From Owenia fusiformis (lineage: Eukaryota > Annelida > Polychaeta > Sabellida > Oweniidae), in the NCBI GenBank assembly GCA_903813345.2, contig CAIIXF020000003.1:17064931-17128930 (forward strand): a stretch of 64,000 bases of DNA, given 5' to 3'. Position 1 is the first letter of the stretch, and the number at the start of each line of letters is the position of its first letter. Positions 1-64,000 of this stretch are shown here, piece after piece. A model generated the notes under the pieces. It saw only the letters and a list, made by a program, of their open reading frames with translations, did not search any database and was not told the origin of the DNA. A program made the position numbers and the translations under genes.

Positions 1-105
1 TTACTGGCCCTGATTGTGTATAAGATAATAAGGGAAAGAGGTCACCGTATAAATCAATGAAGAGTACGACCACATGATTTGATAGGACCTCCTACCATTT
101 TACAC
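1..105. repeat. Dispersed repeat, copy 1 of a pair
   Basis: The first 105 bases recur as a direct, slightly diverged copy at 39410-39520. Both begin TTACTGGCCCTGATTGTG and end with CCTCCTACC followed by TTTTACAC. The second copy carries about 8 extra bases near its middle. Two copies 39 kb apart with the same ends indicate a transposable-element fragment; the window edge cuts this copy. Confidence 0.8.
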
Positions 106-377
106 GGCATAGATTTAGATGTATCTATGAAGCAAGCAAGGCAACTGCCCCATTTTTATTTTAAAGACAGACAGAGTTTTTTCAAAAACGAAACGAGAAA
201 AACATTTTTGCTTCGTATGTTGAACTGTAAGTCTGAAAAGTATGTCCCATCTTTGAATTAAATTTTGCATTTCTCATTTCCGGAACCTGGCTACGCTTCT
301 GTCCGGTGTAACTGTTTTGATACGCCCCCTCCTATTGGTTCAGCGACCCTCCACCAGCTCTCTCCAACGTCATGTTT

Positions 378-426
378 ACCCTTTGCATTCGTTTGACTTC
401 ACTTCTTAAAAGAGAGCTTCGTCTTC
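378..426 (+). repeat. Dispersed short repeat with AAAAGAGAGCTTCGTCTT core
   Basis: This is a roughly 48-base segment (pyrimidine-rich start, then CTTCTTAAAAGAGAGC). It recurs in inverted orientation at 8453-8500, in direct orientation at 23321-23369 and as an inverted partial copy at 51321-51350. It is probably the end of a larger mobile element. Confidence 0.65.
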
Positions 427-1343
427 AGAGGTGATCACATATATTCGATAGATAAAGTGTTGATAAGTCCGCTCATCCGACCCAAATCGGAGAAATATAG
501 GACCATATTTAAAAAGATGCAATATTTCCTCTGGACCATAATTTCTAAAATATATTTACACGAGGATTATTTTCCTACTTCCTAAATGCCAAATTTCTAC
601 CTCTGTTATTGCTAAGGATACCTTCCACAGGGGTATCAGGTACGTAGTAAAAATATTTATGTAAATCAGATAGTCACAGAGAACTGAAAACAAACGATTT
701 AATATCAATAATTGAGAGTGGGGAAAATATCCTGCGAATGAGTCATATTTGTTTACTCTTGTGTATAAATAGTAAATACACATTTAAATGTGTGTATATG
801 TGAAAGGACGATCGGCAAAACAACAAAATCTATATTCTGAGAAAACAGGATTGAAATCCTATCAGAAATAATTTGCTGGATTTAATTATTGTTATTTTCA
901 TTCATACGTTCAATTCAAAGTTTATCAACAGGGCACTATTAGTAGCCCTGGCCACTGATATGTAATTTGATAGTCGATTCCTATCATTATGATGTCATCT
1001 TCTTTCAGTTTTCAGTTCTGATATACTGTATGCCATGATGAATGTTTTAGATGCAGCGTTCTAACAGGGTTCGTTTTCTCAGATCTTTCATGACGGCTCA
1101 TCTTTATTTTATTGGGGTCATTTGAATGGGGAGACTAACACATTATGTGTTTGCTTACATCGTATGGCAATTTTATGAAACATAATGCTCATTAATTAAG
1201 GGCAATGCATATGTGGCAACTACCTCACTCCTCCCTTCCTTATAAAAAGATAAACTAATAGGCCTATATCAGAGCATGCTGTGGCTATCATGGCTATATG
1301 CCATGCAAAATAGGGAGGTGGATATCAGAATTTGATCGGTTAG

Positions 1344-1474
1344 TATGTCACCACCACCACAAGTGGTGACATTTTGTTATATTCTGTTGCGGATGGTATA
1401 TCGGCTTTCGGTGGTCGGCGTTCGGCGTCTATAACAAATGGCAGGTGGTGACATTTTGCATGTTCATAACCTTG
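1344..1474 (+). repeat. MITE family A (GTCACC...GGTGAC), copy 1
   Basis: This element of about 130 bp starts TATGTCACCACC with an internal palindrome (CACAAGTGGTGACAT). It contains a GGCGTTCGGCGTCT segment and ends GGTGGTGACATTTTGCATG. Further copies lie at 16494-16633, 19394-19616 (interrupted), 22073-22203 and 61677-61814, with an inverted partial copy near 47080-47157. Confidence 0.8.
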
Positions 1475-2609
1475 TATGTAGACACATCGCACTTGGGTTT
1501 GTCAATGTGAGAACCAAAGGGAGTGGATTACTTTCTGGGTTCAAGGTGGATCTCACGGCACTTTTACTTTTACTATTGAAGCTGGATCGCATTCCCGTCT
1601 TCGATCGTTCACAAAGCATCCCTAACTTTTTAAGTCAATATTTTGTTTGTATAATAAATTTATTTTGTCAGTTAATTCAATACAAAGTAAAATGCAAGGA
1701 AAGTAAAATGAATTGACAGATATGGATATCAACTAAAAAGGTAAACGATTTGTATATTTACTCAAAAGAAAAAATTGTTTATCAAAAAACGATTAAATTT
1801 CATTAAGTTATCATCAGAGTCTCTAGACTAGATCATGGCGACCTAGTAAAATACAAGTCACTGTTGTTTCCCCGGGGACCTTTATTACCATAACGATTCC
1901 GACATAAACATAAACTAGAACATAAAACTGGAAGTCAAATTTTTTCTCCGTATGCCGTTAAGATCAAGAAGCGAAATAAAATTTTCTGAAATGGTATTCT
2001 CATTTTTGAGTCTCGCGTTCAATTTTAGAGACGATGGCATTTCGACCTCATCAGCATAAATTAGCGGCAAATTACGATCGTCATTAAGACTAATGTAAAG
2101 TCACACTGAACTTGAACGTTTTGATGAATGACTTTTCCTTTCTAATAAATTGATACATCGATACATATTTCAAAGCCATTATTAAAGTCAATAATGAACT
2201 TCTTGATAACTATTTGTTAACGATTAATTGACAGAAAACGAACTTGGTATAAATTGTTTTTTCCTACATCATAGATGGCTAAAGATCGTTGGAGATGGAG
2301 TTACTGTTTGATTTTCATTAAATGTGAGAGCTGGGAAAGTATGTTCAAATATTGACTATATCACTAAAAGTCACTTTTTTAATCGGAGTTTCACGAAGCG
2401 GGACTCTTGATTAATTAAAAAGTATCTGGTAGTAATATAGCATACTCGATTGAATAAATGGTTGATCAGTGAATAATGAAAAACTATGACGATAACTTCA
2501 GTTCCCGTCCCCGTCATGCATGTACGTACTAAAGATGAAATTACCATTTGCTCTCGAGAATGTATTCCCATAAAGTACTTAGTAAATAAATGTCCGCTCA
2601 TCATTTTAG

Positions 2610-2722
2610 CATCACGTGGATGGATTCTCAATGCTCGTCAAAAGGTGGCGTGATTGCAGCATCCGATCTCCATGCTGTCCTGCCCAATATAGACGTGTTT
2701 ATAGGCCCGCCGTGTTCATCAG
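2610..2722 (+). CDS. Guanylate cyclase exon: start of visible ANF-receptor domain
   Basis: The exon encodes a WMDSQC motif followed about 20 residues later by DVFIGPPCS. This is the family signature W-x-D-S-x-C ... D-x-F-I-G-P-x-C-S of natriuretic-peptide-type ectodomains. The acceptor is TTTTAG and the donor is GTATGT, with exit phase 1. The first base belongs to a codon begun in an unseen upstream exon. Confidence 0.88.
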
Positions 2723-5700
2723 GTATGTAAATACCTATACTACTACATGTAATCTATAAAGATGAATGGAAAATCAGTATTACCCATTTAAATCGTTTTG
2801 CCTCTTCGCCTTTTGAAAATAAAATAAAACAGTCTCTGAATAAAATAAATGATTTTATCTTTCCATTTGTGACTATTCGGGCTGATTGCAATATTCATTC
2901 GCCTGAGCTAATTTACTTCTAGGTACGCCATTGAATGAAATCAATCAAAATAGAATAGAGCATATTAAACTTGCCTAATTATCTTTCAGAGATGATTCAC
3001 TGGGGAGTATCGTGATGCAACAACACCGTGTTGTTGCATCAAGATGGCCAGACTTCCGGTGATCGATTTTCGTACGATATTTTGTTTCCCCAATTTAAAC
3101 CCATTTCTAGGAGGATTTGCTCAATAACCATACACGTGCAGTTAGCGCACGATCTATATTTAAAGAAACTGTCATTAGTATACACGTACCATCACCAAGA
3201 AGCAATAAGTTCACGGTTTTAGTTCCTCACTATTGATGCAACAACACCAAACCGAAGATGCAACAACACTCCTCTAGATTTGAGCAATGATGCAGCAACA
3301 CCAATTAATAGTATACTTTCAGAAGACCATAAATCTCGAGAGGAACAGATTTTTAAATGCTACTATTGCAACACCGTTACCCATTACCCATATTTGCGTT
3401 CTTCTCAAGGCATTCAAAGTACGCGGGCGAAGATACTTTTAAATATTATAATGTACTGGACGTTGTTCTATAACATAGTTCAATCGCCTTTAACATGGCA
3501 AGCTTTAGTAACCCAATCTATTTTCATTAACCACTGTTCCATAGCTTGATGACCCTGACTTCAGTTAGTATCATTCAAAATGGTGGACAAACATCTTTCG
3601 TTCTCGGTAAACATGACGAGCTATTGGAAATAATCTGTCATCCATCTGTGGAACAGTGATAAACTAGTAGATGTACGTTACCACTGTTTATCAAATTATA
3701 ACTAAAACAGTTTAACTGTGACATTCGTGAGCTTATGTTGATGGGATGATTGCTTCATCTATGATATAATATGATATGATTCTTTATTTCCTCCAATTTG
3801 GAGAGCCAACGTGTAAAAATGTCTAATTGACTTTATTAGAGAGGCCGTTTAGATACACGTTTAATGGAAATCTTGCACGACGCACATGTAGAATTATTGC
3901 TCTCTTTGGATTCCTTCTCTCCGACTGAGTAAAAAGGTAAACAAAAGTGATAAGATTAAGGGCCCAAAATGAGGTAAATTGATAGGGGTGCAGTTATCCC
4001 AGATATCCCGGGCCCTCGGGAAATATCATATTGTCTCTCGGATTAAAACTAATATTGAATCCCTCTCAGTAAATAACCGTTAAATATCCTGGATAGCGTA
4101 AACTCCTGAGCAGCGTATACAACTCTTCAACTTGATATATGACATCATACTTTGGGTGGGATAACAAAGGATATATAATATAAAATTGTAGACCTCTCTT
4201 AAGGTCAACTAGCAAATTTGTATACCGATACTGTAATCCTTGAAAGTTCGGAGGTCGAGGTCAACAGTACTCTCAGGGTTTACTGTTGAGGTATACACTT
4301 TGGCCAGTTGACCGAATACAGAGGTTAACAATTGTTTGTTAGTCCGAAGAATATAGTATTTGAAGGATATAATATACAGTTGTAGACCTCTCTTAAGGTC
4401 AACTGGCAAAATTGTATACCGATACTGTAAACCTTGAAAGTACTAATGATCAAGACCAGAGGTCGAGGACACTTTTGCCAGTTGACCGAAAAGAGAGGTT
4501 AACAATTGTTCTGTTAGTCCAATAATATAATAATTGGACGAATATATAATCGAATATCACGTGAACATATTTGATAAGTAAAGGTATCATATTTTAGCAA
4601 AAAATCCCCAAACCGTCGAATACTTGTAATTTTTTACACAACTTATTTTTTCAAAATTAAAAAAATTTCTACATTAAAAAAACAATTTTTCAAAAATAGC
4701 GGTCAACAGTACCTAGTAGTGGTCAACAGTTTACAATTGTTGACCTCTCCAGAGGTCAACCGGCAAAATTCTATACCGAGACTGTAAACCGAAAAACTAC
4801 TGTTGACAGAGACCGAAGTTTACAGTCGAGGTATATGATTTTGACGGTTGATCTAATGGAGAGGTCTACAATTGTTTTGTTAGTCCGAGTAAACTAATAA
4901 TACACATAGACGACAATCATCAATCGGCATGGCTTCATTTCACAACCTTTTCTCCGAACCACGTTAGCAATATTTTTTTTAGAAAATCTGGAGACAGTGC
5001 AAGTAGCTTAACTCTGTATTTGGCACATCACGGCGTACTCGTTAGTGAATTAATGTTAATTTTAAGTTTCTATTTGTATTTTTGCTATACTTGTCGCCTA
5101 GTAAAGTCATTTTCATCAACGTTTACAAAATGTTTCAGAAGTAGCGGTCAACAGTACCTAGTAGCGGTCAACAGTACATAATTTTGACCGCTAATCAACC
5201 AATCAGAATCGAGTATTTCAGTTGAGGTACTAACAATACATTTTGTTGACCGCTCATCAATCAATCAGAATTGAGTATTATATTTCAATTGAGGAACTAA
5301 CAACACAAACTGACTGATATCTGTTGTCTTTCCAAAATTATATTAGTTATTTGTAAACAATTTCCATACGGTAAATCAGGGGCATTTAATTTAGAAAATG
5401 TATAATCTTTATTTTTCAGATACAATATCAATGAGATTGCCTCCCGGGGATTCAGTACTGTATTTAGTTTGCCTTGTATATCCTTTTAACTTTGATATAG
5501 ACAAAGAAACCAAACAAAATACGTTTCGTTCATGGACCACTGACTCACGCGTTTTATTAATGTCCCGACCTACACCTGTGAACAGAACATAAAACAGTTT
5601 CTCTTGTTGTTCAATGATACATTATATTGGCGTTTTTGCATCAGCACATTGGTGTTGTTGCATCATCGATAAGAAACAGAGTGGTGTTGTTGCATCAATA

Positions 5701-8700
5701 GTGAGGAATTAAAACCACGAATTTATCGCTTCTTGATGATGCTACATGTATACCAATGACAGTTTTTTAAAATATAGATCATGCGCTAACTGCATGTGTA
5801 TGATTATTGAGCAACTCGTCCTAGAAATGGGTGTAAATTGGGAAAACAAAACATCGTACGAAAATCGATCACCGGAAGTCTGGCCATCTTGATGCAACAA
5901 CACGGTGTTGTTGCATCACGATACCCCCCAGTGATGATTTGTCCCGCTTATTTTCTTGCTCTAACTGACTCTGATTAAAGAACGTATAAAAATGTTTTAA
6001 CTCATAGCATCCCGAATACCCTACGTGAAGAGAGGGCAATCAGGCCTATTGTTCCTCTTATAGATAGCTATTACTGGGTTTAAGAGGAGGGAAAGCCACA
6101 TATGACGTGCACGGACCTGGGGACAATTCGGGAAATACGGGCTAATCTCAGCTTTAAGCGTTAATATCTGCCTTATTTAAAAAGCTAACTATATGCATTA
6201 TATATCATTTTAAAGTATTTTTTATTCGCATTTCACTGAAATTATTTTTCCTTGAAAAGTGTGATGGGATCTACCATGTTAAATGTACTCCGACATCGTC
6301 AAATACGCTGTAAGGCGTAACATTTCACGCTAGCACGGTTCGTTGAAATCAGGATAACTTTTGAAATACTGATCAGAATTTTACTAAAATTTCACATTTT
6401 ATTCATTGAAACATGTGCTTTTATGATGTCACAATTGCCTAGCGGCTACAATTCAAATCATCTTATATGAACGCTTTTATGATTTTCAAAATTGTGTAAG
6501 GTTTTGAAGGCGAGGGAGACAAGCAATAAGTTTACCTTTATTTAACCTTCTAATTTAGGTCTGATTTCAAAAAAAATTTAACTGCACAATATTGTCATGG
6601 CGAAATTTACAAAACAATAACCGATTTCTTTATTTTTCAAATAATAAGAGAATAAGAGTTGCTTTTAGAGACTTGAAAAAATGTAACGCTTGTCGTTTTT
6701 GACGTTATAATGCTGATTGCGCCCTATACTGGCCATTGTATTGTTTTGGTATTTTGACGCCATAATGTTACTCTAATTGTCCCCAGTTTCGTGCGACGTG
6801 TAACAGAGCTTTAGCGATGACTGACATATTACATCTCTTGCGTTTTCGAATATAACGCGTCGTTGTGATGTTTTAATAGATTTAAGCATTATTCCTTACA
6901 CCATTCTTTATCTTGATGTGAAATGACAAGCTATGATATTGGTTAACACGCCAGAAATTAACATAACATTATTCGAAGCGTTATTAGAAAATTTTGAATC
7001 CGCCATTTTTGTTTGTCGATTTTGACCAATCAGAGACGTGGGTCATCTCAATACAGGTTTACATTATAAGCGTATGTCATCTTTGAACTCTGGGGTTAAT
7101 CCCCCTCTTACTTGGTTTGATTGGATATACACTTCCCTCCAAAAATTTGGAAACCCGAACGACTTCCAGTTTCAAAACTTATGGAGGGTAGTGTAACTGG
7201 TGTTAATTAAAATGGATATTTTCAGCAATGAGACCAGTAGCTCAACTGGCGTCACATTGGAGTATCCCTGTATTTGGTTGGGTCTCCAGTGATACGGACT
7301 TGGAAGACAAACGTATTTATTCTACCCTAGTCAGGTTGTTGGGTCCTCTTAAAGGATTTGGTAAGTATTTCAGTTCCGTTATAATTGTCCTCAATCTTAA
7401 TTAGTGACAATTCCTTGCCCTGAGTACAAGGAGGATTGGAAGCCAGGGTTCCAACTCGATATTCTTTAATCTCCACGCATGCGTCATTTGCTATTCGTGT
7501 CTGTATAATTTGTACGACTGCATGGAGAATGACCCGATACTCTCCAACAAAGCTATCGCTAGGTGATTGTTTTGCAGAATATCGGTGTTGCATTCTGGGA
7601 GCCAATCCTCCTTGCCCTGAGTATATACATCGACAAGGAAAATAGTGAAATAGTGGAAATTGTATATAAACTAGAATGGGGTATTTTATTACAAGGTACA
7701 ACTTTTACACCTCGGCTGGTGTGAACGAAGACTGTGACTGTCCTACACAGACATAGATTGATAATATGTCCAGTTATTTCTTTAAAAAGTCTGAGTTGGG
7801 AACCGTGAGCCCATAATTAAATTGTATGAAGAGGCTGTCCTATAGGCTAGAAGAATATTTACATAAAAAGCAAGACAATTCTATGATATTACATTGTTCA
7901 GTATTATCTGACGTCTCGTGAATCTGGGCACTTGTACATAATATTTAACGATCTCAATTTAGTTCCATCGTTGATCACATAATTCAGATCTTTTTTTAAA
8001 GGGATTCAGTACAATAAAATTAAATTAATATAATGATAAATACCTGGGTAGTATACAATACGACCAAATTGGTCATATTAACTGTATTTAGGATTTTTAG
8101 AGACATTAAAATGTTGTATATACTCTGGTATTTTTGATTTATCTCAATATTCAAGGGAGAGTAGAACATGACAATGCACTTTGCAAACCATGCAATAAAT
8201 TCGATCAAGACATGTTTCGAATATGGAATGAGATTTTCTAAATATGATTATATTGCTTGGGAAGACATCTTTGTTATAATACACTGCAGAAATCAATGTA
8301 TTAGATAAAGAGTAACATCAACCTATAAACAAAACTTTTGCAGGGAGTGTAAACTGTCACACATTGATTTCGCGTAAGCAATTTTCGCGAATTTGCACAT
8401 TTGTTCATTTTCCCATATTTTACACTGCGCGCAGAGTCTAGTTATAAACTAAAGACGAAGCTCTCTTTTAAGAAGTGAAGTTGAACGAATGCAAAGGGTA
8501 CACATTTATGTTTTCGCGAAAGAAGTGCCTCAATTTATACAATTTCAAATTCAAGATGTACGCGAATTTAATATGTTCTGCAGTATCATTTTATCCTTAA
8601 ACGTTCAGAGTTTAATTAAATACAATTCACATTCTAATTAATACCAACAAAGTTATGATATTAGTTCAGCTGATTACGAACAATGGACAAAGCTCTAAAT

Positions 8701-11700
8701 AAAAACAAAATATCCAATTTTCACCGACATATTATGAGCCGCATCGGGGTACCATTGTCCGTGTTACTATAGCAACTTACCGTAATTCACTAGTAGCTAT
8801 AATATGATAACTGTCAACAACACTTTTTACATGCATGATAACAATTTCAGGAAAGCATGTGAACAAATAGATAAAGACATTTTTCCGAGAATTTATTGAT
8901 ATATCTTCGTATACTTCTCATATCATGTCAGTCCCAAGTGTTTTTAATGTGTATATTACGTCAACGTTTCGTTTTTGTTTTTCAGGCTCTATTGTTCTTA
9001 GCATGTCACGTCTGTTTCTATGGCAAACATTTGCAATCATTGAATCAGATAACTATATTGATGAAGCGGTCGCAGCTGCCATTAAGACTACATTGGATCT
9101 TTTCCCGGGTGCTGTAAAATATGAGAAGTTCGTTGTGTCTGCCAGTTCAACTAATGAACAAAAACAAAGTACTTTGCTAAAGGTCCGAGCTAAAGCTAGA
9201 AGTAAGTTACTAGAGTAGTTCTTTGGGTGATCTCAAAGTTACATCATTCCGGATCCATTGCTGTTTCCAAACATTATTCGTTAAACTGATAACCATTGAT
9301 CATTCTTGATTTTTACTGTTTGATAACTTGCATGAACAGTTTTCGATTTTGTAAAAGATCGATCAAAATCTCAAAATAAAAAACCTATCTCTGTCAAATG
9401 TCAGTGACTAGTTTTAAAAGCAAGACTACACTGGCTAGGCAATTCACAAAATCTTTGCCGGAGTTCTTAAATGCTCGGTACCATTGGCGATTTTAAATGA
9501 ATCCGAGACGGAATAACGATTCTTAATTCCGAACACATGAGACTGGAGGATAATCATATACAGGGTGACCCCACAATAATGCAACTTTGGAACAATTTAC
9601 TTATTTTTGGTGTAACCTCTTTTGACTTTTTCTATGCATATTTACTGAAGCAAACAGTGGTATATGTTTTAACAATATAATTGTAATGTTTCTACGACTT
9701 TGAGGTCACGTTCCAAATTTAGGTGGTCGCATTTTTGGCGCCACCTTGTATTATTTCGAGTCCCATTTTCTGTACATAGATGCTACTGTAATTGCCAAGT
9801 AATAGACTTATCATTACTTAGTCAATGAGCTCCAATGATGGGGTTAAAATGCAACTGATTATATATAGATTAATGATGAGTGTAAATACTCTGTGATTGT
9901 CAAATCGATATGTAGTTACTGTGATAACCTCTTTAAATGGACTAGATATCGATAATTTGATACTCATTCTGATTTTTTACATTACATCGTTTTAGGGACA
10001 AATTTGGCCCGATAAATCGGTGAAGATGTTGCTCTTTGAATACTTAATGATTAATAAATGCTCTTATTCTATCCCATCATTATTTATTTATTCACTTTAT
10101 TTCAAATGTTTCAAATACAGTATTTTACATTGACATGAAAAGACACCCCGAGGGGTTTATAAGTTCCATGTTTAACATACAATATATCATTTATTGAATT
10201 AACAGTCAGGTTATATGGAAACAAAGAAAAAATGACAAAGCATAATATGCATCATAATAAAATACAAGTAATGAGAAGAAAGTATGCCCAAAGAATCGGA
10301 GCAATTTGTCAACCCCTACACATTTTTATACTAAAACGAACTAAAAATGAAAAAGGATGGGACGTCAATGTACAGGTATTGTCCTCGTTTTTCAGTTATC
10401 TTGTTTGCATTGTCCTGGTTTGACATACGAGATTGGGTGTTGGAAGCATATAACCTTGGCATGACGTCAGAAGAGTATGCCTATTTCGTCATCGAAGACA
10501 ACGTAAGGTGGTTTTATACATATTTTATTTCGTTTTTATTTGAACGTTTATGTTACTTTTAATATATCATTACATATAACGGGCGTATATTTTGAAGCGT
10601 AGGCTATAATCGACATTATTGGACGGATAATAACAAAGTTATTATAAGCTCTGCTTAGCAGCACGTATTATTGTATTTTCGAGATATCAGGTTCAAAAAC
10701 ACATGGGACTTGCATTTCCAATCTATCATATTGGATAGGGAATAAGGTTGAGATGATATCTTTATTTTTGATTTAATACATATATTCACATTGACGAGTG
10801 CTATAAAATCGAATGCGAGTTAGTTGTACCGCTTGTTATTTACAAAATATATATTGCATATATTGTATTGACAGCTTCATTAGGCAATTTATAATATTTT
10901 TATGATGATAAATTCCATTTACCACCAGGCATGATCGAACATACTTCTTAGGTGCGTAAACAACTAATCTTTTGATTTCGTTCCAGTTATATAATATTAA
11001 TAACATGAACTACCTCATTGGTGATAGAATATGGAAACGCAATGACGTCAATGATGCCAAGGCTAGAGAAGGATTCAAGGCAGTGAGCCATGTAAGACAT
11101 TCGTTCACAATATATACGCAATAATCTGTTAATAGGGAGTTAAAGCTTGCAATGTTTTTCACAACCAAAACGTGAACGGAAAATATTTAAGCGATGCATT
11201 TGTATTGGCGATTGGTCATACGCACAGGTGGCTGATGTGATTGATGTGGTTTTCTTTAAAGGCCCCATGTAAAGTTTAAACCACTTTGGCTTATATTGTA
11301 GTCTTACCCAATGTTATCAAAGTGTGATATGTGAAACTTTTTTTTTAGTTTCAAAAAGTGGTTTTTGATAGACTTTTTGTTCCAAAATTTGTGAATTTAT
11401 TTAATTAGCCACAATTCATACCAATGCATAGCATACATCCTCCCATGTTTTTTGCCGAAAAAATTAAGAAAATCGGTTGATAAACAAGCGAGAAATGAAC
11501 TTATCAGTGCATGAAAATGGTTCTGAGAAAAATGCATTTCAAAATTATAGTTCTCATAGAAACTAAATAAAATACATAAAATTATTCTTCCTTTTAACCT
11601 GGTTAGACAATCAACATTGGTTTTTTATGAAAGTCTAGCATATTTAGAAAAGATTGACATCGAAAAAAAAAATTCAATTTTTTTCAAAAAGTTTTTGTTA

Positions 11701-14700
11701 CCTTAGTGACATCACTAATGTTTCAAAATATTTTTGATAAGCTAAAACATTGAAGTGGCCCATTAAATATGACATTTTATTATTAAAATAGTGTGTCTTT
11801 TGTTCAATCTTTTCATTGGTGTTAAAAATATACTCTTTTTTGAAATGCATTAAGAAATATTTGATGATTAAGAAATTTCAACTTTTTTTGAAAAATGGCG
11901 GGAAATTTGAATATTTGAGAAATAAAATGCTCACAACTTTTTTTTCAAAAAAAAATTTTTGTTCAAAAATCTCTAAAATCACTTTTTAAGTCCTGACAAA
12001 TAGTAAATGAATGATAAAAAAAATATTTTCAAACTTTAGACGGGGACTTTAAGGGAACTGACACAAAATGGACAAAAGTATGCTTCAGTTATTGAGAATG
12101 TTTTGATTGCGTAGTTTGCGATGGGATCGAAGGTTAATTCACCGTACGTCCGATCAATCAATTCTGAGAAAGACCAGCAGGAAACACTCTTATGTCGATT
12201 TCATACAATTGACAACAACTCCAATTCTCAAACAATGAATAAGTTCTAATTAATATATTCCTGAAAGTTATTTCTAGTTATACCAAATATAACACTCATT
12301 TTCCTCTAACAATGCATATGCTACTGAATAAAATGATGACCCGTACCATCAATATTTTTAGATTATTCAAGACAACATTGATCCGTACGAGATGCTAGAG
12401 TTTGTTAATTCTGCAGGGAATGCATCTAAAACGTCTCCATACAAAAGTCAACTCCCAGCTGCTACACAGGTATTTAGTATTATTTACATGAAACAAACAT
12501 TAATAAACGCATCATAAAAATCGATGTTATCATCGTTTTTATTAAAACGCATTTATCAGGAATTATCAGGAATTCTCTAATGCGGAAGTTTCAAAGAGAG
12601 TGAAAAGACCCATAGTTTATTGTTGATGTTATAATTACCCTTTCCACGTATTACTTTAATAGTTTAAAGTATCTTTAAAATTGTGATAATGACCACAATA
12701 CAAGTGTAATCGCGATAGAAATAATCTTTAAATAAAGGGGACAGGCCAATCTAAGGTTAATAGGATTCTAACGCTTCTGTCATCTTTATTTCGGCCCAAC
12801 CCCTATTGTTATCTCAGGGCCCTGTCATTATGATAAGCCACGAAAAATTTCCTTTCTAGGCTTGAGCTGCTTTTGCCTAAGTAAAGGTCAGTTATAGTTA
12901 TATGCAGGCCCGTAGCCAGAGGGGGAGCTTGCCAGTAGTTTTTTCAAAATCAAGCAGTTTTTCACCATTCTGAGAATTTTTAGCATGATTTTTAGCCAAA
13001 ACTAGTTGAAAAAGCTCCCCCTGGAAAAATGATATGTATGATCAAATTTGGAAATTATATATTGGTATCTTTTAGAGCGACAGTTACGCCCCCTATCTAT
13101 ACGATTGTGTTATGACATGGGCCAATATTGCACGAGAAGCCATTGACTCTGGAATGGATCCGAGCAACGGCACTTATATGCAAAATCGGGCAAGAGATTA
13201 CCATAATTCAGGTCTGTGACATTTTCATATACTGCCATTGTTCACTTTGCAAGCTCGTACATTGCATTTTTTGCATCCCTCACATTTGACCTTCACTTCT
13301 AATACCTTGTCATTTCGAATCCAACGACAGTGACCCCGGACAAAAGTTCTTCAATACGCATGCGTGTCCGTAATTTCAACCAATAAAATTGTTTGGTTTC
13401 ATTTGCGCATGCTCACAAATCATGCTTATTCTTTCATTTTAAGGTATCACTGGGGACATCGTATTGGATGCAAACGCAGATCGGGTGACACACTTTAAGA
13501 TACTGAACATGCAACCCAATGGTAGATACGAAATATCATACCAAGTAATGACTCCTACAAACTCAACTCAGATGCCCAACGTTACATCATCTAAGCCATT
13601 TTACTGGGCGGATGGGTCGACTGGTTTCGACAATGCGCCCGATGATGTTCCAATGTGTGGGTTTAGTAACGAAAAGTGTAAAGAAGATGAATATAGAACT
13701 ATAAAGATTGCAATACCATCAGTTGGTGCGGCAATCCTGGCCTTATTATTTATAATATCTGTACTAGTCACTCGGAAGATGAAAAGGTTGCGAATACAAA
13801 GCATGCCTTGGAAGCTAAATCCCGAAGAGCTGATTGACTCTCAAACAAATATACCAAGATCAACATTTCAAAGCATCATGTCTATCCATGATAATGACAG
13901 CCAGGTTACTCTCACTCAAAAGGGTTTATTTTCCGATAAAGGATATACATTTGCTAAGGTGGCAAATTATAGAGGCTCACAGGTAGCTGTTAAGGCTATA
14001 CATAAAGATGTTATACATATGACAAAAGATATTCTTATTGAGCTGCATACAATGCATAGTATGAAGCATGTACACGTGTGCTACTTTGTGGGTGCATCCG
14101 TTGAACCAAATAATATTTTTGTATGCTGGGAGTATTGTTCTAAGGGAAGCCTTCAAGACGTCCTTTGGAATGATAATATTAAACTCGACAAAAACTTTAA
14201 GATATCACTGGCGTTCGATGTCATAAAAGGACTTGAGTACATCCACAACACCAGTATCGGTTACCATGGTAACCTAAAAAGTTCCAATTGTGTGATAGAC
14301 AGTTATCTATCTTGCAAGCTCACGGACTTTGGATTAAGACATTTTAGGAAAGGAGAGGCCCAAGTGCTCGAAGATGAATTCACAAATACAGAGCATGTCA
14401 AATATAAAGGTATGTGGAATATTTCCGAATCACCTTGAATCACTGATATCAACCTACACTGCATGACACCTCATCCACCTCCCAACCTCTTCTAAACAAG
14501 CATCAATTATACTTAATATTCTTGCGTCAACAAAACGTAAACGCATTATTTAGGAAAATAAAAAATCTGATAAAAATCAGGTAGGTAGACTTTCATTAGG
14601 ATAAGAGGCACAATTCCTAATCATGATGATAAAATCATGTAGTTTATCATTGGAATCTGCCGAAACATAATCATGCTAAAACATTCATAATTGGTACTAA

Positions 14701-17700
14701 CTAAATATACCATGAATCTATCAAATGTATACACACATACCTGGGTTAAGGAAAAAACTGTTGACAATCTCTAATTTAACAACATATGAATTAAAAGGAT
14801 TCAAGTTCATTTACTTTAGAGAATGATGATTTATTTTCGACGTTTTGCCAGTCATCCAACCGAAACGTCGAAAATACATGTAGATCATTATTCTCCGAAG
14901 TAAATGAACCTGAATTATTTTAATATATTACCAGTGTTGGATCTACACAGAAACACATGTATTGTTTCTTATTTCATAGAATTGTTCTGGACTCCCCCTG
15001 AAGATCTCGCTATTAGCTTAGATGAAAAGACAGGGACCAAGCCATCAGATATGTACGCCTGTGGTATCATTATCAAAGAAATACTCTGTCGCAATGGTCC
15101 ATACACAGAATTTGAAGAATTAACACCAAAAGGTAATGAGATTGAAACTAGTGTTTATTTTGATGTGGTGTATTTTGCACAGTTTTTCTAATAATTCCCT
15201 CAAATCGACACAAGACCAGACTCGACAAATGAAAGTTAAAATGTCACTTATAAATCAATCAACAAAAAAATCAGTAATATTTTGCTAATATTTTGTCATT
15301 TTTGTGTGGATACGTGTATTTTAGAAATTATCAATAAGATTAGGGAAGGGTCGGACAAGGAGTTTTTCAGGCCTTTGCTCCCTGTGGAAGTGAGGAAAGA
15401 ATTCCCAAAATGTTCTAGTCTTGCCATAAAACTCTGGAATGAACTTCCCGAGACGAGGCCAACTGTAGCTGAAGCTCATAAAATTATGAAACGGTGCTCA
15501 AGGTATGGATTAAATATTATGAATAGCAAACCTACAATAGTTTTTATGTAACTAGGCAACAGTGTATGTCCTATTTGGAATTATTTGTTTCAGTTTTTAT
15601 GCCGCTGGTATGAGTAGGTGTTCGATGTAAAGACTTGCCTGGCATGGTCGGATGACATTTGTATTTGACCTTATGGGGAAATTACAAAAAATCTGAAGGA
15701 TATTGTTATATGAGCCATGCCACAGGAAAAGGGGTTTTATCACAGATTTTTCAATATTTTGATTTCTTGTTTATCTTAAAAAGCACAAAAAGACCTTTCA
15801 AATGAGCCATGACTTATGTCTTAACAATTTTTCCTTGCATATATAGCTCAAAAAGTCGGATTTTAATTTAGCACATTTTCCTATTAATCTTGGGCACATT
15901 TTTGGCTCTGTAGCACAATTTTAATTTTTGTGATAAGACCGGTTTTCCTATGGCCAGGCTCATATGATACTGCCACTCATTTGTATAGAAATAGATTAAA
16001 TCAAATTTATTTTTACTTATAGATTAAATCAAAACATACGTATATATTATAGACTCCCATAGCAAAAATTCTAGAGCCGCTCAGTTGCTGGAATTCAGTT
16101 GATCGTATTAGATGCAAAGAGGGTTTACAGAAGATGACAAGATGGGAAAATTTATATATATGATGTCACTGTTGTTATTGAAGGTCGCTGGATATTGTAT
16201 ATAGTCGTATTTCATAGTTTGTCATATCTAGGGAAATTGTCCTCGATATATCACTTGTTTTCTCTTTAAATAAATAATCTGGACTAAAGTTTCATTATCT
16301 TGGTTACCATAACCTATCTTTAAAATGTTCAGTAGTGCATTAAATAGTGAGTGAATATTAACGAAATCTTAACAGTGTAGGGGAATTTGGCGGGGCCTAT
16401 CCAAATATGAATGATAAGATTGGTTCTAGGATCCTCCGTGTGGAAGATAATTGTGCAGAACTTTTTGAACGACCCTCATAGAAAACCATTTGTTATGTCA
16501 CTACCAGAAGTGTATTGACATATTGTTATAATCTCCAACTTTTTATGGTAGCGGTTGGTGTCCTGCATTCGGAGTTCGGCGTCTGTAACAAATGGCATGC
16601 ACTGGTGATGACATTTTGCATGTTAATGCCTTGCATATTATATTTAAAGCTAGATCTCGATCTGATCTGATTTCCAGTAACACAACAGTTGTTGATAACA
16701 TGATCAATACGTTGGAGAAATACGCTAACAACTTAGAGGACATAGTAATTGACAGGACCAAGCAGCTGGCAGAGGAGAAAACAAGGTCTGAAGCACTACT
16801 CTATAGGATGTTACCAAGGTATTTTGAAGTTTTGGATTTTTGACATAAATTGGGCGCTCTTTTTGTATGTAATAGTCAAAGCTCAATCTAATCTGATTTC
16901 CAGTAATACAACGGTTAGATGTTACCACGGTATTTTGAACTAAACATAAATTTGGTGCTTTATTTTACTTTGTCAGTTTTCTAAAGTTGCCCTTTTGATG
17001 GCTGTGTTCATACCTAAAAGTGTTCAATTTGTGCCTTTTAATATCATTTCTATATATATTCCATATTGAGGGTAATGTGGTAGCAACCGACAAGATTAAT
17101 CTCTTGCCTAAAAAGACGTACTATTCTTGCATTTTGCTTTTCTTATATGAAACTACTGTCTAAAGGAAATGCTAACATCCCTGTTGTCACTTACGGCCGT
17201 AAACAGAAGGCAAATGGATGGAAAGATATGCAACAGTTGCATGAGAATCCTGCCCTCAATTCGATTTTTCTCGTTATGCAGTTAAATCATGATTTCAAAA
17301 AAGTATAAATTGAGCCTAGTGATGTTATGAAAAGGTATTGAGAAGCTTTTTTCTGTTTCAGAGATGTTGCCGAAGATCTGAAGAAAGGAATTTCAGTCAA
17401 GGCTGAGAGTTTCGATAGCGTTACCATCTACTTCTCTGATATTGTATCGTTTACATCCCTTTGCGCTCGTAGTACACCATATCAGGTGTGTATGATTAAA
17501 CAAAAATTGAAATGGTCATAAAATTATTTTTTCTGCAACATGGTAATTAGAATAAATAGTAACAAACACAACCCCAAAAAATAATTTGAAAAATCCTCTC
17601 AAGAAAATTATTTTTGAAAATTCGGGCCCACCTTAAACATTGGCTCACTTTCCGGAAAGGTATCAAAATGAGGCATATAATGTTCCTCGATCCCTCCTGA

Positions 17701-20261
17701 TCAAAGGGATGACACTTAGTCTAGAAGATCTCCTGGTTTTCATAATGTTACTCCACAATATTAACTTGAAACAATCTATCTACATATAGGTAGTGGATAT
17801 GCTGAACGCCCTATATACAATATTCGATGCGAAGATATCTAAACATGATGTATACAAAGTAGAGACGATTGGTGACGCCTATATGCTGGTCAGTGGTCTA
17901 CCAAAGAAAAATGGTGAGAAACATGCTCAGGAAATAGCAAACTGTGCGTTGGAAATCAGAAACGCTGTGTTAGACTTCAAGGTTCCTCATGTACCTGAAT
18001 ATTCCCTTAAAATAAGAATAGGTGAGTATACATGTACACGGTGGGGATAGTCATCACGTGACCTTCGTAATTGATGGTGTCTGAACAAGGTGTACGATTT
18101 TCTCGATTAAGCCAGAAAAATGAATATTTTTCATATTTATCCTTTGTTAACAGCGTCAAATTTCTCCCCACTTATGTATACTATCTCAGTCTTTTCAACG
18201 AGCCTTCATGACAAGCAGAGGACGCATATTTTTTGAGATATCGCAATTTTTCGTTTCGAAAAATGATGGTGTCCGAACAGTATAACAAAGTATAAATATG
18301 AAAATTATTCGATTTTCTTGCTTAATCGAGAAAATCTTACACGTTGTTCAGACACCATCAGTTGCGAAGGTCACGTGATGACTATCCCCACCGTGATGTA
18401 TAGGTATATTATTTCGAGATCTAACTCTTTATGGCTAAGGGCTGGTGTGAAAAGGTCAGTCCAAAATTCAAAACAGATTATCACTATTTGGGTAAAAAAA
18501 ATCCATGGCGATAGGAATTATTAATCAGGTCTGTGTATATCAAGGTATCTCATGACTGAAAGAAGTACATCATTCAGTCTTGCATCAAATTTCGGTCCCA
18601 CCTCTTCATTCTTCTCCATTTCGAATTCCGTACAGAAAATGTGCATTTTATGTTGGGAATGCTCAAGGCACGCGTGTCTGTTGCAATAACAACATTGTTC
18701 GTACACGCTTTTACCACATTTCTTTGTTCAGCTTTGTGCCGATCCATGATTTTAATACAATGGGCAATAATTGGCCATGTTTTCTTAATGGTATTGAAAA
18801 TTATGATTTTTAAAGTCTTAAAATGTCATATGCATGATCAGCATATGCATGATTTTCAGCAGTGGCATACTCGTATGATAATAATTATTATATGTATGAA
18901 ATATAATAAAAATTCAAGACATTTTGCTGTACATACATACGTATGACTCTTCCTTGGTAAAAGTAGATAAAGTTAATAAATCAAAAAAGAACTTAAGTCT
19001 TTAGTGCAGATTGTCTTCTTTAGGTCTTCATACTGGGCCTGCAGTCGCTGGTGTTGTAGGACTGACAATGCCACGATATTGTCTTTTCGGGGATACTGTC
19101 AACACCGCCTCAAGGATGGAATCGAATAGCTTACGTACGGAAAATTTAATATATAATATAATGTGTAATATCACTAATATGTCAGGCTTTTCAAATATTC
19201 ATAGTTATGTTTAACTGCTGTGTTATAGTCACAGAAAATTCTATATCTAGAATTTGCTTTTTATGTTTATTACGTCCGTTAATAGTTAATACACCTATTG
19301 TAAAATACTGCAGCAAGTTCTGATGGAAACTACAAAACAAGAGGTCGTGTTAAAACAGTAATGCAAAATGGTAGAATAATATCCCTCTTTCATTATGTCA
19401 CCACCACAAAGTAGTGACATATTGTTATGGTTTCCGTTTTTGTGACGGCGGGTGGCGATTAGCCTTGCCCAAGTCGGTCTCTTTTACTTATCTTGATTTC
19501 TATTATGACGGTAATAATTCAAGATCAGATAAGTAAAAAATACCGACTTGGGCAAGGCTAGGTGGCGATTGGCGTCTGTAATAAATGGTGGTGACATTTT
19601 GCATGTTAATGCCTTGTTTATTTTTACAATATCCGAGTTCATATATCATTGTCATTTTTACTTGATTAACGTTCTTTCCCATCATTCTCCTTTATACTGT
19701 TTTTGTGCAAAAAATCTTCAAAAGTACATTTAGCGCCATCTTTTTTTTCTTCCAGCAATGATGATCAACATGAGCGAATCAACCTTTCAATTATTACAAC
19801 AAACAGGAAGCTATCTTATACAGAGCAGGGGCCAAATTGATGTGAAGGGGAAAGGATGTATGAATTTGTACTTTTTAAATGAAAAAGTTAGACGAAACAA
19901 CAACAGCAGTATTGAAACAAGAGTCATTTCAACACAAGACGATCCTGCTCGTAATCACAAAAAAACTATCAAACATTCAATTGGAGAGAATACAAGACAT
20001 ACACCAAACAAATATCGCAGTATTCCAAACAATGATGACAATATACCAAACTGTGATGACAAAACCCCATACAATCATGACAATACACAAAACGATGATG
20101 ACAATATACGAAACTATGATGACAAAACCCTAAAGAATGATGACACTAGATCAAATCATTGCCAGTTGAATGGAGGAGTTGTGGATGGAGGAGATGTGGA
20201 GGAGTTGCTTTCTTCTATTTCAGACGGTGAAAGGTCGACTCCTGTTGTTGTAGAGATTTGA
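2610..20261 (+). CDS. Receptor-type (membrane) guanylate cyclase, 5' exon(s) missing
   Basis: This single-pass receptor would convert GTP to cGMP in response to an extracellular ligand. Fifteen exons join in frame: 2610-2722, 7226-7360, 8986-9201, 10396-10502, 10987-11091, 12362-12469, 13076-13211, 13444-14409, 14980-15132, 15325-15502, 16678-16818, 17362-17485, 17790-18021, 19024-19134 and 19756-20261. They give 1109 residues. Domains in order, numbered from the first visible codon: ANF_receptor ectodomain 1-about 320, transmembrane helix about 395-416, kinase homology domain about 465-750, dimerisation helix about 750-785, cyclase domain about 786-980, and a tail. The metal-binding Asp residues (812, 856) and the guanine-selecting Glu852 and Cys924 are all present, so the enzyme should be active and GTP-specific. 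The ligand cannot be inferred. The N-terminal signal peptide and about the first 75-100 residues are not visible; they may lie upstream of the window. Confidence 0.95.
2998..5933. mobile_element. Foldback transposon (about 2.9 kb) in cyclase intron
   Basis: The left end (about 2998-3310) and right end (about 5636-5933) are imperfect inverted copies of each other, about 300 bp each. Both start CACTGGGG and soon contain a 29-base palindrome built on GATGCAACAACAC/GTGTTGTTGCATC (about 3013-3041 and 5890-5919). Further copies of GATGCAACAACACC stand at the inner edge of each arm. The flanks carry a candidate 6-7 bp target duplication (ATGATT before 2998 and after 5933). The interior has no transposase-like reading frame, so the element is non-autonomous. 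The termini are hAT-like, but the family is not certain. Confidence 0.8.
4176..4876. repeat. Three foldback units with GGTCAAC/GTTGACC stems
   Basis: Three imperfect copies lie at about 4186-4352, 4381-4513 and 4732-4876. Each begins near GACCTCTC-x-AGGTCAAC, has a middle like TATACCGA-x-ACTGTAA, and ends with the reverse complement of the start (GTTGA ... AGAGGT). A related tandem motif (AGCGGTCAACAGTACCTAGT) occurs at about 4699-4730 and 5141-5180. All are nested inside the 2998-5933 element. Confidence 0.7.
5934..7225. other. Intron sequence without recognised content
   Basis: This is the intron between the foldback element and the second visible cyclase exon. It is AT-rich with no coding signal. 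A 12-base inverted pair (CTGGGGACAATT near 6116, AATTGTCCCCAG near 6776) may mark a small element but has little else in support. Confidence 0.4.
7226..7360 (+). CDS. Guanylate cyclase exon: ANF-receptor domain
   Basis: The exon encodes [16 protein letters not shown] and a later [10 protein letters not shown], matching the P-V-A-R-L-A-x-x-W-N-x-P and Y-x-T-L-x-R family blocks. The acceptor is TTCAG and the donor is GTAAGT, phase 1 in and out. It joins exactly to the exons on either side. Confidence 0.93.
7423..7615. repeat. Small inverted repeat just after a cyclase exon
   Basis: An arm beginning CAAGGAGGATTGG (about 7427) is mirrored by CCAATCCTCCTTG (about 7602). CCTTGCCCTGAGTA stands outside the left arm and again after the right arm. 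Both arms also share a GATATTCT block. It looks like a MITE of about 0.2 kb. The open frames on both strands here are by-products of the repeat. Confidence 0.6.
8453..8500 (-). repeat. Dispersed short repeat, inverted copy
   Basis: Inverted copy of the repeat at 378-426. The preceding CGCAGAGTCTAGTTATAAAC (about 8430-8449) recurs inverted at about 31206-31228, so the mobile unit is probably longer than the shared core. Confidence 0.6.
8986..9201 (+). CDS. Guanylate cyclase exon: ANF-receptor domain
   Basis: A 216-base exon, phase 1 to phase 1, encoding 72 residues of the ectodomain. It covers the start of the second lobe, including LWQTFAIIE and a helix-rich [15 protein letters not shown] stretch. 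The acceptor is TTTTTCAG and the donor is GTAAGT. It is less conserved than neighbouring exons, as is usual for the ligand-facing part of these receptors. Confidence 0.9.
10396..10502 (+). CDS. Guanylate cyclase exon: ANF-receptor domain
   Basis: The exon encodes [20 protein letters not shown] followed by [14 protein letters not shown]. This fits the family block R-x-I-x-x-x-A-x-x-L-G-M-T-x-x-x-Y-x-F-F-x-I-D. It enters in phase 1 and exits in phase 0 at GTAAGG. Confidence 0.93.
10987..11091 (+). CDS. Guanylate cyclase exon: ANF-receptor domain
   Basis: A 35-codon exon, phase 0 both sides, ending in [10 protein letters not shown]. It corresponds to the D-x-x-A-x-x-A-x-x-x-V block before the C-terminal part of the ectodomain. 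Splice sites are TTCCAG and GTAAGA. Confidence 0.9.
11131..11232 (+). repeat. MITE family B (GGGAGTTTAAGCTTGC ends), truncated copy
   Basis: It begins AATAGGGAGTTAAAGCTTGC and matches fuller copies at 31357-31504 and 33735-33874 through GTGAACGGAAAATATTTAAGC. The right terminus is missing here. Confidence 0.7.
12362..12469 (+). CDS. Guanylate cyclase exon: ANF-receptor domain
   Basis: A 36-codon exon, phase 0 both sides, encoding a variable membrane-proximal part of the ectodomain with one N-x-S glycosylation motif (NAS). The donor is CAG/GTATTT. The frame is continuous with the neighbouring exons. Confidence 0.85.
12905..13026. repeat. MITE family C (CAGGCCCGTAGCCAG), copy
   Basis: Member of a family whose complete copy is at 50769-50963. 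It starts GGCCCGTAGCCAG, has an A/T-rich middle with TTTTTCACCATTCTGAG, and ends in a CCCCCTGG segment. It lies immediately upstream of the exon at 13076. Other copies are at 21275-21435, 36755-36880, 46834-46961, 52051-52156, 54023-54782 and 59087-59235. Confidence 0.8.
13076..13211 (+). CDS. Guanylate cyclase exon: end of ANF-receptor lobe
   Basis: The exon encodes [20 protein letters not shown], matching the family block A-x-x-L-Y-D-A-V-x-x-Y-A. An N-G-T glycosylation site follows. Phase 0 in, phase 1 out at GTCTGT. Confidence 0.93.
13444..14409 (+). CDS. Guanylate cyclase exon: membrane helix and kinase homology domain
   Basis: This 966-base exon encodes the end of the ectodomain ([14 protein letters not shown], the family G-x-T-G-x-V-x-I-D-x-N-G-D-R block), a transmembrane helix (about residues 395-416) and most of the kinase homology domain. 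Lys490 in VAVK and the DFG motif (601-603) are kept, but the catalytic HRD is HGN, with Asn583 where an active kinase has Asp. This is normal for receptor cyclases and marks it as a pseudokinase. Donor GTATGT, exit phase 1. Confidence 0.95.
14799..14914. repeat. Short hairpin repeat
   Basis: Two arms of about 45 bp (TTCAAGTTCATTTACTTTAG ... and its mirror ending AAGTAAATGAACCTGAA) share a TTTCGACGTTT/AAACGTCGAAA block and surround a short loop. This is a compact MITE-like foldback in the intron just before the next cyclase exon. Confidence 0.65.
14980..15132 (+). CDS. Guanylate cyclase exon: kinase homology C-lobe
   Basis: The exon encodes [10 protein letters not shown] then [15 protein letters not shown], matching the L-W-x-A-P-E and D-V-Y-S-F-G-I-I-x-x-E-I blocks of the pseudokinase C-lobe. 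Phase 1 both sides. Confidence 0.95.
15325..15502 (+). CDS. Guanylate cyclase exon: kinase homology C-lobe end
   Basis: The exon encodes the helix block ending [20 protein letters not shown], equivalent to the conserved L-x-x-x-C-W-x-E-x-P-x-x-R-P of the family. Phase 1 in, phase 2 out (GTATGG). Confidence 0.95.
15552..16493. other. Intron sequence without recognised content
   Basis: AT-rich intron between the pseudokinase and dimerisation exons. I see no coding frame, RNA gene or clear repeat apart from a short direct duplication around ATAGATTAAATCAAA (about 15990-16035). Confidence 0.5.
16494..16633 (+). repeat. MITE family A, copy 2
   Basis: It runs from TATGTCACTACC to TTTTGCATGTTAATGCC and ends 44 bases before the acceptor of the dimerisation-helix exon. 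Any polypyrimidine tract or branch point for that exon therefore lies at or within the edge of this insertion. Confidence 0.8.
16678..16818 (+). CDS. Guanylate cyclase exon: dimerisation (signalling) helix
   Basis: The exon encodes [20 protein letters not shown] and [16 protein letters not shown]. This is the classic coiled-coil linker of receptor cyclases (N-L-E-x-x-V-x-x-R-T ... K-x-x-x-E-x-L-L-Y-x-x-L-P). Phase 2 both sides. A decayed partial copy stands about 85 bases downstream. Confidence 0.96.
16881..16940 (+). pseudogene. Decayed partial duplicate of the preceding cyclase exon
   Basis: The sequence TCTGATTTCCAGTAA-ACAAC, which is the acceptor and exon start at 16664-16688, recurs here. 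It is fused directly to a copy of the exon end (AGATGTTACCA followed by GGTATTTTGAA). The middle of about 110 bases is missing. The result is a 26-base exon-like unit (16904-16929) with both splice signals. Including it would shift the frame. Confidence 0.75.
17362..17485 (+). CDS. Guanylate cyclase exon: start of catalytic domain
   Basis: The exon encodes [20 protein letters not shown], with Asp812 being the first metal-binding Asp of the class III cyclase fold. The usual FSDIVGFT reads FSDIVSFT, a Gly-to-Ser change I note as mildly unusual. Phase 2 in, phase 0 out. Confidence 0.97.
17790..18021 (+). CDS. Guanylate cyclase exon: catalytic core
   Basis: The exon encodes [19 protein letters not shown]. 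Glu852 recognises guanine and Asp856 is the second metal ligand. [11 protein letters not shown] and a final KIRIG follow. All catalytic positions are canonical. Phase 0 in, phase 1 out at GTGAGT. Confidence 0.98.
18037..18398. mobile_element. MITE of about 0.36 kb beside a cyclase donor site
   Basis: The left arm (from ACGGTGGGGATAGTCATCAC) and right arm (ending GTGATGACTATCCCCACCGT) are inverted copies of about 80 bp. They include GATGGTGTCTGAACA/TGTTCAGACACCATC and TTCTCGATTAAGC/GCTTAATCGAGAA blocks. The element begins only about 16 bases after the donor GT at 18022. No coding capacity. Confidence 0.8.
19024..19134 (+). CDS. Guanylate cyclase exon: catalytic core
   Basis: The exon encodes [14 protein letters not shown] and [19 protein letters not shown]. 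Cys924 is the second guanine-selecting residue; Asn931 and Arg935 are the transition-state residues. Phase 1 in and out; the donor is C/GTACGG. Confidence 0.98.
19394..19616 (+). repeat. MITE family A, copy 3, split by a nested element
   Basis: The copy starts TATGTCACCACCAC and ends TTTTGCATGTTAATGCC, but is interrupted at 19460-19560 by a different small element with its own target duplication. Confidence 0.8.
19451..19569. mobile_element. Nested 101-bp MITE with 9-bp target duplication
   Basis: The element at 19460-19560 begins TAGCCTTGCCCAAGTCGGT and ends with the exact reverse complement, with a further paired block TTTTACTTATCTTGAT / AAGATCAGATAAGTAAAA. GGTGGCGAT stands on both sides (19451-19459, 19561-19569). 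Removing the element and one GGTGGCGAT restores a normal family A copy. Confidence 0.88.
19756..20261 (+). CDS. Guanylate cyclase last exon: domain end and Asp/Asn-rich heptad tail
   Basis: The first 45 or so residues finish the cyclase domain ([20 protein letters not shown] and [12 protein letters not shown], the family S-x-x-T-x-x-L ... R-G-x-x-x-V-K-G-K-G-x-M-x-T-Y-x-L block). An unusual tail of about 120 residues follows, with six consecutive seven-residue units of the form I/T-x-x-N-x-D-D-N/K (from about genomic 20018 to 20146). A Gly/Val/Asp-rich stretch then ends in PVVVEI. The hydrophobic last residues could be a PDZ ligand; that is inference. Confidence 0.95.
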
Positions 20262-20308
20262 TCGGATACCTCATGTTTTTATTTAAATGTTTATTTATCA
20301 TGACATGT

Positions 20309-20314
20309 AATAAA
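20309..20314 (+). terminator. Poly(A) signal of the cyclase gene
   Basis: A canonical AATAAA stands 48 bases after the stop codon at 20259-20261, in an AT-rich 3' region. Confidence 0.7.
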
Positions 20315-21274
20315 ACAACTTTGTCGTTTTGTAAAACTTTTTGTTGGTTTTAAAATAAGGTGTGGTATACAGGGTGTTTCAGAATGGGCGTACCCCGTCA
20401 ATCAACAATCTTAAATTGCATATACCTCAGTCCATGTGTTATATATCATATCTTGACTTATTGAGCAACAATATCGATTAAGCTCAGCAGCTTTAACTGC
20501 ATACTACACTACACAAATAACAACCCCATTTTTAAAAAAACTAGCTGTGTTTCCTGGTTAAAACCAATGATATCCAAGGCTGGGAGTATTCTCTATAGTA
20601 AAGTACCAACTATATCATTTGATGAATGCTAAATATATATCTTAATGCTATTTTAAATGATACAATGGATTATATTATTATCTACCCCTCTCTTTAAATC
20701 TATTTCAAACAGAAGCCATAAATCCAGCAAAAAGGGTGAACAGGTGAAAGTACATCCCCAGAACACAGGCCTCCAAAACTCGTATCTCCTTCTGGGAGAA
20801 GGAAGGAACTTAGTGGATGATGTCACGGTCTGGAACCCTGCGTTCGGAGGAAGGTGAATTGACGACCAAACATAAATTCACAAATTATGTTCCCAATGAT
20901 CAATCGTGTCAATATTTAGCCCATAAGTCCAGCATGGAAAAAGCTTTATAATGATATCTAGCTAAAGGGATCAGGTGATTTATGATTGGCTGTGGATGGG
21001 GGCGGGGGCGGTTACTATTAAACAAATTGAATATATATTTACATTATATATAGTATTGATGCAAAGAGTAACAATCTAATTATTTGGGATCAAAGTAATA
21101 TTTATTTATAAACTTAGGCAACTAAAAAGATATTTATCAACTTGAAGTTTTAATTTTTAAAATTAACTTCTAGGCCGGGTAGACCTCTTCTCTTGAATAT
21201 AGTTGTATCGAGACTTTTATTTGAGTGTACATGTAAAGAACACATCCAGCACTTGTATTCTTAAGATAGGGGAA

Positions 21275-21435
21275 CAGGACCGTAGTCAGGGGACACGAAT
21301 AATTTCGAAATCGTGATGTTTTTTACCATAACGAGCACCCTGCAAATGATTTTGAGCCAAAATTGTCAAATTTGAACCCCCATGGATTTTTCTTAACTGC
21401 CCCCTCCCCGTCTGGCAAATTAAGCTGGCTGTGGG
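21275..21435. repeat. MITE family C, diverged copy
   Basis: It has the family layout: CAGGACCGTAGTCAGGGG start, GAGCCAAAATTGTCAAATTTGAACCCCC in the middle (split match), and an AGCTGGCTGTGGG end. Confidence 0.7.
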
Positions 21436-22072
21436 TATATAGGTATATAACCTAGATAGCTCACATATGGTTCTCTTTCGTTATAGAGACCAGCTGAACA
21501 ACGTCTGTCACATAATGGTGCGAATTAGAATAAATCAAAAACCTTTTAGTTACCATGGTGTTACGCCTAATATTTAAAGGGACATGTTTGGTAACCAATT
21601 ACGATTACCAGAAAAGTATTTCTAGATGAACAGTGACTTCCAAATAAGGATGGCTCCAAACGCGAACATAGGGGTGCCGGGAGTAACACCGATGTGTTGC
21701 TAAAAGTGGTTTGTACTTTCCCTGTCTGTTTTTTGCTTTTAACAAAACTAAATAATATCCGCTTTTAAGGTCATCTTGTTATTCTCAATATAAGTGTTTG
21801 TCAACAGTCGCGCGCTATCAATCATTGTAAGGAACTATCTAAACAATAGAATTCGAGTTAACATTTTTTTATCCGGTTATAGAAGTTGTTATGACACGAA
21901 CATATGCGAGGAGCTGGTATGAGAGTATTTTTTGTTTTAATTTCAAGGTTAAGTTTTGAACGAATCAGGCCTGTTGGGGGGACGAGCAACAAACACTATG
22001 AATCAAGTTCTAAATAACTATTTTTTGCTCATAGCCATGCCATGCTTAATTTTATGATAAAAATCGTATGTT

Positions 22073-22203
22073 TATGTCACCACCGTCCACAAGTGGTAAC
22101 ATATTATTATAATGTTCAACTTTTATGGACGGTTTTCGGCAGTTGGTGTTCGCCGTTCGGTGGTTGTTGTTCGGCGTACAGAGATTTTGCATATCAATGC
22201 CTT
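22073..22203 (+). repeat. MITE family A, copy 4
   Basis: It starts TATGTCACCACCGTCC, contains GGTGTTCGCCGTTCGGTGG and ends near TTTTGCATATCAATGCC. More diverged than the other copies. Confidence 0.75.
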
Positions 22204-22564
22204 ATATTACGTTGTAAATGCTTTGATATTTATGCATTTTGGCAAACACTAAAATAACAGCGGACGTCCCGTTTGTTAACGTGAATATAGGGATTTCTGC
22301 ATCTTTAAAATAGTTTCAGATAGATGAGGCCAATTGGTTTTGAACATCAAAATTAAAAGAGAACAGTTCTATCACCAACTATTATATATGGTTTTCACTT
22401 TTGAGATTTCCCCTTGCGCACCAACATGCGCACGTGCCTAGATATGATGATCTTTTACAATAAAAGCTTACTCAATCACTACAAGGCCCAAAGGCGAACT
22501 AGGACAAAGGAGAACGGACCAGCGAAGGAAACCACCAGTTTTAAACGAGGGGATCTGGCTCAAA

Positions 22565-22616
22565 ATGTTGAAGATTTTAGCGGTTGTATTGAGTTTGAGT
22601 GTTGCATGTACGCAAG
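22565..22616 (+). CDS. Signal-peptide exon of the secreted ligand-binding-domain gene
   Basis: The exon begins AAAATG and encodes MLKILAVVLSLSVACTQ, a textbook signal peptide: Lys near the start, hydrophobic core, small residues before the cut. It ends one base into a codon at the donor G/GTACGT. The next in-phase exon in this orientation starts GA at 33595 and completes Gly. The join across an 11-kb intron rests on phase and logic, not on transcript data. Confidence 0.75.
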
Positions 22617-25600
22617 GTACGTCAATAATTAAGTTTATGGTGTTTTTCGTTCATGATGTTTTTCTGTATCCCTTTCTTTCATTGTTTGATACATATTATT
22701 AATCATTTGATTGCTGCTTATTTGCTCTTCACTGGTGATCTTATTTACTATTACGCTGGGTACCGAAACGGTTCGTTTCGAAATTTTTTGAATTTATGAA
22801 ACTTTATTAGGGCTACTGAAGGTACGATAATCCTCACGACATTTTTTCTCACAAACGTGTATCAGTATCATATGTTTTATAAAAGGTACATGTTTGCAAA
22901 AATATAGCTCAGAAGACAACAGAATCGTCGATTTAATTCCTCACCGGCATAAGTTATAAACGGTAAGGGTTAAAAGCGCAGATCTTGAATGTTTTTCGAA
23001 ATACCGTTTCTGTTGTCTTATGAACTATTTGTTCGCAAATATGTACATTTTCTTAAACATATGATACTGATACACGTTTGTGATAAAAATGTCGTGGGAA
23101 TTCTGCCTACAACGTGTGAAATAAAGAAAAATCGTACCTTCGATGTTCCGACATTTTGTTACCGAAACGGCAGTCCAGCGTAATCGAGTGGATCACCAGT
23201 GTCTTGTTAAGAGCACATTGCTTCTCATCGAACTGCTACTTTTATTGCGATAACAATTTATGAAAATATAATTATTGAGTTTTGGGAAACCTTTATTAGG
23301 GCTACCAGCTTATATTATACCATTCGCATTCGTTCGACTTGCTTCTTAAAAGAGAGCCTCATCTTCAAGGACTAGAGTATGCGCACTGGGTAAATATACT
23401 AAATAAGGGCTTGCTTTTTCAACATATTTCTGATATTTGGTTAAATGTTGTTGTTTTTTCACATGTCTATTGTCAAAAGGATATGATCAAAATATTGGAT
23501 CTAAAAGTGTAAAAGTGTAAAAACTTGCATTATTCTAAGCTTCTAGCATACATCAATTTATATAATTTAAAACCTTTTCAAATTAGCTCTTACACTAAGA
23601 CGGCCAGGGGATCATAAAATAGGAGCAATTATCTCTTAAAACACATAATTTGGATGATAAGCTGATAATGATAATCATATTTCTTGAATATGACAAATGA
23701 CGACTTTCAAAGGTCAGCATGTCTAGCCTCTATGTAAATATCTAAGTGACAAACAATTGCCTATCACATTTTCTTTGAACTCGTTGAACTCTAAGTGGTG
23801 TGATTCACATATGAGCTTCACATTGCAGTAAATTTAAACAGAGGTCATCCTTTGTTTGCTTTCAGCTTTTCACATACCACGGGAATATTGTATTATTACC
23901 ACCTTGCCGGGCCAGTTCTAGGGGTTTTAGTGCTACTTTAGAAGGCGTTTATTTTACTATATCGACCTGAGAAATGTGTGACGTCATAGTGGTGGTCCAT
24001 ATGGACCGGTCTAGAATATATTCTGGACCGGCAATTTTCCCCGGGAAATTAGATATCGTTCAATGCGTAAGATTTTCTTGCTGTTTCAGTCCTGAAGCCT
24101 TATTCATAAAGCCAACGTAAATATTTCCATTTACGTCCACGTAACTCAATTATACGTTGGACGTAAAAACATCTCTCCGTCGTATTCATAAACATATGCG
24201 GAAATTGGAGATCTACGTCTAACTTTCCGCAAGGACTTACGCAATGAAAATAATATACTACATACTCCCATATCATGTCCCAATTTTGTGATCACGTGCA
24301 TGCAAGGGCGTTACAATACCCGGGAATTTATCGGTTCGTCCAGTACTTGTTTGTGATAGCGCCCTCTGTAGGTCACTGTGCTTATAGCCTACAGTAATAC
24401 GGGGTAGGATATCGGGAATTCGGTCAGTTTCTATCCGTCGATTTCGCTATGAATTGAAGCAAGTGTGACCACTTTATCCACTTAAACAATTTGATAATTG
24501 ATTAAATCTTTAAACAAAATCGATAAACACGTTATACACTTCCTATCTCCTTAGAAATTAGCATGTATTTATGGATTGTGTTTTCGAACAAGGCTCGACC
24601 CACCCCAATAGGGAAATCCTTATGCTAATTAGTATGACGTCATATTTTCCTGGGGAATCCTAGATTTCAAGGCCTCAGTCTGTTATTGTGTCAAATGTAA
24701 ACGCTCTTGGGACGCTCTTTTGCAGACAGAAAATTGACAGATTAGCTTTTAACTTTCAGCTTTGATGTTTAAATATTCTGTATTTCTACCGGACTTCTTG
24801 CTGAATATCATATAATGTTATAACTTGATTTGGATCATTGCCTGATTGATCATTCTGAAATTTTGATTGTGATTCATGATTGATTGGCAAGAAAAATAAT
24901 TCCTATTGTTTTCCAGCGAAGTCAAAATGTTACAGCATGAGTTATAATGTCGAGTTTGCATCATGTTAAATTCTGCTAGTGATTAGAAGTCCATGCACAA
25001 GCATACACATAAGAGACAAACACACCCAGTCTCCAGGCCGTGGATGGAAATATAAAACTATTTAAGGCACAAACTGGTATTAATAGACCGATATGTAGTG
25101 TCTGCCATGTATTGAAGGTAAACCAATCTGTATTATTAATGTTTCTTCTATCAATACATGGGTTGTGCAATAGAAAAGCAATGGCACAATCAAAAATGTG
25201 CATATCAATCGTGAATATCTCTCGGTTCAAAGCTTATTTCCAACAGAATCGTGTCAAAATATGTGTCTGAGTAACAGTTATACATTATAAGATCGCAAAC
25301 TCTTACCAATTATCAGCCGAATGGCTCATTTTCAACGAAATGTCCTTAAGACAACAGCCCTGGGTCGCGCCTGAGACCAAAAACTACTTCAAATAGCCCT
25401 CCCCTAATTATATTGGATAATCACATTTATGCGTGCGCGCGCAGCTCATCCAATGAACGAAACGCCACTTCCCGCTGAAATCACCGGGTATTCATCTTTC
25501 CCTTGGTGCATGTACGTATTTGAATATGATTGCATCGTTCACGCACGCGTAATTTGACGCGTTCCTCATTGTCACGGTTGCTCCTTGATTATTTATACCC

Positions 25601-28600
25601 CTATATAAAAGCTTATCGTATTCCTTTCGACTTCATTTTCTCATTCATTGATTTACACAAAAGTACTATTGTTTTTGACGATACCTGAATTAATGGTGGA
25701 AGGGCACAGTTCCTCCGTGTTGGGGAACTTATCATGCATAGCCGTAGGGACCGGGGGTTCGATGGGTTCGGACGAACCCCCGGTCGGGATTTCTCCCAAA
25801 AAAAATATTTGTGGAAAAATCCATTGCAATAACCAGAAACATATATTCAATTTATGTGACCAGTAGGAAAAAATAGTAAAGGAAGAGGTGCGATTATTGG
25901 CAAATATTCCTATGGTCAAAATGAATCATTCTTAGGTGTAACATGAAGAATAGAATGTCATATAATACTTTGGAAAATATCAAAGTGCTCGGGCACACAT
26001 AAGCTGAGTTAGGGATCATTTCGTTCAATAAGGTAGTATTGACTTACATGGGGCTATGCACCATTGACTTAACATGAGGATATCAGCAGATCCCAACAGA
26101 GGCCATTGGTTTCCATTGATTATCACAGAAATACCAAAAATACACTATGACCTGAATCGATTGCAAACTTTATAATTAAACAATATGACACAAGGGGGTT
26201 CATTTCATCAAATGTGCAAATATGAAGTTTGCAATCGATTCAGGTCATACTTTAAATTAAAAGATTGTACATTTTTTCATCATTTTTCCCTACAAAATGG
26301 CTATAAAAAATGCTCTAAAAACATATTTTTATTATCCATCACTTTTTAAGGAAAAATAAATCCATTGCGAAAAAATCAGTTTTGTTTTTGCAGATGCACG
26401 TTTTTTAATTTTAAGATTAAATTGTTGCTGTTTCAGTGTATTTAGTGTTTACTCTATTTTCAAGAATATCAAACTTTAGTGGATCGTGTTAATGTCATTA
26501 ATTAATTTAATTATATATGTTTAGCAAATAAATGGATTAAGGGAGGCAATTGGGTGAGTATGTCTCTGGTACTAAATACAAGTGTAAGCTAAAAAGGTAC
26601 ACACATTACTTGCAGTGGAAAGTTCTGTCCAATAAAAAAAAGCCAGTTGCAGTCATCTTTTGCTGAGGAAAGCAAAGGCATAAGGAGGATTATATCAAAT
26701 AAGACTAGATTTATTAAGTATTTCGAATGAGTATTTTATATCCACAGTTAAAGTAACACATTTATGATGTATCTAAAATCTAAAACCTCAAAAAGTGATA
26801 GATATGACTACATGTTGTATAAAAAGAGATTTTTTAAAAAAAATTGTGTCTGAGAGATAAATAAAAAAGAAAAAAACCTTAGTTTAGACCGGGAATCGAA
26901 CCACCGATTCAATCTATCAAAACCTTAGTCCAGCGCCTTACTCCATTAGGCCACACTGGCATAATGAAATAACACTGTAATTCTAAAGCTATCTTATAAA
27001 TTTTATCACTGCATAAGATTAATAAAAAAATAGTCAATAATCATTTTAATAATATTTAAATATCTATTTCGGTAAATTTTTAAGTCAAAACCAGGATTGA
27101 TGATGTAAATTCAGTTTTCATTTAGATAATCTATTTCCTGTTATGAGTCGTAAAAAACATGGCTCCGAAAAAATATTTCTTGCATCCAAATTTCAAAATG
27201 ATATATATCCATGGATCAGTTATTTTTGGCACATGAACCCATCCTACACTCTGTTAAGCATGATAAAAGGCAAGAAGTTTAGTTAGAAATAAAAGAGTTA
27301 TCTCATGAATGGGACCCTTACATGGCTCCTAAAAGGTAGAAGACACTAAATGGTGTGACACTATAAGCTGAATTTTGTCCACATAGAGCATGTGCACAAT
27401 ACTAAAGACATGTAAAATTGAACTGTCAAAAGAACTGAAATATACTTACCAGCTCGCCTCTTCCGGAAGTTATGATACGTTATGGTGTAACTACGGTAAT
27501 TAATTTTAAAATATTGAAAAAATCACAAAATACAAGTTCTGAGGTATATCGCCATTTTTAAGCGAATTAGCCCATACTATGACTATATATTCGCACCCCC
27601 ATATACAGATATATATAAACTTCATCTTCACAATAAACCGAGATTCTTTCAAATTTCCATTTTTTGAGATAAGTGCCATTTTCTTACAATTCAAGCCGTA
27701 AAAATAGTTGGAAAGTGCTTCCCAGTTGAGGTTAATGGCTTTTATACTTACATTAATGTATGGAGCACTTAAAATGTACTTAGAATCGTATAAATAGCTC
27801 TATTCTGTGAGATTTATTTTTGTTTTTATTTTTACATTTTTCTCACCTCATAATTGAAGAGCTCCGCTGTTGATTTACATTCAGTTACACGTATTTCCTT
27901 GAAAATTCGCCATGATTGGAACAAATGATGGTTGGTTTATGTTATATTCATTTAGTTTGTATTTGAATCTAGCTACTTAAACACAAAACATGTCTTCATG
28001 TTAAGCTACAGAGCAAAGATCGCGAATTCTAGGTGAAGCCAATTATTTTGCACAAGTCATATCCTGATTGCATCATAGTTACTTTGTACTAGTCACATCT
28101 TGATTGCATCAGCCAATTCACGTGATTTACAGTTTACACATTGTTTCAATATACATGTTATACTACTTCCGGGTAGGGTAGTGTTTTTTATACTTTAAAA
28201 ACGAAACCATTTCGATCAGTTTTTATAATCCTTGGTAGAACTGAGAGGTATTACAATACATATTTAAATTAATACACATGAGTGTATTTGATGAACTCTC
28301 AAAAAATAAAACCCACAATAATATCTTTTTTATTCACAATTTCATGTCATTGTTTCTACCAAGTCGCCTCTTTCTCTCTTTTCTTTATTTTTGTCAACAG
28401 TCAAAATCGGAATTTAAAACTTGGTTTCTTTACAAGCTCTGCTTCTGTAAATACTAAATAACATGAAAAATGTTAAACCTTACATCCTACACTTATTTGA
28501 TATGAAATAGGCGATCATTGATATAATTTTTGTGCTGTTAAGTGTGGATCTTTTAATTTTTTAGTCAAACTTGATCGCTGATCTCTGTCGATGTGACGTC

Positions 28601-31600
28601 ACGCATTAAGTATGCACGCATGGGCAGTACAATACATAAGGCAATATGGCGTCTTAGGCCTATACATGAGCCAGAATGGAGGTCTGCAAGTTGAAATGAA
28701 TATGTTTGTTTATGCATCAATCGATCACACATATAATCCAGACAATCTTTCAAATCATATACTTAACATTGTAATGGATTTATTTATTTTGTGAGCTAAC
28801 GTTCCCTTTAATTTTCATTGGTGAAGCAATGATTTTACCTAAAATGAGTCCCTGTCTTTGCATAGTGATATTTAAAAATCGAGAAGCAAAACCTATGTTG
28901 AATATACTGTGTATCGATGAAGTTTATATATAGCCTAGGGGAACTCAAAAATATTGTTATTATATCGGCAAATTCGCTCGAAAATGGTTGTACACCCTAG
29001 AAATTGAATGTTGTTGATTTTTTCAATATTTTAAAATTAATTACCGTAGTTACACCATAACGTATCATAACTTCCAGTAGAGGCGAGCTGGTGAGTAATT
29101 TCTATTATTTTGACAGTTCAATTTTACATGTCTTTAGTATTGTGCACATGCTCTATGTGGACAAAATTCAGCTTATAGTGTCACACCATTTAGTGTCTTC
29201 TACCTTTTAGGAGCCATGTAAGGGTCCCATTCATGAGATAACTCTTTTATTTCTAACTAAACTTCTTGCCTTTTATCATGCTTAACAGAGTGTAATAGAA
29301 AGGTAAGACTATTTTCTTGACTCATATCGCTTAAATTGTCGAAATTCGGCCTAGAATCGTAAATGTGTCACTTAAGGGGAAAAGTTCATCATTAACCCTA
29401 CCAATATGCATTGCTTCCTGATATACTATTTGTCATCTGTCACTTCTATCGTCAGTACCAATTGAGAGTATTCGTGCAGCCATTACGACTTTTATTGTGC
29501 GCCATGATTAAATAAGTATCATATCTTCAAAAATATTTGCTTTTGAATATACTAGTATTCAGTAACTAACTGTAAGTTCATGAGGTCATTATGAACTCCT
29601 CTATTACAAAATGAAATGGCAGATAAAATTATTTTGATTTGGATTCTTCTCAAAAATCATAAAGTGTGGGAATAGCATGCCAGAATTTGACATAATGTAT
29701 CTTTGAATGATGAATTGGGAATGACGACTTTTTCAATGGTAGCTCGTTAAAAATATGTTCCTAAGAGATATGTTGTAATTTGCCCTTAACAAAGTTGTCT
29801 CAATGTATGCTAACCCTTCATTTGGATTTCATTGAACAATTAAACAATTGTTATATAAAATGTATGATTTTGCTACCAGATTTCAATATCTTTCAGTAAA
29901 AGATTCACCAAAAACTATTTCAATATAGAAAATCAAATTGTTGCCAAACTTTTGGAGGGGTGTAAATTGTATGTATGACAAATACAAAAAATGCTTTTAT
30001 GTGAGGTACACCGATGAAGGGGGAGATTTGTGGATACATAAAAAATCGAACCCCTGGTCACCAATTGCTGGCTACTCCAAAATTAAATGCCTCGGTAATC
30101 TGAACCTCGTAAGAAGCTCCCTATCATCAAAGATTTCGAGGGGATTGCTACGATCCCTAAGCAATCGCTCTCGTCTAAGAGACCGTCTTACTGCAAAGAT
30201 GCGCACATCTACCACAAAAGCCATCTTTGCTTACATGCGTTTGTTCTTTCTTTCTATTACGTAATGATGACGCATTGGCATTTGAAAATAATTTACGTTG
30301 AACGTATATGAAAGATACGTTGCTGTTAACGCTTGGACACCTAGAAATTGATGACATTTTCGTACCTGTCTTTGGAACCAGCTAGAAACTTGAAGATGTC
30401 AAGCAAATGACAAATCATTTTAACATTACGTATTATATCTAAAACAAGTGTTTCACAAAATCTCATGGTAATTGGATACTAAACGTACGAATAAATAGTG
30501 TTTTTAAGGCTGGACGTAAAGTTACACGGTGAAGATACTTGACGTAAATATTTTGTAAGATCCGCAGGACTTTACGTTCATCGTAAAGTTACGTTTGCTT
30601 TATGAATACCAAAATAAGTTTCCGTAATACGATACGTTGACGTAAGTCCTACGTTGGCTTTATGAATAAGGCTACTGGTCGTTAACGGTGGTAATAATAC
30701 TAATAACGTCATTTCTGCGAGCGATATAGTGAAATATTGGACCTTGGGCCTTCGGCCCTTGGTCCAATATTTCACTATATCGCCCTTAGAAATGACGTTA
30801 TTGTACTATTAGCTTGTATTTGCGAATGCAACTGACGCCTGTCGGCTACCGGATTAACCTAGTATTTTATTGGAAACTCATTTAAATATGAATAGTACCT
30901 ACCACCATTCCATTCATATTTAAATGAGTCATCAAATATTGGGTTAAGCCGGTATCCGACAGGCGTTAGTTGCATTCGCGAATACAAGGTTAGTCTCTCA
31001 ACACGTGTTTCACATTTACTGGGTGACCCTCAAAATGTGAATGGAGGTGTTCTGTTTTCACAATAAAAATGTGATATGATTAATAGGTCGCCAGCATTTT
31101 GCCCTTTAACTTTTATTCGACTTCGCTTAAAAGCATATAAATAATATCATAGATATTATTTTAAAGATTTAATATCACAAGGCTCAGTTAAAAAAAGATC
31201 TTTATTTTCATAATAGTTTATAACTAGACTCTGCGCGGAGGGTAGCATTGAAACCTAAAATGTGAATCTCTGTTATGTCAAGTGTAAACGTTTTTACATT
31301 CACATTGCAAATGTGAAGTTCAATCAGAATTGAATAGCTCGCCGGGCAAGAGAAACATTAGGGATTTCAAGCTTGCAATGTTTTTAACAACCTAAACGTG
31401 AACGTAAAGTACTGTTGAAGCGATGCATTTGTATGGGAGATTGGTCAAACGTACAGGTTGGCGTTTCGAATTTATATCAGTGGAAGCTTAAACTCCCTAT
31501 TAATATTACGAAAGAAAATGTGAATAAAAATGTGAATAAAGTGGGAGCAATGATCCATGAGTTAACAAATTCTATCATACAGAGTTGCTATTGTTTACTG

Positions 31601-34600
31601 GTTGTTATTCATCTACTCTTTTTATACTCATAATTTAAATGAAACGTTTGAAAATATTTGTTGAATATGACAAAGAACGACTCAAAGGTCTACATGTCTA
31701 GCTTATATGCAAATATTTAAGTGACGCTTTCAAACGATAGATTTGATGTTAGAAGAAATAATCTAATTTCCGGAATTAAATATTCAAAATTCAGTCAACT
31801 TGATAGCATTCTAAACCTACATGTAAAATCGCATCTTAAAACGTGGTTCCAAAAATTGTTTATCAACTTTGAAAAACTAATTTTCTATTAAAATGTTACT
31901 TCTAAGTCGGGCAAAATCCCCATAGAGCCCATGTTATGAAATCACAAAAAGTAAAATATCCTTTCCTGTATTGGACTGATATTTATTTCACTGGACATAT
32001 TTTTATTTGAAAAACTATCACATACGAAAGGGTAAAGTGAAAATTGATCCAATAAAACTGATGAATATTAAAGGGAGTTTTCCATGTTATCTGACCCGAA
32101 TTATCCACCTGGTGGCGAAACTGGTAACTACCTCCTGGTATCTGGGTTATTGCCTTTCACATATTCTGTGAACTCAAAGTGGCGTGGGTCACTTACGAGC
32201 TTCACATTGCAGTAAATGTGAAGGGAAGTTCATCCTTTGTTTGCTCTCAGCCTTTTCACATACCACGGGAATATTGAATTACTCACCCAGCATGTGTTTC
32301 ACATTTCCTAAATTTGCACGAAGTGACCCTCAAAGAATCAAGAACATTCTCCGATCGGGTGTTTTCTTTCACAATTTTAAATGTGATATGATTAATAGGT
32401 CGCCAGCAGTTATTGAAACTCAAAATGTGAATCCTGGTCAAGTGTAAATAATTACCTCCTGGTATCTGGGTTATTGCCTTTCACATATTCTTTGAACTAA
32501 AATAGCGTGACCCACATGATACGAGGTTCACATTGCAAAAAATGTGAAGGGAAGTTCATCCTTTGTTTGCTCTCAGCCTTTTCACATACCACGGGAATAT
32601 TGAATTACTCACCCAGCATGTGATTCACATTTCCTAAATTTGCTTGAAGTGACAATTATAGTGAATGAAGAACATTCTCTGACCACGTGTTTTCTGTTTT
32701 TACAATTTCGAATGTGATATGAATAATAGGTCGCCAGCGTTATTGAAACACAAAATGTGAATCCTGGTCATTGGTCAAGTATAAACGTTTTATATTCACA
32801 TTGCAAATGTGAACTTCTTAACTGACCCGAATTAGCCACCTGGTGGTGAATCTGCCAATTACCTCCTGGTATCTGGGTTATTGCCTTTCATTTCACATAT
32901 TCTTTGAACTCAAAATAGCGTGACCCACATGATACGAGTTTCACATTGCAGAAAATGTGAAGGGAAGTTCATCCTTTGTTTGCTCTCAGCCTTTTCACAT
33001 ACCACGGGAATATTGAATTACTCGGCCAGCATGTGTTTCACATTTCCTAAATTTGCTCGAAGTGACCCTCGAAAATTGGAATCAAGAACATTCTCCGATC
33101 GCGTGTTTTCTTTACACAATTTCAAATGTGATATGATTAATGGGTCACCAGCCGTTATTGAAACTCAAAATGTGAATCCTGGTCAAGTGTAAACGTTTTA
33201 CATTCACATTGCAAATATGAACTTCAAATCAGAGTTATTGAATAGGTCTCTAGCCAAGAGACACATTTGTCCTACGATTCAAAATGTGAATAAAAGGTCA
33301 TTTTCTTCCACATTCTTTCACAGCTTTTCATATTCACATTGCGATATGAAGGCTACAATTTAATAGATCGTTACCATTAGTAGTAAATCTATTAATTAAG
33401 AGTTGTAATTAAAGAGTATTTAATTATTATACAAGATTAAAAACGTTCCTAAATCGTGAAACCATATAACTTTAATCTCTTAAAACAAAACATTAATCTA
33501 ATGCAACAATTCAGTTACTTTTTGTTACATCACCATTTCAGATCAAAATGATGATTTCAAATTGTACTTAAACACTAAAATGGATTTGTTATAGGACACG
33601 GCAACGGACATGGTCACGACCATCACGGGGACCATAGACACACACACAACGATAACCATGATCACAGCACTGATAGCTTTAAGATAACAACCATTAAGGT
33701 AAGTTTTATACCATTAGTTTCATGCCAGAACGAAAATAGAGAGTTTAAGCGTGCAATGTTATTCACAATCTAAACGTGAACGGAAAATATTTAAGCGCTG
33801 CATTTGTATGGGCGATTGATCATACGTATAGGTTGGCGTTTCGATTTTATATGCAAGCTTAAAATCCCCAATAACATAGTTCTGATACTTTATTTTAGAG
33901 GTAACCAAAAGCTATATAAACCAAATGGAACCTCTTGTTCAAGAGCTCCTATATTGACTTTAGATACTGCTAAGTAATATATTTCTACTGGTTAGCCTAG
34001 TTGAGGCAAGCTTAATCAACCGTTTTTCTGATAACATAAGGATTGATTTAACATGGGGATATGTACCATTGACATTGCTATTGTCACATCCCGATACTAC
34101 ACGTATCATCATGGGGAATTTCAACTAGTAAAATTATGTTACTGTGTGTATGCGTTGGAATCGGGGTTCAGGAAGTTTTAGCCTAACCAGAAGTTTTAAC
34201 AGGAACAGTTTTAAAGCCTAACAGGAAGTTTTAGCCTAACACAGGCCTTTCTAATAATTTTGGTTGCCTCTCTATTTGTTATTATTTTCCTTTGACAGAT
34301 GTGGCAATGGATATTCCTTTGAAGCCAAGATTATCATCTTTTTTTAAATATTCGAATATCAAGGCATTAAAGTTGATTTTCAAATTAGCAAATATTCCAT
34401 AATTTCTTAAAGGAAAGATTGAGCGAAGGCCATATTATTTCAATAAATAACATCAACAAGTGAAAGCTTGAAAAAGTGGGTGGAATAGTTTTAATAGCTC
34501 TAGATTGAAACACAGCTTTATATGTGAGTACTTTTAGAACATAGTCGTGTATCTTTTTTCAGGTGGAACCATACTACAATGGTAACCAGGGATACATAGT

Positions 34601-36073
34601 GGATCTGATCAAAGAACTACAACACGTTATGGGGAACTTTACGTATCAGCTGAATGAGGTGGCAGATGGGATGTATGGATCAAAGATCGGTCGTAGGTGG
34701 CGCGGGATGATAGGGGAGGTCATTTCAGCGGTAAGCCAATGCGTTCCTGAAGATTTCAAATTCCTCAATAGTATAGTTTCCATATAGCTTCTGAAATCTC
34801 GCTAAACCTCGTTTTTCGCGAGATTTTAAGAGATTTGTACATTAAACCTCTAATGACTTCCATTACCTTCTTTTAAATGGCATATTTGAATTCAGGGAAA
34901 TGTTTTCTCCTATAATAGCTAAATGATTTACGCAGTTATGTAATTTGAATAATTTTCTGTGACAATTTAAAAAAACTTGGGCCAAATCTCCATAGATGCA
35001 ATGCTAAAATTCTTTAAAACCTTGGATTATTTGTATGTCAACCAACATTTGCATGTTTGATCACGACATGTACATAAATAGGGTCATCATGTGGTATATC
35101 ATTCAAGTTTTAAACAGATTCGACTAACACCCTTTGATAAATCATGAAATTAAGCCACTTTTCCAAGATTTTAGCATGTAAGTGAATGGAACTTAAGCCC
35201 AAATCAAATTCTGAATAAAAGATGGCAGCACTAGATTTCATTGCTTTTTCTGCTATTTAGAAACTATCCTATTAAAACATTTATTGACGCAACGTTGCAC
35301 GGCATATACGATCGTATACAGTACGCCTTTCGGTCGACCTACTGTATGAATGTTCATGAATGTTCAAGAACATTTTCGAATCCTCGCTAACATATGTGAA
35401 AAGGTTTTCCAGATACATTGAAGATACGTCATGAAAATATATTCTGTATTCATTTCAGGATGCGGACTTTGCCGCCGCACCGCTCTACATCACGTCACGT
35501 CGTGCCAGGGTTGTCGATTTCACGGTCCCCTTCATGAAGTTCGGACTTGCGGTTCTCGTTAAGAAGCCTCAAAATGGACAGTTGCAAATCACGTCTCTTT
35601 CTGCCTTAGTACGCCAAACAACCGTCGCTTATGGTACACTACGAGGAGGCAGTTTACCTCGCTATCTTGCCAGATCAAGAAACAGCGATGTTCGTAAGAT
35701 GTACCGTTGGATGCGGCTGAATTCTAACAGAGCATATGTGGACAACGTCGAGGAAGGCGTCCGTCGCGTCATGGAAGGAAACTACGCATTTGTTCTGGAG
35801 GAACCATTTGTTGAATATCTCGCTCACAAGACCCCGTGCCTCATGGCTGACTTTTCATTCCCTGCGGATTCTGGTATAGAAATCAAGTTTGGCCTTGCGT
35901 TTAAGAAGGGTAATTCACACTTCGCTCACTTCAACGACGCATTGAAGATGTTGAAATCGAGTGGTGAGTTGGGACATCTTCATCACAAGTGGTTCCATTC
36001 TGGGTGTGATAGTCATAGTCACAGTCATCACCCTGGCAACGCACACGACCATGACGATCACCATCAACACTAA
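22565..36073 (+). CDS. Secreted glutamate-receptor ligand-binding-domain protein (S1S2 without pore) with His-rich tails
   Basis: Four exons (22565-22616, 33595-33698, 34563-34730, 35459-36073) give 312 aa. Residues 1-17 are a signal peptide. Residues 18-41 hold 10 His. About 46-145 match the S1 half and about 152-287 the S2 half of AMPA/kainate receptor ligand-binding domains. Residues 292-312 hold 9 His. The amino-terminal domain, membrane helices M1-M4 and pore loop are absent. S1 passes to S2 through a few residues after KKP inside one exon, so no pore exon can be spliced in. Kept ligand-site positions (GluA2 mature numbering in brackets): Tyr63 (450), Pro116 (478), Arg123 (485), Ser173 (654), Glu222 (705). 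Changed: Tyr118 (Thr480) and Leu174 (Thr655). Cys235 and Cys291 match the conserved lobe-2 disulfide. It probably binds an amino acid or related ligand, and metal, outside the cell; function is otherwise unknown. Confidence 0.88.
23321..23369 (+). repeat. Dispersed short repeat, direct copy
   Basis: Copy of the repeat at 378-426: CATTCGCATTCGTTCGACTT then CTTCTTAAAAGAGAGCCTC. Confidence 0.6.
23780..23905 (+). repeat. Partial copy of the 0.32-0.41-kb repeat found in tandem at 32127-33235
   Basis: The blocks GAGCTTCACATTGCAGTAAA, TCATCCTTTGTTTGCT and TTTTCACATACCACGGGAAT occur in the same order as in the tandem units 9 kb downstream. Confidence 0.75.
25750..25790. repeat. Short GC-rich hairpin
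   Basis: ACCGGGGGTTCG and CGAACCCCCGGT face each other across about 11 bases, giving a stem of at least 12 bp in otherwise AT-rich DNA. Confidence 0.6.
26145..26254. mobile_element. MITE of about 108 bp with 25-bp perfect ends
   Basis: TATGACCTGAATCGATTGCA (26145 on) is the reverse complement of the end at 26230-26254; the paired region is about 25 bp. TA at both ends is compatible with a TA target duplication. The interior has no other structure. Confidence 0.7.
26884..26960 (-). repeat. tRNA-like sequence (tRNA pseudogene or SINE head)
   Basis: On the - strand the block starts GCCAGTGTGGCCTAATGG, which holds a good Pol III A box (TGGCCTAATGG), and later has a perfect B box GGTTCGATTCC at the usual distance. 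The D-arm pairs (GGCC/GGC), but the T-stem and acceptor stem do not pair properly, and no clean anticodon stem is visible. I therefore call it tRNA-derived rather than a working tRNA gene. Confidence 0.6.
27246..29293. mobile_element. Non-autonomous DNA transposon with 280-bp terminal inverted repeats
   Basis: 27246-27524 and 29016-29293 are near-identical inverted copies. The left starts CACTCTGTTAAGCATGATAA and the right ends CTTAACAGAGTG. TA on both outer sides fits a TA target duplication (Tc1/mariner-like or similar superfamily). The roughly 1.5 kb between the arms has no long reading frame. Confidence 0.85.
30703..30803. repeat. Near-perfect 100-bp palindrome
   Basis: The outer arms AATAACGTCATTTCT / AGAAATGACGTTATT enclose inner arms GCGATATAGTGAAATATTGG / CCAATATTTCACTATATCGC, closing on GGGCCTTCGGCCC. 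It could extrude as a stable hairpin and is probably a small MITE. Confidence 0.8.
30814..30990. repeat. Second adjacent foldback, 0.18 kb
   Basis: The arms read TTGTATTTGCGAATGCAACT and AGTTGCATTCGCGAATACAA. Inner pairing continues through GCCTGTCGG-x-ACCGG / CCGGTATCCGACAGGC and ATTTAAATATGAAT / ATTCATATTTAAAT. It lies just 10 bases from the previous hairpin but is unrelated in sequence. Confidence 0.8.
31357..31504 (+). mobile_element. MITE family B, full-length copy
   Basis: The element has inverted ends (GGGATTTCAAGCTTGC ... GGAAGCTTAAACTCCCTATT), is about 148 bp long and has no coding potential. It matches the copies at 11131-11232 and 33735-33874. Confidence 0.75.
31765..32126 (-). 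mobile_element. MITE family D, inverted partial copy
   Basis: In reverse complement this matches the elements at 44108-44532 and 54888-55313: GGTAGTTACCAGTTTCGCCA at its 3' side, then the GGGCTCTATGGGG and AGAAGTAACATTTT blocks. Diverged, with one end lost. Confidence 0.75.
32127..33235 (+). repeat. Three tandem units of about 0.32-0.41 kb rich in CACATT/AATGTG
   Basis: Units start with TACCTCCTGGTATCTGGGTT at about 32127, 32451 and 32858. Each contains TCACATTGCAG-AAATGTGAAG, TTTTCACATACCACGGGAAT, AATGTGATATGA-TAATAGGTC and AATGTGAATCCTGGTCA in this order. The similar open frames in units 1 and 3 come from the duplication and show no domain, signal peptide or splice context, so I do not call them genes. 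Confidence 0.85.
33595..33698 (+). CDS. His-rich exon of the secreted ligand-binding-domain gene
   Basis: Acceptor TTATAG, donor AAG/GTAAGT, phase 1 in and 0 out. It encodes Gly/His/Asp alternation (HGNGHGHDHHGDHRHTH and on), then DSFKITTIK, the first beta strand of the S1 lobe. The His-rich start has the look of a Zn/Cu-binding tail. Confidence 0.88.
33735..33874 (+). mobile_element. MITE family B, third copy
   Basis: It runs from GAGAGTTTAAGCGTGCAATG to GCAAGCTTAAAATCCCC and lies 36 bases after the His-rich exon donor. Confidence 0.7.
34563..34730 (+). CDS. S1-lobe exon of the secreted ligand-binding-domain gene
   Basis: A 56-codon exon, phase 0 both sides. It encodes VEPYYNGNQGYIVDLIKEL, matching the E-S-P-Y ... 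E-G-Y-C-V-D-L block of AMPA receptors. Next come YQLNEVADGMYGSKIG (Y-x-L-x-x-V-x-D-G-x-Y-G) and WRGMIGEVISA (W-N-G-M-V-G-E-L). Tyr63 is the ligand-capping Tyr. Confidence 0.95.
35459..36073 (+). CDS. S1-end and S2-lobe exon with His-rich C-terminus
   Basis: A single 205-codon exon ending in TAA. It begins DADFAAAPLYITSRRARVVD (the A-D-I-A-I-A-P-L-T-I-T-x-x-R-E-x-V-I-D block), passes through PFMKFGLAVLVKKP, then goes straight to LSALVRQTTVAYGTL, where real receptors have about 120 residues of M1, pore and M3 in between. YAFVLEEPFVEYL carries the ligand Glu. It ends LGHLHHKWFHSGC and then a Ser/His/Asp tail. Confidence 0.95.
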   Translation, partial: DADFAAAPLYITSRRARVVDFTVPFMKFGLAVLVKKPQNGQLQITSLSALVRQTTVAYGTLRGGSLPRYLARSRNSDVRKMYRWMRLNSNRAYVDNVEEGVRRVMEGNYAFVLEEPFVEYLAHKTPCLMADFSFPADSGIEIKFGLAFKKGNSHFAHFNDALKMLKSSGELGHLHHKWFHSGCDSHSHSHHPGNAHDHDDHHQH

Positions 36074-36174
36074 GACACAGATCCTATTAACATTTCATTT
36101 GTGCACTCTCTTTTTTGACCCAGCCTATATACTAGAACAATATCAGGTCATTTATGATGCCGTTACCGGTGATA

Positions 36175-36297
36175 TTAGTCTTGCTTCAAGACCCTGGACT
36201 ACCTACTCTAGCAACTGTTAGAGTAGAAGACCCTGGACTATACCTACTCTAACAACTGTTAGAGTAGAAAGTCCAGGGTCTTGAACCAAGACTACGG
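36175..36297. repeat. Foldback repeat in the 3' region
   Basis: AAGACCCTGGACT occurs twice in direct order (about 36188, 36228) and once inverted (AGTCCAGGGTCTTGA, about 36272). Between them CTACTCTA-CAACTGTTAGAG repeats, itself a hairpin. It may form part of the mRNA 3' UTR of the preceding gene. Confidence 0.7.
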
Positions 36298-36754
36298 TGA
36301 TACCGCTCTTATTGCTCGTGATACTGTGTTCTACATTTTTAGAAGGGAATTCTCGTCTGTTGGGACCCCTGAAATTATGCTGACGCCGGCATGCAGTGAC
36401 ATTACGTCACTAACTATTTGTTTGGATGGACAACACGCATTATACGGGTAAAATGAATTTGGGAATTTCTGCATTTTATACCTTGATATCGTTGTATCTT
36501 TGATATAATATGTCAATTCTTTTTGGAAAAGTAAAATATGAATTGCCAATTGGCATGCTATCTCATTTGCTGTATCTTCAGTGTATAAAAAATATATGTA
36601 CATGTATATAAAATTGAAACATTTTTAATTATATTCTTCTGTTTCTTCATTGCTTTCTATGCCACTACCAAAAGTATTGATAATGCACAAGTCATCATAG
36701 AGTGGCGATATTACAACAGTCGCCAAAGTCTTGGTATTATTAGAATCACAATAG

Positions 36755-36880
36755 CAGGCCCGTAGCCAGGATTTGACAAGGGAGTTCACTTTTTGGAAAA
36801 TTCCAGGGGGGTTCACTTTTGAAAATTTTGGTCCAAATCACTTAAAAAGTGCTCAGAATGCCCCCCTGACTACAGGCCTG
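36755..36880. repeat. MITE family C, copy
   Basis: It starts CAGGCCCGTAGCCAGGATTT and ends CCCCCTGACTACAGGCCTG, so both inverted ends are present; the middle has GTTCACTTTT repeated. Confidence 0.8.
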
Positions 36881-39409
36881 CAATAGTGTTGGTATTGGGT
36901 ATTAGGGAGGTTAAAGGCCAGGTTTCCCTGCCATATGGTTGAGTTCAGCCCACCTCATTAATAGCCATTAATGACTAGCCAATCATGTGAAAGATCATGT
37001 TACCATATATGGCAAGAATTATGCCAGAATGTTTACAAACACAAGCATATGTATCTAGAGGATTAAATCTTTCACTGTCTTATTGGGGGAAACATCAAAA
37101 TTAGTGTGTGAAATATCTTTGGGGGAATTTAAAATAATGTAGAGAGTTAAATTTTGAAATGCAGATATGGTCCCTTCTATGCAGACTAGAAATCTTTGAA
37201 ATTGACATCCCTGACATATCTCAAGGGACACATTATTCTTGGATCTGATGAGATCCACAGGGTGATTCCAAATTTTAATCTAGGATTTCACTTGATCTTG
37301 TCAATTACTATTCATCATGTGAACATTGAACTTTGAAAATGAGATTTTGATTGTAACTCACTTCAATGTTGCAGCATGATTTCCTTTGGTCTGTTAGAGA
37401 TAGGCCAAATATAACCTAGGGAAGAACCCTTTAGCTATCATTCCTCACTACCTGATGTATATCCTATGTATTTATGTATATCTTACTAGATAGTAATCAA
37501 ATGCCCCCTCCCCTCACACTCTGGGTGTCAAGAGAAATCAAGTACTATTTGAATAGATTTCCTCAGTTTCACTGACCTATACATGTATATGAAGCTAACT
37601 TGAACAGAACCAAAGTCTAACCAGAAAAAGAAATGGCAAGTGAACTTGGAAGTGAACAAAATCAATTAGGAAAACAATAGTATAGTAGACAATCACAAAA
37701 TTACACTGGTGCACTTGTCACTTTTATGAAGAAATGTTCTGAATATGAAGAGAATTTAGTTTGGAAATGATTATGCAATATAAGATGACAGATCTTACCA
37801 CACTATACTGGAATGAAAATGTAGAAAGGGATTTACCAGTGTTCAGACTAAAGATTTTGCTCCTCGCAGGAAATTACAAAAAATGATTTGAAACTTAAAA
37901 TATTTAATTACATGGAATTAATCTGGGATAAAGTACTTTATGTGATTGTTTCATAATAATTTTATAATCAGTTCACCCAAATTCGCCTATGACATTGAAT
38001 TTATAGCTAAAATTTGAACAAGTGGAAGTAAACACCTGTACCAACCTGTATACAGCTATACTTACTGGGGATATATAATGTGAATAATGTGAAAAATACA
38101 AATCGAGTGGTAAGTTTTTCTTTGATTTTTAAAAACTTTTATGTTTTGCAAATAGCTGATTTCTTAGAATGATACAATGTGCTTGTGTTTGCAAATATCA
38201 CATGACAAATTTATAGCATTCTCATTGGTCAGATATTTAAATCCCAGTCTTATAACTCCTCCCATAAAACCAGTACACTTTCAAATAAAAATACTTAACG
38301 TGTAAAATGATTGTCCCCTTCACCAGACTTTATTTGCCCGATTGAGTATGAAGATAGGAGGAAGAGTTGTAATAAGGTCAGATATATGGGGGTTACAAAA
38401 TTACAAGCAACATGTACAATTGACCTACCGATCTATTCCTTACAATCTCAGATACAATATCTACCAAAAGATGCACGATATGTTATAAATTGGTGAAGTT
38501 ATAATGGATTCAACGTGCAAAAATGGGTGAAAATGTATAAATTCTCCAGAATAATAAGAATGGTAACCATTCTCATAGAAAAATAATACATTATTGTAAA
38601 AATCTTTAGTTTTCCTGAAATAAAGTGTGCACTTGGGGGATTTTTAGAAAATAGACATGAAAAGGAATGCCATAAGCCAGAAATATTCTAAAATTGAAAC
38701 AATCTTTTGTTAGGCTGCTCCCTAGATCTGATTCTCTCTTTTAACCAATTGAGGCATGGACAACAATTTATGTGGGTCATAATATTACACGTTTACGTTC
38801 AAGTTCTCACAAATGCGTATAACCTAACCTCTCAAATACCGACTAAAGGCAACATTGAGCTTGTTGTATATTACTGAAAACCAAATAATATAATTCCAAA
38901 TCTTCATAATTTTCAGAGTAATCAAACACACATAAAACATATTTCAAGCATTTAAAATTACTTTTTCTATTTGCATATTCGATTTTATCCAAACACAAAT
39001 GTCAGTGAATTATAAAGTACAACCAAAAACTTACATGTATAATATGCATTTTGTACAATTCAAATAAACCATATTAACTAAAATCAGTTATATGTTTTTT
39101 ATAAACATTAAATAAAAAATAAGTAATACCTTATGAAAAGAACAATAAGAATTCAAATCTTGATATACAAGAAACTAGAACTTAATCAGCTGTTTCGCAT
39201 AAATACAGTACATTGTGTTATAGTAGTGAAAACAATCCAGTTTACTAAGATTCAGCTGTTATAAATTAGATTCATATTTGGAGACTCAAAAGAGCAGACC
39301 ACTTACTGGAGGAAACATGAGCCTTCTGGAGGGACCTCAACGTTTTTGGAGACCGATGTGAAAAAAATTATGGTCCCCTGGGGATTATGGTCCCCTTTCT
39401 AATCGGCCC

Positions 39410-39520
39410 TTACTGGCCCTGATTGTGTATAAGATAATAAGGGAGAGTTGTATTTAGGTCACCATATAAATCAATGGAGAGTAGGACCATAATTTGATAG
39501 GACCTCCTACCCTTTTACAC
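39410..39520. repeat. Dispersed repeat, copy 2 of the window-start repeat
   Basis: Direct copy of 1-105. The preceding bases include GGTCCCCTGGGG and GGTCCCC repeats that may belong to the same element. Confidence 0.8.
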
Positions 39521-39796
39521 TGGTGTGATTATTTTTTCTAGAAGATGATTGTTAAAAATTGAGTCTGGATACCCCTTTATTGCAATACAAAATATGATGG
39601 ATAGATTAAGTTATGTACAAAAAAACAAGCAGTAGGTCTACAATTTCATTACTCATTACTCAAAATAGGAAACAATTGTGTAAATCCCATTTGAACATAT
39701 GAATTTTAGCAGTTTTTCAACAATAACAGTGTATTTCATAATGTTTTTGTCAGACATCAATCAAGTATCCTAGAAATGATCACAAAGGACCACCAT

Positions 39797-40298
39797 AAGA
39801 TGACCAGATGACTTTTACTGTATCACTTGAGCCATCTTAAAGTGATCATTTTATTTTTATTGTATCACTTGAGCCACCTTAAAGTGATCAGATGACTTTT
39901 ACTGTATCCCTTGAGCCACCTTAAAGTGATCAAATGACTTTTACTGTATCACTTGAGCCACCTTAAAGTGATCAGATAACTTTTACTGTATAACTTGAGC
40001 CACCTAAAGGTGATCAGATGACTTTTAGTGTATCACTTGAGCCAACTTAAGGTGATCAGATAACTTTTAGTGTATCACTTGAGCCACCTTAAAGTGATCA
40101 AATGACTTTTACTGTATAACTTGAGCCACCTTAAGGTGATCAGATGACTTTTACTGTATCACTTGAGCCACCTTAAGGTGATCAGATGACTTTTACTGTA
40201 TCACTTGAGCCACCTTGAGGTGATCAGATGACTTTCACCGTATCACTTGAGCCACCTTAAGGTGATCAGATGACTTTTACCGTATCACTTGAGCCACA
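39797..40298. repeat. 42-bp minisatellite, about 12 units
   Basis: The unit reads roughly TTGAGCCACCTTAAAGTGAT followed by CAGATGACTTTTACTGTATCAC. Units differ by a few bases (AAAG/AAGG, ACTG/AGTG, CACTG/ACCG). Each unit contains a small inverted pair (CACTT/AAGTG). Confidence 0.95.
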
Positions 40299-40791
40299 TG
40301 TATATTATTCACTGTAGTATTATTACATTACACTGCCATCTATTTGACATCAGCACACAAATAAATATGAAGAAAATATATGTTTAATAGAACTGGTCAA
40401 TGTACAGCACATCCAAAAAATGAATTTGGTAATCAAAAAACAAACTGATTTTCAATATAGTAATAGAACCTGTACATACAAACAGAACATTTCTTTTAAT
40501 AGATACATACTGTATGAACTTGACCAAGCACTTGGAAGTTTATATAGAAGTTCCAAAGATATTATATACCAGCAGGTTCAAAATGTGACACACTTGGAGC
40601 ACCTTAATTTCTTAATTATTGCAGAATAGTCTATGTGAGCCACACATGTACACTTTACAAGAAACTGAACTGTGTTGTTGTTATTGAATATTCGCATTAT
40701 CACATATTGTTATGTCAGACATACAACCTCTTTTCTATCTAAATGTCAATATTTGCACACCCTCCCCCACTCCACACTTTTTCCATAAGGA

Positions 40792-40797
40792 TTTATT
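40792..40797 (-). terminator. Candidate poly(A) signal of the TRIM gene
   Basis: TTTATT on the + strand reads AATAAA on the - strand, about 206 bases beyond the stop codon at 41003. No nearer canonical hexamer was noticed. Confidence 0.45.
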
Positions 40798-41002
40798 TAT
40801 CTCAGTTCTCAAGATCTCCTTGTTAGCATAATATAATTAAAGCTTGAGTGAAAATAAAATTTAAAATCTGAGAATCAATCCTTTTCACAAATGGATCATT
40901 TGACCAGAGCTTTGGGATGACTGACAACACATACAGTAATCAGTGCATCACAAAAGATATAATATATAAACAGTAATAGGGACCTTAGAGGATAGATTAT
41001 GT

Positions 41003-42357
41003 TCACAGTGCACTTTCTTGTAAAGCCTGTATGTGTGGAATCTCAGGAAGAGTTAAGTTATTATCATCACTTGAATCATCATCATCTGCATCACTTGAAT
41101 CATTGCCATCCACAACAATAGTGTAGTTATCAATTGATGTTGGTGCTATTGCCTTTTCGGGTGTTTTATCACCATTGGCTTCTACCAGTTCATCGATATC
41201 AGTTTCTTCCACAATGTGAAGCTCGGGTATTTCAGCTTTGGGAGAACTTGATTTTACACTTGGAGGGGTTTGTGGAGGATTTGAAGAGCTCTTAATATTA
41301 TTTGAAGAGCTCTTGTCACCATCTTTATTTTGTGGTGCAGATTCTGCTGGGATTTGGCAAGGGAGTGTTTTCACTGTGGTATTTGATTTTGAAACATTAT
41401 TGATGACATTCTCACTTACTTTGACTTCATTTTGAGATGAGTTGCAAGGCAACTTCGAAGGGGGCTCTGTCTTTTTCTGGAGTTTATTGCTTGAGGGGAT
41501 GACAGTTTTCTTCATGTCAGATTTAATTGGAAGTTGAGCCAAGCAGTTTTGTTGAGATTTAAGGGGAGACTTCTCATCTTTGAGGGGAGATTTAAGGGGA
41601 GACTGCTCACCTTTGAGGGAAGATTTAAGGGGAGACTGTCCCTGTTTGAGAGGAGACTGACTCTGTTTGGTGGGAGATTTAAGGGGAGATGGCACCTTGA
41701 GAGGAGATTCTATGGTTGTTTTATCTTTTGTTGGTTCAATTTCGGGGGAGGATGCTCGATCATTAACATCCTCAGTGGGAGTATCCTCTGAGAAGATATA
41801 AGGGAAGAGCATCTTGACTCTCTGACTAACTGTGAAAGCAGGTATTGTTTTAGCGCATAATTCAGGGCTGTGAATTATCTTACGTCCAGATACTTCATTG
41901 CCCCACTCCTGACTGGACACTCTGTATGACATAGTTATATGGTCGTGTTTTGGCTGGTTGTGTAGGACAGTTAATGTAATGTTCAATGGCAGCTGAGGTA
42001 GTGCCATAACAGACTCATGTTTGCCATTACTGCTAACGATTAGCATACCCCCTAGGCAGAGTATCCCATATGACTTAGTGGCAACTCCGACTTGATCCTT
42101 CACTGTTAACTCTTCCGATGTAATCCCGACACCGAATAAATACCCGTGGCCAAAATCACCGATTTGGGTATTGTTACGTTCTACTGCGATTGTCCAACTT
42201 GCGTCATCTTGGACTGGATCAGCCGTAAATGTTGTGGATGTGAACCCCCAGGTTGTAAGGCATTTGCTCTGGAAACGTGGGGAAACGGGTGTTTTGCCAC
42301 TGGTAGAGGGGGAGTTGACACAGGGGACAATAACAGGGCACTGACTGTCAGTGTCTT
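41003..42357 (-). CDS. TRIM last exon: SPRY-like domain and SPLK-repeat tail
   Basis: The exon starts after TTTTTTCAG with EDTDSQC. The SPRY-like part includes [20 protein letters not shown] and SYGILCLGG, resembling the W-x-V-G and Y-G-I-x-x blocks of B30.2 folds but diverged. The tail is rich in Ser, Pro and Lys and ends in an acidic [13 protein letters not shown] stretch before [17 protein letters not shown]. Whether this domain is a true B30.2 needs a profile search. Confidence 0.9.
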
Positions 42358-45300
42358 CTGAAAAAAATATCAATACTCATACAGTAATTGTATAATGGGT
42401 AGATAATTCTTTTAAAAATCCAACCGAAATGTTATTTCTAAGAAATTGAGGCAGCTGCAACTTCTCAGACTTTTTCTTGTAAGAGAACCATGTATTGGTG
42501 TACCATTGTTTGAAAGGTGCAGTAAATGTATACATTAAATTAATTCATGTTTATGTGTTTTTATTGTACTGAATCGTTGACTTTTCTCTTGCTAAACATC
42601 AAAACAATTACGTTTTTCAACTAGGTTCATACATATCTCAACATACACGATTTCCCTCATGGGTGCAAACAAATTATCAATAGCTTGGGTGCATTCAACC
42701 GATTGCAAACAAATTCTAAAATGGGTGCAAATGATTTCTAACTAGGTGCAAACAAATCACAACATGGATGCAAACAAATTCCAGACTGGATGCAAACAAA
42801 TTCTCAACTATGTGCATGACAATGACACAATAACATAGTTTCTTTTCAAAATGCTTCACAGAAATGGCATTTACCTAGTAGATAATTCAGTGTATCTTTA
42901 GCAATGGTCCTGAAGTCATCTAGGCAATGCTTCAACTCTAAACTGTTCTGTTTGGCCCTTAGTAGACTTTGGTACTGTGCTGCAACATCCTTAGAACTAT
43001 GGATAGAAACAAAACAACAGTGTTATCAATAACAAGTAGTTATAAATTCCATATTAATGTACAGTATGTAAACATGCATATAAATACTAAAGTCAGGGGT
43101 TTCGTAGAAAAACATTGGAAAATTGACTTGGTCCCAGAAACATCATGAAAGTCAGTAAAACATTAAACGAAAATTTTAGTACCTTTCAGCTGTCGTCACA
43201 ACATTTTTCATCAGTGGGTCCATCTGGTGGGCATTTTGTAAACTAGCAATAGTACTCTTTTCATCAAGTAGAGTTTGGCAAGATTCGGCAAGAGTCTGTA
43301 GCTTCTGTTTAACCTCTTGGTTGTCCTTTATATAAACGTGTATCTGTTTAAGGTGCTGTGTTTCCATTGCACTCAAATTATGAAGTAGTTTGTCCCGTTC
43401 TAATGTTAGTGCTGAGACATTGTCTTGGATGATTTGTTTGCATTGAGCCTCGATTTTAGTTCTTGCATTGATATGTGTGGCCTGTAATATATTTACAAAA
43501 AGTTAAATATGTAAGTTTTGTATAATATGTTGAAATACAAGATTCGTACAATATGTTGGAATACAAGTTTTGTATAATATGTTGAAATACATTTTTTGCA
43601 TGATATGTTGAAATATACATTTAGTATGACATGTTGAAATACATTTTTGTACAATATGTTGAAATACATATTTTGTATGATGTGTTGAAATACATGTTAT
43701 GTTGAAATACTAAAATATGTTGACTCTACAATATGTTGAATTATAGCAGAATTTACTATGCCATTAGGATGTGAGTATTACTTTTTTCATTAATTCTTAT
43801 TCAGATTCTTTTTAATTTGTATAAAAATATGACCATCAATCCCCGATATAACTGAGATCACGACAAAATAATCCAAATATTTTGACCTCTAATGGCCTGT
43901 TTCCTTTGTCAGATACTAAATTGACATCACTATCAAATATCTGAAAGCCTAACACCAACCACCATCAAGGTTTACCTTCATTTCAGCCTGTATGTCTTCA
44001 GCCTTACTGCATTGATCACTCAGAGCTGTTAGCAGATTCTCAAGCTTCAGTTTCGTACCCTCAATAGACTCCTGCGTGAATAAAATGAAAAACAGTCAAC
44101 AATAACGCAAATGCGAGTAGGTAGTTACCACTTTCACCACCAGGTGGCTCGCTCGGGTCAGATAGCATGGCGGGTATAGTAGAAAGTTCCCTTTAACTTA
44201 AATCACATCTGTTTTAGTGGTTCAATTTTCATGTAGCACTAATGTGTCGAATAGTTATGCAAATAAAAATATGTCCAGTAAAAGAAAATGATATCTGTCC
44301 AATACAAGAAAAGATATTTCACGTTTTGTGATTTTGTAACATGGGGTCTATGGGGAATCAACCCGAACTAGAAGTCACATTTTCAAAAAATATTAAATTT
44401 TCAAAGTTGATAAATAATTTTCGAAACCATATTTTTAGATGTATTTTTACATGTAGATTTCAAATATGAAATCACTTTGACTGAATTTTGAATATTTAAT
44501 GACGTAAATCAAGATCATTTCTACTCGCATCTAGTCTATTGGTCAGTGATTCAGTTTTACTCTTGATGAAACAGGAAAACTAAATATTGATTCAAGCCAC
44601 CCACATCATCAAATGATAATGTAATCCATGGAATATTTTTCTCCTTCAGTAAAGTCCTTGATTTTAATGGACTTTTCTTCACTTCACATTGGTTAGAGTT
44701 AAACAACAGGTTAAACTGCCTTATTACGAAGTATTTTGACAAAAAAGCATCATATAATGAAGGACTTTTGAGGTGGCACAGAGGCAAGAAGCTGTTTGCC
44801 AAAAGGCTTCATAATAAAGCAATTTGCTGCGTAATAGGTACCATTGTTTTCATTTTTAATCCAAAATTTTCAGATATTTATCGTCAACATACCTTCATTT
44901 TCCTTGATGCATTTTCAGGCTTCAAAATCTTATGCCCTCCGTGTTTCCCGTCTCCATCACACACACATAGATGGCAGATAAGTAGCTTACAGTGATCGCA
45001 GTAAATACTCGCATGCTCAGTGGTGTGGTCTTCACAATATTCAACATTCTGATTTTTCTCCACATCAAACGGGGCACGGAGTTTGTGACGCAATAATGCC
45101 CCGCGTCGCGGATGATACTTATTCAAGCATGGGTTACAATAGTTCACGTCACACTGGCAACAATATTGCGTTGCCTTAGCTTGATTACTACTCTCACATA
45201 AGTCACATTTGCGTTTAGAATTTTGAGCACTCGGAAATCCTTCGTGGGAATGGGAGGGTCCTCCCGTGGCCTTATCTGTGTCCCTTGGTTCTGGAGATTC

Positions 45301-48300
45301 AGATTTGGAGGGAGGAGACTCCGATTTAAAACTGAGCGATTTGTTGAGCGTTTTTGAGATATGTTTGGAGATTTCCTCAGTGTAGCGTATGACTATGTTC
45401 TCAAGGGCAAGATTTCTGGGTAATTGAGGTATGGTTCCCTTTGTAACCCTGTGTTGTTTTCTACATGCTGGACACTGCAACCCTGAAAATATAAGTTGCA
45501 ACTTCAACTTCATGAAATTTTTCCATGTTTAAAGGATCACTTTAAAAGGAATCTACCACCCAATCTGTGATCAGAAAAACAATTTTTCCTGTTTTTTTGT
45601 AAGCCTCATTTTCCGCTGAACTGTCATTTTTGGCTCACTCTGTATTAAAAGTTTGAAAAATCTTTTCTTCAATATCTATTTTGTTAGCCTCATTTTCAGC
45701 TGAACTGTCATTTTTGGCTCACCCTGTATTTTAAAATACATGTACTGTACTCACCCTTTGTCTTGTCTTCTTTGCTGTTGAATATATCCGTAAGGCAGCT
45801 TTTACAAACGCTATGGGAACAAGGGAGCATCAGGGGATCAGCATAAAGCTCTAAACACACTGGACATGTCAGCTCATCTTCCATGGCTTCATAGTTAAAA
45901 TCTGAAAATACAAAGCACAATGAATATTTATCTATAATTTGATTGGCTAATAGGGCTTAATGAGTAGATTAACTACTAGATTTATGTTTGGAATGATTTC
46001 CTGTTAACGCACATCTAGTCAAGTTATTTCTCATGGGTTCATCTGCAAATACAAAGCACGATGAACTTTTTTAAATAATAAATTCCTTAAAAATCATAAA
46101 TAAATTTACATATTAATCACGGCGTAATCGCCCAGAAAGGGCATTTCTACTGCACAATGAATGTTAATTATACAATCTTCTGATTAACTAATGGGGTTTA
46201 ATGAACAAATCGATATATTTGGAATTTTACAGAACAAGTCAGGTTATTTTCCATGGCTTCATATTTGAAATCTGCAAACACGAAGCACTATGACTGATGC
46301 GGATTAATGAGTTAATCTATATTTGGAACGTTTGTATATCAATCTTTTGAATACAGAACTATGTCAGGTTAATTTCCATAGCTTCATAGTTAAAATCTGC
46401 AAATACAATGAAAGAACGGTGAATATAAATCTATAATCTTCTGATTTGACGATGGAAATAATGAATTAATCTATATTTGGAATTTTTGAATGTTAATGTT
46501 TTTAACACATATCTAGTCAGGTTATTTTCATGGCTTTAGATGAAATCTGGAAATAAGAAACATACTAAGTGTTAATCTATAATCTACTGATGATGGGCTT
46601 AATCAGGCTTAATCCAGAGCTTTATGAAGTGATTTATATCTGGAATATTAATATTTAACATTTTATAACACAGAAGTCAGATTATCTTCTATGGCTTAAT
46701 ACAAAACAGTTACACAGTTTTCAGCAAATGAGGGAGCCCATCAATAGATTATCCCGGATAATCTACTGATGGGCTGATTAGGTATCATTTTATATTCTGA
46801 AGGTATTCGGCTTATTTCAGCAGATTCACAACCCATGCCAGTAGCCAGTAGGGGGTTCGGGAGTTTGAGCCTTTATTGAACCCCCCCCCCCCCTGCCAAT
46901 AATTCTTTCTAAATCATGCAGTTTTTCACCATTCTGAGCAATTGGGGCCTACAACCCAAAATGGATTGATAGGGTTTTTGAATTAATAAATATTTGGGAT
47001 ATTGACTGTATACAGTATTTAAATTATTAAATGTTACTCATTGAAGCTTGAAGCTTTGTAACAGAGGCCGAATACAGAATGCCAATTGCCAAATGCCTAC
47101 CACCGAACACAATCCACAAAACAGTGGAGACTGTCAACACTCGTGATGGTGACATAAACAAACTAGTTTAGCTCATATCTTAGTCATCCCCCCCTCATCT
47201 CAATCAACCAACAGGGAAAGGGTGAAGCTCAAAAAATAAATCATAAACGCCACATGCATGGTTACACATATTGACACATTCCCTGGAAACTTTTGAAACT
47301 GTCCCTTATGAAATAATACCAGTAATATCAGTAATACCTATTACACAATGTATCTCCATTTAATACTCTAATGACTATAATATATTTAGTAACAGAGAAT
47401 AACAGACTCCAGGAGGCATAAAATCCAATATATTTAATGGACAATACTGCAACAAAGGGCAATCATTCATAGCTATTAATGTATTGTTATATGACAGCAC
47501 AATAGTGGAATACAGGCTCGTTATCAATTATATTGTGTCTTTGCAACTAATATGGTTGGCACCGTTACATTCATTATCAACCCCCTCCCCTCATTTTCAC
47601 TAAAATGCTTCATGCATCACATATTTAGAGCTGAATACTGTTTTAATCAAATAGTGATTTCATTCTAACTATTTTATTTGAGGGTAGTACCATAAAAATG
47701 ATGATATATAAACAAATTGTCATTTGATATTTGAAATAATTGAAACAATGATATTATCATCAGTTTTCTTGAATATATAGCTCAGCCTCTGAAAGTTTCG
47801 TGTAGGACACAAAATGCATCATATAGCTAAAAAGGATGTTCCAGTATATATCTCAAAAATACGAAAACATTGCGTTACAAGAATTCAATAATAATTCCAT
47901 TTTCATAACAATTTTCATTTAATTACACAAAAAATAATAGATAATTTCATTAATGATTATGACATGACTAAAAATATAATCCATATTTTAATGAAGTTAT
48001 ATTCTGATTCTATTTAGACCATACCTTCCCAGAATTCCCTGCAATGGTGCGTAAGTTCCATTTTTAATCCTCCAGCAGCGATGTGTCAAGAATGCTTTCT
48101 AAAGAATTCCAACAACAATTCTAATACAATCCGTGGAAATTATCTCAAACTCATGTATTCTGTAGACTTGAGGTTAAAAGTTATCTAAGTGAGAGGCGTT
48201 AAATATGATCCATGGTATTAGGTAATTACGTAACTTTAGAAATTCATTCTACTTTGGAGTACAAGCTAACCTGCCCAACCTATCAGCTGATTATGCAAGA

Positions 48301-51300
48301 ATCGTGAATATAAATACAGCTGGGTGTTCCAAATTAATTTGTATTTCTCAATCTTTTATTATTTTCAACTCAGAGTTCTCTTGTTCAATATATCAAGCTG
48401 TCATTTCTGTCCTTGCACAACTCCCAAGTGATCTTGGATGCTCTATGAATGATATCTATTCCTTTATCCTGTATTTATAGGCTTCAATTCCTTGGAAAAT
48501 AATTACGATTGCCACATCAATTCTTCATGTTGTCTCACAAAAATTAGCTTAATCTTTTGATTTTTTACATTTCTATGCTATTAAGCTTGTGTACTAAATG
48601 TCTGTTTACTTTATTCCTGGTTGATTCCACTTTTTTGTGTGTTATTATCCAATTCAAAATGTGACCCCCTGAAATTTTATTACAGGGCTGCCAGGCCAGG
48701 ATTACACAGTTCTACAGGCTTTTGGTGTTAGGCTTGCGGTTATTGATTGATTGGGTCTTTCCCAACTATTTGTTCAAGCTAGCACAATCAATGTATTTTG
48801 CATCCCCCAGATGTTATTTCACAGATTTCTTCTTACTTCTCTAACTTTGAGACTTCAACAGATGCATGAGTACTAAAAACAAAGTCAGTTACCACGGTGA
48901 CTATAACATCACCAAATGTTGTCTTTATTGATTGCTAACATAAATCAGATTAAGCCATTACAGTTTTTTCCTATAATTGTAAAGTCTTGTGTCTAGTGAT
49001 GTTTTTCAAAGAAAACATATCATTTATCCATTAAGTCTTTTCCTGTTTCATTTATTCTAAACAAATGTGAACAAAGTCCATTTTCTCAATGATTTAACAC
49101 CACAAACATTATCATTTTTATATCGATTGTCAAGTATATGGTTGCATAAATCAGATTTAAGTAGTTTGCCTATCCAATAATTGCCAAGTCTTATAGTGGT
49201 GTTTTTGTCAAGGAAAGCTAACATTTAAATATATCCTTTAACAGCTTTTCCTCCTTCCTTTTACTCTCAATAATGTCCCATAATTGTATATGATTTCATT
49301 ACTTAATACTCCTTACTTTTAAGAGTCGATAATTAACGGAAACTGCGAAGATTGTGAAAATGTTTTCCACAGCACTACTAAACTAGGAGCTCTAACAGAA
49401 TGGAATTGTTAATTAAACGCTATTAACAACAGATAATGATTGTGTTTTTCAACAGTAGGACCGTGAATCATGAATTAATTAACGAGTGATGTAAAACAAC
49501 TGCATTTAATTACTTGTTAATTACAAACGCTTCAATCTGTTGGTCCATATAAAAGTCTTTTAGTCTGACACTGTTATTATATTGACATGTCAATTTGGTG
49601 TCATTATAATTATGAGTGTTAATGAGCTACATCCAACATGGTACACACTACATCAACAATTAGGCCCCTTTGGGTTAATTGTTCGTTTACTTGAAATTGT
49701 TTTCTGAAATCGGAACAGGCTACCAGGTGAAAAGGATTTTTCTTCTTTTTTACTCTCAAATTGCTAATTTAATAATCTAAAAATTAATGGCAAAGAAGTA
49801 TCCTTACACAAATAAGGATAAGGATTTGATACAGGAAGTTTGAAGTACCAGGCAACTTCACATCTCTTGAGATGAAACAGCCACGCCAAAACTTATCAGA
49901 AATATAATTTTAGATTCTTGAACATGTTCTTCAGGTTGGATTATTAAATCACAAAACTATTTTCTTCTTTTCACAACCTTTAACAAGAACTTCATGTGAA
50001 GTTAAAATAAAGGTTGTGAAAAGAAGAATATAATTTTGTGATAATTTTAGATGTTTTTCAACAAAAACTGTACAAATAAAGTCCAAAGAAAGCATTATAC
50101 CTAACTTGACCTGAATTTATCTCAGCTACTAATTTTTGCATCATATTACTTTGGCTAGACAAACATTTAACAAGTTAGAGCCACACAACTACAAGGATAC
50201 CTGTACCACAAGAACATACCATTTTAACACACTGAGACCTTTTGACAAAATTAGTTTTGGTTCCTAATAAGAAAACGCTTTATTAATATACCAGGCCATG
50301 ATTGAATGTGAGCGACCCAGTTCAATTTAAAAGATGAACTACCCCCCACCACCTATGACACCCCCCCCCCCTCCCCACATGAAAGTTTGCTATGGGTATA
50401 AATACAACAAAAGGTTAACTTTATACAAAGTAACAAAATAAAATGCCATGCTAGTTAAATCAAAACTGCAATGCAGCAATGCAGAATTCTAATAAAAGAA
50501 ATAATACATTCAAATGTATTTATTAACAATGACAAATGCTCAATCCTAATGCAAATACTTTATCAAGTGTTTCCATAGATTCATTTAATATTTAGAGTAT
50601 TACTTAGGGTATGCATTCATTAGCTTACTTTATTCAACTAATACTTTCCCCTGGCAAATACTGCTAAAATGTATACATGCATGCATCAAGTCCCTTTCAC
50701 TTCCATTCATGAGAATTTGTTATAAAGCAAGCTTTAGAACCATGTATGTGTCTCATATGGTGCCCTGACAGGCCCATAGCCAGGCTGCCAGAGGGGGTGT
50801 TGAGGTTTTGGGCGATCCCCTGGTCAAAAATTCTTTCAAAACAATGTATTTTTTACTATTCTGAGCATTTTCATGTGATTCTGGGCCAAATTTGTCAAAG
50901 TGAACTCCCCTGAAATTTTCTGAAATGTGAACCCCCCTTGGCAAAAGCTGGCTATGGGCCTGCCTTTTATACATCATATTGTTTCTAGAAAAGTTATAAG
51001 GTATTGGATTAATAACAAAGACTAGCTATTTGAGGTATATGAAACAAAATTATGGGAACTCCATCATTCCCCCTACTAACCATATCAATCTTAAATTGAA
51101 TATGATACATTATAATCAGAAAATAACTTTCACTTTTAATTGCCCACCTGTCTGATTGTCCAGGTGTGGCATATGTAGACACTATTGTAATTACACCTAG
51201 TAATTATAACATAAACACCTTGAAACATTAGGAACATACAACTACTGGTAATACATGGTATAAAGTACAGTTACAGTACTTCAGTTCACACCTGATTGTC

Positions 51301-52577
51301 AGAGCCTTAAAGTACATAAGACGAATCTCTCTTTTAAGAAGTAAAATTAAATGATTGGAAGGGGTAGTTCAGACAGCTAAAAATCAGAAGGCTGGCGGAA
51401 GTCTATTTTAATTGCTAAAATAAACAATCAAAAAACCACAGTGGGATTCTTAAAAGAAAAATAAGAAATGCCTAATATTTTCAATTTTTGATTTTTTGTG
51501 GTTTAGCTGCAAGATATGTGGCTTCTTATGTCATGCTTTTTTGACATGTTATGTTTAAAACCTAACATCCTGGACACCATGTAGTTTATCTCTGTAAAAC
51601 ACACCTGAATTCTGCACAGCATTTCCTAATTTTAAATAACTCAAGGTTGTTCATGTCTAAATTCTACCTATTTTCCTAGCTGTTTGTTTAACTTCTTTCT
51701 GAAGTGTGCTGTATAAGAACCTCCACAGTAACCTCTAATGTTAAAAATTTGAAATCACATGCCACCCAATTGAAAATCTGACATGTTACTAGTAGGATGA
51801 AATACTGAGATGTTTTGACTAAAAAAAACGTAAAATTAATATATAACCAAAAAAGGTAAAATTATAGTTTTGCAATTTGTTGACAAAAAAATCAGGAGAT
51901 CATTGGTCAGTTGCTTCAAGCATTTGTTATCCCTCCACACTTGCCGGCACACTTGCAACTCACCTCTACAAGGTGAAATAGATGCATGAGGAGGGGAATT
52001 CTGAGACTCGATGCAATCTTAATCACAGTGTCACCTATTATACTTGTCAGTAGCCAAGGGGGAGCTTTTTTACAATTTTGGTTAAAAATTGCATGCTTTT
52101 GAAAGAATTTCTGGCCAGGGGTCAGCTCCCCCTGGCTCCCCCTGGCTATGGGCCTGTTATGTATTTCGCTTTCAGATTTGACCTACCTTCAACTGCGTAA
52201 TACTGTCCACCTTTAGTGCGCGGAATATGATGCATGCTTTTGCTACGCTCAAATGGTGGCCTTTTTGCTCCAGTTGTTCCTGGAATGTCAATATGTGGCG
52301 TTGCGATATCGCTATCATCTTTACTCCTACCCTTTGGAGCTGGTAAATTAGCATAACGAGGGAAAGGATTTGGAATCGTGCTTTTAAACGCGCTGCCTGT
52401 ATTCCTTGGTAATGTTGCACTTTTCCCTCCAACTGGTCTCAATGTCCGCACAGGCCTTGGTGGAACTTCGGGTGCATATTCCGGATTGATTGGAACACTC
52501 AAGTCAGGCAAATTAGCCTTGTTCGGTCGTGGTCTTGGGATACTTGCATATTTCGGTGGATCCACTTTTTCTGCCAT
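41003..52577 (-). CDS. TRIM-type RING/B-box/coiled-coil/SPRY-like protein
   Basis: Seven - strand exons (52577-52187, 45901-45755, 45482-44893, 44071-43976, 43481-43183, 42996-42875, 42357-41003) join in phase to 999 aa. Residues 1-130 are a Pro/Arg-rich, probably disordered region. RING C3HC4 spans 143-186 (Cys143, 146, 158, His160, Cys163, 166, 183, 186). B-box 1 is 272-312 and B-box 2 is 329-363. A coiled coil covers about 377-548. A SPRY-like domain covers about 584-735. A low-complexity tail carries seven SPLK motifs (about 766-815) and an Asp/Ser-rich end. It is probably an E3 ubiquitin ligase. The domain order is that of the TRIM family; I do not claim orthology to a named vertebrate TRIM. 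The weakest point is the join of the Pro-rich first exon over a 6.3-kb intron. Confidence 0.9.
42655..42830. repeat. Imperfect 24-base tandem repeat in TRIM intron
   Basis: About seven units of GGGTGCAAACAAATT-x-CAACT, diverged. Confidence 0.75.
42875..42996 (-). CDS. TRIM exon: end of coiled coil
   Basis: The exon encodes [20 protein letters not shown] and a helical remainder. Phase 2 in (T completes Ser), phase 1 out at GTAAAT. Confidence 0.9.
43183..43481 (-). CDS. TRIM exon: coiled coil
   Basis: About 99 residues rich in Gln, Lys, Glu and Leu with heptad character ([20 protein letters not shown]). No Pro occurs until near the end. Phase 0 in, phase 2 out. Confidence 0.93.
43515..43745. 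repeat. Imperfect tandem repeat (ATATGTTGAAATACA) in TRIM intron
   Basis: About eight or nine units of 20-30 bases, each with ATATGTTGAAATACA and a TTTTGTA-like spacer. Confidence 0.85.
43976..44071 (-). CDS. TRIM exon: start of coiled coil (32 codons)
   Basis: A short 96-base exon, phase 0 both sides, encoding [20 protein letters not shown] and more. The 96-base size and coiled-coil content match the small exon typical of TRIM genes after the B-boxes. Confidence 0.93.
44108..44532 (+). mobile_element. MITE family D, full-length copy (about 0.42 kb)
   Basis: Its ends are ATGCGAGTAG and CTACTCGCAT, a 10-bp terminal inverted repeat. The interior has GTAGTTACCA, CACCACCAGGTGGCT and ATGGGGTCTATGGGGAAT. 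Copies lie at 54888-55313 and, inverted, at 31765-32126. It sits 37 bases upstream (in transcript order) of the small coiled-coil exon. Confidence 0.85.
44893..45482 (-). CDS. TRIM exon: RING end and two B-boxes
   Basis: The exon starts LQCPACR, completing the RING, then a linker with [14 protein letters not shown]-box 1 is CDLC ... [17 protein letters not shown] ... H and B-box 2 is YCEDH ... [14 protein letters not shown] ... HGGH. Phase 1 in, phase 0 out at GTATGT. Confidence 0.97.
45603..45730. repeat. Direct duplication beside the RING exon
   Basis: A block of about 48 bases (GCCTCATTTTC-GCTGAACTGT then CATTTTTGGCTCAC-CTGTATT) occurs at about 45602 and again at about 45687. It ends just before the RING exon donor. 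Confidence 0.8.
45755..45901 (-). CDS. TRIM exon: RING finger
   Basis: The exon encodes [20 protein letters not shown] and [11 protein letters not shown], the first six zinc ligands of a C3HC4 RING. The acceptor is TTTTCAG and the donor is G/GTGAGT, phase 1 both sides. Confidence 0.97.
46026..46565 (-). pseudogene. Decoy copies of the RING-exon acceptor and start
   Basis: The acceptor plus exon start (in + orientation CCATGGCTTCATAGTTAAAATCTG) is repeated upstream of the exon. Copies lie at about 46251-46290 and 46376-46410, with weaker ones at about 46032-46060 and 46526-46560. The first two keep CAG. The 46376 copy would read [12 protein letters not shown] then stop; the 46251 copy would read [13 protein letters not shown] before diverging. 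The real exon reads [13 protein letters not shown]. Confidence 0.75.
46834..46961. repeat. MITE family C, diverged copy with C run
   Basis: It has the CCAGTAGCCAGTAGGGGG start, a run of about 15 C, and the TTTTTCACCATTCTGAGCA core. Confidence 0.7.
47080..47157 (-). repeat. MITE family A, inverted partial copy
   Basis: GCCAATTGCCAAATGCCTAC and TGATGGTGACATAA match family A ends in reverse complement. Confidence 0.55.
47158..49947. other. TRIM intron sequence without recognised content
   Basis: AT-rich intron DNA with no exon, RNA gene or clear repeat noticed on either strand. Confidence 0.45.
49948..50043. repeat. Hairpin repeat, about 45-bp arms
   Basis: ATCACAAAACTATTTTCTTC and CTTTTCACAACCTTTA pair with TAAAGGTTGTGAAAAG and a diverged end at ATAATTTTGTGAT. 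Confidence 0.75.
50769..50963. mobile_element. MITE family C, complete reference copy (195 bp)
   Basis: Both ends are present as inverted repeats: CAGGCCCATAGCCAGGC and GCTGGCTATGGGCCTG. Inside are TTCTTTCAAAACAATG, TTACTATTCTGAGCATTTT and GGGCCAAATTTGTCAAAGTGAACTCCCCTG (split match). A reading frame through it is an accident of the repeat. Confidence 0.85.
51321..51350 (-). repeat. Dispersed short repeat, inverted partial copy
   Basis: Matches the repeat at 378-426 in reverse complement through CTCTCTTTTAAGAAGT. Confidence 0.5.
52051..52156. repeat. MITE family C, copy beside the first TRIM exon
   Basis: It has a TAGCCAAGGGGGAGC start and CCCCCTGGCTATGGGCCTG end, 30 bases from the donor of the exon at 52187. 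Confidence 0.75.
52187..52577 (-). CDS. TRIM first coding exon: Pro-rich N-terminus
   Basis: ATG at 52577 in context CCACCATGG (read on the - strand), a strong Kozak match. It encodes 130 residues rich in Pro, Arg and Lys ([32 protein letters not shown]) and ends YYAVE/D at donor G/GTAGGT. Such a long Pro-rich extension before a TRIM RING is unusual. Possible SH3-type ligand motifs (PPRP) are present. Confidence 0.82.
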
Positions 52578-54022
52578 GGTGGTACCTTTAACCTTTTATG
52601 GTTCTTTCTCTCTTTATATTTCGAATCGACTTGAAAGAATATCCTGATTTGTTTTCTTTATCCGGCAAACATATCCAAACTTTACTTTCATGATAACAGT
52701 GTTGCTCAATCTAATTTGCTAAAGTACTGCATAACGATGTTAATTAATTTTAATATGCATCAAACTCTCTTAACATTGAGGTGTGTTACAACTGTTTTTC
52801 CTGTTTCACTTTTTAGATACAAACGATGTCATAAACATGGTTAATTATTGAAGGGGTCCTTTTTTATCACAACTCTGTGTTTGATATGCACTTTAAAATC
52901 AAAAGTGTAACATAAATGTTCACTTATATACTGCAGTTGAGGTGACCTGTTATTTTGTATACTTCTTTTTATGCTCGTCTATATTTATACCATTGGAATT
53001 ATTGCTCTAATACTTCTTATGAATAAAAACATTATTAGTCTCTTATACTGTTTACTTATATTTTTACACATTCACATTTTCATTTAAACATCCCTTTAAA
53101 TTGCTTTTACGATAAGCACTTGGCAGTCTATCTCAACTCTACAACACATGTGTATTAACATGGGCTTTCAACTATAAGTTCAATATACTTTAATATACAT
53201 ATAAATCTATCCTGTAAATCCTAGCTTCCTGTGTTGACACAATGCAATTCCTATAACTCTTATAATCCTCCTCTGTTTTTATTGTAAGTCTCTTAACACT
53301 GTTCACTGAATTCCGTCATATGAAAAGTATGTATTTTAAAATTCAAAGTTCAAAATCAATCAATATTTTCATATGAATTCCTCGTTAAGTCGATAACATA
53401 TTTTTCGAGCCAGCCGTTAAAACATTCAGTAGCCAAGTAGCATTAATTAATACATGGTTCGTTATCAAGATTATGGTGAACTTATCGCAATTACCATTGC
53501 CTTATCAGGTATAAATAGAAGTTACTAATTAATAATAATCATATATAAGTACAAGATAAGATTGTAATGTTGAGCCAACATCCCTTAAATATTATTTCAG
53601 TAATTTTATTAATAAGATAGAGAAAAATAGAGGAGGAACCTTCCAATAAATTATGAAAATTTTTTGAAAATTCCATGAAGAAATCCAGGTAATCTATCTG
53701 TAAAGAGGGAAAACATAAAACTCATAATTTTGGGAAGAAAAAACATGAAATGAGAGATATTTTCTGTGAAGGCGTTGGAGGTATAATTATCCTAGAAAAG
53801 TAATCTAATAAAAGATAATGCTGATGACCTTTGTAATTAATTAGATTAAAACAAACAATGAATATATTACTACATGTAGATATAAATAATAGCTCATTGA
53901 AAATTGGCTACCCGAACAACCAAATATGCACAAGATACTGAGCTATGATTTGCTAAGAATTTCAATAAGTTTGACTTTAATAGTTTGACTTTACTTCTTC
54001 AAAAGAGAAATTCATGTACCTT
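52578..54022. other. Upstream region of the TRIM gene
   Basis: The promoter and 5' UTR of the TRIM gene should lie here on the - strand. I see no clear TATA box, and no gene or repeat that I can name. Confidence 0.4.
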
Positions 54023-54782
54023 CTGGCCCATAGCCAGGGGGAGGCTTTGATTGGTTTTTCACCATTCTGAGCACAAGTGATTTTGGCAATTTAAAGGAAT
54101 ATTCCTTGCCAAACCACCTCTCTCCTCATATGGTAGCTATAACCATATATATGCTTGCCATGTTTAGCAAAACACGCAAAAATGTTTTGACATGGTCAAA
54201 TTTGATCACTCAGAAATGTGATGCTCAATTCCAGTAAGCTGCCATCTTTTAAAATTTCACACAGGAAGTGATGTCATCGACTCTCAACTTTGCATATAGC
54301 ATTAGGTGAGGAGCTATTAAGAATTACAAAACCAGCTAAATATTCTTTTTCAACTTTTTATCTTATTTAATCCTTCTGAAATCTCTTCTTTTATTCTAAG
54401 TTGACAAGCCCTGAAAATATTTTTGCACAGAAAGTAATGATCACTTTTCTAGAAGTGATTTTGTGCTACTTTCCTATACTGTTATGGGCAAGGTTATAGA
54501 AGTTGAGAGTTGATGACATCACTTCCTGCAAGAAATCTTAAAAGATGGCAGCTCACTGGAAATAAGCACTAGATTTTTAAATGATCAATATTGACAATAT
54601 TAAAACATTTTCCCATGTTTTGCTAAATATGGAAACTATATATGATTATAGCTACCATATCAAGAGAGAAAGGGTCTGGCGAGGAATATTCCTTTAAGAG
54701 CCAAAATTGTCAAAAGTGTACCCCCTGGAAAAAAGTAAAAAGTACCCCCCCCCCCCCTTGACAAAAGCTGACTACAGGCCTG
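54023..54782. repeat. MITE family C, copy split by a TTAA-flanked insertion
   Basis: The left half is GGCCCATAGCCAGGGGGAGG ... GTGATTTTGGCAA (54023-54090). The right half is GAGCCAAAATTGTCAAAAGT ... GACTACAGGCCTG (54698-54782). The halves are separated by the element at 54095-54693. Confidence 0.85.
54091..54697. mobile_element. MITE with about 200-bp inverted arms and TTAA target duplication
   Basis: The element at 54095-54693 starts AGGAATATTCCTTGCCA and ends TGGCGAGGAATATTCCT. The arms include CTGCCATCTTTTAAAATTTC and its mirror, and GAAGTGATGTCATC / GATGACATCACTTC. TTAA stands on each side (54091-54094, 54694-54697), the target choice of piggyBac-type transposases. Its position inside a family C copy proves insertion. 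Confidence 0.88.
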
Positions 54783-54887
54783 ACCTGGTATACTAGGCTC
54801 TGATATGCAGAGTAAAATTACTTAATAACCCAGTTGAACATTAAGTTTAGAATTTGAAAAGTTAATAAAACAAAAACTGTAATTACT

Positions 54888-55313
54888 CAGATGCGAGTAG
54901 GTAGTTACCAGTTTCGCCACCAGGTGGCTGAGTCGGGGGAAATAACATGGCAGGGTATTACAAAATTCCCTTAAACTTGAATATTCATCAGTTTTAGTGG
55001 TTCAGTTTTTATATTACCCTTTTGGATCTGATAGGTATACAAATTAAAATATGCCCAGTAAAAGAAAATATTATCTGCCCAACACAAAAAAGATATTTCA
55101 CTTTTTGTGATTTTACAACATGGGCTCTATGGGGAATCTCCCCGACCTAGAAGTCACATTTTCTAATAAAATTAAAATTTCAAAGTTGATTAACTCTTTT
55201 CAAAACCACATTTCTAGATGTAATTCTACATATAGATTCCAAATATGACATCAGTTTGACTGAATTTTTGATGACGTAAATCAAGATTATTTCTACTCGC
55301 ATCTAGTCTATTG
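54888..55313 (+). mobile_element. MITE family D, second copy
   Basis: Full-length, same orientation and ends (ATGCGAGTAG ... CTACTCGCAT) as 44108-44532; ATCTAGTCTATTG follows both copies. Confidence 0.85.
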
Positions 55314-55927
55314 AGTGTCAATAGGGGCTAATATCAGATATGACACATACCTTACATAAAACAGAATTTTCAATTGAGTCATTCCAACATAAGAGATCAT
55401 GAATCACATTGTTTTATATGATACAAAAATCAATCCTACCTCCCAAAATTTCATAAAATAAAAACAAATATTAAACTTCATGCTTATCATTATTAATAAA
55501 GCCCCAGATCCCATCTGTAACCCTCCATCCCCCAGAACGCCTATGCTAGAGTTAAATTAAGAGAAAGGGTAGACAGGGTTATTTAAATGAATCATTGAAT
55601 TTGCAACTCACTCCTTAATAACATGTTTTACAGCTATATTATTTTCATGAAATTGATGACCTTAAAAATAACAGAAAGGAGGTAAAAATCAATAAATTTT
55701 AAAATGACAATAAAATCTCAATAAAAGTCAAACTGTAAGACAAAATATTTTTTCGGACTACTTCTAGAATTCTCATTTTAGATGGTCATTTTAATTCTTT
55801 ACATGTCTAGCAGAAAGTCACAGTGATTTTATTTCTTAATGTAGTTCTCTATTCAATTATCAGATCACCCATTTTATCTGTAGATGTTAGATACTGTGTT
55901 TCAAGAATAAATCAATAGTACGAGAGA
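55314..55927. other. Intergenic DNA without recognised content
   Basis: AT-rich; no gene, RNA or repeat noticed. Confidence 0.4.
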
Positions 55928-57537
55928 TACCTCACCCTGGGTATAGTCTGTCACGTGACTTCATGGATGACGTGTGCGCGAGTGATTCGCATTTTCTTTC
56001 GCTTGAGGTTTGTAATCACACTTTTTACATGTTTTAAGATTTTGTATCTCTGTGAAACTTGTCCCGTACCATCAATGTCTGAAGACGATCTAATTCACCA
56101 AATATCTCATCCAAGCGTGTCCCGGTTAAAGAGAAATTCGCACTTTTGTGTCTCGCAAAATGACGTGTGCGCGAGTAAATCGAATTTTACGAAGGATGGG
56201 TGCGCGAGTCTAAAATATTTTTATTCACTTGAGACAATTCTGCAAGCTAAGGCAGAATACAACTCACGTGACATTTGTTTTTGTCATCTTAAAGTAGTAT
56301 GTTAAAGAATAGTTTGCTATTTTGTAGATGTTTCATGTATGGCACATACATGTCTACGTTTAATGACAATAAATGTTTTGAAATAGCTTGTAGGGCTGTC
56401 CGGCATTGCAGGTGAATTAAAATTTGAACCAAAAATTGAATTAAATTTTTGGCGGTCTCATAAAACCGGCAGCATATTCATTTATTGACATCCCATACAA
56501 GGGGGGGGGTCAGAGTTGTTATGTGGTTACTCGGCATCCGCCACGATCAGAACCATGTAAGGAATAGTAAGGGGAAGCCCATGATACCAAGTAATATCAA
56601 ATAATTATAGGAGCTTCTAACTTCTTCCGCATCCCCACCCTTGGTATACGCAGCTGACAAAATGGATCGGTACGGGTCAAAAGCTGGACCGCTACGGGTT
56701 AACGGTTTTATTTGAATTTAAAACAGCTATAACTTGCTCAATATTGACTTCTTCGTATCTAAGTTGAAATATATGATCCCTCCGAATGATTTTAAGTACC
56801 CCCAAAGTTCACCCGTACAGGTCCAGCTTTTGACCCATACCGGTCCATTTCGTCAGCTGCGTATACCAAGGGTGGGGATGCGGAAGAAGTTAGAAGCTCC
56901 TATAATTATTTGATATTACTTGGTTTCATGGGCTTCCCCTTACTATTCCTTACATGGTTCTGATCGTGGCGGATGCCGAGTAACCACATAACAACTCTGA
57001 CCCCCCCCCCCCCTTGTATGGGATGTCAATAAATGAATATGCTGCCGGTTTTATGAGACCGCCAAAAATTTAATTCAATTTTTGGTTCAAATTTTAATTC
57101 ACCTGCAATGCCGGACAGCCCTACAAGCTATTTCAAAACATTTATTGTCATTTTATTCTTTAACATACTACTTTAAGATGACAAAAACAAATGTCACGTG
57201 AGTTGTATTCTGCCTTAGCTTGCAGAATTGTCTCAAGTGAATAAAAATATTTTAGACTCGCGCACCCATCCTTCGTAAAATTCGATTTACTCGCGCACAC
57301 GTCATTTTGCGAGACACAAAAGTGCGAATTTCTCTTTAACCGGGACACGCTTGGATGAGATATTTGGTGAATTAGATCGTCTTCAGACATTGATGGTACG
57401 GGACAAGTTTCACAGAGATACAAAATCTTAAAACATGTAAAAAGTGTGATTACAAACCTCAAGCGAAAGAAAATGCGAATCACTCGCGCACACGTCATCC
57501 ATGAAGTCACGTGACAGACTATACCCAGGGTGTACCT
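55928..57537. mobile_element. 1.6-kb foldback transposon with 5-bp target duplication
   Basis: The element (55933-57532) starts CACCCTGGGTATAGTCTGTC and ends with its reverse complement. TACCT flanks both sides (55928-55932, 57533-57537). The two arms (about 780 and 735 bp) are nearly identical inverted copies around a spacer of about 100 bp. The left arm carries about 46 extra bases near 56306-56352, and the homopolymer lengths differ (9 G versus 14 C). A 116-codon open frame with identical translation occurs in each arm (55955-56305 on +, 57160-57510 on -). GTGCGCGAGT is repeated three times per arm. Confidence 0.92.
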
Positions 57538-57933
57538 ATGCTGGACGGTTTGACCTGGCCTTAGAGTCTACATTTTACATCTGCAGAATAGAGAGCTCCG
57601 AACTCCCTGTGATACATCTTGCCTAGAGATAAAGGATGATTGTCAAAGCTTCATCGAAAGGCTAAGGTTAATAGTATGTTTAACATCCTCTCGGCCCTGT
57701 TTCAAATTATTCATAAATTATGACCATACAGTATTTATGAAAAAATAATTTAATTATTAGCACCTTACTACATGTTATGTTAGGCTGGTTTATATTGTAT
57801 AGGTGAACCTGCTAAACATATTGAAATAAATTGTGAGATTTTGATAAATGTTGGCAAAGTAATTCGCCATTTACCGTAATGATTTTAGCAAAAAATCGTC
57901 AACTAGTTTTCTTGTTGTGTGGGAATTCAAAGG

Positions 57934-58149
57934 CAGGGCTCTCGCCAGGCTTTTAGACTGTGGCGCAGCACCACACTCTATTTAGCTCCCTCCACACCCT
58001 ATTGGCAAATCATGACTGTTTCCACAGTCTAAACTTGACTGAATATACAATAATGTCATGTAAAAAGGATAAAACATAACATCACGATTGAACCGATTTC
58101 TGAAGATGTTAGCACCACACCCTAAATATTTCCTGGTGAGAGCCCTGAA
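57934..58149. mobile_element. MITE of about 0.2 kb with GGGCTCTCGCCAGG ends
   Basis: AGGGCTCTCGCCAGG at the left and CCTGGTGAGAGCCCT at the right are inverted ends. The interior repeats GCACCACAC and has AGACTGTGG / CCACAGTCT. Confidence 0.75.
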
Positions 58150-59086
58150 AGGGTTTATTTGATTTATATTATTGGGACAAAGAATCAAATCTTAAATGAG
58201 AAAACATCTTTAAAACTTTAATAATGAACTAATAGTTAGGAGGAAAGAAATATTTTCCCCCTTCCAAAAAATCAAGTACATATATGATAAATGTGTAATG
58301 TCTCCGCTTTCATTTAATCAATACCATTCTTCAGTCTAATTCTCTTTTAATTTTTCAATTTTTGAAAATGAAACATAAGATGTATAGTGTTTACAAATTA
58401 ATCTACATGTAACATATGTTCCCTTCACAAAACCAGTTGAATACGTTGCAATATGAATATCACATTAATTTTTAATCTGTTTAATTTTCAGATTAGATGT
58501 GTTATGAGCTTCTGCACACTTTTTTGTACTCCTACAAAAATTTATCAATACTCAAAATCAGAAGGTAAATAAAAGTTGAATACTCGACACACAGAGTCAA
58601 TATTTTACCAGTATGGCCTAACACAAGCTCTCTATACAAATCAGAGTCAATTGACGAGATTTCATTACTCTTAATTTTTTATGAAGAAAAATTCAACATG
58701 TGTTCAAATAGATCTATTCGCTTCAATAAATCACAGCCGGTGCAATTCCATGATACGCAAGACAACATGATATATATTTCTCCAAACAATGAAGCGACTT
58801 ATATACACTGTATTTCTTTATTTCCCATTTAGCATGGAGAACAAAACTTTAAACATTTAACACAACAGTGAAAATTAACCAAAAACAACGACACAAAACA
58901 CATCTAAAAATTTAAGACAATAACAAAAAACACACAAAACAACAAAAACAATCCACATCTAAAATGTCAATGACAAGTAATAAAGTATCTATCAAAAAAT
59001 CATATGTTGTTAAATAGATTTTCAACATATGTGCAAAGTTTTTTTTTGGACCCATAGGGAGGTCTGCCACTGCAGGGGACACAGGC

Positions 59087-59235
59087 CAATAGGCAGTTTT
59101 TGCCAAGGGGGTTCACTTTTTAAATAAAAAAAATTCCAGGGGGTTCACATTTGACAACTCAATCACTTGAAAATTGCTCAGAATTGTGAAAAACTGCATC
59201 ATTTTGAAAGAATTTTTGGCCAGAGGGGGTTCCCT
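59087..59235. repeat. MITE family C, diverged copy
   Basis: It includes GGCCAATAGGCAGTTTTTGC, GGGGGTTCACTTTT, CAGAATTGTGAAAAACTGCA and TTTTGGCCAGAGGGGG. Confidence 0.65.
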
Positions 59236-59486
59236 CGAATCCTCCGACCCTCCTCAATAAAATGTGTGGCCTCTTGAATTCTTCATGGCTGAAACTCCCA
59301 CAAGAGGACACGTGTTTAATGCAAATAAAACTAATTCATCTGAGATAAACAAATGCTTTGCATTTATCCATTACCATTCGTCTCCTCGATTCTGGAGAGT
59401 TGGTCTTGGTACGAGGTAAGTTTTGCACAAAAATATATTTCTCATATACATGTATGTAGGCTAGAGGCTGCTGGTGTCTTGCTTTG

Positions 59487-59529
59487 CTTATTCCATGGGC
59501 TTTCAACAATTGAAAGCCCATGCTTATTC
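59487..59529. mobile_element. 29-bp perfect hairpin flanked by 7-bp direct repeats
   Basis: CATGGGCTTTCAA, then CAA, then TTGAAAGCCCATG (59494-59522) form a perfect 13-bp stem with a 3-base loop. CTTATTC stands immediately on both sides (59487-59493, 59523-59529), looking like a target duplication. Confidence 0.65.
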
Positions 59530-59992
59530 CCCTTCTTTGGTTTCATTGACAGTAAGCCCGGCCCGATGCATTGACTCGCAGTTATCATCAATTTCCTGAA
59601 GATTCAGTTTACAGAATGACACATACCTTTACACTCCTTAGGAAAATTCATTATGTTTTCGTTGTCGACTGATCCCAAAGATTTACACAGCTTTCCTAAA
59701 TGTCCCGGGTCTACCTGTCATTAGACTAGACATTTCAGCACAGAGACATCCTGGCTTTTCTGAATCTGAAATATTCCAGGAATTATGAATATCATCTGGG
59801 TGCATTATTAATCCCCACAAACTGTCAACACAAACGTAGTTTACACCTTTATTAATGTATATGGTTAATATGAAACGTGGAAACTAAATATACTCACTTT
59901 ATTTAGATGAAACTTAGTCGAATTTTCATTTAGCCATTTTCCAAGAGTGATGACTTTTCGTTCAGTGTAGATAATATCCGGGCACTTTCAAA

Positions 59993-60146
59993 ATGGCTGC
60001 GCCCCTGAAAACAAAATGTTGGGGATTATTTTCACACAAAAAGCGTATAATAAGCATATTTAAACGGCATTTTGCTATCAGAGAAGATCTAACGATATTA
60101 GCTAAAGAAGATAGAGAGTATCCGGCTTTTGACGAGATCAAAAAAG
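59993..60146 (+). CDS. MRPL38: mL38 exon 1: targeting sequence
   Basis: 51 codons plus one base; Lys/Arg-rich start, then FAIREDLTILAKEDREYPAF. Donor G/GTAGTC. Confidence 0.9.
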
Positions 60147-62482
60147 GTAGTCTAGATAAATCATGATCATAGATCTATTTTTTTTCAAACTCAATTTTCA
60201 ATGCAATGGTTAGACTCAGTGATGGATGCCAATTTCACCTTCGATGACCACTATATTAAGCTGGAATCGTTTGCCATTAAAATTGATCATAGAAATGGAG
60301 TGTTGCCTGTTGTTTTCTGGATGTTCTCATAGAGTTTGATCACTGATATCGCAGGCCATCACACTGTCCCGCAATTTGCGTATTTTTCACACATTTGCTG
60401 AAAAATTTGAAGTCATGCCAGTTTGTTTTTTTTCGTGACAGAATATGTTGCACGCAAAGAAGCATTTTCATGAAACATTTCATTCAAAATGTGGGCAAAG
60501 GTGTTCCAAATAACATGGCAGAGAAGCTTCAAAATATAAGAGGCTTCACAGAATAGCCAAACTAGAGTCCATTTCACTGCTTCATTTCGTCAGTAGAACG
60601 GCAAAAATAAGAAATTGGGAGACCATTGTGCAATAATATATGGAAAAGTATATTCATAATGTACATGACCCAATGGAGACATTTATTTTGGTAAATATAA
60701 TTTACAGTGCATATTTTTCTGCAGCTTTGGAGAATTTGGGTCATTAAATGTTAAAATTCAAAAAGATATGAATTCTCAATCATTTTTGGTTGATAGTCAT
60801 GATAGTTGTACATTATCATCACCTGCAAATGGATTTAATGGCGTATTTATTGCTTTTTCCTCTTAAAGATAAGTTGTGTGTTTGTTGCAGAACTAGCTGC
60901 GGTTGATGAAGAGATTGCTGCTCGAGTAGATATTGGACTTGAACCTCAAACATTCCGAGCCAAACCTGAGAGTCGCAAAGATTGGAGGAAACGTGTCAGC
61001 AAATTAGAGGAAACTGCGAGGCATAGAACATGTATGTTTGCATTTATATTTTCCATTTAAGATTCAATCACCATGATAAACCATGACATCCCATTTCTTC
61101 TCAGCATGTTTCAGGTGAAACAGAAAGATGCTATGAGTATCAGAATGAGATTCAACGAAGATTATGAAAGTTCAGAAGAGTAAAATAATAGTGTTGCTGG
61201 AAATGAATGACATATAAACGAAGGGTAACATTAGATAGATCAAATGTACATTCATAAACTGATATTAAAACAACTCATCAACACAAATCGCATAATAAGC
61301 CATATCAAATTATTTCAGTGAAAATCCCATTGGATGAAGTATCAAAAGAATGGCAGAAAGAGTCAAGTTCTGAACACAACCTACGAATAGCAGATCATTA
61401 TGGCGTCTACAAGGATCTGTTTGGCTATGCATACTTCTCGCCTGTGAAACCTCTAGCTGTAACATACAATGGAGATAGTAATGAAAGTGTTCCTGTATAT
61501 ACTGGAAATGTTCTAACACCTTCTCAGGTACCCATTCAAAAATATTTTGCATTTGTCCTATATTTGGTGGAGCTAAATGGGCAACAAAGAATGAAATAGA
61601 GATAAGTTCAGGATTAAATTAACAGTTCTCATGCCTTTTCCATTAAATGCCTAGAGTTTTGATTTTTATGTCACTAGAGAAGTATTGACATATTGTTAAT
61701 TTGTTATCGTCTCCAATTTTTTTGTGGATGGTGTTCAGGGGTTGGTGTTTGGCAGTTGGTGTTCCGAGTTTGCAATAAATGACAGGTGGTGACATTTTGC
61801 ATGTTAATGCCTTGTTAATGCAGTCACTCCTGAATCTGAGGTTCTTAATGCATTTGTGTTTTTTCAGCCAAAACATAAATATAGTAAGAGTTGATGCAGT
61901 CTTCTAATAATTTAAACCTACTTCACTCAAAAGATAACACAGTTTTTGTAGATTTCTTATTATCCAATCTAAATAATAAATAAACTATCTTTGAGAATTA
62001 AACTATGCCAATTTGTTTCAAAGTTCCTAGATTTTTGAGACTGATTCGGCAGGAATATAGATGCAAACTTTATTCATCGATTTGAATAATTGCTAATTAT
62101 CCTCCCCTGAGCACATGGTTGTTAAGTATCACTTCAGAAAAAAAATTAGTGAGTATAAGCAGCTCTTGAAAAATATAAATACAAGCATTTACAATATGTA
62201 ATGTTTTTACATTCAGGCAAGAGATCCTCCTCGTGGTTGATTTTGAAGCTGATCCTGCAGATACATTTACACATATGTTTTTACCTTTAGGCAAGAGATC
62301 CCCCTATCGTTAATTTTGAAGCTGATCCTGCAGATACATTTATACATATGTTTTTACCTTTAGGCAAGAGATCCCCCTATCGTTAATTTTGAAGCTGATC
62401 CTGCAGATCTATATACACTTGTGCTCTCTAACCCAGATGGTAACCTTATTGACCCCTCTAAAGAAACTCTACACATGTTAAT
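59993..62482 (+). CDS. MRPL38: Mitochondrial large ribosomal subunit protein mL38, 5' part
   Basis: mL38 is a PEBP-fold protein of the animal mitochondrial ribosome large subunit. Exons 59993-60146, 60891-61031, 61319-61527 and 62364-62482 join in phase to the first 207 residues; the rest lies beyond the window. Matches to the family: VDIGLEPQTFRA near residue 62, LDEVSKEWQ then DHYGVYKDLFGYAYF (P-L-D-x-V-x-x-E-W ... Y-Y-G-L-Y-R-D-L-F), VPVYTGNVLTPSQA (P-V-Y-x-G-N-x-x-T-P-x-x-A), and DLYTLVLSNPDGNLIDPS (the PEBP entry strand). The basic N-terminus MAAPLKTKCWGLFSHKKR fits a mitochondrial targeting sequence. The start is AAAATGGC, a good Kozak context. Animal family members are roughly 380 aa, so a little over half is present. 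Confidence 0.95.
60891..61031 (+). CDS. MRPL38: mL38 exon 2
   Basis: Acceptor TTGTTGCAG; encodes LAAVDEEIAARVDIGLEPQT and a Lys/Arg/Glu helix. Phase 1 both sides; the final T joins the next exon to give Leu. Confidence 0.95.
61319..61527 (+). CDS. MRPL38: mL38 exon 3
   Basis: Encodes KIPLDEVSKEWQKESSSEHN and on to VYTGNVLTPSQ. Phase 1 in, 0 out at CAG/GTACCC. Confidence 0.96.
61677..61814 (+). repeat. MITE family A, copy 5
   Basis: It begins TATGTCACTAGAGAAG, contains GGTGTTCAGGGGTTGG and GGTGTTCCGAG, and ends GTGGTGACATTTTGCATG; it lies in mL38 intron 3. Confidence 0.75.
62205..62363 (+). pseudogene. Two decoy copies of the mL38 exon 4 acceptor and start
   Basis: A unit of about 73 bases containing a T-rich tract, CAG or TAG, and GCAAGAGATCC-CCT ... 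GAAGCTGATCCTGCAGAT occurs three times in tandem. Exon-like starts are at 62217, 62291 and 62364; only the third continues into the full exon. The first would read ARDPPRG then stop; the second stays open for about 24 codons before hitting a stop in the third unit. Confidence 0.85.
62364..62482 (+). CDS. MRPL38: mL38 exon 4: start of PEBP fold
   Basis: Encodes ARDPPIVNFEADPADLYTLV and then NPDGNLIDPSKETLHML, matching the family block before the N-I-P-G-N motif. Phase 0 in, phase 2 out at GTGAGT. The next exon, expected to start the NIPGN segment, was not found before the window end. Confidence 0.93.
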
Positions 62483-64000
62483 GTGAGTATCATAGTGTTA
62501 GTGCAAGGGGCCCTTTCACTATATCTAAGTGTACTATTATTTATTGAAAAAAGACATTTGCATTTCAAAAATGTCTTTCTTGAGCAACATTGAAAGTGGG
62601 ACAGGCATTTAAATTAAATTGATGACATTTGCAAAATGCAAAAAAATGCAAAATCAACTTTTCAGAGTAAAAATCTGATTTTGAAATAGCTCATGAAATT
62701 GTCAGGGTCTTTCTTATTATCCCACTGAACACAGTTGGAGAGGATATATAGAGAAGCTGGGCATCCATTTGGCCATCTGTCCAGCTTATTGATGTTTAAA
62801 TCAGATTTGGTCCAGACTTTATAGGTTGGTGCCTATTTTGGTAAGATTAAATATGTATTGGTCATATTAGGGATTGGCTTCTTTGGGGAGTTGCTGTTTT
62901 TCTTCTTTTTTTCATTACAAGTACAGTATTAAACAATAGGGCACTGCCTTGATTGATATAACAAAGATAATTCTGAAGAATAATGGCGAAAAGCTTTTTG
63001 TAATCAACTGTAAGATATTAAGACTCATAAAGATGGCAGGTCATACATTGTCAATAGTGTCTTCATATTAATAGTCCTATTAGTAGTATTAGTCCAGCGG
63101 AATAATGGCATATTGAAACTTTTGGTTGCCTTCTAGGATGTATGCTATATCTTTGTATTTTCTTTATCTATAAGTTAATTACTTTCAAAATCAGAACTGT
63201 GCCGGACTGGCACTGGTGGGCAAAATTTTTTACAGCATTGTATAGGTGGCGCCCCTTGTAATATGCCCATTTCACAAAATTTTTTTTTTAAAGGGCTGTT
63301 GCTCCAGTTGAAAACTTTAACCAATTCAGATCAACTGTATTTAGTCTAAACAACATGTCAAGTTTGTTTCATTACATAGAATCACAAATTTAATGAGATA
63401 TGCTTGATTTGTTACCCTAGCACCACCTATTTTTAAGGGGTCACTATGTTTAATAAGCATATTTTGCAAACTAAACAAAGTTGTGATCTGAAATTATTCA
63501 TGACTTTAAATTAACCCATATCAGAGATAGTGTGAAAATATGAGATTTGTCTTTTATTTATTTGAAGAGAAAAAAAATATATTAATATAGACTTCCTTGT
63601 ATTCAGCAATATTAATATGTATGAAAAATATCACTGTTATTACTGTGAAACATTGAAAAATATAATATCAGCAGATTCTGTGAGTCTATCTATCAAACTA
63701 AGCTTATTATGTAAGATACATAGGTTCTTTAAATTAAAATATTTCAGAAAATTATAATGTATACCCTTTTATAGGCGGAGGGGGGGGGGGGTAGATGACA
63801 TGTTTAAAATGTGAAAGAAACTCATTGTTGACAGTGTAAGTAGGTCATCCCTGTTGTATAAGGGTTAAATCTTAGACCATTTATTGAGAGTGTTACATCT
63901 GTACCAGGAACACCATCATTCGGGGGCTACAATACTAGGTAAGCTAGGACAAGTGGCCCCATCATTAAACCTGAAATAGAAACTTGCCTACAGCCCACTT
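62483..64000. other. mL38 intron 4, open to window end
   Basis: No mL38-like continuation is visible. A run of about 14 G/A/G bases (63777-63792) is the only notable feature. Confidence 0.5.

What the first reader, a model, noticed from the sequence alone, without database searches (positions are those of the whole stretch)
22565..36073. A natural, secreted S1S2 glutamate-receptor ligand-binding domain with His-rich tails at both ends
Seen: a signal peptide, a His-rich segment (10 His in about 23 residues), S1 and S2 halves of an AMPA/kainate-like ligand-binding domain, a His-rich C-tail (9 His in 19 residues), and no transmembrane segment. S1 joins S2 after KKP within one uninterrupted 615-base exon, so the pore cannot be supplied by splicing. 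Known: in real receptors about 120 residues of M1, pore and M3 separate S1 and S2; engineered fusions lacking them are soluble and bind ligand. Inference: the animal makes an extracellular amino-acid-binding (perhaps metal-loaded) protein by losing the channel, useful as a scavenger, buffer, decoy or carrier. I know of no described protein with this layout.
Basis: partly seen in the sequence, partly recalled or inferred. Interest (0 to 1): 0.88.

Follow-up and report, generated by a model that had tools for sequence, protein, structure and literature searches.

The report
Glutamate-receptor ligand domain without a channel
A marine worm carries at least four genes for glutamate-receptor ligand-binding domains that lack the ion channel, and the one in this window looks like a secreted protein with histidine-rich ends, so a receptor's sensor seems to have become a free-standing binding protein.

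Summary
Four exons (22565-22616, 33595-33698, 34563-34730, 35459-36073) encode 312 aa: signal peptide, His-rich stretch (10 of 23), S1-S2 ligand-binding domain, His-rich tail (9 of 19), stop. S1 joins S2 inside exon 4; no pore match lies on this contig. The domain aligns to GluA2 S1S2 crystal constructs without a pore-sized gap (1ftk, E 6e-39).

It is not a lone decaying fragment. Of 24 clusters of LBD matches in this genome, four lack a pore: the window's gene W, and B, C, D. B (50% identical) keeps both His-rich stretches and the four-exon plan. B, C and D end in hydrophobic, GPI-signal-like tails; W does not. Introns lie where ordinary iGluR genes of this genome have them, so a channel gene lost its channel. 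The genome is almost surely Owenia fusiformis, an annelid.

The pocket keeps Arg485 and Glu705, but T655 is Leu and T480 is Tyr, so glutamate is doubtful. Metal binding, expression and function are untested. Seven paper searches for this layout showed no description among the papers listed.

The parts
22565..22616 (+). Exon 1: signal peptide MLKILAVVLSLSVACTQ(G), ends in phase 1
   Evidence: Only candidate of its kind in 20262-33594; heuristic scan, no transcript
33595..33698 (+). Exon 2: His-rich stretch (10 His in 23 residues, about 33597-33665) and first strand of S1 (FKITTIK)
   Evidence: same position and phase as the His-rich exon of paralogue B
34563..34730 (+). Exon 3: first part of S1
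   Evidence: Lig_chan-Glu_bd 44.6 bits, cut-off 30; 28 of 56 aligned residues identical in B
35459..36073 (+). Exon 4: rest of S1, direct junction to S2, last Cys, His-rich tail, stop TAA
   Evidence: Lig_chan-Glu_bd 38.8 and SBP_bac_3 45 bits; alignment to GluA2 S1S2 constructs
35561..35590 (+). S1/S2 junction (KKP-QNGQLQ-I): in ordinary receptors M1, pore and M3 lie here
   Evidence: contrast ordinary exons in L006, L008, L009
36008..36070 (+). His-rich C tail, 9 His in 21 residues, in place of M4; no hydrophobic end
   Evidence: ungapped alignment to the tail of B

Best explanation
W is an intact gene for a channel-less, secreted, two-lobed ligand-binding protein that descends from an animal ionotropic glutamate receptor; N-terminal domain, pore and M4 are missing. 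Shown: gene layout, S1S2 domain, missing pore, intron positions shared with ordinary iGluR genes, three channel-less paralogues of which B shares the His-rich ends. Inferred: the clamshell closes on a small amino-acid-like ligand held by the kept Arg485 and Glu705 anchors, more likely glycine-like than glutamate because position 655 is non-polar; the His-rich ends bind Zn or Cu; W acts outside the cell as carrier, buffer or trap, working like a periplasmic binding protein, while B, C and D do so tethered to the cell surface by GPI.
For: 312-aa open spliced frame with good splice sites. Alignment of residues 44-272 of the 295-aa query to GluA2 S1S2 1ftk, E 6e-39, no pore-sized gap; paralogue C aligns residues 6-248 of 251 to GluK4 5ikb, E 3e-60. 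No pore match on contig C3. Channel-less paralogues B 50%, C 40%, D 28% identical; 4 of 24 LBD clusters lack a pore. B has a His-rich exon 2 (10 His in 28) and a tail (9 His in 21) that aligns ungapped to W's, and its own signal-peptide exon. Acceptor one codon before ADxAxAP in 10 of 10 genes read. W and B differ at 103 first, 75 second and 153 third positions over 237 codons. Arg485 kept in 4 of 4, Glu/Asp705 in 4 of 4. Hydrophobic C-termini in B, C, D (2.39, 2.48, 2.41) and not W (-1.77).
Against: No transcript, protein or binding data. T480Y and T655L in W may mean that it binds no amino acid at all. dS between W and B is saturated, so constraint on W itself is not measured. The tree does not unite the four channel-less genes (3 changes on the best tree; one clade not rejected, AU p 0.226), and D lacks the intron after VTTI and has its own S1 intron. 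The GPI and signal-peptide calls are by eye and hydropathy only. AlphaFold of exon 4 alone was uninformative (pLDDT 36.8). No metal-binding evidence beyond composition.
Confidence: 0.55

Rival explanations
1. Glutamate scavenger or decoy: W binds glutamate itself and shapes glutamatergic signalling.
For: AMPA/kainate-like domain; Arg485, Ser654 and Glu705 kept; Gly at the 653 position by my reading of the alignment.
Against: T655 is Leu and T480 is Tyr; a non-polar residue at 655 is the state listed for glycine-binding iGluRs (PMC6307864, passage).
Confidence: 0.13
2. Receptor regulator: the domain pairs with LBDs of true iGluRs, or with synaptic partners, and need not bind a free ligand.
For: LBDs pair in receptors (recalled); 20 of 24 LBD clusters in this genome are ordinary receptors that could be partners; surface tethering of B, C and D would suit it.
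Against: No conserved dimer face was tested; His-rich ends are unexplained by it; pocket anchors kept.
Confidence: 0.12
3. Metal-binding or storage protein that uses a worn LBD as scaffold only.
For: 19 His in the two tails of W, and as many (10 + 9) in B; T480Y and T655L in W.
Against: C and D are channel-less without His-rich tails; Arg485 and Glu705 are kept in W, B and D.
Confidence: 0.12
4. Decaying fragment or gene-model artefact, or part of a longer gene whose pore exon is spliced in from elsewhere.
For: No transcripts seen; exon 1 lies 11 kb away; a donor-like GGTGAGT sits inside exon 4 (about 35966, read).
Against: Open frame and splice sites throughout; no pore match on C3; S1-S2 join inside one exon in W, B, C and D; shared His tails in B.
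Confidence: 0.07
5. Bacterial amino-acid-binding protein gained by horizontal transfer.
For: Exon 4 scores 45 bits with SBP_bac_3, cut-off 26.4.
Against: The best 60 of 376 matched PDB sequences, the only ones listed, are AMPA or kainate receptors; introns lie where animal iGluR introns lie; no relative confirmed in prokaryote genomes, in a scan that reaches close relatives only.
Confidence: 0.01

Closest known systems
AMPA and kainate receptors (AKDF iGluRs; GluA2, GluK4 LBDs)
   Same: S1S2 ligand-binding domain, intron positions, Arg485 and acidic residue 705, Cys718
   Different: No N-terminal domain, M1, pore, M3 or M4; His-rich ends; T480Y and T655L in W
Engineered S1S2 constructs (1ftk, 1ftj and others)
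   Same: S1 joined to S2 directly after KKP/KK with a short linker; soluble (recalled) ligand-binding core
   Different: Natural gene with its own signal peptide and His-rich ends
Protostome ionotropic receptors (IRs)
   Same: Short N-terminus before S1, altered pocket residues
   Different: IRs are defined as having PF10613 plus PF00060, i.e. a channel (PMC2924276, passage); absent here
Bacterial solute-binding proteins family 3 (SBP_bac_3)
   Same: Two-lobed binding protein without a channel, tethered or free; profile match
   Different: W is an animal iGluR by sequence and introns; likeness in action, not membership
Histidine-rich glycoprotein and other His-rich Zn proteins
   Same: Secreted, with His-rich stretches; HRG binds Zn (PMC5372734, start of abstract in the listing)
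   Different: No shared domain known; metal binding of W not tested

Membership tests
Ionotropic glutamate receptor channel | S1S2 ligand-binding domain | tested here: met
Ionotropic glutamate receptor channel | M1-pore-M3 between S1 and S2 (with SYTANLAAF) | tested here: not met
   S1 joins S2 inside exon 4; no PF00060 match on C3
Ionotropic glutamate receptor channel | M4 after S2 | tested here: not met
   Stop after the His tail; no hydrophobic 19-mer above 1.47
Ionotropic glutamate receptor channel | N-terminal (ATD) domain | tested here: not met
   Between signal peptide and S1 there is only the His-rich exon 2; no family found in exon 2. Holds if exon 1 is right
Ionotropic glutamate receptor channel | Amino-acid anchors Arg485 and acidic 705 | tested here: met
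   Alignment
Ionotropic glutamate receptor channel | Glutamate-type side-chain site (Gly653, Thr655) | tested here: inconclusive
   Gly at 653 by my reading, Leu at 655; rule from PMC6307864 passage
Bacterial SBP_bac_3 | Profile match | tested here: met
   45 bits, cut-off 26.4
Bacterial SBP_bac_3 | Prokaryotic relatives nearer than animal ones | tested here: not met
   Listed PDB matches are animal iGluRs; no prokaryote relative confirmed (close relatives only); introns
GPI-anchored protein | C-terminal hydrophobic signal | tested here: not met
   W: best 15-mer of the tail -1.77; but B 2.39, C 2.48, D 2.41, which meet it by hydropathy only
His-rich metal-binding protein | Binding of Zn or Cu | not testable with these tools
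   Composition only: 10 of 23 and 9 of 21 His

The most novel reading that the evidence does not exclude
Animals hold an unrecorded class of channel-less iGluR derivatives, some secreted and some GPI-tethered, that act as extracellular amino-acid (and, in W and B, metal) binding proteins. This would be the reverse of the accepted step by which a binding protein gained a pore, and surveys that demand the pore motif cannot see it.
Probability: 0.4. Interest if true: 0.85.

Novelty: new variant of a known kind. Interest (0 to 1): 0.74.

Why it matters
iGluRs are thought to have arisen when a periplasmic-type binding protein took up a pore (recalled). Here evolution seems to have undone that step and kept the sensor, several genes' worth. 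A natural S1S2 protein lets one ask what this domain does without a channel, and may reveal an extracellular carrier or buffer of a transmitter-like amino acid, perhaps with Zn. At least one large survey left out iGluR rows that keep fewer than four residues of SYTANLAAF (PMC6307864, passage), which would hide such proteins, so they may be commoner than known.

Tried and rejected
Pore exon elsewhere in the locus: no PF00060 match on contig C3. Lone relic: rejected by B, C and D. Bacterial origin: rejected mainly by introns; one search found 90 pattern matches in prokaryote genomes and confirmed none. Subfamily by tree: 17 rows (4 channel-less, 12 ordinary receptors of this genome, GluA2), 14 inner branches of which 4 starred; only W+B of the channel-less is supported (98/95); AU p 0.226 for all four as one clade, 0.302 for W+B+C. 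Loci L020, L022, L023, L026, L028 and L029 were fetched but left out as incomplete, and the receptors at C2:34.97, C11:32.67 and most of C7 were not fetched for it. AlphaFold of exon 4 alone: pLDDT 36.8, not taken to a fold search. COX1 to name the organism: no match. elav1 forward primer: no exact match, which speaks mildly against the species name or means that it crosses an intron; the two syt1 primers match once each. The first W/B comparison of exon 3 was off by one base and was redone. dS saturated and a second dN/dS method failed. No signal exon for C in the 19 kb scanned. Paper searches: layout 13 (2 papers), 14 (0), (20 of 102 listed; 20 of 35; 2; 15 of 18; 1); annelid iGluRs 21 (20 of 123); organism 44; His-rich proteins 52. 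Judged from titles, starts of abstracts and, for PMC6307864, PMC12226733 and PMC2924276, passages. Papers beyond the listed ones were not seen.

Full report
What is there. The product is 312 aa: a signal peptide, 23 residues with 10 His, S1, S2, a Cys and a 21-residue tail with 9 His. Exon 4 is one open 615-base exon in which S1, ending KKP, passes to S2 after six residues. Such His density was not reached in 20 mononucleotide shuffles of the window (at most 7 against 10). Exon 1 lies 11 kb upstream of exon 2. It was the only candidate of its kind in a crude scan between exon 2 and the preceding gene, which by kinase and cyclase matches looks like a membrane guanylyl cyclase and whose frame ends at 20261.

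What it is by homology. Pfam finds Lig_chan-Glu_bd in exons 3 and 4 and SBP_bac_3 in exon 4, all over their cut-offs. Among PDB sequences 376 are matched at E <= 1e-3; the best 60 are listed and all of these are AMPA or kainate receptor chains. The first is the GluA2 S1S2 construct 1ftk (E 6e-39, residues 44-272 of the 295-aa query), with no pore-sized gap. The Pfam pore model has 31 matches in the genome, none on the window's contig.

Channel-less paralogues. Searches of the same genome found three genes with the S1-S2 junction inside one exon: B (C1:17582477-17583088, 50% identical to W), C (C1:14936195-14936797, 40%) and D (C1:1368983-1369708, 28%). C aligns over residues 6-248 of 251 to the GluK4 LBD 5ikb at E 3e-60. 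I grouped all 44 LBD matches by distance into 24 clusters: 18 have a pore match within 10 kb. Two more (C6:13.10 Mb, C11:24.68 Mb) do not, but I read M1-, M3- and M4-like stretches in their DNA. The other four are W, B, C and D. One cluster holds two genes, the searches give lower bounds, and divergent genes may be missed, so 24 is approximate.

B is the telling one. It has its own signal-peptide exon (the only candidate in 19 kb), a His-rich exon 2 at the same place and phase (10 His in 28), and a tail CDSHSHDHHEGNSHDHDHDHDH that aligns without gaps to CDSHSHSHHPGNAHDHDDHHQH of W. The His-rich ends are therefore probably older than the W/B duplication. B goes on with a Ser/Thr-rich stretch and a hydrophobic end; C and D lack His-rich tails but also stop right after a hydrophobic stretch (best 15-mers 2.39, 2.48 and 2.41 for B, C and D, -1.77 for W). 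That is the look of GPI signals (a recalled rule; no predictor was run). W should be freely secreted unless an unseen exon adds an anchor.

How it arose. The acceptor one codon before the ADxAxAP motif is at the same place in 10 of 10 genes read (W, B, C, D and six ordinary receptors), and the donor of that intron is in phase 0 in the seven where one search shows it (W, B, C, L006, L007, L008, L009) and in D. The intron after VTTI(x) is present in W, B, C and two ordinary receptors (L006, L008); D lacks it and has its own S1 intron. So W derives from an animal iGluR gene, and a bacterial origin is very unlikely. Whether the four lost the pore once or several times is open: the tree supports only W+B (98/95), the best tree needs three changes, and one clade is neither shown nor rejected (AU p 0.226).

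Constraint. Over 237 aligned codons of exons 3 and 4, W and B differ at 103 first, 75 second and 153 third positions; dN is 0.51 and dS is saturated. This fits selection on the protein but sums both branches and does not prove constraint on W today.

Pocket. In the alignment Arg485 is kept in 4 of 4 channel-less proteins; position 705 is Glu in W, B and D and Asp in C; Ser654 is kept in W and B but is Leu in C and D. T480 is Tyr in W and Leu in D. T655 is Leu in W, Val in B, Met in D and Thr in C. In PMC6307864 (passages) Gly653 with Thr655 is linked to glutamate, and Ser653 with a non-polar 655 to glycine, with exceptions. W is mixed: Gly653 by my reading, Leu655. I infer a small amino-acid-like ligand, glycine-like rather than glutamate; no binding at all is not excluded. 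Roles and numbers of GluA2 residues are recalled.

Organism. The assembly (498 Mb) suggested Owenia fusiformis, published as 505.8 Mb in 12 chromosome-scale scaffolds (PMC9977687, passages). Both O. fusiformis syt1 primers of PMC8111721 (passage) match exactly once each and face each other on C11 at 1988496 and 2020441; the second lies in a stretch that reads like the end of a synaptotagmin (my reading). The elav1 forward primer has no exact match. I conclude O. fusiformis or a very near relative.

How it most likely works. Shown: a complete ligand-binding domain with no channel, a signal-peptide-like start, and channel-less paralogues. Inferred: it closes on a small amino-acid-like molecule outside the cell and binds Zn or Cu through its His-rich ends, W as soluble carrier, buffer or trap, B to D as tethered forms. 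A regulator of true receptors remains possible. It works like a binding protein; it is not a member of the iGluR channel family, because pore and M4 were tested and are missing.

What is known. Seven paper searches for the layout showed no natural channel-less iGluR LBD protein among the papers listed; three of them listed only part of the papers found, and the library holds open-licence papers only. PMC6307864 left out iGluR rows with fewer than four conserved residues of SYTANLAAF (passage), and PMC2924276 characterises iGluRs and IRs by PF10613 plus PF00060 (passage); both would pass over such proteins. The gene may be in the species' annotation, which I could not see.

Verdict. Whether other animals have such genes could not be tested with the collections on hand.

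Noticed in passing
window 13443-20261 (+): Pieces of what looks like a membrane guanylyl cyclase gene just upstream on the same strand (kinase match 13443-14438, cyclase end 19734-20261).
   Followed up: partly
window 44884-45528 (-): Reading frame with B-box zinc finger matches, TRIM-like.
   Followed up: no
window 55919-56305 (+) and 57160-57567 (-): The same roughly 125-aa open frame on opposite strands about 1 kb apart: an inverted repeat.
   Followed up: no
window 32172-32447 and 32908-33192 (+): Two near-identical open frames in the long first intron, i.e. a local repeat.
   Followed up: no
L019 (G000 C2:34942750-34945500): An AMPA-like receptor locus has two alternative-looking S2 exons in tandem (NSKLDIYKKMW... 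and NSKISVYEQMW..., about 0.5 kb apart), which might be mutually exclusive exons.
   Followed up: no
L004, L007, L010 (G000 C11:24.68 Mb, C7:21.5 Mb, C6:13.10 Mb): Divergent iGluR-like genes with M1/M3/M4-like stretches whose M3 motif departs from SYTANLAAF (for example SYAVSLYGV, SYASSLVTI, TYTGSLVNC).
   Followed up: partly
L005 (G000 C1:1368983-1369708): Paralogue D has signal-like start and start of S1 in one exon, its own S1 intron and an insert early in S2.
   Followed up: partly
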